Positions 1 through 64,000 of a stretch of DNA of 64,000 nt are shown here, piece after piece (within the stretch, counting starts at the first letter, position 1; every line of letters begins with the position of its first letter). Position numbers and translations under genes: made by a program. The notes under the pieces were generated by a model. The model searched no databases. It saw only the letters and a list, made by a program, of their open reading frames with translations, and was not told the DNA's origin. This stretch comes from Stentor roeselii (taxonomy: Eukaryota > Ciliophora > Heterotrichea > Heterotrichida > Stentoridae): the NCBI GenBank assembly GCA_006503475.1, contig RSEH01000055.1, positions 1 through 64,000 on the forward strand, read 5' to 3'.

Positions 1-73
1 TACTATCTTGTTATAAATTTTTTAACCCTTCCAAAGAAAATCAATTTATCAAACTAATTAAATTTTAACTATT

Positions 74-2533
74 CTAAACTTTTAACACTTTTATATCTCC
101 TTCAACTGGCTGGATCACAATAAACTTTCCACTTCTTGTGAAAGATAATAACTGTATCGCTTGCTCAAATACTTCAAAAGCTTTCAATTCTTCACTTCTT
201 CCTACTTCCCACAATAAAACTATTCTGTCATTCGACCCACTCACAACAAATCTGTCATCATTAGAAAAAGCTGCAGCAATAACCCAACTCGAATGGCCCT
301 TAAAACATTGAATTTGATTTCCATTCAAATCCCAAATTTTCACACAACCATCATCATCTCCACTAAGAATATTTTTGCTATCATGAGAAAAACAAAGAGT
401 TCTTATCCAATTTTTATGGGCCGTGAAACTAAAAATTTCTTTTTCTTTTTCAACATCCCACAACTTTAAATCCTTTTCATATCCACTAACAGCGAATTTT
501 TTATTTTTCGAAAAGTTGATCGGAACAAATAATTTGTACTTATGATTGCATTTCATTTTTATATAATCCTGTATCTTCCAGATATCACAATGGAAATCAT
601 AAAATAGTGATAGACATTTACCATCATATAAAATTTTCTGAGGTCTTGATGTACAATCAACTATCAATTCTTTGAATTTTCCTTTGATATTCCAAATATT
701 CAATTCGTTAGAATTACGAGTAATTATATATTTTTCATAAAAAGATATAGATTCATAATCATGAATAGAAAGATCTATAGTTGCATCAAATTGATACAAA
801 GTATACCAAGAAAATGTTGGAGTTTTAAGAATGCAATTCCAAAAATAGGTAACTCTTTTGCTATTCTTATCATATGAATCAGTAATTATAGAATTTTGAT
901 CCTTAAAATATATATTTTGAATGTTCGATATGGGAATATAATAATATAGTTTACATCTAAGATAAATATTCCAGACTTCAATTCCCGCTTGATATTTAGG
1001 TGCAACTACAATAAATCTGCCATCATTTGAAAATGAAACAGTTGAATATCCGATAAAACGGCTTTCAATATCAAAAACTTTAATATTTTCCATTATATTC
1101 CAGATACTTAAACGATAACATTTGGTAGGAACAACTACATGAACGAAATCTTTTGATATAGGAAATCTTTCAAATTTTCTTCGTATACAAATAACACAAA
1201 AAATAATCTCACTAGTCTTCAAGTTAAAAACTTTTAAATATTTTCGGTCTAGAGTAAGTAGATAGAGACCATCCTCAGATACCTCTATTAAATCAATTTC
1301 TTCTTCATTTCCACTTAAATTAAACTCTATTCGTTTTTCTTTCACGTTAAAAATATTTAAACTTTGAGAGGAACTTGCAAATCCGATATATCTTCCATTG
1401 TTTGTTATTAAAGCCTTGTTTACCACCTTATAATCTATATTATTTATATAAATAACTTGTTTTGGTATCTTAGAAATTTTCCAAAGACCTATTGAATCTC
1501 CAATCAATATCTTTGAATCAGGGGTAAAAGCTATATTCACTCCGAAAGATTTATGAAATTTATTATTTTTATCTGATGTTTGTATTTTTTCAACAAGTCT
1601 ACTCTTGATGTTAACAAGTTTTAAATAATCCTCGTCATATATCGCTAGTTTTTGATTGTCAGGTGAAAATGATGATAATCTTAAATTCTTTTTAATCTTC
1701 ATAGAAAATTCTTCAATTTTTTTATGAAGATTCCAAACAGTTAAAGTAGAACCAAAAATACTTGCAGCATACATCCCGTTATTTGAAATTTTCACATTTA
1801 TTATCCGCTGAACTTTGCACATGAATTTGAATTCTTGTCTTCTTGATTCAAAATTCCATAAAATAACTGAGCCATCTATCGACCCACTGATGATAAACCG
1901 GGAATCTTGAGAACATTCAATTGAAGTCACAGTGTCTTCATGTCCATTTAACCAAAATTCTTCGCTTTTCGTAAAAAAATTCCAAAAAACTATAGAATTT
2001 TTTTGGGGATATGCTACAAACTCCCCATCCGCTGTAAAAATAGCTTTAAAGGACCTTTCAGATGATATCGGTATCATGGAGTTTAAAGTTTTCTGTTTAA
2101 AGTTTAAAATTTCTAGATATTTTGGATACCCACAAAGAAGATACTCGCCATTTGGTGAAAAATACAGAGAGGCGAGTTGAGGTGTTTCTAGATAAGGTTC
2201 CAGTAAATCTTGTGGAATATTTAAGATTTTTATATAATCTTTCGTTCCAAATACTACAAATATTCCACAAGGTGATACACCCATTGAAAGAACATTATTA
2301 ATAAAACTGTATCGAAGTATTGTCCAATCTGATGAATGCTGCTTTTGATGAGAGTTGATTATATTTTTGTATATTATTTTTTTGGTATCTGATTTATTCA
2401 GTTTTGGGTCATTTGAAGATAATGATCGAGGCAACTGATATTCAAGCATTTCATGAGAATTTTCGGATAAACTTCTTTGGGTTATATTGTAATAATTTCT
2501 GTCTGGTAGTTGAATAAGATTAAATCTATTCAT
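74..2533 (-). CDS. WD40 repeat protein, 819 aa
   Basis: One uninterrupted frame of 819 codons ending in TAG. The C-terminal third has clear WD40 units, for example FSFTAHKNWIRTLCFS...GCVKIWDL followed by IQCFKGHSSWVIAAAFS...IVLLWEV, with the usual GH/AH, S-D-S and WD/WE positions; an earlier unit reads WLNGHEDTVTSIECSQDS...VILWNF near residue 200. Many more degenerate beta-propeller blades (SNDGRF...WNI, SKNKKFAVSGYEKDLKLWDV) run through the protein, so two or more propellers are likely. WD40 propellers are protein-interaction platforms; no catalytic domain or membrane segment is visible, so a specific role cannot be given. The first 60 residues are polar and low in complexity. The start at 2533 is the only early Met. 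The repeat count by eye is uncertain because many blades have lost the GH and WD motifs. Confidence 0.85.
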   Translation of the reverse strand: MNRFNLIQLPDRNYYNITQRSLSENSHEMLEYQLPRSLSSNDPKLNKSDTKKIIYKNIINSHQKQHSSDWTILRYSFINNVLSMGVSPCGIFVVFGTKDYIKILNIPQDLLEPYLETPQLASLYFSPNGEYLLCGYPKYLEILNFKQKTLNSMIPISSERSFKAIFTADGEFVAYPQKNSIVFWNFFTKSEEFWLNGHEDTVTSIECSQDSRFIISGSIDGSVILWNFESRRQEFKFMCKVQRIINVKISNNGMYAASIFGSTLTVWNLHKKIEEFSMKIKKNLRLSSFSPDNQKLAIYDEDYLKLVNIKSRLVEKIQTSDKNNKFHKSFGVNIAFTPDSKILIGDSIGLWKISKIPKQVIYINNIDYKVVNKALITNNGRYIGFASSSQSLNIFNVKEKRIEFNLSGNEEEIDLIEVSEDGLYLLTLDRKYLKVFNLKTSEIIFCVICIRRKFERFPISKDFVHVVVPTKCYRLSIWNIMENIKVFDIESRFIGYSTVSFSNDGRFIVVAPKYQAGIEVWNIYLRCKLYYYIPISNIQNIYFKDQNSIITDSYDKNSKRVTYFWNCILKTPTFSWYTLYQFDATIDLSIHDYESISFYEKYIITRNSNELNIWNIKGKFKELIVDCTSRPQKILYDGKCLSLFYDFHCDIWKIQDYIKMKCNHKYKLFVPINFSKNKKFAVSGYEKDLKLWDVEKEKEIFSFTAHKNWIRTLCFSHDSKNILSGDDDGCVKIWDLNGNQIQCFKGHSSWVIAAAFSNDDRFVVSGSNDRIVLLWEVGRSEELKAFEVFEQAIQLLSFTRSGKFIVIQPVEGDIKVLKV

Positions 2534-3280
2534 TTAACTATGTTTTATTAAAACTATTTTAATCCTATTTTCTTGTAATATTGTGTAAGAATTTAATACG
2601 AATCAAAATAGTTGAAAGTTATTTGATAAATACTTAAATTTGTCAAATATCGAGCAAATAACTCAACATATTCACACTCTTTAATCAAAAATCCTGTAAG
2701 TAACAATAAATATATGCTAATACATTTAAATCAACTCAGGCGATCTATTTCTCAGCTTGAAATAATTAGAAATACTTATAATAATGGTGTTTATATTTTT
2801 TCTATTAGGTCTCTTTTTTTATGTCTACAAATTTTTATAGAAAATGGAATTCATTTTCTTCATTTCTCTATTTTCTCTACACCTTATATAGGTATATTAG
2901 ATGGCTAGACAGTATGCAGATTATAATTATTGTTTAATAATCTTCTCGAAGCTAAAAATTCGACTTTTTTGATTAAAAATTTTAATTTCAGAATTCAATC
3001 TAAATTATTCCTTTCCTCTTAATTGTAATATCTCAACATTAAATTTTTTAAAACTAATATATCTGGAAAAGATCAATTAAATTATTAATTGTTTCATCGC
3101 AGTGATTATTCTTTGTATGAAATTAAAGGAAAATATTTTAAATAAATATGGTTTAAACTATTTAGTTTGCGTTTATTTAATAATATATTCAGGGTTTAAA
3201 TACCAAATGTCGCTTTTTATTCTGTTATCATTGGCATATTTATGCACTTCTTTTTTATGTTTTTTAATTACCTCATTCTA
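2534..3280. other. AT-rich intergenic stretch
   Basis: About 750 bp with no gene I can support. A 64-codon frame at 2714-2908 (+) has no recognisable motif and its composition resembles the surrounding AT-rich DNA, so it is treated as chance. This stretch leads into the tandem repeat that begins near 3281. Confidence 0.6.
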
Positions 3281-5900
3281 ACATATAAAAACTGATTTTC
3301 TTCTGTTGGACTTATTTTCAAGAATTAAAACTTGACAGTTCTGGTTCAAATTTAAAGGAAAATCAATAGTTTTTTTCTTGAGATGAGACTCTTGAAATTT
3401 TTTCTGAGTTCTTGAGCTTTTTAGTACTTAGGAAAATGGATTATTATAAAGGGAAAAATGGCTGAAAAACCTAAGTGATTTATGGATGAAAAAAAGCTTA
3501 GTCAGAACGATAATCAGTACTTTAAATTGATTCTATTTGTTACTATTAGATAATTTGTATTTTATTTGAATTAAGGAGGATTAGTTTATATTCAAAGTTA
3601 GTTTGATAATTGTATGAGAATTATTTTTGTTTTGGTGAAAATTTAGGTACTTTTCTCAATAGGTTTACATAAGTTTTTAACTGTATTATATAATTAATAG
3701 ATTCGAATTTTTGTATAGCAAATTTAATTATTAAAAAAATATAGCACATTAATGGTGGATCGATGGACTCTCGCAGCGAGACGGTAAAATTCAAATCAAA
3801 ATGGAAATTGTTTGCAGCGACCCGAACAATTTTAAGTTTTTTATTTATTGGATTATAATTTATTTAAAAGAAGTAATTTCATATGATGAAACAGTAAATT
3901 CGATTCTTTTAAAGAAAAAATTCCTAAGCTATAAATAATGAAGATGGTTTTTTACATATCTTTATCAAGATGGGAAAACATATGTTGATCCATTTTGAAA
4001 AAAAAAATTAGAACTTTTTCATGTATATGTATTATAGCCTGCCGAAAAAGCTGTCCTGGGAACTTTAAGATGTAAATAGTTTCTGAGAAGTGCATGGCCG
4101 AAAAACTAAGGATTTGGAGTTTTAATGGGTTATGGTAGGATTGGAAAGGAATCGGATTAGATTTAAGAGTTTTTAGTTATAATGATTTAGTTTTATTTAA
4201 TTTCTAGTTAATGTTTATTCTCAGTCTCGATGTAGGAAGACCTGAAAATTTCGCTCTTCGAATTTTCTCTGGAAAAGAGACTTTTGACAATTTGGTAACA
4301 ATTTCTCCTAGAATTCCTTGAGAAACTTAAAGATCCAACTCATGGCCGTCTGATTCAATCTAAGAGAGAAAACTTTTCGAAATATGAGCATCAATCTAGC
4401 ATAAAAAAACTAATTTTCTTCTATTGGATTATTTTCAAGAAGTGAAACTTTATCGTTCTGCTTCAAATTCAAAATGCAATAATTATCTTTTGCCTTGAGA
4501 TGAGATTCTTTATTTTTTTCCTGAGTTCTTGAGCTTTTTAGCACTTAGGAAAATGGGTTATTATAAAGGGAAAAATGGTTGGAAAAAGTATGTAAATTTA
4601 AGTGTTTTTTAGTTGAAAACATGATTTTTAAGAAAAAGAGTTAATTTTAGGCCGATAATAAGTACTCTCAATAGATAATATAATTTAACTATTATATTGA
4701 TGTATTTTATTTGAATTGAGAAGTTAGTTATATTCAAAGTTAGTTTATATATATATGACGATAATTTTTGTTTAAGTGATTATTCAGGTATTTTTCCAAT
4801 AGGTTTTTATAAGTTTTTAACTAGATTATATAATTATAGATTTAAATTTTTGTATAGCACATTAATCGTGGATCGACAAACTCTGGCAGGTCAGAATGGC
4901 CAGCGAGACGGTAAAATTTAAATCAAAATGGAAATTTTTTTGCAGGCGACCTAGCCGAACAATTTAGATTTTCTAAAGTTATATTTTTTAATTTACCTTC
5001 CGAAAAGCACTTCTAGGTGTTCAAACAAATAGATCTTATCGTTTTGAAGTAAAAACTAATTATGTTATAAAATTTAAAGATTGTTTTTGATTATTTTTGT
5101 TCAGATGGGAAACATCTTTTCAATACATTTGAAAAAAAAAATGAAACTTTTCAAGTATGTATATTTCAGACTGAAAAAACAGCTGTCCTCGAAACTTCAA
5201 GATGATAGGAAAGCTGAATTAGATTTGAGGTCTTAGATATTAATAGTTTCTGAGAATTGCATGTCCGAAAAATATGTATTCAGAGTTTAATTGGTTTCGA
5301 TAGGATTGGAAAAATTTAATAAGACATTAGAGTTTTTACTGATATTATTTTGTTGAAATTATATCCTCACTTAAGTTTGTTAAAAATTTTGGACTCAGGA
5401 TTTTTTCTGGAAAGAGACTTGGGATAGCTTGATATTGATTAATCATAGTATGGCTTGAGAAACCCGGTTCCAACTCATGTGTAGCTGATTCAATCTAGAT
5501 GAGGCGAAATTTCCGAAATATGAGCATCAATATAGCATATAAAAACTAATTTTCTTCTATTTATTTGATCATCAAGAAGAAAACTTTTCACAATATGATT
5601 CTAATATGAGGTCAATCAGTCACTATATGCTTAAGATGAAGTTCTAAAATTTGTCTTTTTAGTTCCTTAGGTTTGTTGTAATTGGAAAAATGGATTATTA
5701 TAAAGGGAAAAACTGTTGAAAAACCTAAGTAAATTTAAGTGTTTTTTGGATGATAATATGATTTTTAAAGAAGAAAAGCTTAGGTTAGAACGATAATTGG
5801 TACTCTAAATAGATTCCATAATTTTACTATAAGATGGCATATATTTTATTTGAATTAATAAGGATTGATTTATATTAAATTTAGTTTGATATTTATATCA
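3281..5900. repeat. Degenerate ~1.13 kb tandem repeat, about 2.3 copies
   Basis: Three successive copies start near 3281, 4400 and 5537. Matching landmarks recur at a steady offset: TGGATTATTATAAAGGGAAA at ~3437 and ~5692 with a close variant at ~4554; TATATAATTA followed by GTATAGCA at ~3690 and ~4830; AGCTGTCCT at ~4050 and ~5182; TCATGGCC/TCATGTG followed by GATTCAATCTA at ~4340 and ~5473. Copies differ by many substitutions and indels, so they are old. The third copy stops near 5900 before the GC-richer segment. No coding frame is conserved between copies. Copies 1 and 2 each carry a short GC-rich hairpin in an otherwise AT-rich unit (see findings). Confidence 0.8.
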
Positions 5901-5998
5901 CATAAAAAAAAATTAATATGAAATTTATATTTGTTTGACCATCATCAAGTTGATTTTTACTTTCTTCTGAAACTTATAAGTATTTATTAAATTTACTG

Positions 5999-6990
5999 TC
6001 AAAATCTTACTCTTCTTAATTCTAAATGTTTTGGCTGATAGAAATATTCAGTGATATTATGATCATCACATTGTGCACAAGCATATAAAGTGTCACAAAC
6101 ATATTGATACAAGATAAAGTAGCTTCCACAAAATAAATAGCATTACAATCAGTAAATCTTTGCTCAGCAGTACTACTTCGATTCTATCTACTTTAAATTT
6201 AGAAAGATATAGTTGCACCAGAGTTTAAGGATTATATTTAATACAGTACCAACAATAGATGATAGACCTACCACAATCAAAGTTAAGAGTAAGAATTTTA
6301 ATAGTTGAGAAAGTTTATAAATAATTTAGAGGTTCCAATTGAAGTCAATCTTTATTAAAAATTACTGAAACAGTTAACAGAAATACAATAAGACACAAAG
6401 TGAACACATTTTAATCCTCTTTGTTTTTAAACGTAATATAGTTTCTTGCTACAGGCAGTAAATTCTCAACCCTAAAAAGCTAGAGTTAATAAGATTACAA
6501 AAAAAATGTAATATTAGTTTTATAGTCATTTGAAATCAAAGCCATACTTGGAATAAAATAGAAAAGTCCAGATTCCAAGGAAAGTGAATGTTTCAGTTCT
6601 GAAGTAATATTATATAGGAAGTTTATATTTGATGGCAGCAGGGATACAGGGATGGCAACTGCAAAGAATAAACAAATCTTATTGTTTCCTGCCCCTCCGG
6701 ACCACTTCATTCACTAGAACTACTGCAAGTATGATATAAAGGATTGAGATTGCTATTATTTGAAAATATATAGATCATCTGAATTTATCACAAAAATATA
6801 ATTCTGCGCAGAGTATGATGCTAGAAAAAACTGAAAATGCTACTATTGTCACAATTTTACATATATATTTTGTTTCAATCTCTTAAAATATCAATAAAGT
6901 GAATCCCATCAATATGATAAAAGTAAGTCAGAAGACAGAGGCATCCTAAGACAATCTGAGCATTTTCTCTCTACTAATCGATTTTGACCT
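5999..6990 (-). pseudogene. Decayed multipass membrane / Cys-rich protein gene
   Basis: Reading the minus strand, coding-like stretches appear in shifting frames. From the 5' side they are a hydrophobic run (LTFIILMGFTLLIF), then TIVAFSVFSSIILCAELYF, then YFQIIAISILYIILAVVLV, then a 71-codon open frame at 6495-6710 containing KICLFFAVAIPVSLLPS. Near the 3' side is a Cys-rich piece, YVCDTLYACAQCDDHNITEY. Stops and frame changes separate them and no 15-nt GT-AG intron restores the frame, so this looks like a dead host gene for a multi-transmembrane protein with Cys-rich parts. I do not recognise the family. The orientation is supported because all fragments lie on the same strand. Confidence 0.4.
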
Positions 6991-7132
6991 CTCATAAATC
7001 TATTTTAAATTTCATATTATAAAATCAATACCACAAACTAGACTTTAAATAAAAGTCTTAACTTTTTTAAATTATCATTCTATTGACTATATCTATCCTA
7101 ATAAATCTTTAAACTAGCTTAATTAGTAAGAA

Positions 7133-8617
7133 CTATTGAAGTTGTTGATTTTTATCCATCAAGGATCCATAACAAACATTCAAATAAGTTTTTGTGCTAA
7201 GTTTTCCCTTATCATCTTTTACGATCATAGAGATTACCTGAGTTTTTCCAGCAGGCCCAACAGGCGCAATGATCACCCCTCCCGGGGCGAGTTGATTGAT
7301 GATACTCTGGCTGACCTCATTTACAGAAGCTCCAAAATGAATGACATTGAAAGGAGCGTATTCAGGTAGTCCATCTCTTCCATCCTTGCAAAAAATCGAT
7401 ATCAAATTCCCAAGAGCATCAAGTAATTCAGGGTCAGAATTGTTGATATTTGTGTATGATTGATCCACAAGTTCCTCAATATGATCAACCCCGAATACTT
7501 TTCCTCTTCCTATCATTTTCGCAAGACACAATGTTAAATATCCACTTCCGCTTCCAATGTCAAGGACTTTTATATCAGGTTTCAGGTACTTTTCAAGCCA
7601 GTTCAAAGTATAAGCATGCATATGAGGGGCTGAAATCGTCGCTCCAAAGCCTATTCTTTGAGGTTTATCATCGTACGGTTTAAATCCATGAGGGATAAAG
7701 TGTCCTCTATCTGTGGATTCTAGGATTTCTATGATCTTCGAAGATAGATTTGGAATTGTTGATGATAAGGAAGCTACTAACATAACCTGCTCTATTTTTT
7801 TAGGTTTATTTTGTTTTTTGCAAGATGAATAGAATATTTTTAGTGAATCAGTAGGAAAAAGGTCCTGGAAAGGTTCAATTTCTTGATTAGTTATATTTAA
7901 GTCACAAGATACACTATTCTTCATTTTAGATGGGCTATTTTGGTATAAAGGAGCTTTTACTTTTAGAGCTGAGGAAGATTGATTTAGGCTGGCTTTCGCT
8001 TCAAGAATTCTAATTTTTTCTTTTAGATCAGAGTTTTCCTTGATAAAATTCGATGAATTATTATGATTTAGTTTGGACTTTAAATACATTATTTCATCTT
8101 TCAGATCGAGTATTTCTTGGAGCATTTTATCTTGATTTTGTGTTAACTCTTGAATTAGCTGCTCATTCGAAGCAAGTTGATTATTGATAGGGTTCTCTTC
8201 ATACTTAATTCTAGTAGAAGTTTTAGAGTCAAAGATTGCCTGCAGATGTTGATGAGCATTTTCTATATTCATTAAATCTGGGTTTAGAAGATTAATAGCT
8301 GATTCATCAAAACTCGCACCATCTAGCATTTTTAATGAATTTTCAGAAGTGTGAATGATGAATATTAAGAGGTTTTCTGTTGTTTCAAGGATATTTTTTC
8401 TAACCTGCTTTTTAAGGTTGATGATATAAGACTTTTTCAGATTTTCTTTGTATTCATCTAATTCTATAATATTTTTCTGACGACAAATTTGAAGGTGTTT
8501 TAACAAATGAGCTCTACAAAGAGGAGTCACACCATCTAAGCATAAACAAACACATTCACTTTGATGTCCGCAGAGCTGATTATTGACAGGAATCACGCAA
8601 TGTTCTATGTCGACCAT
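7133..8617 (-). CDS. B-box-like/coiled-coil protein fused to protein-L-isoaspartate O-methyltransferase, 494 aa
   Basis: The C-terminal ~200 residues are a PCMT (PIMT) domain: TISAPHMHA near residue 315 (a PIMT signature), then SAM-binding motif I VLDIGSGSGYL near 350, and PGGVIIAPVGP near 455. PIMT uses S-adenosylmethionine to methylate L-isoaspartyl residues and starts repair of aged proteins. Ordinary PIMTs are about 210-230 residues; here ~270 residues precede the domain. Residues 1-45 hold a Cys/His cluster (C...CGH...CVCLC...CRAHLLKH) ending in C-x2-H-x4-H like a B-box, and residues ~130-215 are coiled coil. The same N-terminal architecture occurs in the three B-box-like genes downstream, so the fusion is in context. 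It is one continuous frame, so it is not an artefact of gene joining. Its start follows GCTTATAAATCATGG. Confidence 0.88.
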   Translation of the reverse strand: MVDIEHCVIPVNNQLCGHQSECVCLCLDGVTPLCRAHLLKHLQICRQKNIIELDEYKENLKKSYIINLKKQVRKNILETTENLLIFIIHTSENSLKMLDGASFDESAINLLNPDLMNIENAHQHLQAIFDSKTSTRIKYEENPINNQLASNEQLIQELTQNQDKMLQEILDLKDEIMYLKSKLNHNNSSNFIKENSDLKEKIRILEAKASLNQSSSALKVKAPLYQNSPSKMKNSVSCDLNITNQEIEPFQDLFPTDSLKIFYSSCKKQNKPKKIEQVMLVASLSSTIPNLSSKIIEILESTDRGHFIPHGFKPYDDKPQRIGFGATISAPHMHAYTLNWLEKYLKPDIKVLDIGSGSGYLTLCLAKMIGRGKVFGVDHIEELVDQSYTNINNSDPELLDALGNLISIFCKDGRDGLPEYAPFNVIHFGASVNEVSQSIINQLAPGGVIIAPVGPAGKTQVISMIVKDDKGKLSTKTYLNVCYGSLMDKNQQLQ

Positions 8618-9980
8618 GATTTATAAGCTAATTATATATTCAGAAATCTATGAATAGATAAAAAATCAGTTTAATTGACTTTCATTCCTAGTCTTTCTCG
8701 CTAGTTCACTCAACTCTTTAAACGAATAAAACAAAGAAAAATCCCAAGATCATTCAAAATAAATTATTTCAATAATCTAAATGCTCAGAATCGAAACCTA
8801 TCACTTTAAGCCCAGCCTTTAACAGCAGCAAGTCCTCAGAAATGTCTCTTAAAAGAGTAAAAAACATCGATTCCAGACAAAGATCTTAAAAAAAAAACTG
8901 CTATGGTACAAATTCGTTCAATATTCTTCACTTTTCTTCTAAGCCTTAAAGAATAGAAAGAAAAATCTACTTGCAATTTGAAATTTCTTGTGATGATAAA
9001 ACTGTATTTTCTTCAATTCTGGTTTCAATTCAGTCAAGAGCAAATCGAATACTTTTAATAGAGAATATTTCCAACAACTTCATAGTAAACCTTTGAATGA
9101 AAGAATCGAGAATTAAGAGTAAGGAAAACATGTTAAATCATTGAAAAATAAATCGAAAAACATTGAAAGTTTGTTAGTCGAAAAAGAAAGGCTTCAAAAT
9201 AGCAAAAAACTAAACTCGATGATAAATACTCTGAGATTAGAAGAGACCGAAATGAGCAGATAAGTTTTAAGTGTTTCAGACTCAAGAAAGAAGTCAATTT
9301 TTGCAGGCTTCACGAAGTGAAAACACTAAATTCACTAACAAACCCAGCTGGACCAAAGACTCAGATGTAATTCCGACAACTATCTTGTAGCCGAGGCTGA
9401 AAGACAAGAAAAATCGTTCTAAGGCAAATATTCTAAGAAAACCATTCCTTTGAAAGATACTCATCTATCGTGTTTCCTTTCGGAATTTCTACTTGATTTG
9501 ACTTGATTCTGAAGAATTTTTTTGTGAAACGATTTTTTCCAGTTGATTGAAAAGTTCCTTAAAAGTTGAAGAAAATTTCTTGAGAGGAGACTTTTTCGAG
9601 GTTTTTGAAAGCTTTTGCGAACTTTTCTTAAGTTTCGATAAGACTGAGAAGATTAATTTTTGGGATTGGACATTGATTAGGCCTGCTATTGAAGACTTGA
9701 TAATTTTATGACCTGATTTATAGATTATTAAATGGTTATGAATATATTTATTTGAGATTACTTTAAATACAGATTGAAAAATTAGATAAAATTTTAAATG
9801 TAAAAGTTTTTTCGTCTAATTCTCTTGATATCACATTCCGATTGACTCAGTTTTGGTAAAGCTTCATTTGACATCTAATAGTGAAAATTATTTACTTAAG
9901 AAGGGTTTTTCAACTAGATTCCTGAAATTGAGGCTTGTTTGAGAATTAATAATAATTGAATTTAGTTAAGTGAAACTAAG
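8618..9980. other. Gene-poor spacer with coding remnants
   Basis: About 1.36 kb between the methyltransferase fusion and the EF-hand gene. Apart from the coiled-coil remnant at 9135-9263 listed separately, I see only AT-rich DNA with scattered short Lys/Glu/Ser-rich fragments in changing frames around 9060-9480 (for example VAEAERQEKSF). No intact gene is supported. Confidence 0.5.
9135..9263 (+). pseudogene. Coiled-coil gene remnant
   Basis: A 42-codon open stretch ends at a TAA and reads KSLKNKSKNIESLLVEKERL followed by QNSKKLNSMINTLRLEE, a typical coiled-coil composition matching the middle of the nearby B-box/coiled-coil genes. There is no Met start and flanking frames are broken, so it looks like part of a decayed paralogue rather than a live gene. 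Confidence 0.3.
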
Positions 9981-10280
9981 TTATCTAGTAAGATGCCACA
10001 ATTCAAGCACTTGCCTTGCGAGGACCTTAAATTCTTCTAAACTGATTAATGCATTTCTGTTATATTCAAGTTCTCTCTTCAAATCTATAAAATCTTTATC
10101 AATATCACTAGACTGTTCAACGCCAATTTTATTCGCGAGGTTACATATAGCAGTCCAAAGATCAGGCTCGGCAATGAGCCCAGAGTGGTCACTGTCAACA
10201 TCGTAGAAGGCTGCTTGGGCTACTTCGGAAAGTTTTTTATCATCTCTAAGAATCTCTTGTATTTCAGTAAGACTGGCCAT
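9981..10280 (-). CDS. Small EF-hand protein, 99 aa
   Basis: A complete short frame with a canonical EF-hand loop, DVDSDHSGLIAE, at about residues 27-38 (acidic positions 1, 3 and 5, Gly at 8 in the shifted register, Glu at 12). A second degenerate helix-loop-helix (LEYNRNALISLEEFKVLARQ) lies at residues ~70-92 and lacks most calcium ligands. EF-hand pairs bind Ca2+ and act as sensors or buffers; partner and pathway cannot be told. It starts at the only early Met, downstream of GTTATAATT, and ends in TAA. The length is below that of calmodulin or centrin (about 150), with one pair instead of two; no sign of truncation is seen at either end. Confidence 0.75.
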   Translation of the reverse strand: MASLTEIQEILRDDKKLSEVAQAAFYDVDSDHSGLIAEPDLWTAICNLANKIGVEQSSDIDKDFIDLKRELEYNRNALISLEEFKVLARQVLELWHLTR

Positions 10281-10389
10281 AATTATAACTATTTAATAAT
10301 AAAACCTATTGATTAATGGTATAAATTTAATTAAATTGGTTCATCCTTCGTCAAAAATTCATAATTTTACAATCCGTTCATTTAACTAC

Positions 10390-10581
10390 CTATAAATTAC
10401 CTCTTTTTTTCTCTGTTAAGAATTTTTTGGGCGATTTAAAAATTGAATTTTTCCCTTTCATCTTTTTTTCCTTCTTGCCAGAGACCTTAACATAAAGTTT
10501 AAGCAAATTAGGAGCATTGAGTTCAAAGGCATTCGATACTTTTTGTATATCAGCTGTAAATTATAAGCATCTCTCATATGC
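10390..10581 (-). pseudogene. Short coding remnant, possibly with a GC-AG 15-nt intron
   Basis: On the minus strand a strongly coding-like frame reads SNAFELNAPNLLKLYVKVSG then KKEKKMKGKNSIFKSPKKFL and ends at TAG (10390-10392). Upstream the frame is kept if 15 nt (GCTTATAATTTACAG, 10554-10568) is removed, giving AYERSDIQKVSNAF. Before that the frame closes and I find no start codon or upstream exon, so this is either the tail of a dead gene or a real gene whose 5' part I could not resolve. The family is not recognised; the C-terminus is Lys-rich and basic. Confidence 0.35.
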
Positions 10582-10790
10582 CTAAAAATTGATTAAAAAA
10601 TAGAAGATCATGATATGATAGCATACTGAGACTTGATATATATTTTCTAAAGCAATAAATTCAAACTAAAATTTCAATATTCTATTTTTAAGTTCTCTAC
10701 ATCTTTAAATACCTCCTCCCTATGTTTCTTTCAATTATGTCTATTAGGTTGTTTTTAAGAATATAGTCCTGCTGGTATTTATTTATATAC

Positions 10791-12221
10791 ATGGAAAATT
10801 TATATATGGGGTGTCCTTATTGGTGTTCTTCCCAAAAGGAAATCACTTGTGCATGCTATATCGAAAACGAACTTCATATTCGTAATAGATTTTGTAAAAG
10901 TCACTTTATTGATCATTATTTCACGTATCCTGATAATAAGCATGATCATAACTTTCAGGAATTTGACAAATTTACAGAAATGCTAGGCAAAAATCTGAAT
11001 TATGTTGGAGATTCACTGGAATCTGAAAAAAAAGTTATAGATAAAAAAATCAACAAGAAATATAAAAAATGTGTTCAACAAGTAGAAAATAGTGAAATTA
11101 GATTGAAAGAATACATAAGATGTATTGAAAATGATGAACCCTTTGAAAATTGGACAACCTACTTGACCGACTTAGCAAAAAGTGAAAATAACATAATAAA
11201 AGAACTTAAAACTTGGAAAAAACCTGACTTGAAATTATACAATCAAGACCTAATATTGAAGTTGAACCTATATCTTACAACTAGCTATGAATTTATCCTT
11301 AACCAAAAACTCCAAAAAATCATGTTATTCGTGTATTCTTCAATAAAAAACAATACTTTAGAAGTTCTCAAATATGACTTTGAATACCAAGCATCAAAAG
11401 TACAACTAAACTCAAAAAACAATCCAAAGAAAAATTTAACTTCTCCTTTCTCTGTTTGTACTCAAATATCAGACGATCTGATGCTCTGTGGATATAGTAT
11501 AATTGCCTATCGCATGCCACCAAAGATAAACAATTACCTAATTTACAGTGCACTTAGCGAAAGCTATCTAAAATTAAAAAGAATTAAAAACGACTGTCGC
11601 TTTCTCTGTGCTGCAGTTTATTTAAATAACAATATTTTCGTTTTTGGAGGAGCTAAAGCCAAAAGAGACACAAACACATATGAAAGTATGGAAATGGTTG
11701 ATATAAATGATATCGAGTGGCTTAAATCAATTATAAAATTCAATCTAAATGAAAGAAAAGGAAAAATAATAGAATGCGAATTAGAAGTTCCTTCTGAGAC
11801 AACTGCTTGTGTTGTTGATTCAGAAATTATTATAACAGGATACTCGATGGAATATATTTATAGCTTCAATCCTGACATGGATAAAGAACTTAAAAATACT
11901 GAAATTAAATTAGAGTCGAATCAGCGAAAATTTTTGTTTGCCCATAATGAGACATTGTTTCTTATTCGAAATCAAACGCTTTGTGAAATAAATTTAAAGA
12001 ATAAAACTATTACGAGAGAATTAGGAAATTTAAATCTTCCTCCAAATCATATTCATAATTATGCAATCAGTGACGGCTTTGTTTTTCTGGGAATTAATAA
12101 GGAAATTTGGAAATTCAATCTTAAAAATTTATATCAATGTGAGATTGTAGTGAATCATTTTAGAGATGGTCCCATGCCTAGCAAACAAATTGATGTTGGA
12201 GTGAAGAGAAAGCGTGAGTAG
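10791..12221 (+). CDS. B-box-like / coiled-coil / kelch-like protein, 476 aa
   Basis: Residues ~8-50 form a Cys/His cluster (GCPYWC...CACY...FCKSHFIDH) ending in C-x2-H-x4-H as in B-box zinc fingers. Residues ~55-150 are helical and charged, likely coiled coil. From ~residue 215 the protein resembles degenerate kelch/beta-propeller blades: CTQISDDLMLCGYSIIAY, LYNNNIFVFGGAKAK-type blade, SETTACVVDSEIIITGYS. This is the TRIM-like order (B-box, coiled coil, propeller) but with no RING, so no ubiquitin-ligase role is claimed. It shares blade wording with the next gene (TACVVDS / SACVIDS), so the two are tandem paralogues 143 bp apart. A second in-frame Met at 10806 has a similar TATA-like context and could be the real start. 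Codon use is A/T-ending and AT-richer than in the 24-35 kb genes. Confidence 0.75.
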   Translation: MENLYMGCPYWCSSQKEITCACYIENELHIRNRFCKSHFIDHYFTYPDNKHDHNFQEFDKFTEMLGKNLNYVGDSLESEKKVIDKKINKKYKKCVQQVENSEIRLKEYIRCIENDEPFENWTTYLTDLAKSENNIIKELKTWKKPDLKLYNQDLILKLNLYLTTSYEFILNQKLQKIMLFVYSSIKNNTLEVLKYDFEYQASKVQLNSKNNPKKNLTSPFSVCTQISDDLMLCGYSIIAYRMPPKINNYLIYSALSESYLKLKRIKNDCRFLCAAVYLNNNIFVFGGAKAKRDTNTYESMEMVDINDIEWLKSIIKFNLNERKGKIIECELEVPSETTACVVDSEIIITGYSMEYIYSFNPDMDKELKNTEIKLESNQRKFLFAHNETLFLIRNQTLCEINLKNKTITRELGNLNLPPNHIHNYAISDGFVFLGINKEIWKFNLKNLYQCEIVVNHFRDGPMPSKQIDVGVKRKRE

Positions 12222-12364
12222 TTTAGTTTCAATAGCTTAGTTTAAAATTTAGTCGGATTATGATCAAGTCTCAACTAATAATTGGAAAGTACCTCAGGCA
12301 CTCTAAACCCCTAATTTCTCGATTTCAAGCAAGTAATTATTTAAAGAATTACTAAACTATATAA

Positions 12365-13831
12365 ATGGTAAATTGTAGCCACTGTAGTAAGCTTGCTTGC
12401 AGATTATGTAACTGTGAAGCCTTCATCGAAGAGTATGGAGGACAGCATTATTACTGCGAAGAGCACGCAGGATTCCATTTAGATTCAGTTGATATTTCCT
12501 CCAGTCCACCTCGAATTATAGACAATAGTATACACACCAGAGAAAGGGAAATAATCTTAGAAAATCCTATCAGTTTTTCTGAAAATGCCTTTAGAAGCCC
12601 TGATAATAGTTCAAGTATCCCTTCAAGTTCCATAGTCTTAAAAGTAAAGCAGAAAAATAAAATTCTAACAGAATTAAAAAAAAGTCTTCAGGATTTAGAT
12701 GACTTGAAATTTAAACTTCAAGAAGAAAAAAATCATCTTAAAGAAAATATTGATAAATCATTTGATATATTTAAAACAAAACTCTTGATTAAAAAGGAGA
12801 AATTGAATCGAATTGAAATTTACAAAGCTCATTTACTAGGTGGTGCTGAAGAGCTCCCTAAACTTTTTGAAAACTTTGAATTTCCAGGAAAGATAGAAGA
12901 TAGAAATAGCTTTACTAAACTAATGAGCAGTAGTGAATATTGTTGCAATAATTATGCTCCTTGTTTTAAAGAAAATATAAAGATTTTGGGGGTTAAATTA
13001 AATGAAGATAATAAGAAAATAAAACAATGTATTGAAATTTTTGAATATAAAATTGATAAAGGATGTTTTGGAAAAACTTCAATATGTAAAAAATCATTTA
13101 ATCGTCTTTTCATTACTCAGATCTCTGATAACTTGATTTTCATAGCTTATAGTATGAGTGAAAATAGAAATAAATATCTACTTTATGATAAAAAAGAACA
13201 AAATATCATTGCAAAGTTCCCTGATTCTATTAAAATCGAAGGTTCAACATGCACTGCAGTGTTTTTAGAGAGAAAAATTTACGTCTTTGGATGGACTTGC
13301 ATCAACAATCAAGAAACACAAAAGGAAAATAAGAAAAAAAAAAAAACTTCTAAACTGAAAAAATGCACTTTAAAGGTCCTTTATTCTGATTTAGAAAACA
13401 AAGAATTCAAACAAATTGAAATAAAATATCCTGTTAAACATAAAAATTCTAAACTAAGTGCTTGTGTGATTGATTCAGTTGTTTATATAGCAGCTGATAA
13501 ACTTTCACATCTTTTAAAGTTCAATCCTGATAAAAAAGCCTTTAAGAATATTCTTCGAAAAGGTAGATTTAATGTGAAAGACAATGAAAAATTTATTATG
13601 AGCTTCGAGAAGCAGTTATTTTTGATTTCTAACAATGAAATCTACGAAGTTTCAAAATTGAATGATAAGAAAAGGCATTGTAATCTTGTGACTGAATTTA
13701 CACCACCAAGAACTCGTTTCAGTAACTTTGTGGTAAATAGCGGTTTAATTTATCTCACAAATGGAGTTAAGATTTGGAATTTCAACCCTATGACCAAAAC
13801 ATTACAAGTATTAAGAGAAAGTCTAGAATAA
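12365..13831 (+). CDS. B-box-like / coiled-coil / kelch-like protein, 488 aa
   Basis: N-terminal Cys/His cluster MVNCSHCSKLACRLC...HYYCEEHAGFH (C-x2-C-x4-C-x2-C ... C-x2-H-x3-H) in residues 1-38 matches the B-box pattern. A helical, Lys/Glu-rich coiled coil covers ~95-160, and the rest is a degenerate propeller with blades such as STCTAVFLERKIYVFGW, SACVIDSVVYIAADK and FVVNSGLIYLTNGVKIWNF. The gene starts in the context TATAAATGG and ends in TAA. It is a tandem paralogue of the gene just upstream. No catalytic domain is seen; such proteins usually serve as multimeric scaffolds. A 14-A run inside the gene (~13336) keeps the frame. Decayed copies of this gene type lie in the following 1.6 kb. 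Confidence 0.75.
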   Translation: MVNCSHCSKLACRLCNCEAFIEEYGGQHYYCEEHAGFHLDSVDISSSPPRIIDNSIHTREREIILENPISFSENAFRSPDNSSSIPSSSIVLKVKQKNKILTELKKSLQDLDDLKFKLQEEKNHLKENIDKSFDIFKTKLLIKKEKLNRIEIYKAHLLGGAEELPKLFENFEFPGKIEDRNSFTKLMSSSEYCCNNYAPCFKENIKILGVKLNEDNKKIKQCIEIFEYKIDKGCFGKTSICKKSFNRLFITQISDNLIFIAYSMSENRNKYLLYDKKEQNIIAKFPDSIKIEGSTCTAVFLERKIYVFGWTCINNQETQKENKKKKKTSKLKKCTLKVLYSDLENKEFKQIEIKYPVKHKNSKLSACVIDSVVYIAADKLSHLLKFNPDKKAFKNILRKGRFNVKDNEKFIMSFEKQLFLISNNEIYEVSKLNDKKRHCNLVTEFTPPRTRFSNFVVNSGLIYLTNGVKIWNFNPMTKTLQVLRESLE

Positions 13832-14459
13832 AATTAATAAGAAAATCATTCAAAAATTTTCTTAAAATTAATAAATCTTCACAATGAATAGAAGAATTCC
13901 ACTATTTAACATATGCTTACAAAATATCATTAATTTGCAAACATTTTCAAATTAAGTTATTTCTTTTTTACTAATATTGTATTTTAATCATCAGTTCATA
14001 TAATCAAATAAATCAATTTTATATTTTCGAATAGTTTTGATCAAGAACATCAATAAGCATTAAAATAATCTAAAGCCGAATGTTTTACCCTAAATTACTT
14101 TTCAAAGCCTAAATTTACCTTGTTTGATTGTATATTGTTTTCATATATCCTAAACAATTTTTCAGATTCCCCTATTCGTTAATCAAATATAAAATATTCA
14201 AGTCTTGATAAAAATAATTAAATAATTTCATTATCAGTATCCCACTCGCTGCACAAAGAAAGTTTTTTCATTTGTCGATGTTTTGACATTTTATTCTGTA
14301 CTTAAAAAATTATTAACCATCTCAAATTTACAGCCCCCTGCATAAAATAGGTTTAAACTCAAAGTTTTTATAAACATAGAATCTTAATTTAAAAAAGTAT
14401 TAATGAAATAAATTTAATTCAGTATAAACTTTATGAAGAAAAAGCAGCCCTTATAAAAA

Positions 14460-15130
14460 CATTGAAAAAAAAATGAAGAAAGAATTAATTAGCTTATTAA
14501 AAGAGAAATTGCTTATTGATTTATTAGGACTTAAGACATACCATTTTAGATAAAAAATTACATTATTTGACCTCACTTCTTCACCAAGTAAAGAAAATAT
14601 CATCGAAGAATTGAAATCCTGAACTCTTTCTCAAATGGCCAATATTTTCTGTATTTTTTTTATAAAAATAGCATCAGAGTGGTTTGAGAACTCAGCTCCT
14701 TGTTTCAAGAAAATGTCCTGCATGATTAGCGCTTTTCTCTAAAATTAAGAATCTCTTATTCACGACTAATTACAATTTCAATGATTTCTATAAATCTGCA
14801 AGTCTCAAAAAAAAAAGCTTGATAAATCTTAACTTGATAAGTTTCATCTAATATTTTGTGATTTTGGGAAAAGATTTAAAAATAAGATCCGAAAGTTCAA
14901 TTATTTGCTATACGATAAAGAAATAATCACACATATAAGACTAAAAAATTACATCGTTATCTCTGCTCTTATGCTTATTTCAAATTCAAGTTAATTTGAC
15001 TATCAAGTAATATCAATCGATATGATCTAGTTTATTTCAATAAAGACGGATTTGATGATGATAACTCATGAGTCTCATCTTCCAAAGATTGTCAAACTTG
15101 CAGAAAACTTAATTTTTATAAAATTTCTTT
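14460..15130 (+). pseudogene. Decayed paralogue of the 12.4 kb B-box/kelch gene
   Basis: Short coding-like pieces in order resemble the gene at 12365-13831. A helical opening is KKELISLLKEKLLIDLLG near 14475. ENSAPCFKK near 14690 compares with NNYAPCFKEN. NLISFI is near 14832. FNYLLYDKE near 14897 compares with NKYLLYDKKE. Many stops and frame changes intervene, so this is a dead tandem copy. Confidence 0.5.
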
Positions 15131-15259
15131 GTATGAGCAAAAATTTTAATTTTATTTAGATTTCTCATTCTTGTACCTAATGCTTGTCGAAACTGGGTCC
15201 CTCTTGTGAATATACACTTGCCAATAGTTGGTATTTTATCTAACGACCTTATAAGGATT

Positions 15260-15400
15260 CCTTAAGATATTACACTTTCAGACTCTGGTACGCTGTATTA
15301 TTCAATAATTGCCTACTTATCAAAAACCATCAGAATTTACCTTTCATTTTACTATTAATAAATTTTTAAGTAAAGTGGTATAATTAACTATAAACATAAA
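15260..15400 (+). pseudogene. Fragment resembling the kelch part of the 10.8 kb gene
   Basis: The DNA around 15280-15318 (TCAGACTCTGGTACGCTGTA, then TTCAATAATTGCCTA) aligns by eye with the segment of the 10791 gene that encodes SDDLMLCGYSIIAY, giving YSIIAY in one frame. The match is short and broken, and lies beyond the preceding pseudogene, so a second dead copy or an extension of it is likely. Confidence 0.35.
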
Positions 15401-16209
15401 TATGACCTAACATTATCCTCTGAAGTAACATGATTGTCAATTAAGAGCAATTTCATGTCAAAAGTGTTATCTTTATAATTTCACACTTCCGTATAATTAA
15501 TATTGTGATAATATCTTCTTGCAAAGGCAAAGCTTATCTAAATATTCATCAAATGGAGATTTAAAATTACTTAAACCAATTATAAAATTTCTTTAAAAAA
15601 TGAAGTATTTAAAAATTAGAAAGCAGGTAGATAGTTGAATTTTGTTTAGATTTTTAGAGAGATTGATGATCATCGGTTGGACCTTCATGATTTAATTAAA
15701 AAAAGAGTATCTCAAGACTCTTTATTAAGTCATGGGCTGGGAAGCAGTTCAGATAATAAAAATTTATTAAGGAATATCTTTGGGACCAATAAATATAGCT
15801 ACTAATTAAAGATTTATATTATAGTTGATGTTTAAATACTGAAATTATTAAATGGTTCTGAAAATTATTTTCTCTTGATTTAAAAAATTCAATTCTCATA
15901 TTTAATAATCTTTTTGTAAAGAATCATTTCTAATAAAAGAACAGCTGCAGATGTAACAAAATTTCTAAGATTCAATCCAAAGAGTTATTTCTTCATTAAT
16001 CAAGATTTTTCATGAGTTTCCTGCTTAAAGTTCTATTATCGAAAAAATGATAATAAATATTAGAATATAAGGTTTTATAGCTATTTTCAAGACTTTTTGA
16101 TCAGTAATGATTTCTTAACAGTATTTTAATCTATACAACTAAATATATTCATCATCCTAATTTGTTAGACTTTCATATTTCAAATCAGAAATGAAAACTT
16201 TGATTATAA

Positions 16210-17760
16210 ATGCTTTGCGAATACCTTGAATGCAGGATTGATGCGAATACAATCTGCAAAACCTGCGAAGCAGGCAAATTCTTTTGCCACAGTCATAGTT
16301 GCATCCATTTGGACTCTGAACAAAAACACTCGCTGGAATTAATCAAACCATCAGAAATAAAGAATTTTGTCCAAACCTGGACCAATTCACAGATTAGAAA
16401 ACATTCTTTAAAAATAACTGATCAAACCAAAGAAATGATAGATGTAATCAAAAAATCTTCAAAAGAAAAAATCGAAAAATTGAAAAAATCGAATTCGAAA
16501 ATTGAAAAAATCATTCAATTTGAACCCACTCAATTTGATGACCAAAAGGTTAAACTAATCATAGAACTAGCAGAATTCTTAGGAATAGACCAAAAATTTG
16601 TTTCATATGAAGAGATGAGATTATTAAGAGAAGTTGAATCCAAAAACTATGATCTTAAAACACTTTCTCAGAATATACTAAACCTGAATAACGATATAAA
16701 AAATTTAAAGAACGAGAAAAACAAAATTTTAGCTGAAAAGAATGAAGAAATAAAAAAAAATATGATCATGGAATCAGAAAGAAAAAATGAAATTGATAAA
16801 ATAAACTCTGTGCTTGAAAAGGCTGAAGAAGATTTTAATGATTTAAAGTCGAAAAAATCTAAAGAAATTGAATCATTGAAACAAGAAATTGAATATTTAA
16901 AAACTGAATCTAAAGAAAATGAAAATCTCAGGATTAAACTACAAGAACAGAATAACATTAAAACTAAAGAAATCAAGGAAATAACATATAAACTAAATAA
17001 TTCTATTGATAATCAATATGATTTAGAAAAAAAAATAAAATTATTGAGCATCGAAAAGAATCAAGAAAAAGAATCGTTTTTAGAAAAACTCAAGCAAAAA
17101 GATGAAGAAATAAATGAAAATGACAAAAATATTAAACAATTAAATAAGGTTCTTTATTCAAAAGATCTTAAAATATTTGATTTGAATGCAGAAATTTTTG
17201 ATTTGAGAAAAAAATTAAAAGTATATGAAAGTGAATCAATCAATCAAAGGAAAAATTTTGTTGCTAAAATTTCTTATAATGAAAAAAAGGATGACAAAAC
17301 AAAAATCTTAGCTTCAAATAAAGATCGAGATGAGGGAATAAAAAATCCTGATTATAATTTTCAGTTAAAACAAGTTTCGGATTTAAAAAAAGTAAAATTA
17401 AACTTTTCAGAATTTGAAATTCATAAAAATTTCAGCAAAATCAACTTGACCGATAGAGACACTTTGAGCAATAAAAAATCGATCAATTTAAATGCAGAGA
17501 CTCAAAAAAACTTAAATTCACTAAATATATCAAAGTTAGATGATAATGAAAAACAAGTATTCTTTCCAAGAAACTTTGGAAATAATGAGGTAGTAAACTG
17601 GGATTTGAAGTTAAAAAAAAATTTCAATAATAATATCAAAAATAATCGAAGAATAAGCAAAACGCCGATGGAATCTAAAGAAAGTAAAATCCAAGGAAAA
17701 CAATTTATATTCAATGATGATATGAAAATATCCAAAACGGGTAATAAATTAGGAAAATAG
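16210..17760 (+). CDS. B-box-like zinc finger plus long coiled-coil protein, 516 aa
   Basis: Residues 1-40 carry the same type of Cys/His cluster as the neighbouring genes: LCEYLECRIDANTICKTCEA...FCHSHSCIH, ending in C-x2-H-x4-H. Residues ~150-340 are an almost unbroken Lys/Glu/Asn-rich coiled coil with heptad spacing (for example LKSKKSKEIESLKQEIEYLK). The last ~170 residues are polar and low in complexity, with no kelch blades. The start lies in TATAAATGC and the gene ends in TAG. Coiled coils of this size usually dimerise and may link structures; no specific role can be assigned. It is the third tandem-orientation B-box gene in the cluster and very A-rich. Confidence 0.72.
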   Translation: MLCEYLECRIDANTICKTCEAGKFFCHSHSCIHLDSEQKHSLELIKPSEIKNFVQTWTNSQIRKHSLKITDQTKEMIDVIKKSSKEKIEKLKKSNSKIEKIIQFEPTQFDDQKVKLIIELAEFLGIDQKFVSYEEMRLLREVESKNYDLKTLSQNILNLNNDIKNLKNEKNKILAEKNEEIKKNMIMESERKNEIDKINSVLEKAEEDFNDLKSKKSKEIESLKQEIEYLKTESKENENLRIKLQEQNNIKTKEIKEITYKLNNSIDNQYDLEKKIKLLSIEKNQEKESFLEKLKQKDEEINENDKNIKQLNKVLYSKDLKIFDLNAEIFDLRKKLKVYESESINQRKNFVAKISYNEKKDDKTKILASNKDRDEGIKNPDYNFQLKQVSDLKKVKLNFSEFEIHKNFSKINLTDRDTLSNKKSINLNAETQKNLNSLNISKLDDNEKQVFFPRNFGNNEVVNWDLKLKKNFNNNIKNNRRISKTPMESKESKIQGKQFIFNDDMKISKTGNKLGK

Positions 17761-19833
17761 TATCACCCGAAAATAATATTAGTTTAAATAATATATAAAA
17801 AATCAATCTCATGGAGATCACCAAATTAATTGATAATGAAGTTTAAATATGATTTTAAATTTTTATTAATGAATAATTTTAAAGTCCTATTCACTAAATA
17901 AAGCTCTTGAATTATAATTTTAAGATGTTTGTCCATTCTCATGGATAATGAACCTAATTTAAAAATATCCTGCTAATCAAACTCATTGAGTCTCAGACCT
18001 TGCTAAAGTATAATTTAATCTTTAGGAATGATAAAACCATGAATAATTAATTCAATAAAGTGAAATTCATTTTTTTGAGTCTTTCAAGTAATCAATTCAT
18101 AAAATATTCTTATTAGAAGTTTCTTGAAACCTAGTTACAATGAATCTTATCTGATTAAATAACTTCCAATAAAGATATTCTTGAAAAAGAAAAAAATTCA
18201 GAAGGAAATAAATAAGATAAATATCTTATTTTTTAGAGTAGCTTGTTTAGAGACTATTAATACTCTTTTAAAATTGATAAAATCAAAAGCTATTCAATAA
18301 TTGAGATTTTAATCATTAAATCACTGCAATAATTATTGATCAATTAATTGCAATCAATAGAGCAAGTTGGTAATTAAAACTATATTTTAATTTTAACTAA
18401 ATCTATCTAATATATCAAATTTAATTCTATAAAATTACCCTTGTTACAAATACCACTAAGTTTTTATATCATTTATCGTTTCAAGAAATACCATACGCGA
18501 AAAAAATCATGACAGGGAATACCTAACTTGAAGCTGAGAACTCTAAGTTAAATTTTCCAGGTTTCAAAGCAGCTGAAGAAAAACAAATTTTTATCTTGTG
18601 AGAATTGATGTTTCTTTGAAAAAGAGTACCTCCCGAAGATCTTCTCCTGTAAGTCAATGCTGAACCCATAATTTAAAACACTTCCAAACGCAAGTACCTC
18701 AGGAAAGACCATTCAATCTTCCCTTAATTCAAATGCTTTTTCTTTCCTGAAGACCCTTTTTAACTTTGATTCTTAAAGCCACAGCTAACTTTAATCGAGC
18801 CTTCATGATTTTAGCTATTTTCCTAATTATGCGAGTCCTCGGTTAAAGATGAAGTGAAAAGGAGTGAATCCAGCTCATTTATGTTGAAATTTATTTCGAT
18901 TAAAAATTTGTGAGAAAATCTTGGAAATAATCAGTTATTGACAGAGCAATTCACCAAAGACTTCATTAAGTTTTACGAGTTTCCTTTGTAAAAACTCCTT
19001 CTTTAACCAGTTTTGCTCAATAATTTCTATTTGTTTGATAATTTTTTTGCATGAACTGTTCTTGATGGTGGGGTTGTTTGTTTCGTTATTTCCATACTTG
19101 CGGTAGCCAAATAAGTCAAAAAAAATCATTTTTGGAAATTTCTTCATTAAACTATTGAATCAAGGCTCGAAGTACATCACCCACAAACTTGTGATGCGAT
19201 CTGTTGAAACTAATGGTCTTAAATTCTTTGGAAGATTTGAAACTAAAGAGAGTTCTTTTCGAAGGGTAGTAAAATCATTAAGTTATTTACCTTCTCGAAC
19301 TAATTTTTTAATCATCCTCAGATATTTATAATCTTAGCTAGGTTACCAAAAATATTCGATTTTCAGAGCTTTGATGGTTGAGGATCGGAATATGATTAAT
19401 TTTAGGAAATTAATAAAAAATTTAACAGATTCTTAGAATTTTCTAATTAGGTTAAGTTTTCAGAGAATAATACTTAGCAGATATTTTTTTACCGTGTAAG
19501 AAAAATTTGAATGGCTCCAATTTATAAAAATGATATTGGTTTATGGTTAGATTAAAGACTATTTAGAAATATAAATGTTAGGTGTATGATGTATAATCAA
19601 AATATGAAGACATGCAGTAATTATCAAATAATATATAAAACGTATAAATTTCATATGAATATTCAGATAATCTGCAAATCTATGATCAAATGCAAAGATT
19701 ATTTATAAGAAGTTTAACCATACTTATTTAAATCCTTGATCAAAGGTAATATCCTGAATCTTCAACATTTAAATCACTAAACTAACTTACCATCTCAATC
19801 AAATCTTTCAAATCACACCAGATTCCTACTTTA
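17761..19833. other. Gene-poor spacer with one decayed gene
   Basis: About 2.1 kb of AT-rich DNA. A minus-strand gene remnant occupies 18548-19316 (listed separately). Nothing else is recognisable in 17761-18540 or 19320-19833. Confidence 0.55.
18548..19316 (-). pseudogene. Decayed host gene of unknown family
   Basis: Minus-strand fragments are clearly coding-like but broken by TAA, TAG and TGA and by frame changes. 5' to 3' they are TTLRKELSLVSNLPKNLRPL then VSTDRITSLWVMYFEP, a 70-codon frame at 18935-19147 (MKKFPKMIFFDLFGYRKYG...), NRNKFQHK then AGFTPFHFIFNRGLA, and a 54-codon frame at 18548-18712 (MVFPEVLAFGSVLNYGFSID...). No 15-nt GT-AG introns remove the stops. One break is a TGA where a Trp would read well, but as TAA breaks also occur this is not evidence for a variant code. 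The family is not recognised. Confidence 0.4.
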
Positions 19834-21672
19834 TTATCCTAGTTCATTTACAAAGATTTCATCATCATCATCAAGAATATTACTCAAGTAAGTACTAACA
19901 AGTGCAGGATGTTTATAAAAAATTTGCTCATTCCTAATTCTCACTTGATCAAAATTCTTAGATTTAGCAGATTCAATTTTCTTATCATCTTTGAACACCC
20001 TCTGAATAATCTTCTTCTTATCCGAAGAGTACCCCCAAACAAATTCAGAATAATTTCCTCGACATCTTCTATACCTCTTCATCCTTCTCACTCCAACTTT
20101 CCTTGAATTTTTGTTGTTTCCAAGCCAAGCCAACTTATTAGCTTCTCTGATCTGTTCAATAAAATTGCAAAATTTAGCGACATGTCCTGTTTGATCACAT
20201 AAAAAACACTTAACATTCAAAATATTCAAGTTTTCTTTACAAGAATTTTGAATATTTTGAAAGACTTTCATGGCTTCAGGAAAACTTTCCAAAATTGAGT
20301 CAAAGTCCTCGATGGTGAGAAGAAGAACTTCTGAATAATTTACTGACATGACTGAAGCACACAATTTTTTTCTAGTAAAAAAGCCGATTTCGCCGAAGTA
20401 GTCGGAATATCCAAGTTCTTTTATTTTTTGCTTTGATTTCCTGTTGTAGATCTGGATAAGACCTGACTGGATAAAGAAAATTCCTACAGGAATAGAAGAT
20501 TCAATCAAGATATCGTCTTCAGGGGCATAGGTCTTGGAATGCATGAATCTTGAAATTTTATTAGTAAAAAAATCAGGAAATTTATCAAAGACTTTACAGT
20601 TGCTCAGTTCACTCCCGTTCAAATGAAGAAAAATTTGCTCTCTGAGAGGTTCTGAAAGAATTTCCAGCAAGTCAAACAGATCAACTTCCAGATTAACTGA
20701 TTCTTGAAGTTTAAACTCAAGGTACATTCTCACCTTTTTAGCCAGTGCTTTATTAACTTTATTGGTTTTCAAGTAGTGCTTGGCACTCCAGATGATGTCT
20801 CTTCTCTGATTCTCGAATTCAGCGTTTTTGGTGAGTATTGAAGAGGTGTACCCTAAAACCACCCCAAAAGTCACAGAACTCATCAACATGCACCCAATGC
20901 CAAGAAACCTTTCTTCAGTAGTTCGAGGAGAAATATCTCCATATCCAATAGAAACCATGGTAGTATAAGCCCAATAAATCGACGTCAAATAAAGTTCTGT
21001 TGTTGATTGACTGTCATCACATTTATTAATAACTAAGTTGGCAAAAGAGTCAGGTTTCAAGTACTCCGAACTAATACTAAACATCAAGCATCCCATCAAA
21101 TGAGCGACAATAAAAATATAAAGCTGTAGCTTTAAAATCGACATCAAAGTAATGATATGTCTATTTGAAATGAAATCTTCTATTTTAGAAAAGGTGTACT
21201 TCAACTTGCTTAATTTTATTAATTTCACAAGTTTGAATATTCTGATCACCTTGATGAGTCGGAAAGCTTTGTAGTAAGTGATGCTGTCTGCTGACTTCTC
21301 AATAATCTGATCAATTGGCAGGGCTGAAAGACTATCAACCCAGAACCAAAACTTCAGGTATTCTTGGATTATCACTTTTCTCTCGGTCACGATGTGACCT
21401 CGCAGGTAACAGGCTGTGTTGAAGTTGATCAAAATGTCGAGAATGTAAAGACCTGTCACTGAGTTGTCGAAGATAGAAGGATAAAATTCATACCCTTTAA
21501 ATGAAAGGATGAAAGGCACTGATACTCCTAAATAAAGAGCAAGGACCATCATCAGTAATTCCCAGGAGAAACGAAAAATGTTTTCTGGCATGAATAACAA
21601 TGAACAAGGTTTTAGAGAGGGTTGAGTCATTGTTTGTCTTCTGGAAGTTGAAAATGTTTTTTGCTTTTTCAT
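19834..21672 (-). CDS. Voltage-gated-type K+ channel with cyclic-nucleotide-binding-like domain and CCHC zinc knuckle, 612 aa
   Basis: Residues ~30-285 form a six-segment channel core: S1 opens with SWELLMMVLALYLGVSVPF, the S4 helix has Arg/Lys at every third position (FRLIKVIRIFKLVKLIKLSK), and the pore carries TTMVSIGYGD with the K+ filter GYGD near residue 243. A CNBD follows (~350-465; GIFFIQSGLIQIYNR, then FGEIGFFTRKKLCASV). In cAMP/cGMP-binding domains the phosphate cassette normally has Arg before the small residue (R-T/A-A); here that place is Leu, so ligand binding may be lost as in EAG-type channels. At ~486-499 sits a CCHC zinc knuckle, CFLCDQTGHVAKFC, which is not a usual part of this channel family. 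Expected site is plasma or ciliary membrane. Complete frame, ends in TAA. Confidence 0.88.
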   Translation of the reverse strand: MKKQKTFSTSRRQTMTQPSLKPCSLLFMPENIFRFSWELLMMVLALYLGVSVPFILSFKGYEFYPSIFDNSVTGLYILDILINFNTACYLRGHIVTERKVIIQEYLKFWFWVDSLSALPIDQIIEKSADSITYYKAFRLIKVIRIFKLVKLIKLSKLKYTFSKIEDFISNRHIITLMSILKLQLYIFIVAHLMGCLMFSISSEYLKPDSFANLVINKCDDSQSTTELYLTSIYWAYTTMVSIGYGDISPRTTEERFLGIGCMLMSSVTFGVVLGYTSSILTKNAEFENQRRDIIWSAKHYLKTNKVNKALAKKVRMYLEFKLQESVNLEVDLFDLLEILSEPLREQIFLHLNGSELSNCKVFDKFPDFFTNKISRFMHSKTYAPEDDILIESSIPVGIFFIQSGLIQIYNRKSKQKIKELGYSDYFGEIGFFTRKKLCASVMSVNYSEVLLLTIEDFDSILESFPEAMKVFQNIQNSCKENLNILNVKCFLCDQTGHVAKFCNFIEQIREANKLAWLGNNKNSRKVGVRRMKRYRRCRGNYSEFVWGYSSDKKKIIQRVFKDDKKIESAKSKNFDQVRIRNEQIFYKHPALVSTYLSNILDDDDEIFVNELG

Positions 21673-22167
21673 CGATAATTTATTAGTTTAGTCAAGATTT
21701 TTTAGTTATTTGTGAATTTTTAGTTGGTGAGGGTTTAACAGCTGAAGATTTGGAAAGGGGTTGATTTGGGTTAAGAAAGAAATTTTAATTAAGTTATCAA
21801 AAGTGATTTTTTTTTCGATTTATTTTGGTTTGAAATCGTAAATTAGAACTTTGAACCTTCAGGTTCTTTTAAAAACTGTTTTCACTGTTTACAGATTTCG
21901 ACATATATAATTTACTTTAAAGCAACATAGTGAATAGTAATAATCTACCAGAAATAATTTGAGGAAAATCACTTATATTGAAGAAGCAAGGATAAAAATA
22001 GAAATTCTGCTTAGCAATCAAGGATTATAAAGAAATGAATAAATAGAATTATTCAGTTCAAAACAAAATCAATAAAACTCTAACTTTTCCTTAATAAAAT
22101 CAAAAAAGATTAAATTTTAATCCTTCTTGTCTAAATTTCAACTCTCAACATCTCAACTAATTATTAC
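21673..22167. other. Intergenic spacer
   Basis: 495 bp between two minus-strand genes; AT-rich with T and A runs. It must hold the upstream region of the channel gene and the 3' end of the SANT-like gene. No motif or gene is recognised. Confidence 0.5.
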
Positions 22168-23634
22168 CTAAGACTCTTCAAGAGAGTTGCTCTGCTTATC
22201 CTCAGTTTCCAATTTGATCCTTTTATTATAAAGCTGTCTTTCATATCTAACATGATTAGGGTCAATATGCGGCCCCATAAACTTAGCAATTTTTTTATTA
22301 GCCAGTTGTTCATTGTTAAACTTTTTAATCGCTTCATAAAACTTTTCATAATCTTCAGGGTTCCACTCAGTTCTTTCACTAGAAAAGTACTTATAGCTTC
22401 TTTTCAGTTTTTCTTCAGGACTCTCAAAAATTTCATTCAATTTTCCGCAGACCCTTTCAATATTATCATCTTGTTTATAAAACATCATATCTGAGAACAA
22501 ACCAGGAGCCTTTCCTTGATTCCAGACATAACATTCAAGTTCACTCACCAGCTGCTGGTCCACTTCTTTCGTGTACAGTTGATTCGTGTCATAATGAAAA
22601 AAAGCTATCGAGTCATCCATTTTCCTGCCACTTAAACTTATGGCTCTTTCCATGCAAGGACCCTTCATAGTCAGAAAAGCGACTAGTCCTTTATACGAGT
22701 AATTCAAACAAACAGCCAAGGTTTTCTCTTCAATCGCTTTCATTTCATTGAACTTATCAAAAATCCCAAGAAAATTCATTCCTTCAGCTTCACAAAATAT
22801 CTGAAATTCTTTAAAAACAGTTAAAAACTCTTCTCCCAGTTCTTCAACATTAGAGTAATCAACTACTTTTTTCACCTTATCAGGCTTGTACCTCAAATTT
22901 CTTCGAAATTTCTCATTTTTCTGAAAATTGTTGATTTCACGATTGGTTAACTCGATTTTAAAATGATGCTTCGCCCTGATCAAAGAGGTGTAAATCAAGT
23001 TTTGCAAAAAGAAGTCAGCGACTTGCTCTGTTCCGTCCTCTGCTTTTGGAGAAATCTTCTTGATGAACTGGAAAACAAGTGGAAAAATTATCAGAGGGAG
23101 TCGAGGAATCTTCATGAATCGGTTCGCCGCGAAGAGTGTCTCTCCTGAGAACTGAGCGATGTGAGACCTTAGAGAGGAGTAGCTTATTGAAGTGTCTTCG
23201 ATGTCTTGGGAACTGGCTGGAAGGTTTTCACCTTCTTCTGGACGATATTCACCTTCCTCTTTAATTTTCTCGAATACAGCTGAGCCATTTATCCAGAATT
23301 TTTGGTCTTTTCTTAAAGAAGCTAATATGCAAGAAATTAGCTCTTGTGTTGAGGTAGCTGTCTAATCAATACCTTTGAAATACGAACTATGCAACAGTGA
23401 CAACTCAATGATATAGGTCTCCAGTTCAAAGTCCTGCAAGCAACAAAGTTCTTTTCTGCTAAGACGGCGCTTTACTTCTTTCTTTATCAACGGCAGTGCA
23501 GTCACACATAAGGACGTTGGGTCTCCTTTGACAGGTTTGCGGATAAAACCAGTTGTATTGAAAACTTGAGTCCGTGCAAGGTCACTGTATTTGGGTTCCG
23601 AGTTCTTTGAGATCAATCGACTGGCTGAGTTCAT
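22168..23634 (-). CDS. SANT/Myb-like domain protein, 483 aa, one 15-nt intron
   Basis: Two minus-strand frames join across a 15-nt GT-AG intron at 23358-23372 (phase 1): ...LLHSSYFK is followed by ATSTQELISCILASLRK and then ...SGETLFAANRFMKIPRLPL. The joined protein has 483 residues. Near the C-terminus, WNPEDYEKFYEAIKKFNNEQ then NKKIAKFMGPHIDPNHVRYE resembles a SANT/Myb helix-turn-helix (W at helix 1, K-K-I-A in helix 2, P-N-H-V-R-Y in helix 3). Such domains bind DNA or histone tails, so a nuclear role is plausible. The middle region (residues ~200-400) is not recognised. The C-terminus is acidic. The start codon at 23634 may be too late: the frame stays open upstream over a hydrophobic Ala/Gly/Leu-rich stretch (SIAALLGGAAAFILK) until a TAG, with no Met in it. 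Confidence 0.7.
23358..23372 (-). other. 15-nt intron (GTATTGATTAGACAG)
   Basis: GT...AG, exactly 15 nt, contains an in-frame stop for the upstream frame; removal keeps the reading frame and merges two conserved-looking halves of the SANT-like gene. Confidence 0.85.
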
Positions 23635-23969
23635 TTTTAATATGAAAGCTGCTGCACCCCCTAATAGTGCTGCGATACTTTGAGTTTTGGACTAGTCATT
23701 ATTATATTCACTGGAATGGTGTGGCAATACTAAGCATAACTGCTTGTCCATCAAATAAAAAATGCCAACTTGTTTAACTAATCATTTGTATTATTCAGAG
23801 AAATTTGGGAGATTGAGCTTATCTTTAGAGCTTGATATTCTTAAAGGCTTATTAATTAATGTGTTTAAGTTCATCACCGATTTAAATCTCTATAGCTCTG
23901 TTTAGTGATGCAAAACAGTGTATCCTCTCAATCTTTAAAGTCTAATGCTAAATACTAAACTCTAATATA
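23635..23969. promoter_or_regulatory. Shared upstream region of two divergent genes
   Basis: 335 bp between the SANT-like gene (minus) and the importin-alpha-like gene (plus). It should contain both promoters. Part nearest 23635 may be coding for the minus-strand gene (open frame, hydrophobic). No defined motif is seen beyond TATAATG at the plus-strand start. Confidence 0.4.
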
Positions 23970-25472
23970 ATGAATATCGAAGAAAGAGTGGAACTAAGAA
24001 GAGTTAACTACATGAAGCACACAGACGACCAGATAGATCAAAGACAAACCTTTCATATCACCCTCCGAAAAGAAAAGCGTAAAGATTTTATAAAATCCTG
24101 CAGAATCAGCAGGCTCAAATCAATTGACACCAAAATGGAAGAATATCCCGATGTCTTATCAATAATGATCCAGTTGATTGACTCTCTTCACTTGACCATT
24201 CCCGATTCAGACCTGTTGACAAAATTAGAGTCAATAAAAGACCTCTGCTCAGAAAATATCTTAGAAAATCTATTCAAATCTCCAAGACTTCTTTTGAATA
24301 TTCTTCAATTCCTCAACCACAACTCTGATAAGATTTCCTTCATAGTAGCAAAAATCCTAGTACTTCTTCTAAGTTCAAAAAAGGAAAACAAAGCAAAATT
24401 AATAGAAATTTTCCCAATCTCTTACATTTCTTCCTTTATCACCATATCAAAGCCGAAAACCGCCATATACCTAATAAGATCCCTTTCTATACTAGCAGGT
24501 GAATCATCTCATTTTTGCATGATGTTAAGTCAAGAAGGTATTCTTCGAGTTCTCTTCGACATGCTTAAATCAATGAACGATCTCGATATTTTTAAGGAAT
24601 GTTCTTTATTTTACCTGAACTTTTCAATAAATTACAAAGACATAAAGCTTCAAATATTTCAAGATATCATCTTGGGTGTTAAGTACCTGATCAAATCAGA
24701 AAACAATGACGTATTAATTGATGTTCTGATAACGCTTAACAATCTCCTTCAAAACAACCTTACCCGGATTAAGCAGTTCATGTCGATCCACATCACAGAT
24801 AGGATCATTCAATTAGTGAACCATACTGAGCATGCCATCTCTGAAAGAGCTTTAAAGGTTTTAGGCGACTGTGCAATGGGAGATGTGCCTCAGATTAACA
24901 TCCTTTTAGAACATAACCTTCTCGACCTGCTCTTGCAAACAACGAGTCAAGGCAGAGATATCATGAGAAAAGAGTCATTTTACATCATTTCCAACATAAT
25001 CGCTTCAGGTGTTTCATTCATCGATGTTTTAATTGAACACCAAATATCTTTAAAAATCATCGAATCTCTAGAAGATCAAAACCTTGCAGTGCTAAAAGAA
25101 CTAAGCTTCGTTTATCTCAACATTTCAAGCATCGGGAAATGGAACCACCTGAAGTTCTTTGCAAATCAAGGGGTTTTCACTCATCTAAAATCCGCATTAA
25201 TTGCAAAACCAGCTGAAATCGTTGTGAATTTCTTGAAGTTCTGCTTTAAAATCCTCTCAGCAGCAAAGGACCATAAAGCTTTTGAAGTATTCGACATGTT
25301 CCAAGATTCAGGGTGTATCGACATAGTAGGAAAGAAAAGCAAAGAAATGAATTTAGAAATTTACAACATGGTTTCAAAGATCCTCGATTTCTTCATTTCC
25401 GATGAAAGTAACTCCCCTGAAGCGATGAATCACGAGACTCCCTTAAGCCCTCCAAGTTACTTCATGATATAA
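23970..25472 (+). CDS. Armadillo-repeat, importin-alpha-like protein, 500 aa
   Basis: The N-terminus (residues ~8-45) is basic, with RRVNYMKH... and TLRKEKRKDFIKSCR, resembling the importin-beta-binding segment of importin alpha (R-R-x...L-R-K-x-K-R). The remaining ~430 residues are all-helical ARM-like repeats of about 42 residues with Leu/Ile heptads and repeat starts such as ERALKVLGDCAMGDVPQINI and RSLSILAGESSHFCMM. Length (500) fits importin alpha (about 520-540). Importin alpha links NLS cargo to importin beta for nuclear import. The usual W-x3-N cargo-binding array is largely missing (there are N residues in helix 3 but few Trp), so it may be a divergent adaptor. It ends 34 bp before the RecQ gene on the same strand. 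Codons are mostly A/C-ending. Confidence 0.6.
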   Translation: MNIEERVELRRVNYMKHTDDQIDQRQTFHITLRKEKRKDFIKSCRISRLKSIDTKMEEYPDVLSIMIQLIDSLHLTIPDSDLLTKLESIKDLCSENILENLFKSPRLLLNILQFLNHNSDKISFIVAKILVLLLSSKKENKAKLIEIFPISYISSFITISKPKTAIYLIRSLSILAGESSHFCMMLSQEGILRVLFDMLKSMNDLDIFKECSLFYLNFSINYKDIKLQIFQDIILGVKYLIKSENNDVLIDVLITLNNLLQNNLTRIKQFMSIHITDRIIQLVNHTEHAISERALKVLGDCAMGDVPQINILLEHNLLDLLLQTTSQGRDIMRKESFYIISNIIASGVSFIDVLIEHQISLKIIESLEDQNLAVLKELSFVYLNISSIGKWNHLKFFANQGVFTHLKSALIAKPAEIVVNFLKFCFKILSAAKDHKAFEVFDMFQDSGCIDIVGKKSKEMNLEIYNMVSKILDFFISDESNSPEAMNHETPLSPPSYFMI

Positions 25473-25506
25473 TTTAATCATAGTCTCTAAAGTCAATAAA
25501 CACATC

Positions 25507-27852
25507 ATGTCAGTCTATTCCAACCTTCCTTCAATCCCCAGACAGTCGTCAGAAGACTCGATCTTCAAAAAGCCCTCTTTGATCCTTTCATCTTCAAAAA
25601 AACTTCCCCAAGACTTGTCACTTATTCAAAGGGTCAACCTCGAGATTTTCGGAAACTCTTCATTTAAAAGCCAACAAGAAGAAGTAATCAAAGCGGTGCT
25701 CAACGGAGATGATATTTTCGTTTGCATGCCGACAGGCGCAGGAAAAAGTCTCACTTTTCAACTTCCCGCTGTCATCAGTTCTGGACTCACAGTCGTCATC
25801 ATGCCGCTTGTCTCGCTGATTCAGGACCAGTTGAAAAGACTTGAAACTTTGAATATCAAGTGCAAGGTCATTTCAGGGTCGTTAAGTAAAAAACAGGAAA
25901 GACTTGCTTATGAAGCGATTTTAATGCAAAAGGACTTTAAGATTGTTTTTCTTACTCCTGAAAAACTTTCGAAGTGTGAAAAACTTGCTGGGTTGTTGAG
26001 TGATTTGTATAAGGAAAGAAGGATTGCCAGGTTTGTTATTGATGAAGCTCATTGTGTTAGTAAGTGGGGAAGGGAGTTTAGGGCGGATTACTTGAAACTT
26101 AATCAGCTTAGGATTGACTTTCCGAATGTTCCTATTTTGGCTCTGACTGGAACGGCTACTGATTTGGTTAGGAAGGATGTGGTTAAGGTACTTGGAATGA
26201 GACTTACCAAATTCTTTCTTGATGGGTTTAATAGACCGAATCTTTACTTTCAGGTTGTTTGCAAAACTAAGCAAGTCATACAAGATATTTCGAATATTAT
26301 TAACAACAGGTTTAGTAAACAAACTGGACTAGTTTACTGTGTGACCAAAAAAGACTGCGAAAAAGTATCCTCAGGTCTTCAACATCACGGTATAATCAGC
26401 GGTTTTTACCACGCAGACGTATCTCAAACAAAAAGAAACCAGATCCAACAAGAATGGATGGAAGGAAAAGTTCAAGTCCTAGTAGCAACAATAGCTTTCG
26501 GAATGGGAATCGACAAGCCAGACGTAAGATTCGTGATCCATCATTCATTTCCCAAATCAATCGAAAACTACTACCAAGAGTCAGGCAGAGCAGGGCGCGA
26601 CGGTCAAAGGTCCGACTGCATTATTTTCTTTGATTTCGCCGACAAGAAGAAGCACAGCAACTTGATAAACGAAAACAAAAGACAAGAATTTAACTTTCAC
26701 GAAATCGCAGTCGTGATGAAGTACTGTGAAAACATTTACACTTGCAGAAGAAAGCAAATTTTGGCTTATTTCGGCGAAAATTTCGATGAAACAATGTGCA
26801 AAGGCTTTTGTGATAACTGTAGGAATAAAAAAGAATATCTTGCGAAAGATGTCACTGATGAGGCTCTTAGTATTCTTGATTTTATTAATGACCTGCCCAG
26901 GGGAATCGCGACTTTACCGCAAATTGCAAGTTTTCTTAGAGGAAATTCTCAGAAAGCGAAAATTGTGACGAAAGGAAATTCTTTCTTCGCAGTTCTTACG
27001 ATGATGAAACTTTCAGATATTGAGACTATTCTAAGAAATATGATTTATGAGGAAATTCTTTCTGAAAAACTTGTGAAAGCATTCAGAAAGTTTAAAAAAA
27101 CGAAAATTCTTGTTGGTCCGAAAGCTTTTGCCTTTAAACAGAAACAGTTTCGATTGACTGTTTTGATTGACCTCTGCAAACACCCTGTTTCACTTCCGGG
27201 CAGTGGAAAAGACTTGGAAAAAGGAAAAAAAACTGAAGTTGCCAAGTCGCTCACTGAAAACATCGGAAAAGTTAAACTGAAAAGACCAGAACTTGGAAAC
27301 TCATTCACTGAAATAAAAATAATCAACCCTGATTTCGGACAAGTGAAAGAAATAAAAAAAATTGAAATCCTTCCTAAAATAAAGAAAAATGAAGAAAATC
27401 GTCGAGAAAGCATCGTGATTGACTTAGACGAACCTGTCGAACTTTCAGAAAAAATGGAAAAAATCGCGAAAATAGCTGAAAAACAGGTTTCTGAAACGAT
27501 TTCTATTAATTCAAACATCTTGAAAGATAAAAACTTTGAAATACCTGCTCTTCACTCTTTCCTCACCCAAGACATGTACGAAGAACTCTTTTCGCGACTA
27601 CAAATCGTCAGAAAGTCTCTGAGTAAAAAGCTTCAAAAACCTGAATCCCTGATCTTACCTGACAAAGACCTAGAAATTGCAGCAAGGAGCTTAGAAGGTC
27701 CTCATCTTCTTCCAGAGTTCATCAGAGAAATCCGATTTTTCAAAGAAATCCACAAAATCAAAGATCTTTACAAGTTTCAACTCGACTTAGACTCAATCGA
27801 ACCTCTCGAGTTGAGCCATGTTCTTGGAAACAAGAAACTTAAACATAATTAA
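25507..27852 (+). CDS. RecQ-family DNA helicase, 781 aa
   Basis: Superfamily-2 helicase of the RecQ type: motif 0 FKSQQEEVI at ~55, Walker A MPTGAGKS at ~73-80, DEAH box at ~179-182 followed by CVSKWG, motif III ALTGTAT, then helicase C domain with YCVTKKDCEKV, ATIAFGMGIDKPDVR and motif VI QESGRAGRDGQ near 357. The RecQ zinc site (YCEN...TCRRKQIL...CKGFCDNC) lies at ~405-440, then a winged-helix-like region, a charged low-complexity linker (~555-670), and a C-terminal HRDC-like segment (ELFSRLQIVRKSLSKKL). It unwinds DNA 3' to 5' in recombination and replication-fork repair in the nucleus. Whether it is WRN/BLM/RECQ1-like cannot be decided; there is no exonuclease domain. Synonymous codon choice switches sharply at ~25960, ~26280 and ~26760 (see findings). 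Confidence 0.95.
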   Translation: MSVYSNLPSIPRQSSEDSIFKKPSLILSSSKKLPQDLSLIQRVNLEIFGNSSFKSQQEEVIKAVLNGDDIFVCMPTGAGKSLTFQLPAVISSGLTVVIMPLVSLIQDQLKRLETLNIKCKVISGSLSKKQERLAYEAILMQKDFKIVFLTPEKLSKCEKLAGLLSDLYKERRIARFVIDEAHCVSKWGREFRADYLKLNQLRIDFPNVPILALTGTATDLVRKDVVKVLGMRLTKFFLDGFNRPNLYFQVVCKTKQVIQDISNIINNRFSKQTGLVYCVTKKDCEKVSSGLQHHGIISGFYHADVSQTKRNQIQQEWMEGKVQVLVATIAFGMGIDKPDVRFVIHHSFPKSIENYYQESGRAGRDGQRSDCIIFFDFADKKKHSNLINENKRQEFNFHEIAVVMKYCENIYTCRRKQILAYFGENFDETMCKGFCDNCRNKKEYLAKDVTDEALSILDFINDLPRGIATLPQIASFLRGNSQKAKIVTKGNSFFAVLTMMKLSDIETILRNMIYEEILSEKLVKAFRKFKKTKILVGPKAFAFKQKQFRLTVLIDLCKHPVSLPGSGKDLEKGKKTEVAKSLTENIGKVKLKRPELGNSFTEIKIINPDFGQVKEIKKIEILPKIKKNEENRRESIVIDLDEPVELSEKMEKIAKIAEKQVSETISINSNILKDKNFEIPALHSFLTQDMYEELFSRLQIVRKSLSKKLQKPESLILPDKDLEIAARSLEGPHLLPEFIREIRFFKEIHKIKDLYKFQLDLDSIEPLELSHVLGNKKLKHN

Positions 27853-27912
27853 AATATTTCTATGAAATAACCGCATTTTCAACAAGACAATTATAAAATA
27901 ACTTTATACAAC

Positions 27913-28296
27913 CTACTCAATCATTTCATTTTTTAACTTGTATCTAGGCGAAGTACATCTTGAATTGTTTTTACTATGAAAACTTGTACTGCACGCAGAG
28001 TGAAATCTTTGCACGTTTTCAATCATATTTACACATTTCCCTGAAACATTACTAGAAAATATCCGATTCTGTTGTTTCACATCCTTCGAACCCTCCCATC
28101 GATTCACAGAAGGTGAACAAACAGGAGTAGTCGAAATTGTGAAACTTTTAGTTTCATGTCTCTTCTCCGGAGAATCATTTGCTAAAATATTTGCAAGAAA
28201 TTCAGTCTTTTCCCCATCCGTGATGATTTTTTCAGTGAAGGTGTCTTGAACGGTGTCGATTTTTGTGCTTCTGCAGCATGAAATTTCAGCTCCCAT
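27913..28296 (-). CDS. Small putative N-acylated protein, 127 aa
   Basis: Starts MGAEISCCRSTK: Gly2 with Ser6 fits an N-myristoylation signal and Cys7-Cys8 fit a palmitoylation site, so membrane anchoring at the cytosolic face is inferred. The rest is polar, Ser/Thr/Asn-rich and without a known domain. It is convergent with RecQ (60 bp between stops) and divergent from the sorting nexin, the start codons being only 8 bp apart. The weak composition evidence means it could be a chance frame, but the clean acylation motif, TAG stop and tight fit between neighbours argue for a real gene. Confidence 0.55.
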   Translation of the reverse strand: MGAEISCCRSTKIDTVQDTFTEKIITDGEKTEFLANILANDSPEKRHETKSFTISTTPVCSPSVNRWEGSKDVKQQNRIFSSNVSGKCVNMIENVQRFHSACSTSFHSKNNSRCTSPRYKLKNEMIE

Positions 28297-28304
28297 AACT
28301 ATAA
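28297..28304. promoter_or_regulatory. 8-bp divergent start-codon spacer
   Basis: Sequence AACTATAA separates the ATG of the minus-strand acylated protein from the ATG of the sorting nexin. It contains the TATAA of the TATAAATG start motif. Any promoter elements must therefore lie inside the coding regions or be this spacer itself. Confidence 0.6.
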
Positions 28305-29438
28305 ATGGAAGGAGACGAAAATGAAACAGGTGGAGTGACCATCTCAGTTATCGATACTGAAATTCACTCAGAAAAACTCACGAAACACGTCAGGTACTCG
28401 ATTTCAGGAAAGGACGAAACAGGTCCTTTCGCTTGTGTCAGGCGATATAAGGAATTCGCTGCTTTAAGACAGGTCTTAGTCATTGTCTGGCCTGGTTGTT
28501 ACGTTCCTCAGATTCCACAGAAGCAGGTAGTGGTAGGTGTTAAGTAGGGAAATTTGGAAAACGAGTTTATTTTGCTTAGAAGACGATTGCTTGATTATTT
28601 CTTGAAACAAATCGCGCAACTTGATTATCTTTACTCTTCTGATGCTTTTCAGACTTTTATTAGAGGACCTGTTGATTATCTGAAGGTTTCTCAAGAAATG
28701 AAAAATGTCGGGTATGTCGTCATTGCTCAGAATTTCATTAATCGATACCAGGGACAAGCGAGCTTTCAGATGTCGCAGGAGAATGAAAGTCAGGTTGAAG
28801 ATGCGGCTCAGTATTTTAAAACTGGACTTGAAGCACTTGAAAAGTTTGAAATTGCTTGTAAAGAAAATTGGCAAAATTATCGTGAACTTAAAAATGATAT
28901 TAAGGGAATGATGGTCGGTGTTAAGGAAATTAGCTCTTTTTATACGGAAAAATATGGAGCTTCGCCTGTTCAAGTGCTAGAAAAAGAAGGACTAGCGAAC
29001 CCTTATGAAGATCTTGTTTATTGGACCCAGCAAGACATTCTTGACCTTAGAGCAATCATTGACTGCTTAAACACGAGACAAACTCTCACTAAAATAAAAT
29101 CAAAAATCCAAGAAAAAATCGATGCAGAAAGAGGAAAACTCGTAAAAGCTCAAAGTGGAAAAAAAAGCTTAGGCCAGATCTTCTCTAAAAAGTCAAAAGA
29201 AGACAGAGTCTTATCAATTGAAACAGAAATCAAAAGATGTGAAGAAGAAATCGAAAGCTGCTCTACAATCATAACAATAGTCACTGGAAGATTGATAGAA
29301 TCAGTAATCCCTGAGTTCAAAGACTACAAAACCAGAAATTTTGAGTTTATTATGCAGAAATTTGTTGAAGCCAGTGTAAATGATTACAACTTCTTGATTG
29401 ACGAGGCAAAATATTTAGAGTCTAACTTAAATCAATAG
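28305..29438 (+). CDS. PX-BAR sorting nexin, 372 aa, one 15-nt intron
   Basis: Two frames join across a 15-nt intron at 28533-28547 that falls inside the PX domain. Residues ~12-110 form the PX phosphoinositide-binding domain: RYSISGKDE...FACVRRYKEFAALRQVL, then WPGCYVPQIPQKQVV joined to GNLENEFILLRRRLLDYFL, matching the family's I-P-x-L-P-x-K-x...F...R-R-x-x-L-x-x-F signature. Residues ~150-372 are helical and charged as in the Vps5/SNX BAR dimerisation module. Such proteins bind PI3P on endosomes and bend membrane in retromer or SNX4-type recycling. Length is short compared with SNX1/2 (about 520) and closer to SNX4/7/30. Starts in TATAAATGG; ends TAG. Confidence 0.85.
28533..28547 (+). other. 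15-nt intron (GTAGGTGTTAAGTAG)
   Basis: GT...AG, 15 nt, phase 0, with two in-frame stops. Removal rebuilds the PX-domain motif QKQVV-GNLENEF. Confidence 0.92.
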
Positions 29439-29451
29439 CTTTAACCATTCC

Positions 29452-29865
29452 TTAAATAATATTTCAACACTAACTTTTAAGTCCGAGGTACAAAATGCCT
29501 GAGTTTCTCTAAAGTACATCAAATCATTCCTTAACTAATCTTAAACTCTTCATAAATTCCTAACTTCTAAGTCAGAGGTAGAAAATGCCTGAGTTCTCTG
29601 AAGGACATCTAACCATTCCTTGAATAATTTTTAACACTAACTTCTAAGTCCAAGGTAAAAATGCCTGAATTCTCTAAAGTACATCTGACCATACCTTAAC
29701 TAATCTTCAATCACTTCATAAATTCCTAACTTTTAACTCCGAGGTACAAAATGTCTGAGTTCTCTGAAGGACATCTAACCATTTCTAAAATAATCTTAAA
29801 CTCTTCATAAATTCCTAACTTCCAAGTCCGAGGTAGAAAATGCCTGAGTTCTCTGAAGGACATCT
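29452..29865 (+). repeat. ~90-bp tandem repeat, five copies, directly abutting a tRNA gene
   Basis: Five copies of a unit containing TAAGTCCGAGGTA, then AAAATGCCTGAGTTCTCTGA and AGGACATCT. The core CCTGAG (or variant) occurs at 29498, 29588, 29664, 29754 and 29843, giving spacings of 90, 76, 90 and 89 bp. Copies alternate between two subtypes (AAAGTACATC versus GAAGGACATC), hinting at a ~170-180 bp higher-order unit. The last copy ends at CATCT, and the next base is the first base of the tRNA. No coding frame is kept. Confidence 0.9.
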
Positions 29866-29937
29866 GCATTGTTAGTCTAGCGGCTAGGATGGTTGCCTTC
29901 CAAGCAGTCGAGCCGGGTTCGATTCCCGGACAATGCA
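29866..29937 (+). tRNA. tRNA-Gly (anticodon TCC)
   Basis: 72-nt cloverleaf. The acceptor stem GCATTGT (29866-29872) pairs with ACAATGC (29930-29936), followed by discriminator A. D-arm with A box TAGTCTAGCGGCTAGGAT. Anticodon stem GTTGC/GCAGT (two wobble pairs) closes the loop CTTCCAA with anticodon TCC. T-arm CCGGG-TTCGATT-CCCGG gives a perfect B box. Reads GGA glycine codons. No intron; CCA is not encoded. It is followed at once by a T run (ATTTTTTTA), a good RNA polymerase III terminator, which also lies just before the next gene's ATG. Confidence 0.95.
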
Positions 29938-29946
29938 TTTTTTTAT
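29938..29946 (+). terminator. Pol III T-run terminator after tRNA-Gly
   Basis: TTTTTTTAT follows the discriminator base; runs of four or more T end Pol III transcription. The TATAAATG start of the next protein gene overlaps its end. Confidence 0.7.
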
Positions 29947-29948
29947 AA

Positions 29949-30308
29949 ATGTCAGAAGATCCTCGTCCTGTGGTCGACTTTTCCAAGTTGAGCTGGGGCT
30001 CATTGAAGAGGTACGAAGCTCTTTATGGGCTGAAGGTCCCAAGAGAAAAGCTTAGAGAGTCAGTTAAAGAACATTTTACTTTGAACTGCTACAATATTCA
30101 CAAATCAGCAAAACCTGATGTCGAGATTTATGAACCTGCTGTTCATTTTGAATGTGATGTCAATACTTTTTATACTGATTGGAAAACACCTGATGAAGTC
30201 GTCGAAAACTTTTTGAAGATCAGAACGGATGATAAGGAAGAACCTGGAACTAGGAAAAGTACAAGGTTTAGGGAAAAACTTGAGAAGACTAACAATACGA
30301 ATATCTAA
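29949..30308 (+). CDS. SAP30-like Sin3-binding protein, 119 aa
   Basis: Residues ~8-43 (VDFSKLSWGSLKRYEALYGL, then REKLRESVKEHF) fit the SAP30 C-terminal Sin3-binding pattern: D-x-S-K-L, x2-S-L-x-R-Y, a short loop, then L-x-x-A/S-V-x-x-H-F. SAP30 proteins bridge Sin3 to histone deacetylase, so a nuclear co-repressor role is inferred. The N-terminal zinc finger of animal SAP30 is absent, as in short SAP30-like proteins of other eukaryotes. The remainder (FECDVNTFYTDWKTPDEVVE and a basic tail) is unassigned. The ATG lies 11 bp after the tRNA gene in the context TATAAATG, so almost no 5' leader is possible unless transcription begins inside the tRNA. Confidence 0.6.
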   Translation: MSEDPRPVVDFSKLSWGSLKRYEALYGLKVPREKLRESVKEHFTLNCYNIHKSAKPDVEIYEPAVHFECDVNTFYTDWKTPDEVVENFLKIRTDDKEEPGTRKSTRFREKLEKTNNTNI

Positions 30309-30656
30309 ATTAGTTTAAATCAATGAGTTTTTTTTAGGTTGAATTTTTTGAAGTTTTGATGATTGGATTATTTTAGGAGTGGTTGAGATCTTGATAGTAT
30401 AAGTGGAAATTATTTCACATTGTATATTAAAGTTTCATTATTGAATAGAATAGAGAGTAATACTTTTTAAATCGAAAGTTAATATGGATGAATTATATTA
30501 AATAAGCTTGAATTTTCGATCTTGATAGTCCTAATCAAATCTATTTATTGATACTTGAATCAACTTCATGAAAGCACCATCTATAACCCAAGCTAAAAAT
30601 TTAACTTCACTCTCCTCTATCTCATCCATCAACCATTAAACAAATGCTAAACTAAA
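30309..30656. other. Intergenic spacer
   Basis: 348 bp of AT-rich DNA between two plus-strand genes. No gene or repeat seen. Confidence 0.5.
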
Positions 30657-31760
30657 ATGGGAGCATGCAATTGCAACTGTGTATCAGACCGTCAAGAAAA
30701 AACTTCAGAACTTGCCCAAGATTCAAATAAGGCATTAAAAGAAGAGAAGCCAGGGCAAATGAGTGCTGTAACCCTGACAACATCTCCATCATCGACTCGT
30801 CAGTATTGCGAAAACGCTTTATCAGACGGTGCTAAAGTAAGTGAACTGACTCCAGACCCTGCTCAGAGCCTGATCCTGACCCAGTCTCTACTTCGAGGAC
30901 ATCTTTCTCGAAAGGCCTTCTTGGAATTTAAGTCTCAGCAGCCGCAGCCAGTGTCAGAGGTGCCGAATAACATATCAACAATAGAAGCAAAGCGAGCCTA
31001 CAGCCGTCTATCCCCATTTAAATTCGAAAAGACTCTAACAGAAGAGCCATTAGAATGGAAAGGTCCAACCCGTCTTTCAGACGGGAGTATCTACGTAGGT
31101 GAGTGGAGTACCAAAGGTTACCCACAAGGCAAGGGAATAATGTACTACAAAGACGGAGGCATCTGTGAAGGTTACTGGAAGGAAGGCAAGCTTCATGACA
31201 AAGGACGAAGAGTCACTCCAAAGGGCGACGTATACACAGGAGGTTGGCTTGACGGCAAAATGCATGGTCAAGGAACGATGGAGTTCGTCAACAAGTCGAC
31301 CTTCAACGGCAACTGGCTGAATGACAAGCAGCACGGCATCGGAATAGAAACTTGGCCTGATGGCTCCAGATTCGAAGGCAACTACGAAAACGGCCTCAAG
31401 TCCGGAAAGGGAAAGTTCAACTGGGCAGATGGCACAAGTTATGAAGGCGACTTCAAAAACGACCTCATTGAAGGAACTGGAAAATACATCTGGCCTAATC
31501 GCTCTTATGAAGGAACTTGGAAAGAAGGCAAAATGCATGGAAAGGGACTCTTCAAGTGGACTGATGGAAAAGTCTTTGAGGGAGAGTATGTCATGGATGC
31601 CAAAGAAGGCTTCGGAGTCATGAAGTGGCCTGATGGAAAAAGGTATGAAGGGTTGTGGAAAGGAGGGAAGTATCATGGGGAAGGCACCTTGTTTAATAGG
31701 GGCAAAAAGAGGTATGGGTTGTGGGAAAATGGAGAGTTCAAACAGAAAATTAAAGGGTAG
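30657..31760 (+). CDS. MORN-repeat protein with acylation signal and IQ motif, 367 aa
   Basis: Begins MGACNCNCVSD: Gly2 for possible N-myristoylation and Cys4/6/8 for palmitoylation. Residues ~75-95 hold an IQ-like calmodulin-binding motif (TQSLLRGHLSRKAF, I/L-Q-x3-R-G-x3-R-K). From ~135 to the end are nine to ten MORN repeats of about 23 residues, for example YTGGWLDGKMHGQGTMEF, FEGNYENGLKSGKGKFNW and YEGTWKEGKMHGKGLFKW. MORN arrays form long beta-strips that bind lipid or cytoskeletal partners, and in ciliates they often sit at the cortex or axoneme. Membrane-anchored Ca2+/calmodulin-responsive scaffold is an inference from the parts. Ends TAG. Codon use shifts to G/T-ending after ~31630. 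Confidence 0.85.
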   Translation: MGACNCNCVSDRQEKTSELAQDSNKALKEEKPGQMSAVTLTTSPSSTRQYCENALSDGAKVSELTPDPAQSLILTQSLLRGHLSRKAFLEFKSQQPQPVSEVPNNISTIEAKRAYSRLSPFKFEKTLTEEPLEWKGPTRLSDGSIYVGEWSTKGYPQGKGIMYYKDGGICEGYWKEGKLHDKGRRVTPKGDVYTGGWLDGKMHGQGTMEFVNKSTFNGNWLNDKQHGIGIETWPDGSRFEGNYENGLKSGKGKFNWADGTSYEGDFKNDLIEGTGKYIWPNRSYEGTWKEGKMHGKGLFKWTDGKVFEGEYVMDAKEGFGVMKWPDGKRYEGLWKGGKYHGEGTLFNRGKKRYGLWENGEFKQKIKG

Positions 31761-31935
31761 TTTTTCCTAGTTACTTTAATGATTTTAACTGAGTTTTAAA
31801 TAATTGATTATTTTGAAATAGGGAAAATTGTCTTTTTGAACCTTTATAGGTTTAACCTTTTGTTTAAACATGAAAATCTAGAAGTCTTCTTACTTTTCTT
31901 ATCCTATTCATTGTTTTCATCGACCTAGACAATAA

Positions 31936-33525
31936 ATGGCTGAAGAGTCTCAAGAAGAGTTTTTAAAGTGCATAAGTCAGTCTACAATCCAAGAGATCTA
32001 CGCATATCTGATGAGAAAAAAGCCTAGCAATATCATGCACATCTGTGACAAAGATGGATACACTGTCTTGCACACTTTAGCACACCACAATAAGCCGCAA
32101 ATAGTTGAGTTCATAATGCGCTATTGCAAAGACTGCTATAGCACGTTATTTTTCAAGGAAAAAGATGACTGGGTTAACAAGAAAACTTATGATGAAGAGC
32201 TGACTTGCGTGCACATCGCAATAATGAGAGGGAATCTGGTACTTTCTAAATAGGACCTGATCAACCTATTCATCAGTTTCGGTGCCCGTATCCACGAAAA
32301 GAACAAACTCGGAATGACCGCAATGCACCTCGCAGCAAAAAGTGACCAAATCCTAATCCTTTCCTGGCTTCGTAACAACAACCACAACGCAGAGTCAAAA
32401 GACAATCTTCAAAACACTCCTCTTCATTACTCCTGTCAAAACAGCTGCGAGTTCGCAACAGCAGTTCTTCTTTCATGGAAAGTAGACGTGAACGTTCTGA
32501 ACAATCGTAAGGAAAGTCCTATTTTCCTTGCAGTTCAGTCCGGTTCTCACAGAATCATCCGAAGTCTGCTGCTTCGAGGCGCTGATGTAAAAGCTCAAGA
32601 CTTGGAAGGAAAAACTCCTTTGGACCTGGCGAAAGAGAAAGAAAATGCTGACATTGAAGCCTTGATAAGACCTCCGGGGATCTTGTCTTTATGTGGGATT
32701 AAACCTCCTCAACGCCCTATAAAGTTAAGACAGATGTTAATGGCGATTTACATTTTCTTGCTTTTAACTGGAATGCTCAGCATTTTCCTAGTTTTAGAAC
32801 TAGATGATAGTATTTACCAGGTCTTGTCATGTTTAGAAATCGTTTTCTTCGTCGTGGTCTGCTTGAAAAACCCTGGGTATATCAAAAAAAATCATGAAAA
32901 AATGCTTTTGGACTTAACGAAAACTATTGAATGTTATCAGATTTGCCCGGAATGTGTTGTTAAAAGACCTCCTCGGTCTAGACATTGTCAGATCTGCAAT
33001 CAGTGTGTTGAAAAGTTTGATCATCACTGTCCTTGGATTAATAACTGCATTGGTGGAAGGAATTTAGGGATTTTTTATTGTTTTCTTATTGTTACTCTTT
33101 GTTTTATCAGCTATTCTGCGGGTCTTTGCGTCATGAACTCTGTTCAAATTTTGAAGAAGCCGGACTTTGAAATGGACATAAAATTGGCACTTTCGTTTAT
33201 TTTTGCATTTATTCCGATTTGCTTCTTCTTTCCGTTGCTGCTGCTGATTACTGTGCAGACTAGGAACTTTTACTCAAACACCACTACTAATGAAAGGTAC
33301 TCTAGAAGGGTTGAGGCTAATAAAATTGAAAGAACGGATTCGGATGAACAGGTTGATCGGTCTAGTCCTTTGAAGAATGTTTGGGAAATGTGTTGCAATA
33401 CACAACAACAAGAATACAAGTCGAAGTCCCCGTTACAAAGCACATTAGACAACGTGACTCGTTACAGTTATATATCGCGAGAATACGAGCTCCAACAAAA
33501 ACTATTACCCGATAACTCAAACTAG
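31936..33525 (+). CDS. Ankyrin-repeat DHHC palmitoyltransferase, 524 aa, one 15-nt intron
   Basis: Two frames join across the 15-nt intron at 32239-32253. Residues ~30-250 hold about six ankyrin repeats (DGYTVLHTLAHHNKPQIVEF, KNTPLHYSCQ-type units, ESPIFLAVQSGSHRIIRSLL, GKTPLDLAKEK). Two membrane helices follow, then the catalytic Cys-rich domain CPECVVKRPPRSRHCQIC then CVEKFDHHCPWINNCIG with the DHHC tetrad, then two more helices (FLIVTLCFISYSAGLCV; LSFIFAFIPICFFFPLLLL). This is the layout of Akr1/ZDHHC13/17. The enzyme transfers palmitate from acyl-CoA to Cys residues of cytosolic proteins at Golgi or endosomal membranes. Cys-rich N-termini of two proteins in this window (28.3 kb minus strand, 30.7 kb) are possible substrates, but that is speculation. 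Confidence 0.93.
32239..32253 (+). other. 15-nt intron (GTACTTTCTAAATAG)
   Basis: GT...AG, 15 nt, phase 0, with an in-frame TAA/TAG. Removal joins RGNL to DLINLFISFGARIHEK, restoring an ankyrin repeat. Confidence 0.92.
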
Positions 33526-33559
33526 TTAAATTAACCAAGAATGTTTCAAGTTCTTAATC

Positions 33560-34753
33560 TTATTTGTAAAAGGTCTTAAATTTGCTAAAAATCCCTTCAG
33601 ACTGTTCATCATCTTCACTGGCAAGCTGCTGATAAAGTTTCTTCTGTTTATCACTGAGACTTTTCGGCACCTTGATTTTAAACGTAAAGACATGATCTCC
33701 TTTCTTATGATGATTCGGCGGAAGTAAAGGCGCTCCTTGTCCATTGACCCTAAACTTATCACCAGGACTAGTCCCAGGTTCAACAACGACTTTAACCTTC
33801 TCAAAAGCCGTCTCAGCTTCAACAACGCCTCCAAGTACTGCCTGTGGTATTTCAATTTGAATGTCACTTAAAATATCATTTCCTTCTCTCTTAAACACAG
33901 GGTGCGCAGTGACCTGCACCTTAATCAACAAATCACCTTGAGGTCCGGAACTTTCTGAGAAGTGTCCTTTGCTCGCCATTCTTAAACTTTGCCCATTCGT
34001 GACTCCTGCAGGAATATTAACTGTTTCACTTACTTCAACGTAAACATTCCCAGTGCCTTTGCAAGGCGAACAAGGATTTTTCACCACAGAGCCATTTCCT
34101 TTGCATTTGGTGCAAATGGTCTGGATGGACATCGGCCCTCTTTGTAAAAAAACAACACCACGGCCTCCACAATTGGTGCATTTAGTTGGAGTAGTCCCTG
34201 GCTTAATCTTGGTGCCTTTACAAGTCGAGCACTGACTTTTTCTCTCTAAAGAAACCTGTTTTTTCACCCCTTTCACTGAGTCCATGAAAGGAATTTCTAA
34301 AGTCAAACTGATGTCCTCACCTTTATAATTCACTTTTTCTTTCTTACCAGTACCACCTCCGAAGAAGTCTTCAAAATTATTGAAAATATCCTGAAAGTTT
34401 GAAAAACCGCCTCCAGAAAAACCTCCGAATGGGTTAAATCCTCCGAAGTTCTCAGGGTCAAAGCCGGAATTTTTCGCTTGGTCCTGCTCGTCGCCGGTCA
34501 TTCCAGTGTCGTCGTACAACCTGCGTTTTTCAGGGTTTCCTAAAGTTTCATAAGCAGTGCTTATTTCTGCGAACTTATTTTTAGCCTCTGGCTCTTTGTT
34601 GACGTCAGGATGGTACTTTTTAGCCAAAGCGAAGTAAGCTTTTTTGATGTCGGACTCTGAAGATGATTTGGAAACTCCTAGAATGCTGTAAAAGTCTTTC
34701 TTTGCGAGCGAGACTGCAGAACTTCTAAATCCTCTTAAGGCCCTTAGAAACAT
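33560..34753 (-). CDS. Mitochondrial-type DnaJ (class I Hsp40), about 397 aa
   Basis: J domain with DFYSILGVSKSSSESDIKKA and the HPD motif (KKYHPDVNKEPEAKNKF), then a Gly/Phe-rich linker (FGGFNPFGGFSGGGFSN), four CxxCxGxG zinc repeats (CSTCKGTK, CTNCGGRG, CTKCKGNG, CSPCKGTG), and the substrate-binding C-terminal domains. It activates Hsp70 and delivers unfolded clients. The Met at 34753 gives MFLRALRGFRSSAVSLAKKD, a basic, Ser/Ala-rich presequence typical of mitochondrial import. Earlier Mets of the same frame would lie within the neighbouring EF-hand gene, so 34753 is preferred. The stop is 34 bp from that of the DHHC gene (convergent); the start is 33 bp from the EF-hand gene's start (divergent). 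Confidence 0.93.
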   Translation of the reverse strand: MFLRALRGFRSSAVSLAKKDFYSILGVSKSSSESDIKKAYFALAKKYHPDVNKEPEAKNKFAEISTAYETLGNPEKRRLYDDTGMTGDEQDQAKNSGFDPENFGGFNPFGGFSGGGFSNFQDIFNNFEDFFGGGTGKKEKVNYKGEDISLTLEIPFMDSVKGVKKQVSLERKSQCSTCKGTKIKPGTTPTKCTNCGGRGVVFLQRGPMSIQTICTKCKGNGSVVKNPCSPCKGTGNVYVEVSETVNIPAGVTNGQSLRMASKGHFSESSGPQGDLLIKVQVTAHPVFKREGNDILSDIQIEIPQAVLGGVVEAETAFEKVKVVVEPGTSPGDKFRVNGQGAPLLPPNHHKKGDHVFTFKIKVPKSLSDKQKKLYQQLASEDDEQSEGIFSKFKTFYK

Positions 34754-34786
34754 AAATAATGGAAGGTTCTTAGAAGTCTTACTATA
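34754..34786. promoter_or_regulatory. 33-bp divergent intergenic promoter region
   Basis: The spacer between DnaJ (minus) and EF-hand (plus) start codons contains ATAAATAATGG next to the DnaJ start and TACTATA next to the other. Both promoters must fit here or extend into coding DNA. Confidence 0.5.
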
Positions 34787-35248
34787 ATGGCGCAGATTGA
34801 AAATGAACAGATTGAGCAGGAAATTAAAGAAATTTTTGATTATTTTGATCAGGACCACTCCGGATCTATTGATGCGGAAGAACTGAAAAATTGTTTAAAG
34901 TGTCTTGGAGAAAATGTTGTTGATGAGGAGGTCAATGATATGATCGCTGCGATGGACAAGGACAACAGCGGCACTATTGACTATCGAGAGTTTCTTAGTG
35001 AGATGAAGAAAAGATATGAAAAGAGAGATGTTGAGAAGGAACTTAAAGCGGTTTATGAAAGGTTCGTTGAAAATAACCAGGCTTTTATCACGAAAGAAGG
35101 AATTTTGAAAGTCATGAATGAAATATTTAAGGAAGGAATGACTTCAGAAGATGCTGATGATATGATCAAGGTTGTTGGAGGTGATAAAGGGTATGTCACT
35201 TATGAGGAGTTCAAGAAAGTTATGTTGGAAGGAGTGGGTCAGAACTAG
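34787..35248 (+). CDS. Calmodulin/centrin-like EF-hand protein, 153 aa
   Basis: Four-EF-hand layout of the calmodulin/centrin size. Loop 1 DQDHSGSIDAEE (~22-33) and loop 2 DKDNSGTIDYRE (~58-69) have all Ca2+ ligands. Loops 3 (VENNQAFITKEG) and 4 (VGGDKGYVTYEE) have lost most acidic ligands, so only the N-terminal lobe should bind Ca2+ well, the reverse of centrin where the C-lobe is usually stronger. The linker KRYEKRDVEKELKAVYERF is centrin-like. Likely a cytoskeletal or signalling Ca2+ sensor. Starts in CTATAATGG, ends TAG; its stop is 9 bp from the convergent ABCA gene's stop. Confidence 0.85.
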   Translation: MAQIENEQIEQEIKEIFDYFDQDHSGSIDAEELKNCLKCLGENVVDEEVNDMIAAMDKDNSGTIDYREFLSEMKKRYEKRDVEKELKAVYERFVENNQAFITKEGILKVMNEIFKEGMTSEDADDMIKVVGGDKGYVTYEEFKKVMLEGVGQN

Positions 35249-35257
35249 ATTAACTAA

Positions 35258-38200
35258 CTAAGAATTCTGGTTAAGTCTTTGAACTTCTTCCATTTCAGCC
35301 TTTTTCGCGAATCTGTTGAAAATCTGTTCAAGAGAAGTCATACAAATCGAGTAGTCCGAAATACGAAGTTCATGTTTTTTGCTTTCAATCATAGAGAAGA
35401 GGTACCCGATGCTCTTAACATGTTCTTTTTTGATTTTGAACTTGAACATAAGATGGTAGTGTTCAATTACTTCAACAGCAGTGAATTCACTTATAATCCA
35501 GGTTTCAATATGCTTTCCAAGATTTTCAACAAGACACCATGCGGCCAAACTGTACAACGTAATATAAGTCTCTGTACTTAAAGTATTATAAATTCCTGCT
35601 CCAGGTCCTATCGGCTTGATCAAGGCTTCTAAATAAGAAAGGTTCATAATCCTTAAAGCCTCTGGCAAAGTCTGAAAGCTGATTCCCATATGAGAATTCG
35701 GTAATACTGATAAAGGTCGAGTGAAGCCATCTAAAAAGTCCTTTTCAGGAGGTTCAACTTTTACTTCGATTTCGTACCCGTCACCGAATTTATTCTTTAT
35801 CCAGGTGCTGGTCCCGATGCACTTCAACCTGCCTCGGACCATGATCGTCATTCTGTCACAAAGCGCTTCAGCTTCTTCCATTGAGTGAGTCGTTAAAATG
35901 ACGGCGGATTTCTGTTTTTTTATCCTTCCTAGAATTTTCCACATCTTTTTACGTGCTTCTGGGTCCATACCTGCCGAAGGCTCGTCTAAAAAGACTACTG
36001 AAGGGTTTCCGATTAGAGCCATTGCGACGGAAAGTTTTCTTTTGTTTCCTCCACTGTAGGTACCGGCCAGAACGTCTCGATATTGGGAGAGGTCCATGTT
36101 TTGAAGCATGTATTCTACTTGCTCTTGAACTTTATCCTTGGGAATTCCTTTTATATGAGCGTAAAGCTCTAGATGCTCTTTTCCGGTTAATAATTCGCTT
36201 ATTGCGTCGAATTGAGGACAGTATCCAATCAAGTTCCTTGCTTTAGATAACTGTTTTGAGACGTTGAACCCACCGATGTAGGCAGATCCCGAGTCTGAGA
36301 ATACTTCACCAGTAAGGATTTTAAATGTCGTTGTTTTTCCAGCTCCATTGACTCCCAGTAAAGCGAAACATTCTTCGGGGTTCACGTTGAAGCTGACTTC
36401 ATTCACTGCTGTTAAGACTCTTTTTTGCACTTTAAAACTTTTGAATACTTTTTTAACATTGACTTGAACAGTTGAAGGATCAGTGTTATTCGCGACTTCT
36501 GTTTCTCTATCGACATCATCGTCGTGTTCAAATTCTTCATGTTCTATTTTTTTCTTGGTATGTATAATCCTCGAACAATTCGGATTAGTTTCAAACAACT
36601 CAAAAACAACAACCAATCCTAAGTAAACAAGAGTCATAATTCCCATCAAAAGCATGCAACCTCCAGCACTATTAATATCAAAAGAATCATACGCTTCATC
36701 CAGTTCCAAAAGCACCTTAAACGTTTCTTTCGACCCAACATTAATAACTCCCCATCCAAAGCAAAAGTTAGGAAAAACTTTCAAAATCCAAGCAAGTACT
36801 TTTCCAGCATCTCTTGAGTTATCAAATGCGAACATCACAAAAACAGCTGAAGGGAAAAGACTTCCACAAACAATGCTAAAGATAAGTGTAAAGACCTGTG
36901 CAGTTGAGTGATTTTTGAACAGAAAGCTCAAAGCATATGCGAAAGTCGCTTGTGAAATTCCTGCTAAAATAATAAGAACCCACATGGCTCCATAGTCATT
37001 ATTATCATCAGTGTAGATGTCGATGTTGAAGGCAAGGATGATGAGTGAAGAAATCACGGCAGTGACCATATGTTTAACAGTGTCCCAGAGGAAGTTACTG
37101 AGCCAATAAGCTGAAAGAGAAACTCCACTGATCATATGTTGATGCTTTATACTGATTTCTCGCTCTTTAGCGATGAACAACACGATACCTGTCGGAATGA
37201 AACTGAAGCCAAGTGAAAAAATCAAGGACCCGACGTAACCATCTCCAGAGCCACTCATTTCATACATGGAGTCAGTGATTGGAAGAGGATGGTTGAAGTA
37301 CTTGATGTTGAAATCGCTTCCTAATTTGTTTTTTAGGATCTGATTGGAAATTGCAGAGTAAGCTGTCGGGTAAGACTGAAATGCTTTCTGGTCAGTGAAA
37401 ATAGCGACGTCTATTAGATCTTCTGAAGCATCGTTGAAGTAATAAGAAAAAACTCTTTTTGACCTTAGGTCTCCTTCATCAAAGAGAAAATCACTGAAGT
37501 CTTCTAAAGTACTGACTCCAGCTTTAACAGAATTTACATCTGGAATGTTTTTCACATAATCAAAGCCATCTTTATCCCCGTCATAGAAAACCTTTTGGGT
37601 ATCCTGATATCTGGAAACTCTCAACTCATACGCGCTGTAGTTTTTAAACAACGAAGGGATCATCATGAGTGAAAGTCCGACAATGATCAAAAGTATCGGA
37701 ATGCAAATTTCAAATAAAAGTGATTTCTTGTCTCTTAAAGTCGACAAGGCTCTTTTTTTCAACAAGGCTTGAAAATGCTTGAAAAAAAGACTGCCTCCTT
37801 CTCGGTCATTAATCAATGCAAAGTTATTTTCAATCAACGGAGAATTTTCAGATTCCCTATTAAGAGAAAGTTGGTTTTTCAACTCGTCATCCCCCCTGGC
37901 AACTCTAAGAAAGACCTCTTCAAGTGTAGTGGCTGACATGGAATAAGAAAGAAGTCCAAAGCTTTCAAATTTACTATCAAGTTGCTGAAAAAAGTCCTGA
38001 AACTGAGCAGTGCTAGAAGAAGGAAGCTGAAAAGTGATCTCTCCATGAAAGTCCGTAAGCAATTTCGCACCATCAACATGATCCTTAACAAACTTTTCAA
38101 TAACTTTAGTATTAGTAACAGCTTCCTGATTACGAACCATGACAAGATAATACCCGACTCCATATCTCGACTTTAAAAAAAGTGAACTTCCACAACACCT

Positions 38201-40360
38201 AAGTTTTCCATGTGACATGATCGCGATTCTATCAGCTAAGACATCAGCTTCTTCCATATAATGAGTGGTAAGAATAATGATACGTCCACTTTTGTTATTT
38301 TTCAGCATGTCCCACATATGTCGTCTCGCTGTCAGGTCCATGCCTGAAGTGGGCTCATCTAGGAGGACTATTTGTGAGTCCCCAATCAGTGCAAGGGCAA
38401 GTTGGAGCTTTCGCTTCTGCCCACCTGATAAGAATCGAGCTTCAGTGTCTTGCTTGTGAGTTAACTCGAGTTCTGATAACTTTTGAGCACTTAGTTGCTT
38501 TATTCGTTCACTGTCGCTGATACCTTTGAACATGCAAAACATCGCCATGTGCTCGAGAGGAGTCAACTCTGGGAACAGGATGTTGTGCTGGGGACAGACT
38601 CCTAAATTTTCACGGATTTTTGAAAGGTCTTGGCTTAGAATGTGACCTTGAATTGTCATGTCTCCTTTTGTTGGAGGGATCAGACCGGTTAACATTGATA
38701 TTGTCGTCGTTTTTCCTGCACCGTTGTGACCGAGGAGGCCGAATATTTGACCTTCGTAGATGTCTAGGTCGAGACCGTCTACCGCAACTTTCCCTGCGAA
38801 ATTTTTAACTAAACCTCTGACTATCATAGCCCTTCCAGTAGTTTTCTGACTTTCAAGGTTATGATCAACTGGCTCAACTGCATCTCCCCAGTCCACCTTA
38901 GCATTTAAATTTTCATCTACTTGATTTTTCTTGGGACACCAGAATTTCTTGGTAAATAAAAAGTACCAAGGCTGTTTAACTCCCCATTCCGTGGGCCAAA
39001 CCGCTTCAAGGTACGCAGCCAGAACACCCAAATAGACGATATCAATAATGATCATAGCAAAATAAAGTCCATGCGTGAAATTCGTGATTTCATAATCAGA
39101 GTTCCCAGTATTCATCCCACTTTCTCCTACTTCCAAATTAGTGATAACCTTAGTCCCCAAGCTGAAAGCAACACAAGGCAAAAGCGCGGCTCCAGCTTTC
39201 TTATTCATGCTCATCAACGGGTCGTCAACAGCGAATCCAATAAAGTAAGTACCAAGAAATATGGGGATTCCCAGTAATACCGCATTTCGTGATCTGCTGA
39301 AAAAGACACTCATGAAGATGCTGAAAGCGATGCAAGAGATGCCGAAAAGCCAGAAGTACAGGAAAACCAATCCAGGGTCGGAATAAGTGTATACTTTCAT
39401 GACAACGATGATGATTGTGATAAGAACGCAGTTAAAAGTATAGACAATCAAGTAAAAAGTAATCCACGAGCACCAATAAGCAGAGCTTTTAAGTCCCATC
39501 ATCATCATCATTTCTTTTGTCTTGGTCTCCTTGTCTTGGACGATTGCTGACAACATTCGAAGCACAGGAATCATGAAAGAAAACTCCAAGAAAAATACCA
39601 GAGTGTAGCCTAAACCTATCAAAAATCCATCCTCTGTGTAGTCATCAAACCGCATCGGGTAAAAAGAAGCTGTCATACTTGAATTTTTTGATTTTAGGAA
39701 GTAATTATTCGTGTATTCCATTAATGACAAAAAACCTGAGCGATAAAATTGTTTTAAGTCTGATGTCGGACTGATGATCAACTTGTCATAAGGAGGGTGG
39801 AAGTCCAAGTTGAAGATGTTAACCTCGAATCCAAGTCTATCACTTCCACTCACGATGGGCTCTGAAGTATTAAACCTTATTTTCACTTCGTATTTAGAGC
39901 CATCAGTATTTTTCATGTAGACTGCAAAGCATGCCTTTTTCTTGTCTTCATAGTTCGAACCTTTCACGTAATCCTCGAAGTCACTAATAGAATCAAAGGG
40001 AATGTGCTCGAAGTCGATTCCTGGAAGGGCTAACTTGATATTTTCTTTCATATGTTTCACGTATTCTTCATCTTCAGAGATAATTGAATAACCGTAGGGC
40101 TGATCTCCAGAGCTTTTTAAGCATTTATCGAATGGGGGACTGCCATGATTTATCTGATTACTTAGAATCTGAGTGTCATCGAGTTGGTCTTTGAATGACT
40201 GCTGGTCATTCGAGTCCGGTGGCACCGCTAATCGGATGAGGCCGATTATGATCATTGTTGCTACCGGAAGGATGATCTCGCATAGAGAACCGAAGATCTT
40301 TCTCTTCCACAGAATCCAATTCTTGTAAAGCAATGCACGGTATTGGATCCAGAAACCCAT
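35258..40360 (-). CDS. ABCA-type full ABC transporter, 1700 aa
   Basis: One frame of 1,701 codons. Two homologous halves, each with six membrane helices and one ATPase. Half 1 begins with a helix (SLCEIILPVATMIIIGLIRL) and a large extra-cytosolic loop, typical of ABCA. NBD1 has Walker A GHNGAGKTT near 540, signature LSGGQKRKLQLALAL and Walker B IVLLDEPTSGMD. NBD2 has GVNGAGKTT near 1337, YSGGNKRKLSVAMAL and VVFLDEPSAGMD, each followed by the switch His (LTTH). ABCA proteins move lipids across membranes. The C-terminus has the regulatory domain after NBD2 (KGRL-like RGRLKCIGT, LEQIF). Start is in TATAAATGGG with TGACGTAA a little upstream (CRE-like). It is a tandem paralogue of the gene at 44375-49474, about 4 kb away. 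Confidence 0.95.
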   Translation of the reverse strand: MGFWIQYRALLYKNWILWKRKIFGSLCEIILPVATMIIIGLIRLAVPPDSNDQQSFKDQLDDTQILSNQINHGSPPFDKCLKSSGDQPYGYSIISEDEEYVKHMKENIKLALPGIDFEHIPFDSISDFEDYVKGSNYEDKKKACFAVYMKNTDGSKYEVKIRFNTSEPIVSGSDRLGFEVNIFNLDFHPPYDKLIISPTSDLKQFYRSGFLSLMEYTNNYFLKSKNSSMTASFYPMRFDDYTEDGFLIGLGYTLVFFLEFSFMIPVLRMLSAIVQDKETKTKEMMMMMGLKSSAYWCSWITFYLIVYTFNCVLITIIIVVMKVYTYSDPGLVFLYFWLFGISCIAFSIFMSVFFSRSRNAVLLGIPIFLGTYFIGFAVDDPLMSMNKKAGAALLPCVAFSLGTKVITNLEVGESGMNTGNSDYEITNFTHGLYFAMIIIDIVYLGVLAAYLEAVWPTEWGVKQPWYFLFTKKFWCPKKNQVDENLNAKVDWGDAVEPVDHNLESQKTTGRAMIVRGLVKNFAGKVAVDGLDLDIYEGQIFGLLGHNGAGKTTTISMLTGLIPPTKGDMTIQGHILSQDLSKIRENLGVCPQHNILFPELTPLEHMAMFCMFKGISDSERIKQLSAQKLSELELTHKQDTEARFLSGGQKRKLQLALALIGDSQIVLLDEPTSGMDLTARRHMWDMLKNNKSGRIIILTTHYMEEADVLADRIAIMSHGKLRCCGSSLFLKSRYGVGYYLVMVRNQEAVTNTKVIEKFVKDHVDGAKLLTDFHGEITFQLPSSSTAQFQDFFQQLDSKFESFGLLSYSMSATTLEEVFLRVARGDDELKNQLSLNRESENSPLIENNFALINDREGGSLFFKHFQALLKKRALSTLRDKKSLLFEICIPILLIIVGLSLMMIPSLFKNYSAYELRVSRYQDTQKVFYDGDKDGFDYVKNIPDVNSVKAGVSTLEDFSDFLFDEGDLRSKRVFSYYFNDASEDLIDVAIFTDQKAFQSYPTAYSAISNQILKNKLGSDFNIKYFNHPLPITDSMYEMSGSGDGYVGSLIFSLGFSFIPTGIVLFIAKEREISIKHQHMISGVSLSAYWLSNFLWDTVKHMVTAVISSLIILAFNIDIYTDDNNDYGAMWVLIILAGISQATFAYALSFLFKNHSTAQVFTLIFSIVCGSLFPSAVFVMFAFDNSRDAGKVLAWILKVFPNFCFGWGVINVGSKETFKVLLELDEAYDSFDINSAGGCMLLMGIMTLVYLGLVVVFELFETNPNCSRIIHTKKKIEHEEFEHDDDVDRETEVANNTDPSTVQVNVKKVFKSFKVQKRVLTAVNEVSFNVNPEECFALLGVNGAGKTTTFKILTGEVFSDSGSAYIGGFNVSKQLSKARNLIGYCPQFDAISELLTGKEHLELYAHIKGIPKDKVQEQVEYMLQNMDLSQYRDVLAGTYSGGNKRKLSVAMALIGNPSVVFLDEPSAGMDPEARKKMWKILGRIKKQKSAVILTTHSMEEAEALCDRMTIMVRGRLKCIGTSTWIKNKFGDGYEIEVKVEPPEKDFLDGFTRPLSVLPNSHMGISFQTLPEALRIMNLSYLEALIKPIGPGAGIYNTLSTETYITLYSLAAWCLVENLGKHIETWIISEFTAVEVIEHYHLMFKFKIKKEHVKSIGYLFSMIESKKHELRISDYSICMTSLEQIFNRFAKKAEMEEVQRLNQNS

Positions 40361-40896
40361 TTATAAGGCATTACGTCAGAAATTACATATTTACTGGTAA
40401 AGTTACGCTTGAGATTTTTCTGGAGAGATTTAAACATTTTATGAATATTTATTTGGAACGTGAAGAAGCGATGAGTATTTGATAAGTAGCAAGTTTAGTT
40501 CGAGTTATTTGATTTTAAGATTGTTTTTTATGTGGTATGGTTTAGGGTTTTCATTTCGGGACTTTTTAGCCTTTTTCTTTATAAATTCAATGTTTTAGAC
40601 TAATAATGAATAAAACACTTTGAAATTTTTATTTAAATTATAATTTATGTTAAGAATAGTATTTTGAAGTTTAATTAATGTTTCTTGAACTTCTTTTAGA
40701 ACCCATAAAATAAAGAAAATACGAAAAGTGAAAAAAATTGACTCTTACATCAACTTTTTATGGATTATAATATAGCAATCTGAAAAAAGGTGCCGCAAAA
40801 ACAATTCTAAACTGAACTAGTTATCAAAATAAAATATAGAATATGCATAGCATCAAAGATTGCTAAGATTGATGAGAATTAAGGGATAGAAAATTC

Positions 40897-41036
40897 TTTT
40901 ATTGTAAGATTTTTTTTCTTGTAAGATTTTTTTCTTGCATGTTTTTTATCTTGTATGATTTTTTTTGTAAGATTTTTTTTGTAAGATTTTTTTTCTTGTA
41001 TGTTTTTTTCTTGTAAGTTTTTTTTCTTGTAAGATT
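40897..41036 (+). repeat. T-rich minisatellite, unit about TTGTAAGATTTTTTTTC
   Basis: About eight imperfect copies of a 14-19 bp unit with variants TTGTAAGA, TTGCATG, TTGTATGA and TTGTAAGT separated by T runs of 6-8. Length variation of the T runs suggests slippage. It lies about 540 bp upstream of the first ABCA gene's start. Confidence 0.85.
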
Positions 41037-42050
41037 TATGTTCTGCATTGTTTAATTGATGAAATAGTGTTTTTTTATATATGTTTGTTCATATCGGAAT
41101 AGTGTTGGTTATATGGGAAAAGTCCTTATTAAAGTCTCTAATTTAGTAGTAAATATCTTCCCTCATCTCTATTTTTGCTAATTATAGTAGGTATTCATGG
41201 AGCGAGTTCAAATAGTTTCTCATCTTTGTTCATATTCTGAGAATAAAATCCACAAGTTCTTGATCTTATCAAGATCTTTATAGCCTAGGCTATTCATCTC
41301 TCATTTGATGAGGTAATTCTTTGAGTTCATCTTAATTTTCATTAAAATTACAGGAATTTGTTTAAAATACTAAGTCAACACCCTTGATTATATATAATAT
41401 ATCAGTTGTAATGGCCTCATATTGAACTTATGCATATTTTATTCATAATGGATAAATAAGACCTGCATACTGTGCTAAAAGTTTTGATTTATTTTAAACT
41501 ATCAATATTTTGGATGAACTTGAATCTCTTTGATATTTTCCTAAATTTTAACGCTTAATAACTTCTGGGATAGGTGCATTGAATCTTCTTTGAATATAAA
41601 GAAATGTGAGATATATTCCTATTGGTTGAGGTTTAAAACTATGATTTACCCAATGATTTATTTTATAGATATATTTCTGTTTTGCTTGCTCTAACTAGCG
41701 CCTTACGTGCACCACTGATAGTCTCTGTATTATAATCAATCATATAATTTTTATACGTTTAGTCAGCTCTTTGAATAATATAGAATTACCCAGAATGATG
41801 CTTTCACAAGACTTGAATAAAGCATTCGAAATATATTTTTCAAATATCCAAAGTTTTTACAATAATAATTAATACAATATAGATTCAAGCAGTGTATTGT
41901 AAAAAAAATTTCCTCACCAATCCAAATATATATAATTCAACCTTTAATTATTTATATACAGCATATTTACTTTGTTACAGAAGCAACACCTTGATAGTAT
42001 CGCAGATATTCCTGATTATGAGAGGTAAAATTTATTGAAGAATCTACTTT

Positions 42051-42173
42051 TTACAAATTATTAAACACCATGGCTAACTTCTCTTTGGATCGAAGCTCCT
42101 TTGTTATGTTATTTGTGGTTTGAAATATCGAAAGTCTCTGCAAAGTAAATTCCAGCTCTAAATAATCGATCAT
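42051..42173 (-). pseudogene. Coding remnant or 40-codon microORF
   Basis: ATG to TAA frame of 40 codons reading MIDYLELEFTLQRLSIFQTT then NNITKELRSKEKLAMVFNNL, with coding-like composition; the neighbouring frames around it are broken. Helical prediction by eye. More likely a remnant than a gene. Confidence 0.25.
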
Positions 42174-43950
42174 CGTCAAATAATTGCTTACCTGATTTTA
42201 AAATAGATGCTTTATTTTAGGTGATGCTACTCAGCAGAGGGTTTTACTCTAACCTTGAACCCTACTGTATAAATCTTGGTTAACTTGATAATTATCTTGA
42301 AAATTCCTCTTTGGAAAAGATATTTTATTATTTATGACTAGATCAAATGTTTTAGAACCTGTGCACCGATTTATTTGCGATGTTAAGACAGTGCTTTCAT
42401 ACTTTGAGTGTTTACCTAAGCACTTCTAATCCTAGTTATATATTATATTCATTTTAGTGAAATATTCAAAATATCTATATTTTATTCATATTCATGGCCT
42501 AATATTAAGGAAATTTTTACAAATATAATATTTTAGTAATATGTATATTTAAATGCATTTTATATGGTTTATTTTTACTGAAAATCATTTGATCAAGCTT
42601 GGTTTCTTTAAGGATTAAATAATCTTAGTTCCTAGATCATAAAATTTTTAATTAACTGATAAAACTTGGATAATAACTGATAAAAATTTAATAGATATAA
42701 AATAAAACCATTTTCTGGAAGGAAATTTATTAAGGTATTGAAATTAGTTTAATAAATATATAATTTACAATAGGAAGCCTATAAAATCTTTAAGATTAAC
42801 TTACCTTAATTACTCTTATTATTTAATAGATATCCTGAATATGATTATTCTAAAATTATAATCTGATTCATTATATTAGCTTTTGAAATATGAGAAATAT
42901 GAAAGTGAGGAGTAAAGTAATTTTTACTTTTAAGGTTCTTTGAACTATTTACTATCGTTTTTTGACACATAGATCTGGGTTTTAATAAAGCTCAATGACC
43001 AAGGGCCAAAAAAAATTGCCTTTTGATAAAAAAAGTTAAGTAAGAAAGTTATTTTCATGAATTAGGACTCAGAAAAGGATATTACTTGTAATGCCTGAGT
43101 TATTAACTATTATTTAAGATCATATTAATGAGTGATGCCTTTATTGATTTCCTTAGGCTTTTTGAAAACTCTTAAAGCAATTCGATAGATACCATAAATT
43201 TAACTAATATTCAATTATCAGAGAAATTATCAATCTTATATATATCTTCATTAACTGCTTATATTTGAATCATGAGAGTCAAAATTTAACATTAGAGGAT
43301 CAAACTTAGACTCAAGGGAATCTAACTTCAATTCAATTAATCCAGACTTTAACACAAAAAATAAATCAGCTCAAGATATCCAATTCTTGAATTTATCTTG
43401 AAAGTCTTTAATTCAAATTAAACATTAAAATCAATTTTAAAAACATTTGGAATATTTCAATTTTTTTTTCAATCATGTTTGATTTCTCTGTTACTCCAGT
43501 TTTCTCCTTGATGTAACTCGTAAACTTTACATCAAACCTAAAAAATTTTTTCAAATAAATCAATTAACTGAATCTTGATCCAGTTATTCGTTAGATCCTA
43601 TTTTTGACTGAAACTTCTGAAAGAAGTTTAAATTCAAGAAGAAAGATAATATTTTGATTTGAAATAGTTGAATATTTACTTTCTTGACAATTTCTTAAGT
43701 TTGAGTAAGTATTTTCTAATATTTTTCTTTTTATTTTAATTTATAAGGCTACATGTTGAAGATTGGAAAGGAGATAATGAATTAAAAAGTTATGAATCTT
43801 TGATCTGATTGGGGTAGTCTTTTTGGTCATGCATTTCTGAAGGAATCACAAATCGACAAAGCAGAGAATAATGATCAAGAATATTGGAAGGAATAATTGC
43901 ATAGAAAACCTAACAGCTTTTATTTCCAGAGGAACCAATTCGAACATTAG

Positions 43951-44109
43951 GGCCTTGTATTGTCGAAAAAGACATTCGCAACCTTTCGAAAACTCTTGAT
44001 TTTAGATGTTGTTGAACAAGAAACATCAAATGAAAATTTGAATGATGAAGAGATAGGTGAAGGTTTAAGGTCATTGAGAAAATGTTTAAAAGAGGGAAGA
44101 AAAGTTTAG
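43951..44109 (+). pseudogene. Coding remnant without start
   Basis: A 52-codon open frame ending in TAG reads TFATFRKLLILDVVEQETSN then EEIGEGLRSLRKCLKEGRKV; coding-like, but preceded by a TAG and lacking a start or splice site that fits. A neighbouring frame just upstream (KESQIDKAENNDQEYWKE) also looks coding, so this is probably a broken gene. Confidence 0.25.
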
Positions 44110-44374
44110 TAATTTTAAAGAAATTAAGGTAAACAGCTATTTAACTTAGAGGTTTTTTTTGGATTTGAATGATATTTATTTGTAATCATTCGAAAAATCG
44201 TGCTTGGAGAAACTATAAAACAATTGAAAAACATGAAAAATGAAAAGTTTAGAAGATGAAAGTTGTAGATCCTAAAGATATAGTTTTAAAATGAATGAAA
44301 AAGATTGTCACTCTAACATAAACATATATATTATCACTTGCTATAAAATCTAAACTATTCAATCTTTTCCACAA

Positions 44375-47300
44375 CTAATAACGATCCTCATCAGCTTCTG
44401 CCTTTTTCGCAAATCCATTGAATATCTGTTCCAAAGACGTCATACTAACAGCATAATCCGAAATCTTAAGTTCCTTTTTGCTATTTTCCACAACAGAAAA
44501 CAAGTACCCAATACTTTTCTCCTCCTGTCTCTTCACCTTAAACTTAAACATAAGATGATAATGTTCAATCACCTCGACCACCAAGAACTCAGCAGAAAGC
44601 CAATTAAAAATTTCTCTTCCACTCATCTCAACAAGGCACCAATTAGCAAGATTTTCAAGCGAAATAGCTCCTTCCGTAACAATAAAATTATAAATATAAG
44701 CTCCAGGAGCTAAAGGTCGAATAGATTCCATTAAAAACCCGATATTTGCAGCATCTAAAACAATTCTAATTGATTCAAAAGTGACTCCAAGATGAGAATT
44801 CTGGAAATTTCCGAATTTTTGAATTAAATCTGCGACTTGCTCTTGATTTGGAGGTTCAATTTTTACTTCAAGTTCGTAACCGTCGCCAAATTTGTTTTTT
44901 ATCCAGGTGCTGGTCCCGATGCACTTCAGTCTTCCTTTTACCATGATTGTCATTCGGTCACAGAGGGCTTCGGCTTCTTCCATTGAGTGAGTTGTTAAAA
45001 TCACTGAAGATTTCTGCTTTTTTATACTGCCCAGAATCTTCCACATGTTTTTACGTGCTTCTGGGTCCATACCTGCTGAAGGCTCGTCCAGGAAAACAAC
45101 GGATGGGTTACCGATTAAGGCCATTGCTACTGATAGCTTTCGCTTGTTGCCTCCACTGTAGGTACCTGCTAGGATGTCTCGATATTGTAGCAGGTCCATG
45201 TTTTCAAGCATGTAGTCTACTTGCTCTTCTATTTTTTCTTTTGGGATTCCTTTGATGTGAGCGTAGAGCTCAAGATGTTCTCTCCCAGTCAACAACTCAC
45301 TGATGGCATCAAACTGTGGGCAATACCCAATAAAATTCCTCGCTTTAGCCAACTCCTTAGTAACACAAAACCCTCCAACATGAGCACTTCCCTGATCACA
45401 AAACAATTCCCCAGTAAGAATTTTAAAAAGAGTAGTTTTTCCTGCTCCATTAACCCCAAGTAAAGCAAAGCACTCTTCATGATAAACATTAAAAGAAACT
45501 CTATGAACCGCAGGAAAGACTTTTCCTTTAAGCTTAAAACATTTCAAAGCTTTTTTGACATTAACTTGAACATCTTTAGGTTGAGTTTCATTTGCGACTT
45601 CAGCTTCCCTTGCAACATCATCATCAAGAACACAAAGTTCATCTTCAACATCCTTCCTTCCAAGTAAACATCGAGCGAAAGCAGGGTTAGTTTCAAAAAG
45701 TTCCAACAAAACAACGATTCCAAAGTAAACAAAAGTAATAATCCCCATCATCAACATGCACCCTCCAGCACTTCTAATATCAAAAGCATTAAACGGCTCT
45801 TTTCTTTCAAAAAAAAATGCAAAGTTAGTTTTCGCTCCGATATTTAAAACTCCCCAACCAAAGCAAAAATTAGGAAAAATCCTTAAAAGCCAACTTAAAG
45901 CCACCCCTGCTTTTCGACTTTCTTTAAAAATATGCATGACATAGATAGACGAGGGAAAAATAGCTCCTGTCACAAAACTCATCAAAAGAGTCGCGATTTG
46001 CGCTGTTGAGTGACTTTTAAATAAAAAGCTTAAAGCGTAGCTGAAAGGAACTTCACAGACTCCTCCTAAAACAATTAAAACCCACATCGCGCCGTAGTCG
46101 TCGTTGTCGTCATTGTAGATATCGACTTGAAACGCGAGGATCATTAAGCTGCAGACAATTGCAGGTATTGAATGTTTTAAAAGATCCCAGAAGAGGTTAC
46201 TGAGCCAATAAGCCGAGAGAGAAACTCCACTTATCATGTGTTGATGTTTTATGTTGTTTTCTCTTTCTTTTGTGATGAAGAGAACGATTCCTGTCGGGAT
46301 GAAACTGAAGCCAAGTGAAAAAACAAGGGATCCTAAGAAGCCATCTCCTGTTCCTCCTACTTTTGACATTGATTCTGTGTTTGGTAAAGGATGGTTGTAG
46401 TACTTTATATTGATTCCTTTAGTTTCTTTTAGGATTTCTTTGCTTATTGCTCCGAAAGATGTCGCGTAGGACTGGAAAGCCTTTTGGTCGTTTATGATGC
46501 TGATGTTAAAAAGACCTTCTTCGTCACAGTTGCTGAAATAATAAGAATTTACTATTTTTGGTTGATCGTCGAGGTTATCAAAGAGGTAGTCGCTGAAGTC
46601 TTCTTGATTTTTTGTATTTGTTTGGAATTTTTTTACGTTTTTCATGTTTTCTACGAATTTGTAGCATTTTTCATCGCCTCCGAAATGGACTTTTTGAGTT
46701 TCTGGGTATCTTGATACACGTAGTTCGTAAGAACTGTATTCTTTTAAAAAGCCAGGAATCATCATCAAGGACAATCCAACAATAACAAGAATAATCGGAA
46801 TAAAAACCTCGAAAAACATGGTCTTTTTGTCTCTTAAAGTTGCCAAGGCTCTCTTTTTCAGCAGTGCTTTGAAATGTTTAAAGAAAAGTGAACCTTTTTC
46901 TTTATCTCTTTCAAGTTTAAACGAATTTTCCCTTAAAAGTTCAGTTTTTTCATCATTTTCCTCTTTTTTATCTTTCATCTTAAGTTCCTCATCACCTCTG
47001 GCAACTCTTAAAAAAACTTCTTCTAAAGTAGTAGCAGACATAGAATAAGACAAAAGTCCAAATTTCTCAAACTTCTCATCTAAAACTTCAAAAAACCTTG
47101 AAAACTGTGAAGAACTCGCAGAAGGTAGTTGAAAAGTGACTTCTCCTTGAAAGTCATTCATAATTTTCGCATTATCAACATGTCGAGTAACAAATTTTTC
47201 AATTTTTTTCGTATTTTTCAAGTTTTCCTGATTTCTTACAAGAGTTAAGTAATACCCTACTCCATATCGACTCTTTAAAAAAAGTGAACTTCCACAGCAC

Positions 47301-49474
47301 CTGAGTTTCCCTTGCGACATAATCGCGATTCTATCAGCGAGAACATCAGCTTCTTCCATATAATGAGTGGTCAATATAATGATTTTTCCATTTTTGTTGT
47401 TTTTCAGCATGTCCCACATATGGCGCCTTGCAGTCAGGTCCATTCCTGAAGTAGGCTCATCTAGAAGGACTATTTGGGAATCTCCGATTAAAGCTAGAGC
47501 TAATTGAAGTTTTCGCTTCTGACCTCCTGATAAGTTCTTGGCCTCTACGTCGCATTTTGATGTTAATTCCAGTTCTTTTAGCTTTATACTGCTTAGTTCT
47601 TTTATTAGTTTCGAGTCGTTTATGCCTTTGAACTTGCAAAAAAGACTCATGTGCTCGAAAGGTGTTAGATCTGGGAAGAGGATGTTTTGTTGAGGACAGA
47701 CTCCTAGTTTTTCACGAAGGTTTTCAAGGTCTTTTGATAATAGAAGGTTATTCACTGTCATTTCACCCGAACTTGGAGGGATTAGACCTGTGAGCATTGA
47801 TATTGTGGTTGTTTTACCGGCACCGTTGTGACCTAGTAAGGCGAAGATTTGACCTTCGAATATGTCTAGGTCGAGACCGTCTACTGCTATTTTATTCTGG
47901 AATCTTTTAGAGAGTCCTCTCACGATCATGGCTTTACCGTTGTTTTTCTGCGACTCAAGCGCACTATCAACATTTTCAACCGAATCCGGCCATTGCACAG
48001 TTTCCTTTCCCAAATCATTTTGATAAACAGTACTTTTTCGCCTACACCAAAATTCCTTCGTAAACAAAAAGTACCACTTCCTCTTGACTCCCCACTCAGT
48101 AGGCCAAACAGCTTCTAAATAAGCAGCCAAAAGACTAAGATAAACAATATCAATAATAATCATTCCAAAGTAAAGTCCATGAGAAAAGTTCGAAATTTCA
48201 TATCTCGAATTATCAGGCTGCATGCCTCGCTGTCCTTGTTCAAGTCGAGTGATCACATTGGTACCAAGACTAAAAGCAACACAAGGCAACAACGAAGCCC
48301 CTGCTTTTTTATTCATACTCAACAAGGGGTCATTCACAGCGAAACTAACGAAGTAGCTTCCAATGAAAACAGGGACTCCAATCAAAACTGCACTTCGAGA
48401 CTTAGAAAAAAAAACGCTTAAAAATATGCTGAAAGCGATGCAGGATATAGAAAAAAGCCAAAAGTACAAAAAAATCAACCCGGGCCTGGAAAATGTGAAG
48501 ACTTTCATGCCGACTGTGATAAGAGTAATTAAAATGCTGATTACTGTGTAAATAGCAAGATAATAAGTGATCCATGAACACCAGTAAGCTGAACTTTTCA
48601 GTCCCATCATCATCATCATCTCTTTTGTACGTGTTTCTTTGTCTTGCACTATTAAAGATAACAGTCGACAAACGGGGATCAGGAATGAAAAAATCAAGAG
48701 AAAGACTAAAGTGTTTCCTAGGTTTTCAAGGAAAGTATCTTCTGTGTAGTCGTCAAATCGCATTGGCATGAACAACGCGTTGATTGATTTTTTGGTTGAA
48801 TTGTTTTCACTTAGGAGGTAGTTGTTTGTCAGGCCCATTAATGATAAAAAACCGTATCTGTAGAAGTCACGAAGATGGTCTGTTGGAGATACTATCAACT
48901 CGTTGTAAGATGGGTTTGAGTCTAGGTTAAAGATTTGAATGAATTGACCTAGTCGACGGTTTCGACGAGTTGAGTAGGTTTCGGTGATGTTGAACCTTAG
49001 CCATAGTTTGTATGATTTTGAGGAATAGGACTCGAATTTCACTGCAAAGCATATTTTTCTCTTATCTTCATAGTTTGAACTCGTGATATAGTCCTCAAAT
49101 TCCGCTTCAGATTTAAAGTCAATAAATTTTCCTTCAAGTCCTGGTTGAAACAATGAAATTCCACTCTTCATGAAGTTTTTGTATTGTTCATCTGAAGAGA
49201 TAATTGAATAATACAATTCGTAGTTATCATCAAGATCTCGGCACCCTTTGAAAGGAATTTGATTTTGATTGAATGAAATATATTTTGAGTCTTCCAACTG
49301 GTCACTGAATGACTGCTGGTCTTTGTAGGATGGAGGAATCGCTTTTCGGAGAAGTCCAATGACAATCATTGTGATTATAGGGAAAACAATTTCAGATATC
49401 GAACCTCGAATGCGACGTCGCCATAAAATCCAGTTTTTGTAAAGCAGAGCTTTATATTGGATCCAAAAGCCCAT
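44375..49474 (-). CDS. ABCA-type full ABC transporter, 1699 aa
   Basis: Same architecture as the gene at 35258-40360 and nearly the same length. Walker A of NBD1 GHNGAGKTT near 548, LSGGQKRKLQLALAL, IVLLDEPTSGMD; NBD2 GVNGAGKTT near 1340, YSGGNKRKLSVAMAL, VVFLDEPSAGMD. Identity with the paralogue is very high in the ATPase cores (stretches of 40 or more identical residues) and lower in the first extracellular loop (~60-220), the second extracellular loop (~930-1070) and the C-terminal ~150 residues, suggesting different lipid or substrate handling. Starts in TATAAATGGG like its partner and ends in TAG. Probable lipid exporter or flippase in plasma or vesicle membrane. Confidence 0.95.
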   Translation of the reverse strand: MGFWIQYKALLYKNWILWRRRIRGSISEIVFPIITMIVIGLLRKAIPPSYKDQQSFSDQLEDSKYISFNQNQIPFKGCRDLDDNYELYYSIISSDEQYKNFMKSGISLFQPGLEGKFIDFKSEAEFEDYITSSNYEDKRKICFAVKFESYSSKSYKLWLRFNITETYSTRRNRRLGQFIQIFNLDSNPSYNELIVSPTDHLRDFYRYGFLSLMGLTNNYLLSENNSTKKSINALFMPMRFDDYTEDTFLENLGNTLVFLLIFSFLIPVCRLLSLIVQDKETRTKEMMMMMGLKSSAYWCSWITYYLAIYTVISILITLITVGMKVFTFSRPGLIFLYFWLFSISCIAFSIFLSVFFSKSRSAVLIGVPVFIGSYFVSFAVNDPLLSMNKKAGASLLPCVAFSLGTNVITRLEQGQRGMQPDNSRYEISNFSHGLYFGMIIIDIVYLSLLAAYLEAVWPTEWGVKRKWYFLFTKEFWCRRKSTVYQNDLGKETVQWPDSVENVDSALESQKNNGKAMIVRGLSKRFQNKIAVDGLDLDIFEGQIFALLGHNGAGKTTTISMLTGLIPPSSGEMTVNNLLLSKDLENLREKLGVCPQQNILFPDLTPFEHMSLFCKFKGINDSKLIKELSSIKLKELELTSKCDVEAKNLSGGQKRKLQLALALIGDSQIVLLDEPTSGMDLTARRHMWDMLKNNKNGKIIILTTHYMEEADVLADRIAIMSQGKLRCCGSSLFLKSRYGVGYYLTLVRNQENLKNTKKIEKFVTRHVDNAKIMNDFQGEVTFQLPSASSSQFSRFFEVLDEKFEKFGLLSYSMSATTLEEVFLRVARGDEELKMKDKKEENDEKTELLRENSFKLERDKEKGSLFFKHFKALLKKRALATLRDKKTMFFEVFIPIILVIVGLSLMMIPGFLKEYSSYELRVSRYPETQKVHFGGDEKCYKFVENMKNVKKFQTNTKNQEDFSDYLFDNLDDQPKIVNSYYFSNCDEEGLFNISIINDQKAFQSYATSFGAISKEILKETKGINIKYYNHPLPNTESMSKVGGTGDGFLGSLVFSLGFSFIPTGIVLFITKERENNIKHQHMISGVSLSAYWLSNLFWDLLKHSIPAIVCSLMILAFQVDIYNDDNDDYGAMWVLIVLGGVCEVPFSYALSFLFKSHSTAQIATLLMSFVTGAIFPSSIYVMHIFKESRKAGVALSWLLRIFPNFCFGWGVLNIGAKTNFAFFFERKEPFNAFDIRSAGGCMLMMGIITFVYFGIVVLLELFETNPAFARCLLGRKDVEDELCVLDDDVAREAEVANETQPKDVQVNVKKALKCFKLKGKVFPAVHRVSFNVYHEECFALLGVNGAGKTTLFKILTGELFCDQGSAHVGGFCVTKELAKARNFIGYCPQFDAISELLTGREHLELYAHIKGIPKEKIEEQVDYMLENMDLLQYRDILAGTYSGGNKRKLSVAMALIGNPSVVFLDEPSAGMDPEARKNMWKILGSIKKQKSSVILTTHSMEEAEALCDRMTIMVKGRLKCIGTSTWIKNKFGDGYELEVKIEPPNQEQVADLIQKFGNFQNSHLGVTFESIRIVLDAANIGFLMESIRPLAPGAYIYNFIVTEGAISLENLANWCLVEMSGREIFNWLSAEFLVVEVIEHYHLMFKFKVKRQEEKSIGYLFSVVENSKKELKISDYAVSMTSLEQIFNGFAKKAEADEDRY

Positions 49475-49639
49475 TTATATTCAAATGATGAAAATAATAA
49501 AGTGAAGATTATGGTTTTATTGTGGAATCTGAGTTTTATTTCCAGTGGAATTATTATAAAAGTCATTTAGAATGAAATTTTTAAGATTAAAGTATTTGTT
49601 ATCTTATTAAGGATGAATTTGTCTCCATATTTATGGTTT

Positions 49640-50293
49640 TTAAGCAAGTTTTATTTTAGTTTTTAAGGAATTGGTCGATTTTACATTGTTTAAAAGTGCA
49701 GATGGACTGACACTTGATTTCCCAGGTACTTTGCCATTTCTTTGAAAGCCTCTTCTAGTGTCACTACCATTTCTGGAAATCAGTAAATTTTCAGAACAAC
49801 TTCTATTTTTATCAATTTCCTTTTTTCCTATCCCACCCTTATAAAAACTTCTAGCCTCACCTTCAAAACCTTTCTTCAGCTGTTCAAACTGCAATAAAGT
49901 CTTTTCAATTTTACTAAAATTCTCCACACAAACAATTTTACTTGCCTTTAAAACCTCTTCATCCCTTTTCAAAATCTGTTTCTCGACCCTAAAAAGCGCT
50001 TCAAAAACAAATTCTCTACAAAACAAAAACTTTGATTCATTAAAAAACCAGAGACATTCCCTTTGAACCCTGGATGAATTCTTTACAACATTTTCTTTAT
50101 ACCTCTCTAAAAACTCAATTTTTTGCATCAAAACTTTTTCCTTCATTTCAACTTCTCTGATTTTTTCATCCAGTTCTTTTTCCCTATCAACAGAAGATCC
50201 TCTTCCCTGACATTCTTCAAGTTTTCCAAGTTTCCTGTCAATATCCTCAATATTTTTCTGCATTTTCTCTAAAATCCTTTCAGTTTTTCTCAT
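49640..50293 (-). CDS. Coiled-coil protein of unknown function, 217 aa
   Basis: Residues 1-75 and ~100-150 are Lys/Glu-rich heptad coiled coil (RILEKMQKNIEDIDRKLGKL; EKELDEKIREVEMKEKVL). The last 60 residues are basic and Ser/Arg/Asn-rich (GSDTRRGFQRNGKVPGKSS). No known domain. The start lies only 6 bp after the stop of the AP-4 beta gene on the same strand, so no separate promoter space exists outside coding DNA. Starts TTTATGAG; ends TAA. Confidence 0.65.
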   Translation of the reverse strand: MRKTERILEKMQKNIEDIDRKLGKLEECQGRGSSVDREKELDEKIREVEMKEKVLMQKIEFLERYKENVVKNSSRVQRECLWFFNESKFLFCREFVFEALFRVEKQILKRDEEVLKASKIVCVENFSKIEKTLLQFEQLKKGFEGEARSFYKGGIGKKEIDKNRSCSENLLISRNGSDTRRGFQRNGKVPGKSSVSPSALLNNVKSTNSLKTKIKLA

Positions 50294-50299
50294 AAATTA

Positions 50300-52528
50300 T
50301 TAGCTACTCTGGAGAAAGCCAGCAGCTGAACTATTAAAAACATTCAAAAAAGTGTTGTTCAAAGCAGGGTCCTGAGCTTTTACAACAAGACTCGCAGTTT
50401 TATTAGAAGGAGTTGCAGTAAATTCAACCAAAAACACTTTTTCACTTGCCAAGTCCCTTGCAAAGAAAAAGAACTTGAAAACTCCTAAATTATCTCCAGA
50501 GGCAATGCAATAAATGCCTTCATTCGCCATGATTTTCTCGACATCTTCAATATTAATCATTCTACTAAGTCTTCTTTCTTGTTGAGTGGTTTGACTAAGT
50601 CTTTCCCAATAATTTTGAAACTCTTCAGCATCCATCACAAAACTTTTATCAATTTCAAAAGCGCCAGGTCCAACAGCAAGAGAATCTAAACTAAGCAGGT
50701 CAGGAGCTGGAACATTTTCAACTTCAGGAACAGTAAATTCAGGTCTTGGTTTATTTAAAGTTTTCGCTGGTTTCTGATAAATTACTGAAAGTTGATTGAA
50801 TTCTTGTGAAAGAATTTCTTGAACGTCAGTCATATCGTCTTCTAAGAAATTTTGAATAGGATGTTTTGACATGTTTAAAATTTCATTCGCTGTTGATGGG
50901 CCTTGTCTTAGAAGCTCGTAGTAAAAACCGGCTCTGTCAAGAAGGTCGGGATTTTCACATTCATTGAGAAGTTTCTGGTAGAGTTGAGGAAGAATGTCTT
51001 TCATCTCACCTGCTCGCTTTAGGAATAAACGAACTGTTGCTGTTAGGATCGCGTGAGTGATTTGAAGGTTTTCGTTGCAGTTTAAGAGAGTTATTAGGTT
51101 TTCGATTATGTATGGAGCGTCTGTTATGTCTTCGCCGAACTCTCCGATCATCCAGATTATTGCTGCTTTGCCTTCGTCTTCACTGGATATTTCTAAGTAG
51201 TTTTCAATTTGGACTAATACTTCTAGACTTATGTGACGGTATTTTCGGACTAGGTCTTTCATTGCTACTAGAGTTTCGGTTATCACGTAGTCGATGTTTA
51301 GGGAAAGGAAACTTAAAAGTTGACGGACTATTGCAACGCAGGCTGGGGATATTTTGGTACCGATTTTAGAGATTGCTTGAATGGATTTCTTACTTATTTC
51401 AACATTAACATCAGTCACATACGCACTAAGTTCAACAATAATATCATTAACCGATCCTTCCGAGACAATCATAGTCAAAATATCAATTTTCATAAATTTG
51501 ATATAAGTCGGTTCATCAAACTTGCAAAAGAAAGTCTTAAAGTCATTTTCAAAAGCACTAGCAGCACCTTTAGAAATAAGTAAATGAATATGAGCCAAGA
51601 CACAATACGCCAGTTCATAAGACCCACCAACCTCAGCTCCAGCAAAAAGTGTGATTAAAGCAGGATGAATCCTTCCATAAACCTGTCGAGTCATAAGCTG
51701 ATTTTCCTTAGTATAGTTCAAAAAAACCTTAATACATCCTAAAACAACACTACTCGACGAATGCTTAAGCCTTTCCTCTAAAATATTCAAAATATCAAGC
51801 ATTTCATCATCTCCAGAAGGCGAATACCTCGCAACCAAATCAAAAACAATGCTCTGTCCAAATTCCGTATAATTTCCAATACGATTGAGTAAATAAATAA
51901 CCATTCTTCTATTAATCGCGATTCCTCCTTCCTCCTCTAAAATTTCATTAAGCGAGACAATAGAATTGATAGAGACCATGGCATCAGGGTCTCTAATCAG
52001 TTCATATAAATTATTCACAAAATTGTTTCCAACAACTAAATTTTTCGAATACCTGTGAAGTTTAACCAGTCCAATCACAGCAGTTTTCCTCACATAAGGG
52101 TCAGGATCAGTCATTCCATCCTGAATAGCAGACAAGATATACTCAACAGCTGCAGGAAAGCGAAGACTACAAAGGTACCTCAAAGCAAGTCCTCTAATCT
52201 GAGGATTTGGGGTAGAATGTCTCTTACAGTCTTTACAAAACGTATTAATTGCCATCAAAGCTTGTTCTTGATGTGACTCGACATAATTAACCAGGTATAA
52301 ATAAATCATCTTCTTCTGCACGATATCATCCGTATGTGAAATCAAGACCATGTCCGTGAATAATACAGAGACGTCAACTCCTAAAGTCATATGCGCGATC
52401 ACCTTTTTAATCACTTCACGTCGCTTCAAATTGTCTCTTTCACTCATTATTCCCTTCAATGAAGTCCTCAACTCAAGCACCTCTCCTTTCTTGTTTTCCA
52501 CGAAGAACTGGGGTGGAGATGAAGCCAT
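50300..52528 (-). CDS. AP4B1: AP-4 complex beta-adaptin, 742 aa
   Basis: The N-terminal ~550 residues are the adaptin HEAT-repeat trunk: DIVQKKMIYLYLVNY, AINTFCKDCKRHSTPNPQIRGL then ALRYLCSLR, DPDPYVRKTAVIGLVKLH. The region KTFFCKFDEPTYIKFMKI and EGKAAIIWMIGEFGEDI, the length (human AP4B1 is 739), the short hinge without a clathrin box, and FNQLSVIYQK fit beta-4 better than beta-1/2. The C-terminal ~120 residues match the beta appendage (VEKIMANEGIYCIAS... FKFFFFARD...VFLVEF). AP-4 sorts cargo from the trans-Golgi network without clathrin. The start is 5 bp from the divergent Utp7 gene's start. Synonymous codon use changes at ~50880 and ~51380. Confidence 0.88.
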   Translation of the reverse strand: MASSPPQFFVENKKGEVLELRTSLKGIMSERDNLKRREVIKKVIAHMTLGVDVSVLFTDMVLISHTDDIVQKKMIYLYLVNYVESHQEQALMAINTFCKDCKRHSTPNPQIRGLALRYLCSLRFPAAVEYILSAIQDGMTDPDPYVRKTAVIGLVKLHRYSKNLVVGNNFVNNLYELIRDPDAMVSINSIVSLNEILEEEGGIAINRRMVIYLLNRIGNYTEFGQSIVFDLVARYSPSGDDEMLDILNILEERLKHSSSSVVLGCIKVFLNYTKENQLMTRQVYGRIHPALITLFAGAEVGGSYELAYCVLAHIHLLISKGAASAFENDFKTFFCKFDEPTYIKFMKIDILTMIVSEGSVNDIIVELSAYVTDVNVEISKKSIQAISKIGTKISPACVAIVRQLLSFLSLNIDYVITETLVAMKDLVRKYRHISLEVLVQIENYLEISSEDEGKAAIIWMIGEFGEDITDAPYIIENLITLLNCNENLQITHAILTATVRLFLKRAGEMKDILPQLYQKLLNECENPDLLDRAGFYYELLRQGPSTANEILNMSKHPIQNFLEDDMTDVQEILSQEFNQLSVIYQKPAKTLNKPRPEFTVPEVENVPAPDLLSLDSLAVGPGAFEIDKSFVMDAEEFQNYWERLSQTTQQERRLSRMINIEDVEKIMANEGIYCIASGDNLGVFKFFFFARDLASEKVFLVEFTATPSNKTASLVVKAQDPALNNTFLNVFNSSAAGFLQSS

Positions 52529-52533
52529 TTATA
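52529..52533. promoter_or_regulatory. 5-bp divergent start-codon spacer
   Basis: The near-palindrome CCATTTATAATGG (52525-52537) carries the ATG of AP-4 beta on one strand and that of Utp7 on the other, with only TTATA between them. Both strands present TATAA directly before ATGG. Confidence 0.75.
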
Positions 52534-54009
52534 ATGGATAAAAGACTGCAGGCCAGACTAAAGGCTGCGCATTCTTACTACCATGAAGACCGCGCGATAA
52601 ACGCCCAGCAGTCTTTGCTGCTGACCCAGCAAGAAGGCTTTCTTCTTCCTGATGAAGGCGAAATCACAGCGCGAGTCAAGCAAGAGCAGATAAAAGGACT
52701 TGTTCCTCTTTACACAAGTTCGAAAATGATTGATTTGAACTTGAAGTTTGGTGGGTATTTCTTGGACTATACTCGAAATGGCTCGTTTTTAGCACTTGCT
52801 GGGCAACAAGGGCATCTTTCATTGATTAACTGGCGTGATTTTAAAGTACTTACTGAGTTTCATACGAAAGAACTTGTTAGAGATGTTAAGTTTTTGCATA
52901 ATGAACTACTTTTCGCTGTCGCTCAAAGGAAAAATTTGTTTATTTATGATAGTCAAGGACAAGAAGTGCATAATTTAAAGAATCATGTAGAACCTCAGAA
53001 GTTGGAATTTTTGCCTTATCATTTTTTGCTTGTTTCTTGCAATAATCACGGGTTTCTCAAGTATGCAGATGTTAGCACTGGAAAGCAAGTTGCTGAACAT
53101 CGCTTTCGATTTGATCAGGTCAATGATATGAAGGCTAATCCTTGGAATGCCGTTGTCGCTGTCAGTGATGGAAAAGGAATTGTCTCGATGTGGACTCCGA
53201 ATGTTAATAAACCTGTTGTTCGAATTGTTGCTCATAATGGACCTGCACTCGCGTTGGCTATTGATCAACGAGGACTTTATATGGCTTCGAGTGGCGCTGA
53301 TAACAAAGTTAAGATTTTTGATGTTAGGAATATTGATGAACCGCTTTATGAGTACTGGACTCATGCACCCGCTAAGGTTTTAGATATCAGTCAAAATGGA
53401 TTACTTGCGGTTAATGAAGGAACTTGTGTTAAAATTTGGAAGGATTGGCAGGTGACCAAGCAAAAATGCCCATACATGGAAGAAAAATCCAAAACATCAG
53501 TCCTGGACTTTAAATTCGTCCCATTCGAAGACTTGCTAGGTCTCGGAACCCTAAACGGTTTCCATCAAATCTGCATTCCAGGTTCAGGCCTGGCGAATTT
53601 CGACTCCTTAGAGCAAAACCCATTCCAAAGCAAGCGTCAAAGACAAGAGCTCGAAATAAGATCCCTTCTCGACAAGCTTCCGGCCGAGAGCATCGTCTTA
53701 AACCCTCACGAAATCGGTACAATAGACCCTGCATCAAAAGAAGTCCTCGAAGCAGAAGCCAAAGCAGATCGAGAAGAACGTGAAAAGCAAGACCAAGAAA
53801 AGCGTAAAAAGAAGAAAAATCCTGAAGAAAAGACTAAAAAACAATCCGTTCACGATAAAAAAACTCGAGAAAAAATCCAGGAGTCGATAAAAGTTCAAGA
53901 AAAACCGAAACACGAGATAAAAATGCAGAACGTGAAAGATATCAAGTTTTTAAATGAAGTCACTGCAGAGTTGTTAGGACTTCCAACTAAGAAAAAGAAG
54001 CTTGAGTAG
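52534..54009 (+). CDS. UTP7: Utp7/WDR46 small-subunit processome protein, about 491 aa
   Basis: Starting at MDKRLQARLKAAHSYY. An earlier in-frame Met at 52459 would overlap the AP-4 beta gene. The N-terminal helix region with LLLTQQEGFLLPDEGEITAR and the phrase GGYFLDYTRNGSFLALAGQQ are hallmark Utp7/BING4 sequences. A WD40 propeller follows (~60-330; FDVRNIDEPLYEYW), then the BING4CT domain (DFKFVPFEDLLGLGTLNGF, then PGSGLANFDSLEQNPF), and a Lys/Glu-rich tail. Utp7 is a core part of the U3 SSU processome for 18S rRNA maturation in the nucleolus. Codons are G/T-ending from ~52700 to ~53450 and A/C-ending afterwards. Confidence 0.93.
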   Translation: MDKRLQARLKAAHSYYHEDRAINAQQSLLLTQQEGFLLPDEGEITARVKQEQIKGLVPLYTSSKMIDLNLKFGGYFLDYTRNGSFLALAGQQGHLSLINWRDFKVLTEFHTKELVRDVKFLHNELLFAVAQRKNLFIYDSQGQEVHNLKNHVEPQKLEFLPYHFLLVSCNNHGFLKYADVSTGKQVAEHRFRFDQVNDMKANPWNAVVAVSDGKGIVSMWTPNVNKPVVRIVAHNGPALALAIDQRGLYMASSGADNKVKIFDVRNIDEPLYEYWTHAPAKVLDISQNGLLAVNEGTCVKIWKDWQVTKQKCPYMEEKSKTSVLDFKFVPFEDLLGLGTLNGFHQICIPGSGLANFDSLEQNPFQSKRQRQELEIRSLLDKLPAESIVLNPHEIGTIDPASKEVLEAEAKADREEREKQDQEKRKKKKNPEEKTKKQSVHDKKTREKIQESIKVQEKPKHEIKMQNVKDIKFLNEVTAELLGLPTKKKKLE

Positions 54010-54023
54010 TATATAATATTGTT

Positions 54024-55177
54024 ATGAACAGCTCCTTCATGTACAGCTTCGACGAACAATCCAGACCTCCTTCTGGAAAGCGTGGACTTATCGTCAAGCA
54101 TGACCCAAATCGGTCTATTTCTCGACCAAAGACGAAAAAGGTTGAAAATCCTGCGATTTTAGAAAAAAGAGTTGAAAGCCTTGAAAAAAAACAAGAACTT
54201 TGGAAAGAAAGAGAACAGGTCTGGGGAAAAGAGAAGAAATCTCTGAAGTTTGCTTTGAAAAATGTAAAAAATATTCAGGCTGTCAAGGACCCGGATGAGT
54301 ATTACCGCAACTTACTGAACAACTGGCATCAATCACATAAAAATCTTAGACCTCCTGTTGATTCTTTCTCGGAAGGACTTGAAAAAGTTAGAAATTTCTT
54401 GAATTGGGTCCTTGAACAGCATGGGGAGACTCCTTTGAAATATATTCAAAAACTTGCAAAGGAACAATTTTTGAATTTAGAAAAACTTGAAAATGACTAC
54501 CGACTTCGAACTGAGGAGAAAGAAAATAACTCGAATAGGATGATTGAGTCTTTGAGAAGAGAAAATGAACAACTTACTGAGAAAATGACTTCTGGAATGC
54601 AAGATGTCATCAGCTGTCTTCAAATAAAAATACAAGAACTTACAAATGAACTTCTTGCTGCCAAAAAGGAAGTTGAAAGTAAAAAGGTGAAGGTAAATAG
54701 GCTGAAGAAGCTGATATTTTAAATCAACTTTCAATTGCACGTGAAAAAGATGAACTTAAAGACAGGGAAATCTCTGAATTCAAGTCAAATATTCATGTCT
54801 TAGAAGAACAGATAGAAAGTCTACAGGAATCTGCTGAAGCACGAAAAGCAATAAAAAACCTTCCCTTATGTGAAATCGCTGAAGACTCACAGCAAGCCAT
54901 CGAAAAATTAATCACTCAGCTACGTGACACAGAAGATGAAAACGGAAGACTGAGGAAAATGAATGAAGTTTTTGAATATGAAATAGAAAATCTCCAAAAA
55001 CATAAAATTTCAGAGAAAAAAAATAAAAATTGCAAAGTTTTTGACCCTTTTGCTATGAAAAATTCTGCTGTTCAAACTTGCAATTTTGATGAAATGGATA
55101 AAAAGGACTGGATGCAGGTTTTGAATTGTTTTGCTTTAGGTTTAGAGGCTTTTTTAGTGAAGCCGGATTTGTATTAA
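54024..55177 (+). CDS. Coiled-coil protein of unknown function, about 379 aa, one very small intron
   Basis: Frame 1 (54024-54722) and the frame that ends at 55177 join if 14 nt at 54687-54700 (GTGAAGGTAAATAG) are removed, giving AAKKEVESKK followed by AEEADILNQLSIAREKDELK. The joined protein has a basic N-terminal 45 residues, a helical segment with DEYYRNLLNNWHQSHKNLRP and ~200 residues of coiled coil, then a conserved-looking end (DEMDKKDWMQVLNCFALGLE). No known domain. It starts 14 bp after the Utp7 stop and ends 13 bp before the giant surface-protein gene. An intron of 14 nt is outside the 15-nt size of all others here, so a one-base sequence error in a 15-nt intron is the simplest alternative. 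Confidence 0.7.
54687..54700 (+). other. Putative 14-nt intron (GTGAAGGTAAATAG) or one-base indel
   Basis: GT...AG with the only length that rejoins the two frames at a natural place. All other introns in the window are 15 nt. Confidence 0.5.
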
Positions 55178-55190
55178 TTTTAGTTAATAA

Positions 55191-58100
55191 ATGTTGGGTT
55201 TGGTATTTCTGGTGATGATTAGTGCTTTGAGAATAGAAGTCATTCCTTTTTTTCAGTCTTTGGTTGTGAAGGACTCTTTAGACCTTGGAGTTTTTAACGA
55301 CTTTGGCTTGAACTTTGAGATGGATTCTGCGAGTTGTGTATTTTTTTATAATTCAATTGAAAATTCTGAGGAAAAACAGGATTTTCTTCAGGTTTTTAAT
55401 GGAACTGATCTAGTTTTAAAGGTTTCTAAATATAGCAAAAGCTTTTCAGGACTATGGGGCCCGGTTTCATCTAACTTTTCAAGTGAAACAAGTGAAGTTC
55501 TTCATGAATGGCGAATGGTTTTGATATCAGTTCGGACTTTAGCCTCTTCAACAGTTGAGCTGTTTTTTTCAGTCTTAAAAAGTGGCGAACCAGAAAGTGA
55601 ATCTTTGACTTTGAGTTATTCCAGCACTTTTATCGCACTTTCTCCAAATTTCCGAGTAGAACTTCCAAAAAACACTAAAAAAATACTTATCAGTGGACTA
55701 ATGTTCCTTTCTTTTACGTCTACCTTCAACGACCTGCTGCCTTTCGAAGTCCTTCCAAAGTTCCAAGTGAATGATTTTGAAAGATTCGCATTGGGAGTAA
55801 AGATTATTTAGCTTCGTTCTTTTGCTAACTACTCTCAAGCCAATGAGACTAAAAGTCTTGATTCAACGAGTTATTTGATGAGTTTTGAAAATCAAGAGTT
55901 TTTAGTAGTCAACTCAAGAAATGACTCGTGTAGTTTTAATGTTTGTGTTGAAGTTTCGACTTCAGAAAGTAATGAAAATGTTATAAATTCAAATGCCTGG
56001 GAAACACAGAAAGTCTTTGATATTGGGACTTGGAAACCTGCATGTTTCCCTTCTTTCTCACAGGTTTCTAATGAAAGTTTAGTTGTTTTTGAAGATAGTT
56101 TAAATTTTGGAAGAAGATATTTGGTAAAAATGATGAAACAGAAAGATAGGTACTTTTCGAGTTTTGATGAAAAAAAAATGTTTTTTATGAAATTTGGAGT
56201 CAATAAGAAGAACTTGAAAGCTGTTAAGGGTCAGAAGTTTAATGCTTTTGTTGAAATGGACTTTTGGCTGTGGAGTCAAGGGTTGATTGTCCTTTCAGGG
56301 AACTGCAGCAGTACTTGTGTTGATATTCAAGAAAATAAAATAATTATTGAAGACCCTTCAAATTCTGTTTATTCTTTTGTTATATCTGTCTTCGGACAAA
56401 ACTATTTACATGAGTTTCAGCTGAGTTTAATAAATTCAAGTGAATTTTCTTTGAATTTAGAAATAGAAGCTTTTTACGAGATTTCCAATAAAGTCTTCAT
56501 GATCGACTTCGAAGACTTGGAATATCCAGAAGCCGAAATGCATGCCTGTCGAAGTAATCATGGAATAATCTCCATCAACGACTCAATTTACCTCTACCTG
56601 CCAGTCACTTCTCGCTTTACCTTAGAAGTAATTTGTAATAACTCTGGTGGAAGCGAGTTTTCATTGCAAAAGCAAATTTTTACTAATAAGGACCCTTATA
56701 TTGAAGAATCTGGATTTTTTAAAGCTTGGGTCGGGTTCTTGTTTTACGCGGAACTTCAAGTTAATGATGAGGATGGTGATCAGATTTTAGTGACTAGTGA
56801 AATTTGGCAGGTTAATGGCAGTAGTATTTATGCAACTTTCAATGAATCTGGAAAAACTTGTGGAAATGTTAGTGTTGATGACGGGTTTTCAAAGGTTTCT
56901 TATGAGATTTGTGTTGAGATTGAAACTCCTCCTGCTGTTTTTAACCTGAATGAAGAGTGTTTGGTGGAAAATTTATGTTTTTTTGACCGGTCTTCAATTA
57001 CAGAATCATTAAAAGTGGCTAATCACAGTGTTTCTAGCAGTTTCTTATACTGGATCCCTGAGATTAAAGGTTCATTCGAATTTGACCTGGTCTTGAAATC
57101 AAGTTATACTGAAATATCATCAAAATTATCAAGCAACATTGAAGAAAAACTCAAATTTATTCTAATTCCATCCACTTTCGGTATATGTGGAGATTCCTTT
57201 GAGTTTAACCTCAGTTCCATAAATTTTAACCCTCCTTTCAACTACACCTCAAATCAAAATCTTTCAATAATCGATGAAGTCCTCCAAGGAAAAATAGAAG
57301 AAATCAACTTTTTCTTACTAAAATCAAAAAAATCAAAAAATTTCGCTTTTTTGATCTTCACATTTCTCTGCGATTTTCCTGAAGTCCAACAAAATATCTC
57401 AATATCAGCAGTTTATTCTAAGCCAGTCAAGTATTTCTTACCTTCTCTTCTTTATTCAGAATACTTTTCTAATGATCCTGAAATTCGAGTTGATGAAGTA
57501 AACGGAATTTTTTACTGGGACTTTCCAACTGAGGTGAAAACTTTTGAACTTTACACTAAAGACCCTCGATTTACTGAACAGTTTTTTTATTTGAATGTTT
57601 TGACTTCGAGACCTGTTCCTGTCATTGAGATGAGTCAGGAGTTTTTAGCATTTTTTTCAATGCAAGAAAGATCGATTCGAGTTAACTTCACTGCGAGTTC
57701 TGAAGCTATTATTGATTATGATACTGATTATTTTTTTGGAGATATTTTTGAAGATTATGTGATTTTGAAAATCAACTCTACTGAAGCGATTTTAAATACT
57801 TTGAGTTACTTTACAGTGATTGAACCTAAAACTGAAAATTTTGAGTCTTCTCAGGCGACTTTTTTGTTTATTTTTAGTGTTTTTGAGTTTGTTGCTCCAG
57901 TCTTAGAAGATATTTCATTTTACTGTGTTGTAGGAAAAAGTTACTCGATAGACTTAAGAAACTGTAAGATTTAATCAGTCATCATCCATTTATACCCTTC
58001 GTACCTTCCTTTAACTATTTACTTCAATTCGAACTTGCTGGAATCTTGGGAACTTATCCTAACCCCAACAACACCTGAATTCTATTTCACTTTAAAAGCT

Positions 58101-61100
58101 TGCTTTAATCAAATGTGTTCCAATCGTGATTACCTCATTTCCTGTGTGTTTCCCTTAACTTTTTCCTTGATGTCCTCAGAAATTTACGCAGATGTTGAGT
58201 CATTTTTAACAGTTCAGGTCTTTCAAAATGGGAAACTTCTTGATTACTCTGATATTAATTCTCTATGGATTGAAGGAAGACTTTTAGGAATGAAGTTACT
58301 GAAAACAGGAGTGATTGTTTGGACACCTTCACAAGTTTTTAGTGGAAAATTTTGGAAATTTCGGATTTGCAGCGAAATTAAAGATTATCCAGATATTTCA
58401 TGTAAGTTTTAAAAAGATTCTCAAGAGTTTGAAGTCGAGGTGCTTCCTCATATTTTACCTGATGTTTTATCGAAAAGAGTAGAAGATGATGACTTGTTTT
58501 GTGTGATTCTTTTGGATCAACCTGATAAGGATTGTTATATGGTTAAAGAGGTTCAAGATTTTTTTGGGTATTCAAATGTTACATATGAAATCTATAATCC
58601 TAAGAATGGGGTGATTATTGAAAATAAAAGAATTGTTTGGAGAAGGGAAGGTATTTCTGATGATTTTTTACATGTTTCAGCAAGTGTTATTTTAAAAGTT
58701 ACTGATGAGGTAGGAGGAGTATCCTTCACTTTTCCTTTTCATTTCCGCCCAAATTACCTCGCAGAAATCTCAGAAATAACATCCATAAATGGTGAAAACA
58801 ACCTTATAGCCTTTGAAAAATGTTCTTGGTCCAGATCATTTCAAGTAATAGACGGAAATCTAACTTATCCAGAACAGAAATTCGGTACCTTAAAAGTCAA
58901 AACATCTGACAACAGTCAAATCTCTGAAAATAACGGAATCATTTCTTGGCTTCCTGAAGTTTTTAATAAAAATATAACAATTTTTATCGAATTTACCGAC
59001 GATGACGGTCTTTCAGTGACAGCCGAATATGAAGTCTATGTCCGATCAGACACTTTACCTTCCTGCAACTATTCTGCAAGTGATTTAATGTTATGGGAAC
59101 TTGAAATGTTCAGTCTTGATCTGAAAGAGTTTTGCAGTGATGAAGATGGAGATTCAATTTTATTTCAACTACTTGAAGGCCCTGAGGGGATGAAACTTGA
59201 TGGAAGTCGAATTTTATGGCAAAGTTCTGAAGATGATATTGGAGTGAAGTACCAGGTCAGAGTAAAAATAACCAATCAATTCGGCTCTTGTCCTGTAGAA
59301 GTCGACTTTGAAGTAGTACCTCAACCGGTTCTTGATTTTTCTTTAGAAACTACTGAAATTATTTATAGAAAACCGATTTACATCGGTTTAAATGTGATGA
59401 ATATGAAATATTTTCAAATTGAAATGTTTTCTTTTATATTGATGTCTGATGTTAGCAGCATTCAGATTGACTCACAGTTTGGGATTATTTTTTGGGGAGA
59501 TCCTGACCAAGATGTGAATATTTCTGTAACTGTTAACTTAAAAAGCGGGTTTTATTCTTCAGACCAGAAAATCAAAAATTTTGAACTAAAAATAATCAGA
59601 TCATCTATTTTTCCTTACTTTGACCAAGACCCAGTAATCGCTTTAAATAATCGAAATGCCTCTGCCGGGTTAGAATGGTCAATAAACATTCAATGTTTAA
59701 GTCCAATAATTCCTGCTTTTCTCTCATTGGCCTCATCACAGATGTCTAAAATCGGTACTATTATCTCTTTTTTACCATCAGAAAACGATTCAAGTTCAAG
59801 ATTATCAAGACTAACCTGCTCGAACTTATTTAACGAAATTTTTTATTACTTCATAGTGGCTCCAATAGACTCTCTTGACCCTCCCGGAAAATGTGAAGAC
59901 ATTGAATCCCAAATGATTTACCGAGAGCCTTTCTCTACTCAACTGTCATTCGACTGGATTCTTCGTGACCATCCTTTAAGTTCTCTTTCTTTCTCAGGTG
60001 ATCTTTCATCGTTTCCCGGTCTGAAACTATTCAAACACGGATTTTTATATTCAAATTCCACCCAAAGACCATTATCAACAAAACAATCCCTTTTTCTTTC
60101 CCACGGTTTAAAAATAAGCAACTGTTCCTTAACTCTAAACTTCATCAACTCAACAGATCCTCCTATTTTTTCCTCAGACTCAAGTCATGTCTGCAATTTT
60201 TCCTCATCAGACCCTTGCACCTTCAAAGTAACCTACAAAGGCGACGATTCAAATTTGACAGTTACTCCATTTTCCAACATCCAAACCGAATCATCAGCAA
60301 TAACATGGACTCCTCCAGACAACATTCTTTATCAAAAGTTTCAACTTTCTCTAGAAAATGAAGCAGGATCAGAAAATCAAAACTTTTTATTTTGTCAGCA
60401 TTCAAACTGTGCAAAATGGCCGGCGATTGAATCAATGAACAGCTCGACCTGCCCAGGGGATCCTGTCTTGTGTGAGGTGTTCTGGCCTGGCACTTTGAAG
60501 ATTTTAGAGATAAATGGAAGGAACTTTGGAAATTATGGGAAAGTGATTATTGGGAATAAAGAATGCAAAGTCGTTGAGTACTCTTCGCAGAGGATCTTGT
60601 GTCAGGTGCCTCACCCGAGCTACTTTTTGAAGGAGTATCTTGTTGAAGTCATTCGGGGAGACCTGGACATGGCAAGTCCTGCAAAAAGAATTCATTATAA
60701 ACAGCTGGAAAGTTTAGAAATTAATTTGAAACCTTTTCCTGTTCAACCTTTTATAGTAACTGAAGATTCAGATGGTTTCTTTTTACTTCCTATTTTAGCT
60801 GATTTACTTTTTCCTTCTTGTACCTGTGAAGTAGAAGAGGAAACTGGAAAGTTTATTTTTCAAAGCAAGATAAACGGAATATGCAAGTTTTTTGCCTTGA
60901 CAGCGAAAACTCATCTTTTGACCTTTTGCTGTTATTCAAACTGCTACAACCTGACATTCAATTCAGTTTCAAACGTGAGTCTCGAGTTCATATCTCAAGA
61001 TTCGATATCATCTCACGGATATTCAAGCATTTCATTAAACTTCAGCCTAATCGGTGACTGCGAGTCGGGCCTGGTATTACTAAAAGCAGGTCCCTATTAC

Positions 61101-64000
61101 TACAAGCCTTCCAACTCCTGTTCTTTTGCAACACTTCAGATAAGTCCACAGCCCTTAACCTTTGACTTCCTTTCAATTCAGCTTTCTTTAAACCAAGGTC
61201 ATTCCTTCCACCCTTTCAAATTGACCCTGAAATTAAAAGGCTTATGCAACCCAGGCGAGTATCTCTCTTCAGGTCTTTGCAAGGCTTGTCCAGCAGGTCA
61301 TTTTTGTGAGTTTTTCGCTTTCAGCCCTGAAGATTATTTATTCACTGCAAATCCCTGTGAAATAGGTTGGTACAACCCTACTGAAAACTCGACTACTTGT
61401 TTAAAATGTCCAAAAGGTTCTCAGTGCTTCTGCCGAGGCCTAACTGAGCACTTTCTATGTGATGCAGGATTTGTCTGTGACGAGGAAGGTCTAGTGAAAC
61501 GATGGAAGCCTTGCCCGAGTGGACGTGTGTGTCTTGCGGGTACTTCCTCTTCACAAGACGATTCAGGAGGTCCTGAGTTATGCCCTGAGGACAACTATTG
61601 CTTCAACGGGGTCTTTACCCTGACTGTAGATGAAGACAACCCTTACGCCCCGAGGCCTTGCGAGGCGACAGTCATATGTCCAGCAGGAAGTACGAATCCT
61701 TTAGGAGTGATCGACTGTTCAATAGGTTACTTTTGCGTTACTTTCACCGTCACTCAATTCGACGATGACATATTTCAAGACCCGAGCCAATGCGCGGTCA
61801 GGAAATGTCTCTGCTCAAAAGGCTACTACTGCCCCAGTGACCAACTCAGCAACCCAATCATCTGCCCCAAGGGAAAGTTTCAGCCTGAATTCGGAAGCGA
61901 CTCATGTCGAGACTGCCCTGTCGGCTTTTACTGTCCTTGGAGTTTGGAGGCTTCTCCGAAACAAGCAGTTGAATGTGAAGCTGGATTCAAATGTCTTGGA
62001 AATATGCCTGATCATATCGAGTGTCCCTTGGGAGAAGCTCAAAATCGCACTGGTCAGGAAAATTGTGAAAAATGCTTGAAAGGAACTTATCAGAATGAGT
62101 TAGGGCAAAGTGAATGTAAGGTTAGTATTGAAGGGTATTATTGTCCTGATGTTGGAATGTCTTCGATGAAGATATGCCCTGAACGTTATTATTGTTCTTT
62201 GACTGGGATTAACGAGTATGAAAGACCTGTTGATAAAAGTCTGCCTGAAGTCTTTCCTGAGGATTTGAGTGAGGACTTGATGGTCAAGTTTCCTCAACAG
62301 TGCCCTGCTGGGTATTATTGTCCGAGTAAAACTTCATTTCCGATACCCTGTCCTATTGGAAGCTTTCAAGGCAGTCAGGGCGAAGCCGCTTGTATCAGAT
62401 GTCCTCCTGGAAGACTTTGTTTAAATATTTCGACTGTCACGCCGAGTAAATGTCCTTCTGGGAACTTTTGTGTTAATAACAAGATGAATCCTTGCCCTGC
62501 TGGGTACTTTTGCTTGGAAAATACACAAACTCAGGACCCTCTTGATTCAAGTGAGTTTAAACCTTTGCCTTGTTTGAAAGGAACTTTTTGCACAGGGGGA
62601 AATACGGATTCGAAACCGAACTTGGGTGTTGCTACTAGTGCTCAAAACTGCTCTGAAGGGTTTTTTAATGATAAAGAGGCACAGATTCAGTGTCGAGAAT
62701 GTCCTGCTGGGTTTGAATGCTTGGATGTTGGAATGGTTAGTCCTACCTTGTGTAAACCTGGAAGGTATAGGAATTTTGATATTACTATTAAGGAATGTGT
62801 TGAGTGTCCTGAAGGAACTTTTTTGCCTGATTATGGAGGAAAATCTATTTCTGATTGTTTGAACTGTTCAGCTGGGATTGTTTGCAATGTTTCAGGCTCC
62901 AACACCGAAAACAACTCATACCCTTGCCCGGCAGGTTACTTCTGTATACCAGGAACAAGTCGAGACACTCGAAACAACAACCCTTGTCCAGCAGGTTTCT
63001 ATTGTCTTCCAGGCACAAAAAGTGAAGAAGAGTCTCTGCTTCATAAATGTCCTCCAGGCCGATACTGCGCATCAGCGACAGCAGTAGAAAAAGACGAAGA
63101 ATGCTTGAGTCCCAATAATTGCTCAATAGGGTCGATATGTGAAACTAACAACTACTGCCCTTCGCATACACCTGAAATGATTGCTTGTCCTTCAGGATAC
63201 ACATCAATTGCAGGGTCGTTTTCTATTGATAACTGCACCAGAACATCTCCTACTTTCTATAAAAGTCAAGTTATTCGAACTGTTAAGGCTACTGATTGGA
63301 TGGAACTCACACCACTTGCTTATCACTTGTTTGATTTGAACTTCTTGAAGGAAATTCAAAATGCATCGATTCCTCATGACTACCAACTTCTAATAACTTT
63401 TGACTTTGGAAACAAAAGAAGTCTTCTCTCAAAAAAAGTAGAAAACTTGCTAGTTTCCAACTCATCATATGGCACAAAATTGAGTGTTCCTATGTTATAT
63501 TCATCTAAAAGTATCCTTCTCGACAGTCCTGATGTGAAACTATCAGTGCAAGTTTTTCATGAAGCAAAAGTTTTATTCGAGTTTCAGCTTCTCAACTCAA
63601 GTTACGAAAATTTATTCGGATGGAAAGATTTCCAGGTTCCTTTAGTAAGTGTAAAAGAATTAAAAATTTCTGAAGTAAATTCAGGACTTTATTGCGTATT
63701 AACTGAGAAAATTGGAGAAATCGTTGAAGATCCTGTGAATTTATATAAAACGATTTTTATTGACGAGGAAAATTCTCCTTTAGATCAAAATCCCAGCTTT
63801 GAGTACAGATATTCAATGAGTTTAGTGCTGAAGGAAACAAATATCACTGAAACTCTTCCAACTCCAAAACAAAATACATCTTCTATATGGGAATCTACGA
63901 ATTCCACATCATTAGTGCTTGACTACCTGCCTTACATTACCAACTGTTACCCTGATTTCGGAGCCAATCTTCCAATAAACCAGCTGATAAATAATGACAA
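55191..64000 (+). CDS. Giant secreted/surface protein with cadherin-like, IPT/TIG and ephrin-receptor-like Cys-rich repeats (partial, >2,921 aa)
   Basis: Begins MLGLVFLVMISALRIEV, a likely signal peptide. With three 15-nt introns removed (55797-55811, 57964-57978, 58402-58416) the frame stays open to the window end, 2,921 residues and unfinished. Residues ~200-1740 hold cadherin/dystroglycan-like Ig repeats with calcium-type DEDGD motifs (VNDEDGDQILVTSEIW; CSDEDGDSILFQLLEGPEGM). An IPT/TIG domain lies near 1750-1840 (LKILEINGRNFGNYGKVIIG...RILCQVPHP). From ~2010 to ~2690 are many Cys-rich ephrin-receptor/TNFR-like repeats (CPAGYYCPSKTSFPIPCPIG; CPPGRLC; CPAGFYCLPGT). Many N-x-S/T sites. Such ciliate proteins usually end in membrane helices; that part is outside the window. 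Likely cell-surface adhesion or recognition. Codon blocks alternate along the gene. Confidence 0.88.
55797..55811 (+). other. 15-nt intron (GTAAAGATTATTTAG)
   Basis: GT...AG, phase 0, contains an in-frame TAG. Joins FERFALG to LRSFANYSQANE. Confidence 0.92.
57964..57978 (+). other. 15-nt intron (GTAAGATTTAATCAG)
   Basis: GT...AG, phase 1, contains a stop in the upstream frame. Joins SIDLRN to FIIHLYPSYLPL. Confidence 0.9.
58402..58416 (+). other. 15-nt intron (GTAAGTTTTAAAAAG)
   Basis: GT...AG, phase 1, contains an in-frame TAA. Joins KDYPDIS-Y to SQEFEVEVLPHIL; the frame then stays open for more than 5.5 kb. Confidence 0.92.

Follow-up and report, generated by a model that had tools for sequence, protein, structure and literature searches.

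Synonymous codon choice in Stentor roeselii follows a saw-tooth: along either strand, the third codon bases lean slowly from A/C towards G/T and then fall back suddenly, and the shape is identical when read from both strands. The G/T-to-A/C edges (drops) were sharp, at about 30 bp or less, while the A/C-to-G/T edges (rises) were mostly gradual. We tentatively attribute this pattern to recurrent strand exposure at fixed points, most likely at double-strand breaks with 5′ resection, a reading to which we give slightly less than even weight.

The saw-tooth runs through a RecQ-like open reading frame (ORF) of 781 codons in the window, by which we mean the whole 64,000-nucleotide stretch of contig RSEH01000055.1 that was analyzed (Table 1). 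The ORF is intact, and its DEAD, Helicase_C, RecQ_Zn_bind and RQC domains are all present, which bears out the claim, made in an initial reading of the letters (the sequence-only reading), that the helicase gene continues across the edges. The hand counts of G/T-ending codons given there (80 of 101 in 25969-26271 and 21 of 88 in 26344-26607) were exact. Summed over 20-codon bins, G/T-ending codons numbered 38/100 in 25507-25806, 127/180 in 25807-26346 and 32/120 in 26347-26706; the 3′ half contained a neutral bin (26707-26766, 10/20) followed by 85/140 in 26767-27186 and 80/220 in 27187-27846, so that the flips back near 26760 and 27180 were recovered as well. The edges had been called abrupt, which is correct for the two G/T-to-A/C edges (best positions 26331 and 27171) but not for the two rises, near 25800 and 26780, which are gradual. 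As the lean decays and edges are sharp mainly one way, what had been described as block-wise switching is better named a saw-tooth around point sites. Third-base clustering in RecQ reached a z of 14.7 when synonymous codons were permuted, amino acid by amino acid, within the gene. With codon weights trained on data that include RecQ, the largest drop (111.0) exceeded all 2000 synonymous shuffles (maximum, 71.7), and the largest rise scored 78.2 against a maximum of 70.1 in 2000 shuffles. The profiles of the RecQ paralogs compared gave correlations of 0.01, 0.10, -0.25 and 0.72, and no conserved points are claimed for them.

Table 1. Saw-tooth features of the RecQ gene and other sharp points in the window
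Feature	Position	Strand	Basis
RecQ-family helicase ORF carrying the saw-tooth	25507..27852	+	domains, shuffle z 14.7
A/C-leaning stretch, 38/100 codons G/T-ending	25507..25806	+	20-codon bins
G/T-leaning stretch left of first sharp point; rise called at 25805	25807..26331	+	bins
Sharp G/T-to-A/C point, best 26331, 95% interval	26301..26346		matched-filter z 6.3
A/C-leaning stretch right of first point	26332..26780	+	bins
G/T-leaning stretch left of second point	26781..27171	+	bins
Second sharp RecQ point, best 27171, 95% interval	27165..27282		greedy fit 27168
A/C-leaning 3′ part of RecQ; 80/220 codons G/T-ending from 27187	27172..27849	+	bins
Sharp point, DHHC/ankyrin gene 32314-33525	33378..33426		drop interval
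Sharp point, ABC transporter gene 44375-49474	45257..45284		drop interval
Sharp point, ABC transporter gene 44375-49474	46724..46766		drop interval
Sharp point, ABC transporter gene 44375-49474	47936..47954		drop interval
Sharp point, beta-adaptin-like gene 50300-52528; strongest in the window	51374..51407		z 8.4
Sharp point, WD40/BING4 gene 52459-54009	53442..53469		drop interval
Sharp point, ORF 55875-57974	56972..57047		drop interval
Sharp point, ORF from 58539 running off the window end	62879..62900		drop interval

Under synonymous shuffling, 12 of the 19 window ORFs tested showed clustering at P < 0.05. Two stretches of the window are AT rich (1-19800 and 40400-44300; GC about 25 to 32%), and in the first of these clustering was found in one of five ORFs tested (10791-12221, z 5.7), unlike in most of the remaining window. 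The ABCA-type transporter genes at 35258-40360 and 44375-49474 form a tandem pair with 67% amino acid identity and have partial relatives on other contigs. The adaptin-like protein had no relative in viral_contigs.

The pattern was scored in the window plus 20 further pieces (197 kb), together 21 pieces and about 261 kb. The further pieces were not random: 19 of the 20 were placed at helicase matches on other contigs, and one adjoins the end of the window. The genome uses the standard code, with TGA as a rare stop (6 of 135 ORF ends). Together with the short candidate introns, the repeats at contig ends and the Piwi-domain matches described below, this code fits the macronuclear assembly of a heterotrich ciliate, but one unlike Blepharisma stoltei, which is described as reading UGA as Trp (PMC9942806). 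On the keto axis (G/T versus A/C at third positions), z exceeded 3 in 73 of the 101 ORFs of at least 250 amino acids in the 21 pieces; these ORFs did not fit the single distribution under codon shuffling that the sequence-only reading had set as the test of its claim. The same shuffling test gave z > 3 in 24/101 ORFs for GC3 and in 5/101 for purine/pyrimidine. A lean mainly along one axis, with C/T and A/G shifting jointly in opposite GC directions, is the mark of a strand asymmetry. A matched filter at z > 4.5 called 82 drops and 32 rises, against 1 to 7 drops and 1 to 8 rises in 20 synonymous shuffles. Every one of the 21 pieces contained at least one fitted drop, and 110 drops were fitted in 237 kb, about one per 2.2 kb, a count that misses weak sites; the codon weights had been trained on the same sites that were later located with them. 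In this site-unit fit the window was handled in 10.7-kb chunks, and the drop at 53454, which lies beside a cut, is absent from the resulting list. The median spacing of fitted drops was 1305 bp (89 intervals), and 29,648 of 65,617 codons lay within 500 bp of one. Drops were spread along ORFs (9, 16, 19, 19 and 17 in successive fifths; 80 sites), although their location inside genes is partly a detection limit, as they were searched for mainly in coding sequence.

Several measures agreed on the one-way shape. Skewness of the local jump was -0.59 with 60-codon arms (bootstrap z, -7.8), with the same sign for plus- and minus-strand genes; with 8-codon arms it was not significant (z, -0.8). Units centered on drops outperformed units centered on rises at all seven shapes tried (best, 1033 versus 464 penalized log-likelihood units), and with the best drop shape (linear, 600 bp) 110 drop sites reached a penalized 1033, compared to 397 for 96 rise sites. 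Summed over sites, 63 drops fitted the narrowest edge width tried and 29 rises the broadest; individually, the narrowest width was best for 45 of the 63 drops, while the rises were divided between the broadest (14/29) and the narrowest (10/29). The drops had been selected with a sharp kernel, and the broad summed fit of rises selected with the same kernel is a partial guard against bias. In simulations on the same proteins, the real drops resembled true widths of 1 to 30 bp (narrow test widths place them at 1 to 15 bp and wide ones at 15 to 30 bp). For 59 sites, the 90% interval of the point spanned a median of 8 codons.

On average, on both sides of a point, it was the strand with its 3′ end toward the point (the 3′-facing strand) that was G/T rich. 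The asymmetry is thus opposite to the left and to the right, with the 3′-facing strand poor in C and A as expected for a resection scar, although 8 of 71 sites look one-sided. On isolated sides (those clear of other detected drops for 1.8 kb, or for 1.5 kb up to the piece end), the lean was flat to about 200 bp and reached zero by 600 bp, and from there out to 1.5 kb it was zero or marginally negative; successive 100-bp steps gave 0.207, 0.215, 0.181, 0.136, 0.076, 0.026 and 0.003 and then values from 0.002 to -0.036. This confinement to less than 600 bp agrees with the tract length expected of a resection scar. Left and right amplitudes per site were correlated at -0.26 (71 sites), a value biased downward by selection on their sum. 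The lean of the end blocks of neighboring ORFs gave an r of -0.06 (85 pairs) in a test of low power, the within-gene correlation itself going from 0.14 to 0.00 and -0.21 over gaps of 0 to 200 bp. Repeats of CCCTAACA stand at the ends of several contigs among the matches listed. At four macronuclear chromosome ends (L039 to L042), a small and mostly noncoding sample, the keto fraction of the 3′-facing strand was 0.52 to 0.59 over the 150 bp next to the telomere, slightly G/T in all four, with no 400-bp plateau.

Within 100 bp of a point, third positions of the 3′-facing strand consisted of A.195, C.072, G.280 and T.453, compared to A.341, C.197, G.156 and T.306 at 900 bp. T/C and A/G switched jointly in most codon boxes; for example, the T fraction of Asp was.86 versus.23 and the G fraction of Ser TCR codons.59 versus.07. 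GGY, CGY and GAR codons barely followed the lean in the pieces examined, which hints at mutational sequence context or at codon-specific selection. First and second positions shifted by about 0.026 each from 0-300 to 600-900 bp, roughly a tenth of the third-position shift, the first-position value including synonymous Leu and Arg changes. Amino acids shifted weakly on the exposed strand, with Val, Ala and Phe up and Ser, Thr and Pro down. Given the tenfold-larger shift of third positions, the scar probably reflects many events under purifying selection rather than one hypermutation event. Within 20 to 40 bp of drops (window and pieces L009 to L028), AA/TT, Phe and Lys were somewhat depleted (Phe z, -4.0 among 20 amino acids), a weak hint.

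On the break reading, the DNA of the inherited nucleus would open again and again at each point, with a double-strand break as the most likely cause; the 5′-ended strands would be resected, leaving the 3′-ended strands single stranded over about 400 nt, and damage or error-prone refilling on the exposed 3′-ended strand would produce C>T and A>G changes. Purifying selection would purge most nonsynonymous changes, so that the scar would persist mainly in third positions. Whatever holds a point in place is not apparent from the macronuclear sequence and may be a germline-limited insertion or an epigenetic mark. This reading is favored by the opposite asymmetry of the 3′-ended strands on both sides of a point over a few hundred bases. 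It is weakened by the fact that the direction of mutation is read from composition alone. Spo11 cleavage is usually less tight than these edges, and simple deamination should favor C>T, while C>T and A>G look balanced here; both points count against breaks. Further counterweights are the weak response of GGY, CGY and GAR codons, the equality of GC3 near and far from points (0.362 and 0.355), which also leaves no sign of GC-biased conversion, the side amplitudes, which are not positively correlated, the one-sided sites, a weak noncoding lean in the drop-centered table and the 10 rises that individually fit the sharpest width.

In vertebrate mitochondrial DNA, C>T and A>G changes arise on the strand left single during replication, and the exposed strand is G+T rich. 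The putatively exposed strand is G+T rich in our data as well, but the mitochondrial skew has one sign over a whole strand, whereas the skew around our points changes sign at intervals of a few hundred bases. A likeness in polarity is found at human meiotic breaks: passages of PMC7615360 describe C>N and A>N changes on the forward strand and G>N and T>N changes on the reverse strand in break flanks, with forward-strand C and A mutated to one side of PRDM9 hotspots and the complement to the other, and discuss resection and single-stranded DNA. This shared polarity supports the break reading, as does the single Spo11/TopoVI-A family match in the S. roeselii genome. The human case differs in that extra mutations surround motif-defined hotspots whose central 100 bp are symmetric, with no asymmetry at the break center (±100 bp) (PMC7615360); here, the points are dense and motif free, the tracts around them are shorter, synonymous composition itself is reshaped, and the lean is at full strength up to the point, a feature that weakens the analogy with breaks.

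In a ciliate, a natural guess is that the points are junctions of germline-limited segments (internal eliminated sequences [IESs]), with the exposure caused by an IES that is cut by accident or acts as a barrier. We consider this explanation, which combines with either breaks or fork arrest, unlikely. It would account for sharp intragenic points without a motif at a detected density of about one per 2.2 kb. In Blepharisma, with a somatic genome of 41 Mb, IESs are reported to number about forty thousand, of which about 70% lie inside genes (PMC9942856, PMC9942806); 12 Piwi-domain matches were found in the S. roeselii genome. The TA-bound IES junctions of this fellow heterotrich (PMC9942856) resemble our points in being precise, intragenic and of comparable density, but our points showed no TA enrichment. 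The posterior-weighted TA fraction was 0.317 versus 0.307 in shifted controls (59 sites), while about 0.41 would be expected by our arithmetic if three quarters were TA bound as in Blepharisma (mean sum of squared posteriors, 0.194), which argues against the usual kind of IES. Within narrow intervals, TA was present in 15 of 18, against an expected fraction of 0.77, a comparison of little power. No PiggyBac DDE match was found in the genome, although none was found in any control genome either, and no retained insert was seen at drops in the copies of a multicopy family that were compared. The word "skew" occurs 0 times in the main text of PMC9942856, and we found no description of such a saw-tooth in the open-license PMC literature searched, including the opening lines of the abstracts of the ciliate codon usage papers PMC8927777 and PMC10384029.

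The points could also be sites of replication fork arrest in the germline, at which forks stall from both sides and expose the lagging-strand template (plus on the left, minus on the right). Such arrest predicts the same polarity, sharp edge, short decay and composition as breaks do, and it would act at every germline division. However, no barrier motif was found at the points (among k-mers of k 2 to 6 at 57 drops, none was judged to survive multiple testing), and a tract of about 400 nt exceeds the usual Okazaki spacing. We regard fork arrest as rather improbable.

Selection acting on the order of codons, on translation or on RNA structure (the last of these offered in the sequence-only reading) is very unlikely as the cause. 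It would fit an effect that is strongest at third positions, to which GGY, CGY and GAR codons barely respond, and a weak noncoding lean around the sites (within 500 bp in the drop-centered table, noncoding keto fractions of 0.52 to 0.56 versus 0.57 to 0.73 at third positions). The joint flips of T/C and A/G in most boxes and the shift in amino acids speak against it, and the lean is not confined to coding sequence. Strict noncoding DNA (stop-free runs of at least 45 codons masked; mean, 123 bp per end) shared the lean of the adjoining coding end (r 0.60, 92 ends, P 0.0003), both upstream (r 0.57, 50 ends, permutation P 0.0003) and downstream (r 0.53, 42 ends, P 0.0007). Such selection leaves this noncoding lean and the amino acid shift unexplained; together they indicate that the lean is written in the DNA. 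On balance, a purely codon- or RNA-level cause is disfavored despite the weak drop-centered noncoding lean.

Replication origins at very high density, with the leading strand rich in A/C, are still less probable. In vertebrate replication N-domains, skew jumps at origins on the megabase scale, each unit having a sharp and a gradual edge; this contrast between an abrupt change at a fixed origin and a slow change elsewhere counts in favor of origins. The units described here share this edge pattern, but their jump has the opposite sign, the usual leading strand being G/T rich, and initiation would be needed about every 1 to 2 kb, given the median drop spacing. Nor is the sign constant between switches, as an origin/terminus skew would have it; on sides with no neighbor detected within 1.8 kb, the lean has vanished by 600 bp. 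Least probable of all are the inverted germline segments or patchwork gene conversion that the sequence-only reading had proposed: both would yield sign changes within a gene, but they predict equally sharp rises and drops, no polarity and no decay within blocks, contrary to the one-way sharpness and fade seen here, so that of that proposal the strand-asymmetric mutation stands at the DNA level and the inversion as its cause does not.

Evidence on the persistence of the points came from one multicopy family. It includes the small contig C366 (L014, positions 1-6934), which matches C341, C401, C482 and C504; full-length ORFs are absent from the matching part of the L036 to L038 copies. The L014 drop near 2879 recurs in L036 (86% identical), and the drop near 1978 recurs in L038 (91% identical there); in L037 (89% identical), the DNA to the left of the first drop is missing and the rest of the profile is shared. 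The L016 copy, at 96% amino acid identity and with 64% of 103 fourfold sites different, has a different profile. In this family, points can apparently outlast 9 to 14% DNA divergence and turn over by the time of synonymous saturation. Polarized changes among copies (Fisher P 0.007) were set aside, because direction is uninformative at stationarity and the outgroup differs in state. Conserved points in the ABC paralogs were rejected as well: the profiles correlated at 0.58 and 0.65, but fourfold sites were unsaturated (0.56 different versus 0.68 shuffled), the 95% intervals of two seemingly shared drops did not overlap, and a third comparison gave an r of -0.07, so no conserved sites are claimed. 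An association with introns, whose candidate lengths peak at 15 nt, was likewise discarded; at 16 candidate introns of 15 to 16 nt, the mean left-minus-right difference was -0.185 (standard error, 0.111), the reverse of the sign that a drop would give, and 2 of the 16 lay within 70 bp of a fitted drop.

A broader proposition, which we consider possible but doubtful, is that the synonymous codons of this genome record fixed sites of germline strand opening, roughly twenty thousand of them or more, with positions inherited via germline-limited elements or an epigenetic mark rather than via retained DNA, and with repair as a major, perhaps dominant, source of nearby synonymous substitutions. The figure scales 110 sites in 237 kb to the 44.4-Mb macronuclear assembly and takes the pieces to be typical. 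Since neighboring gene segments would be under opposite mutational pressures, studies of codon usage, dN/dS and gene trees in genomes of this kind could be misled. If the proposition is true, the sites at which inherited DNA has opened could be read to within tens of bases from one genome sequence, and this for an organism with a germline genome that is hard to obtain. It would then become testable whether ciliate germlines break at fixed points, whether these points are IES junctions, and what share of neutral evolution stems from break repair rather than from replication.
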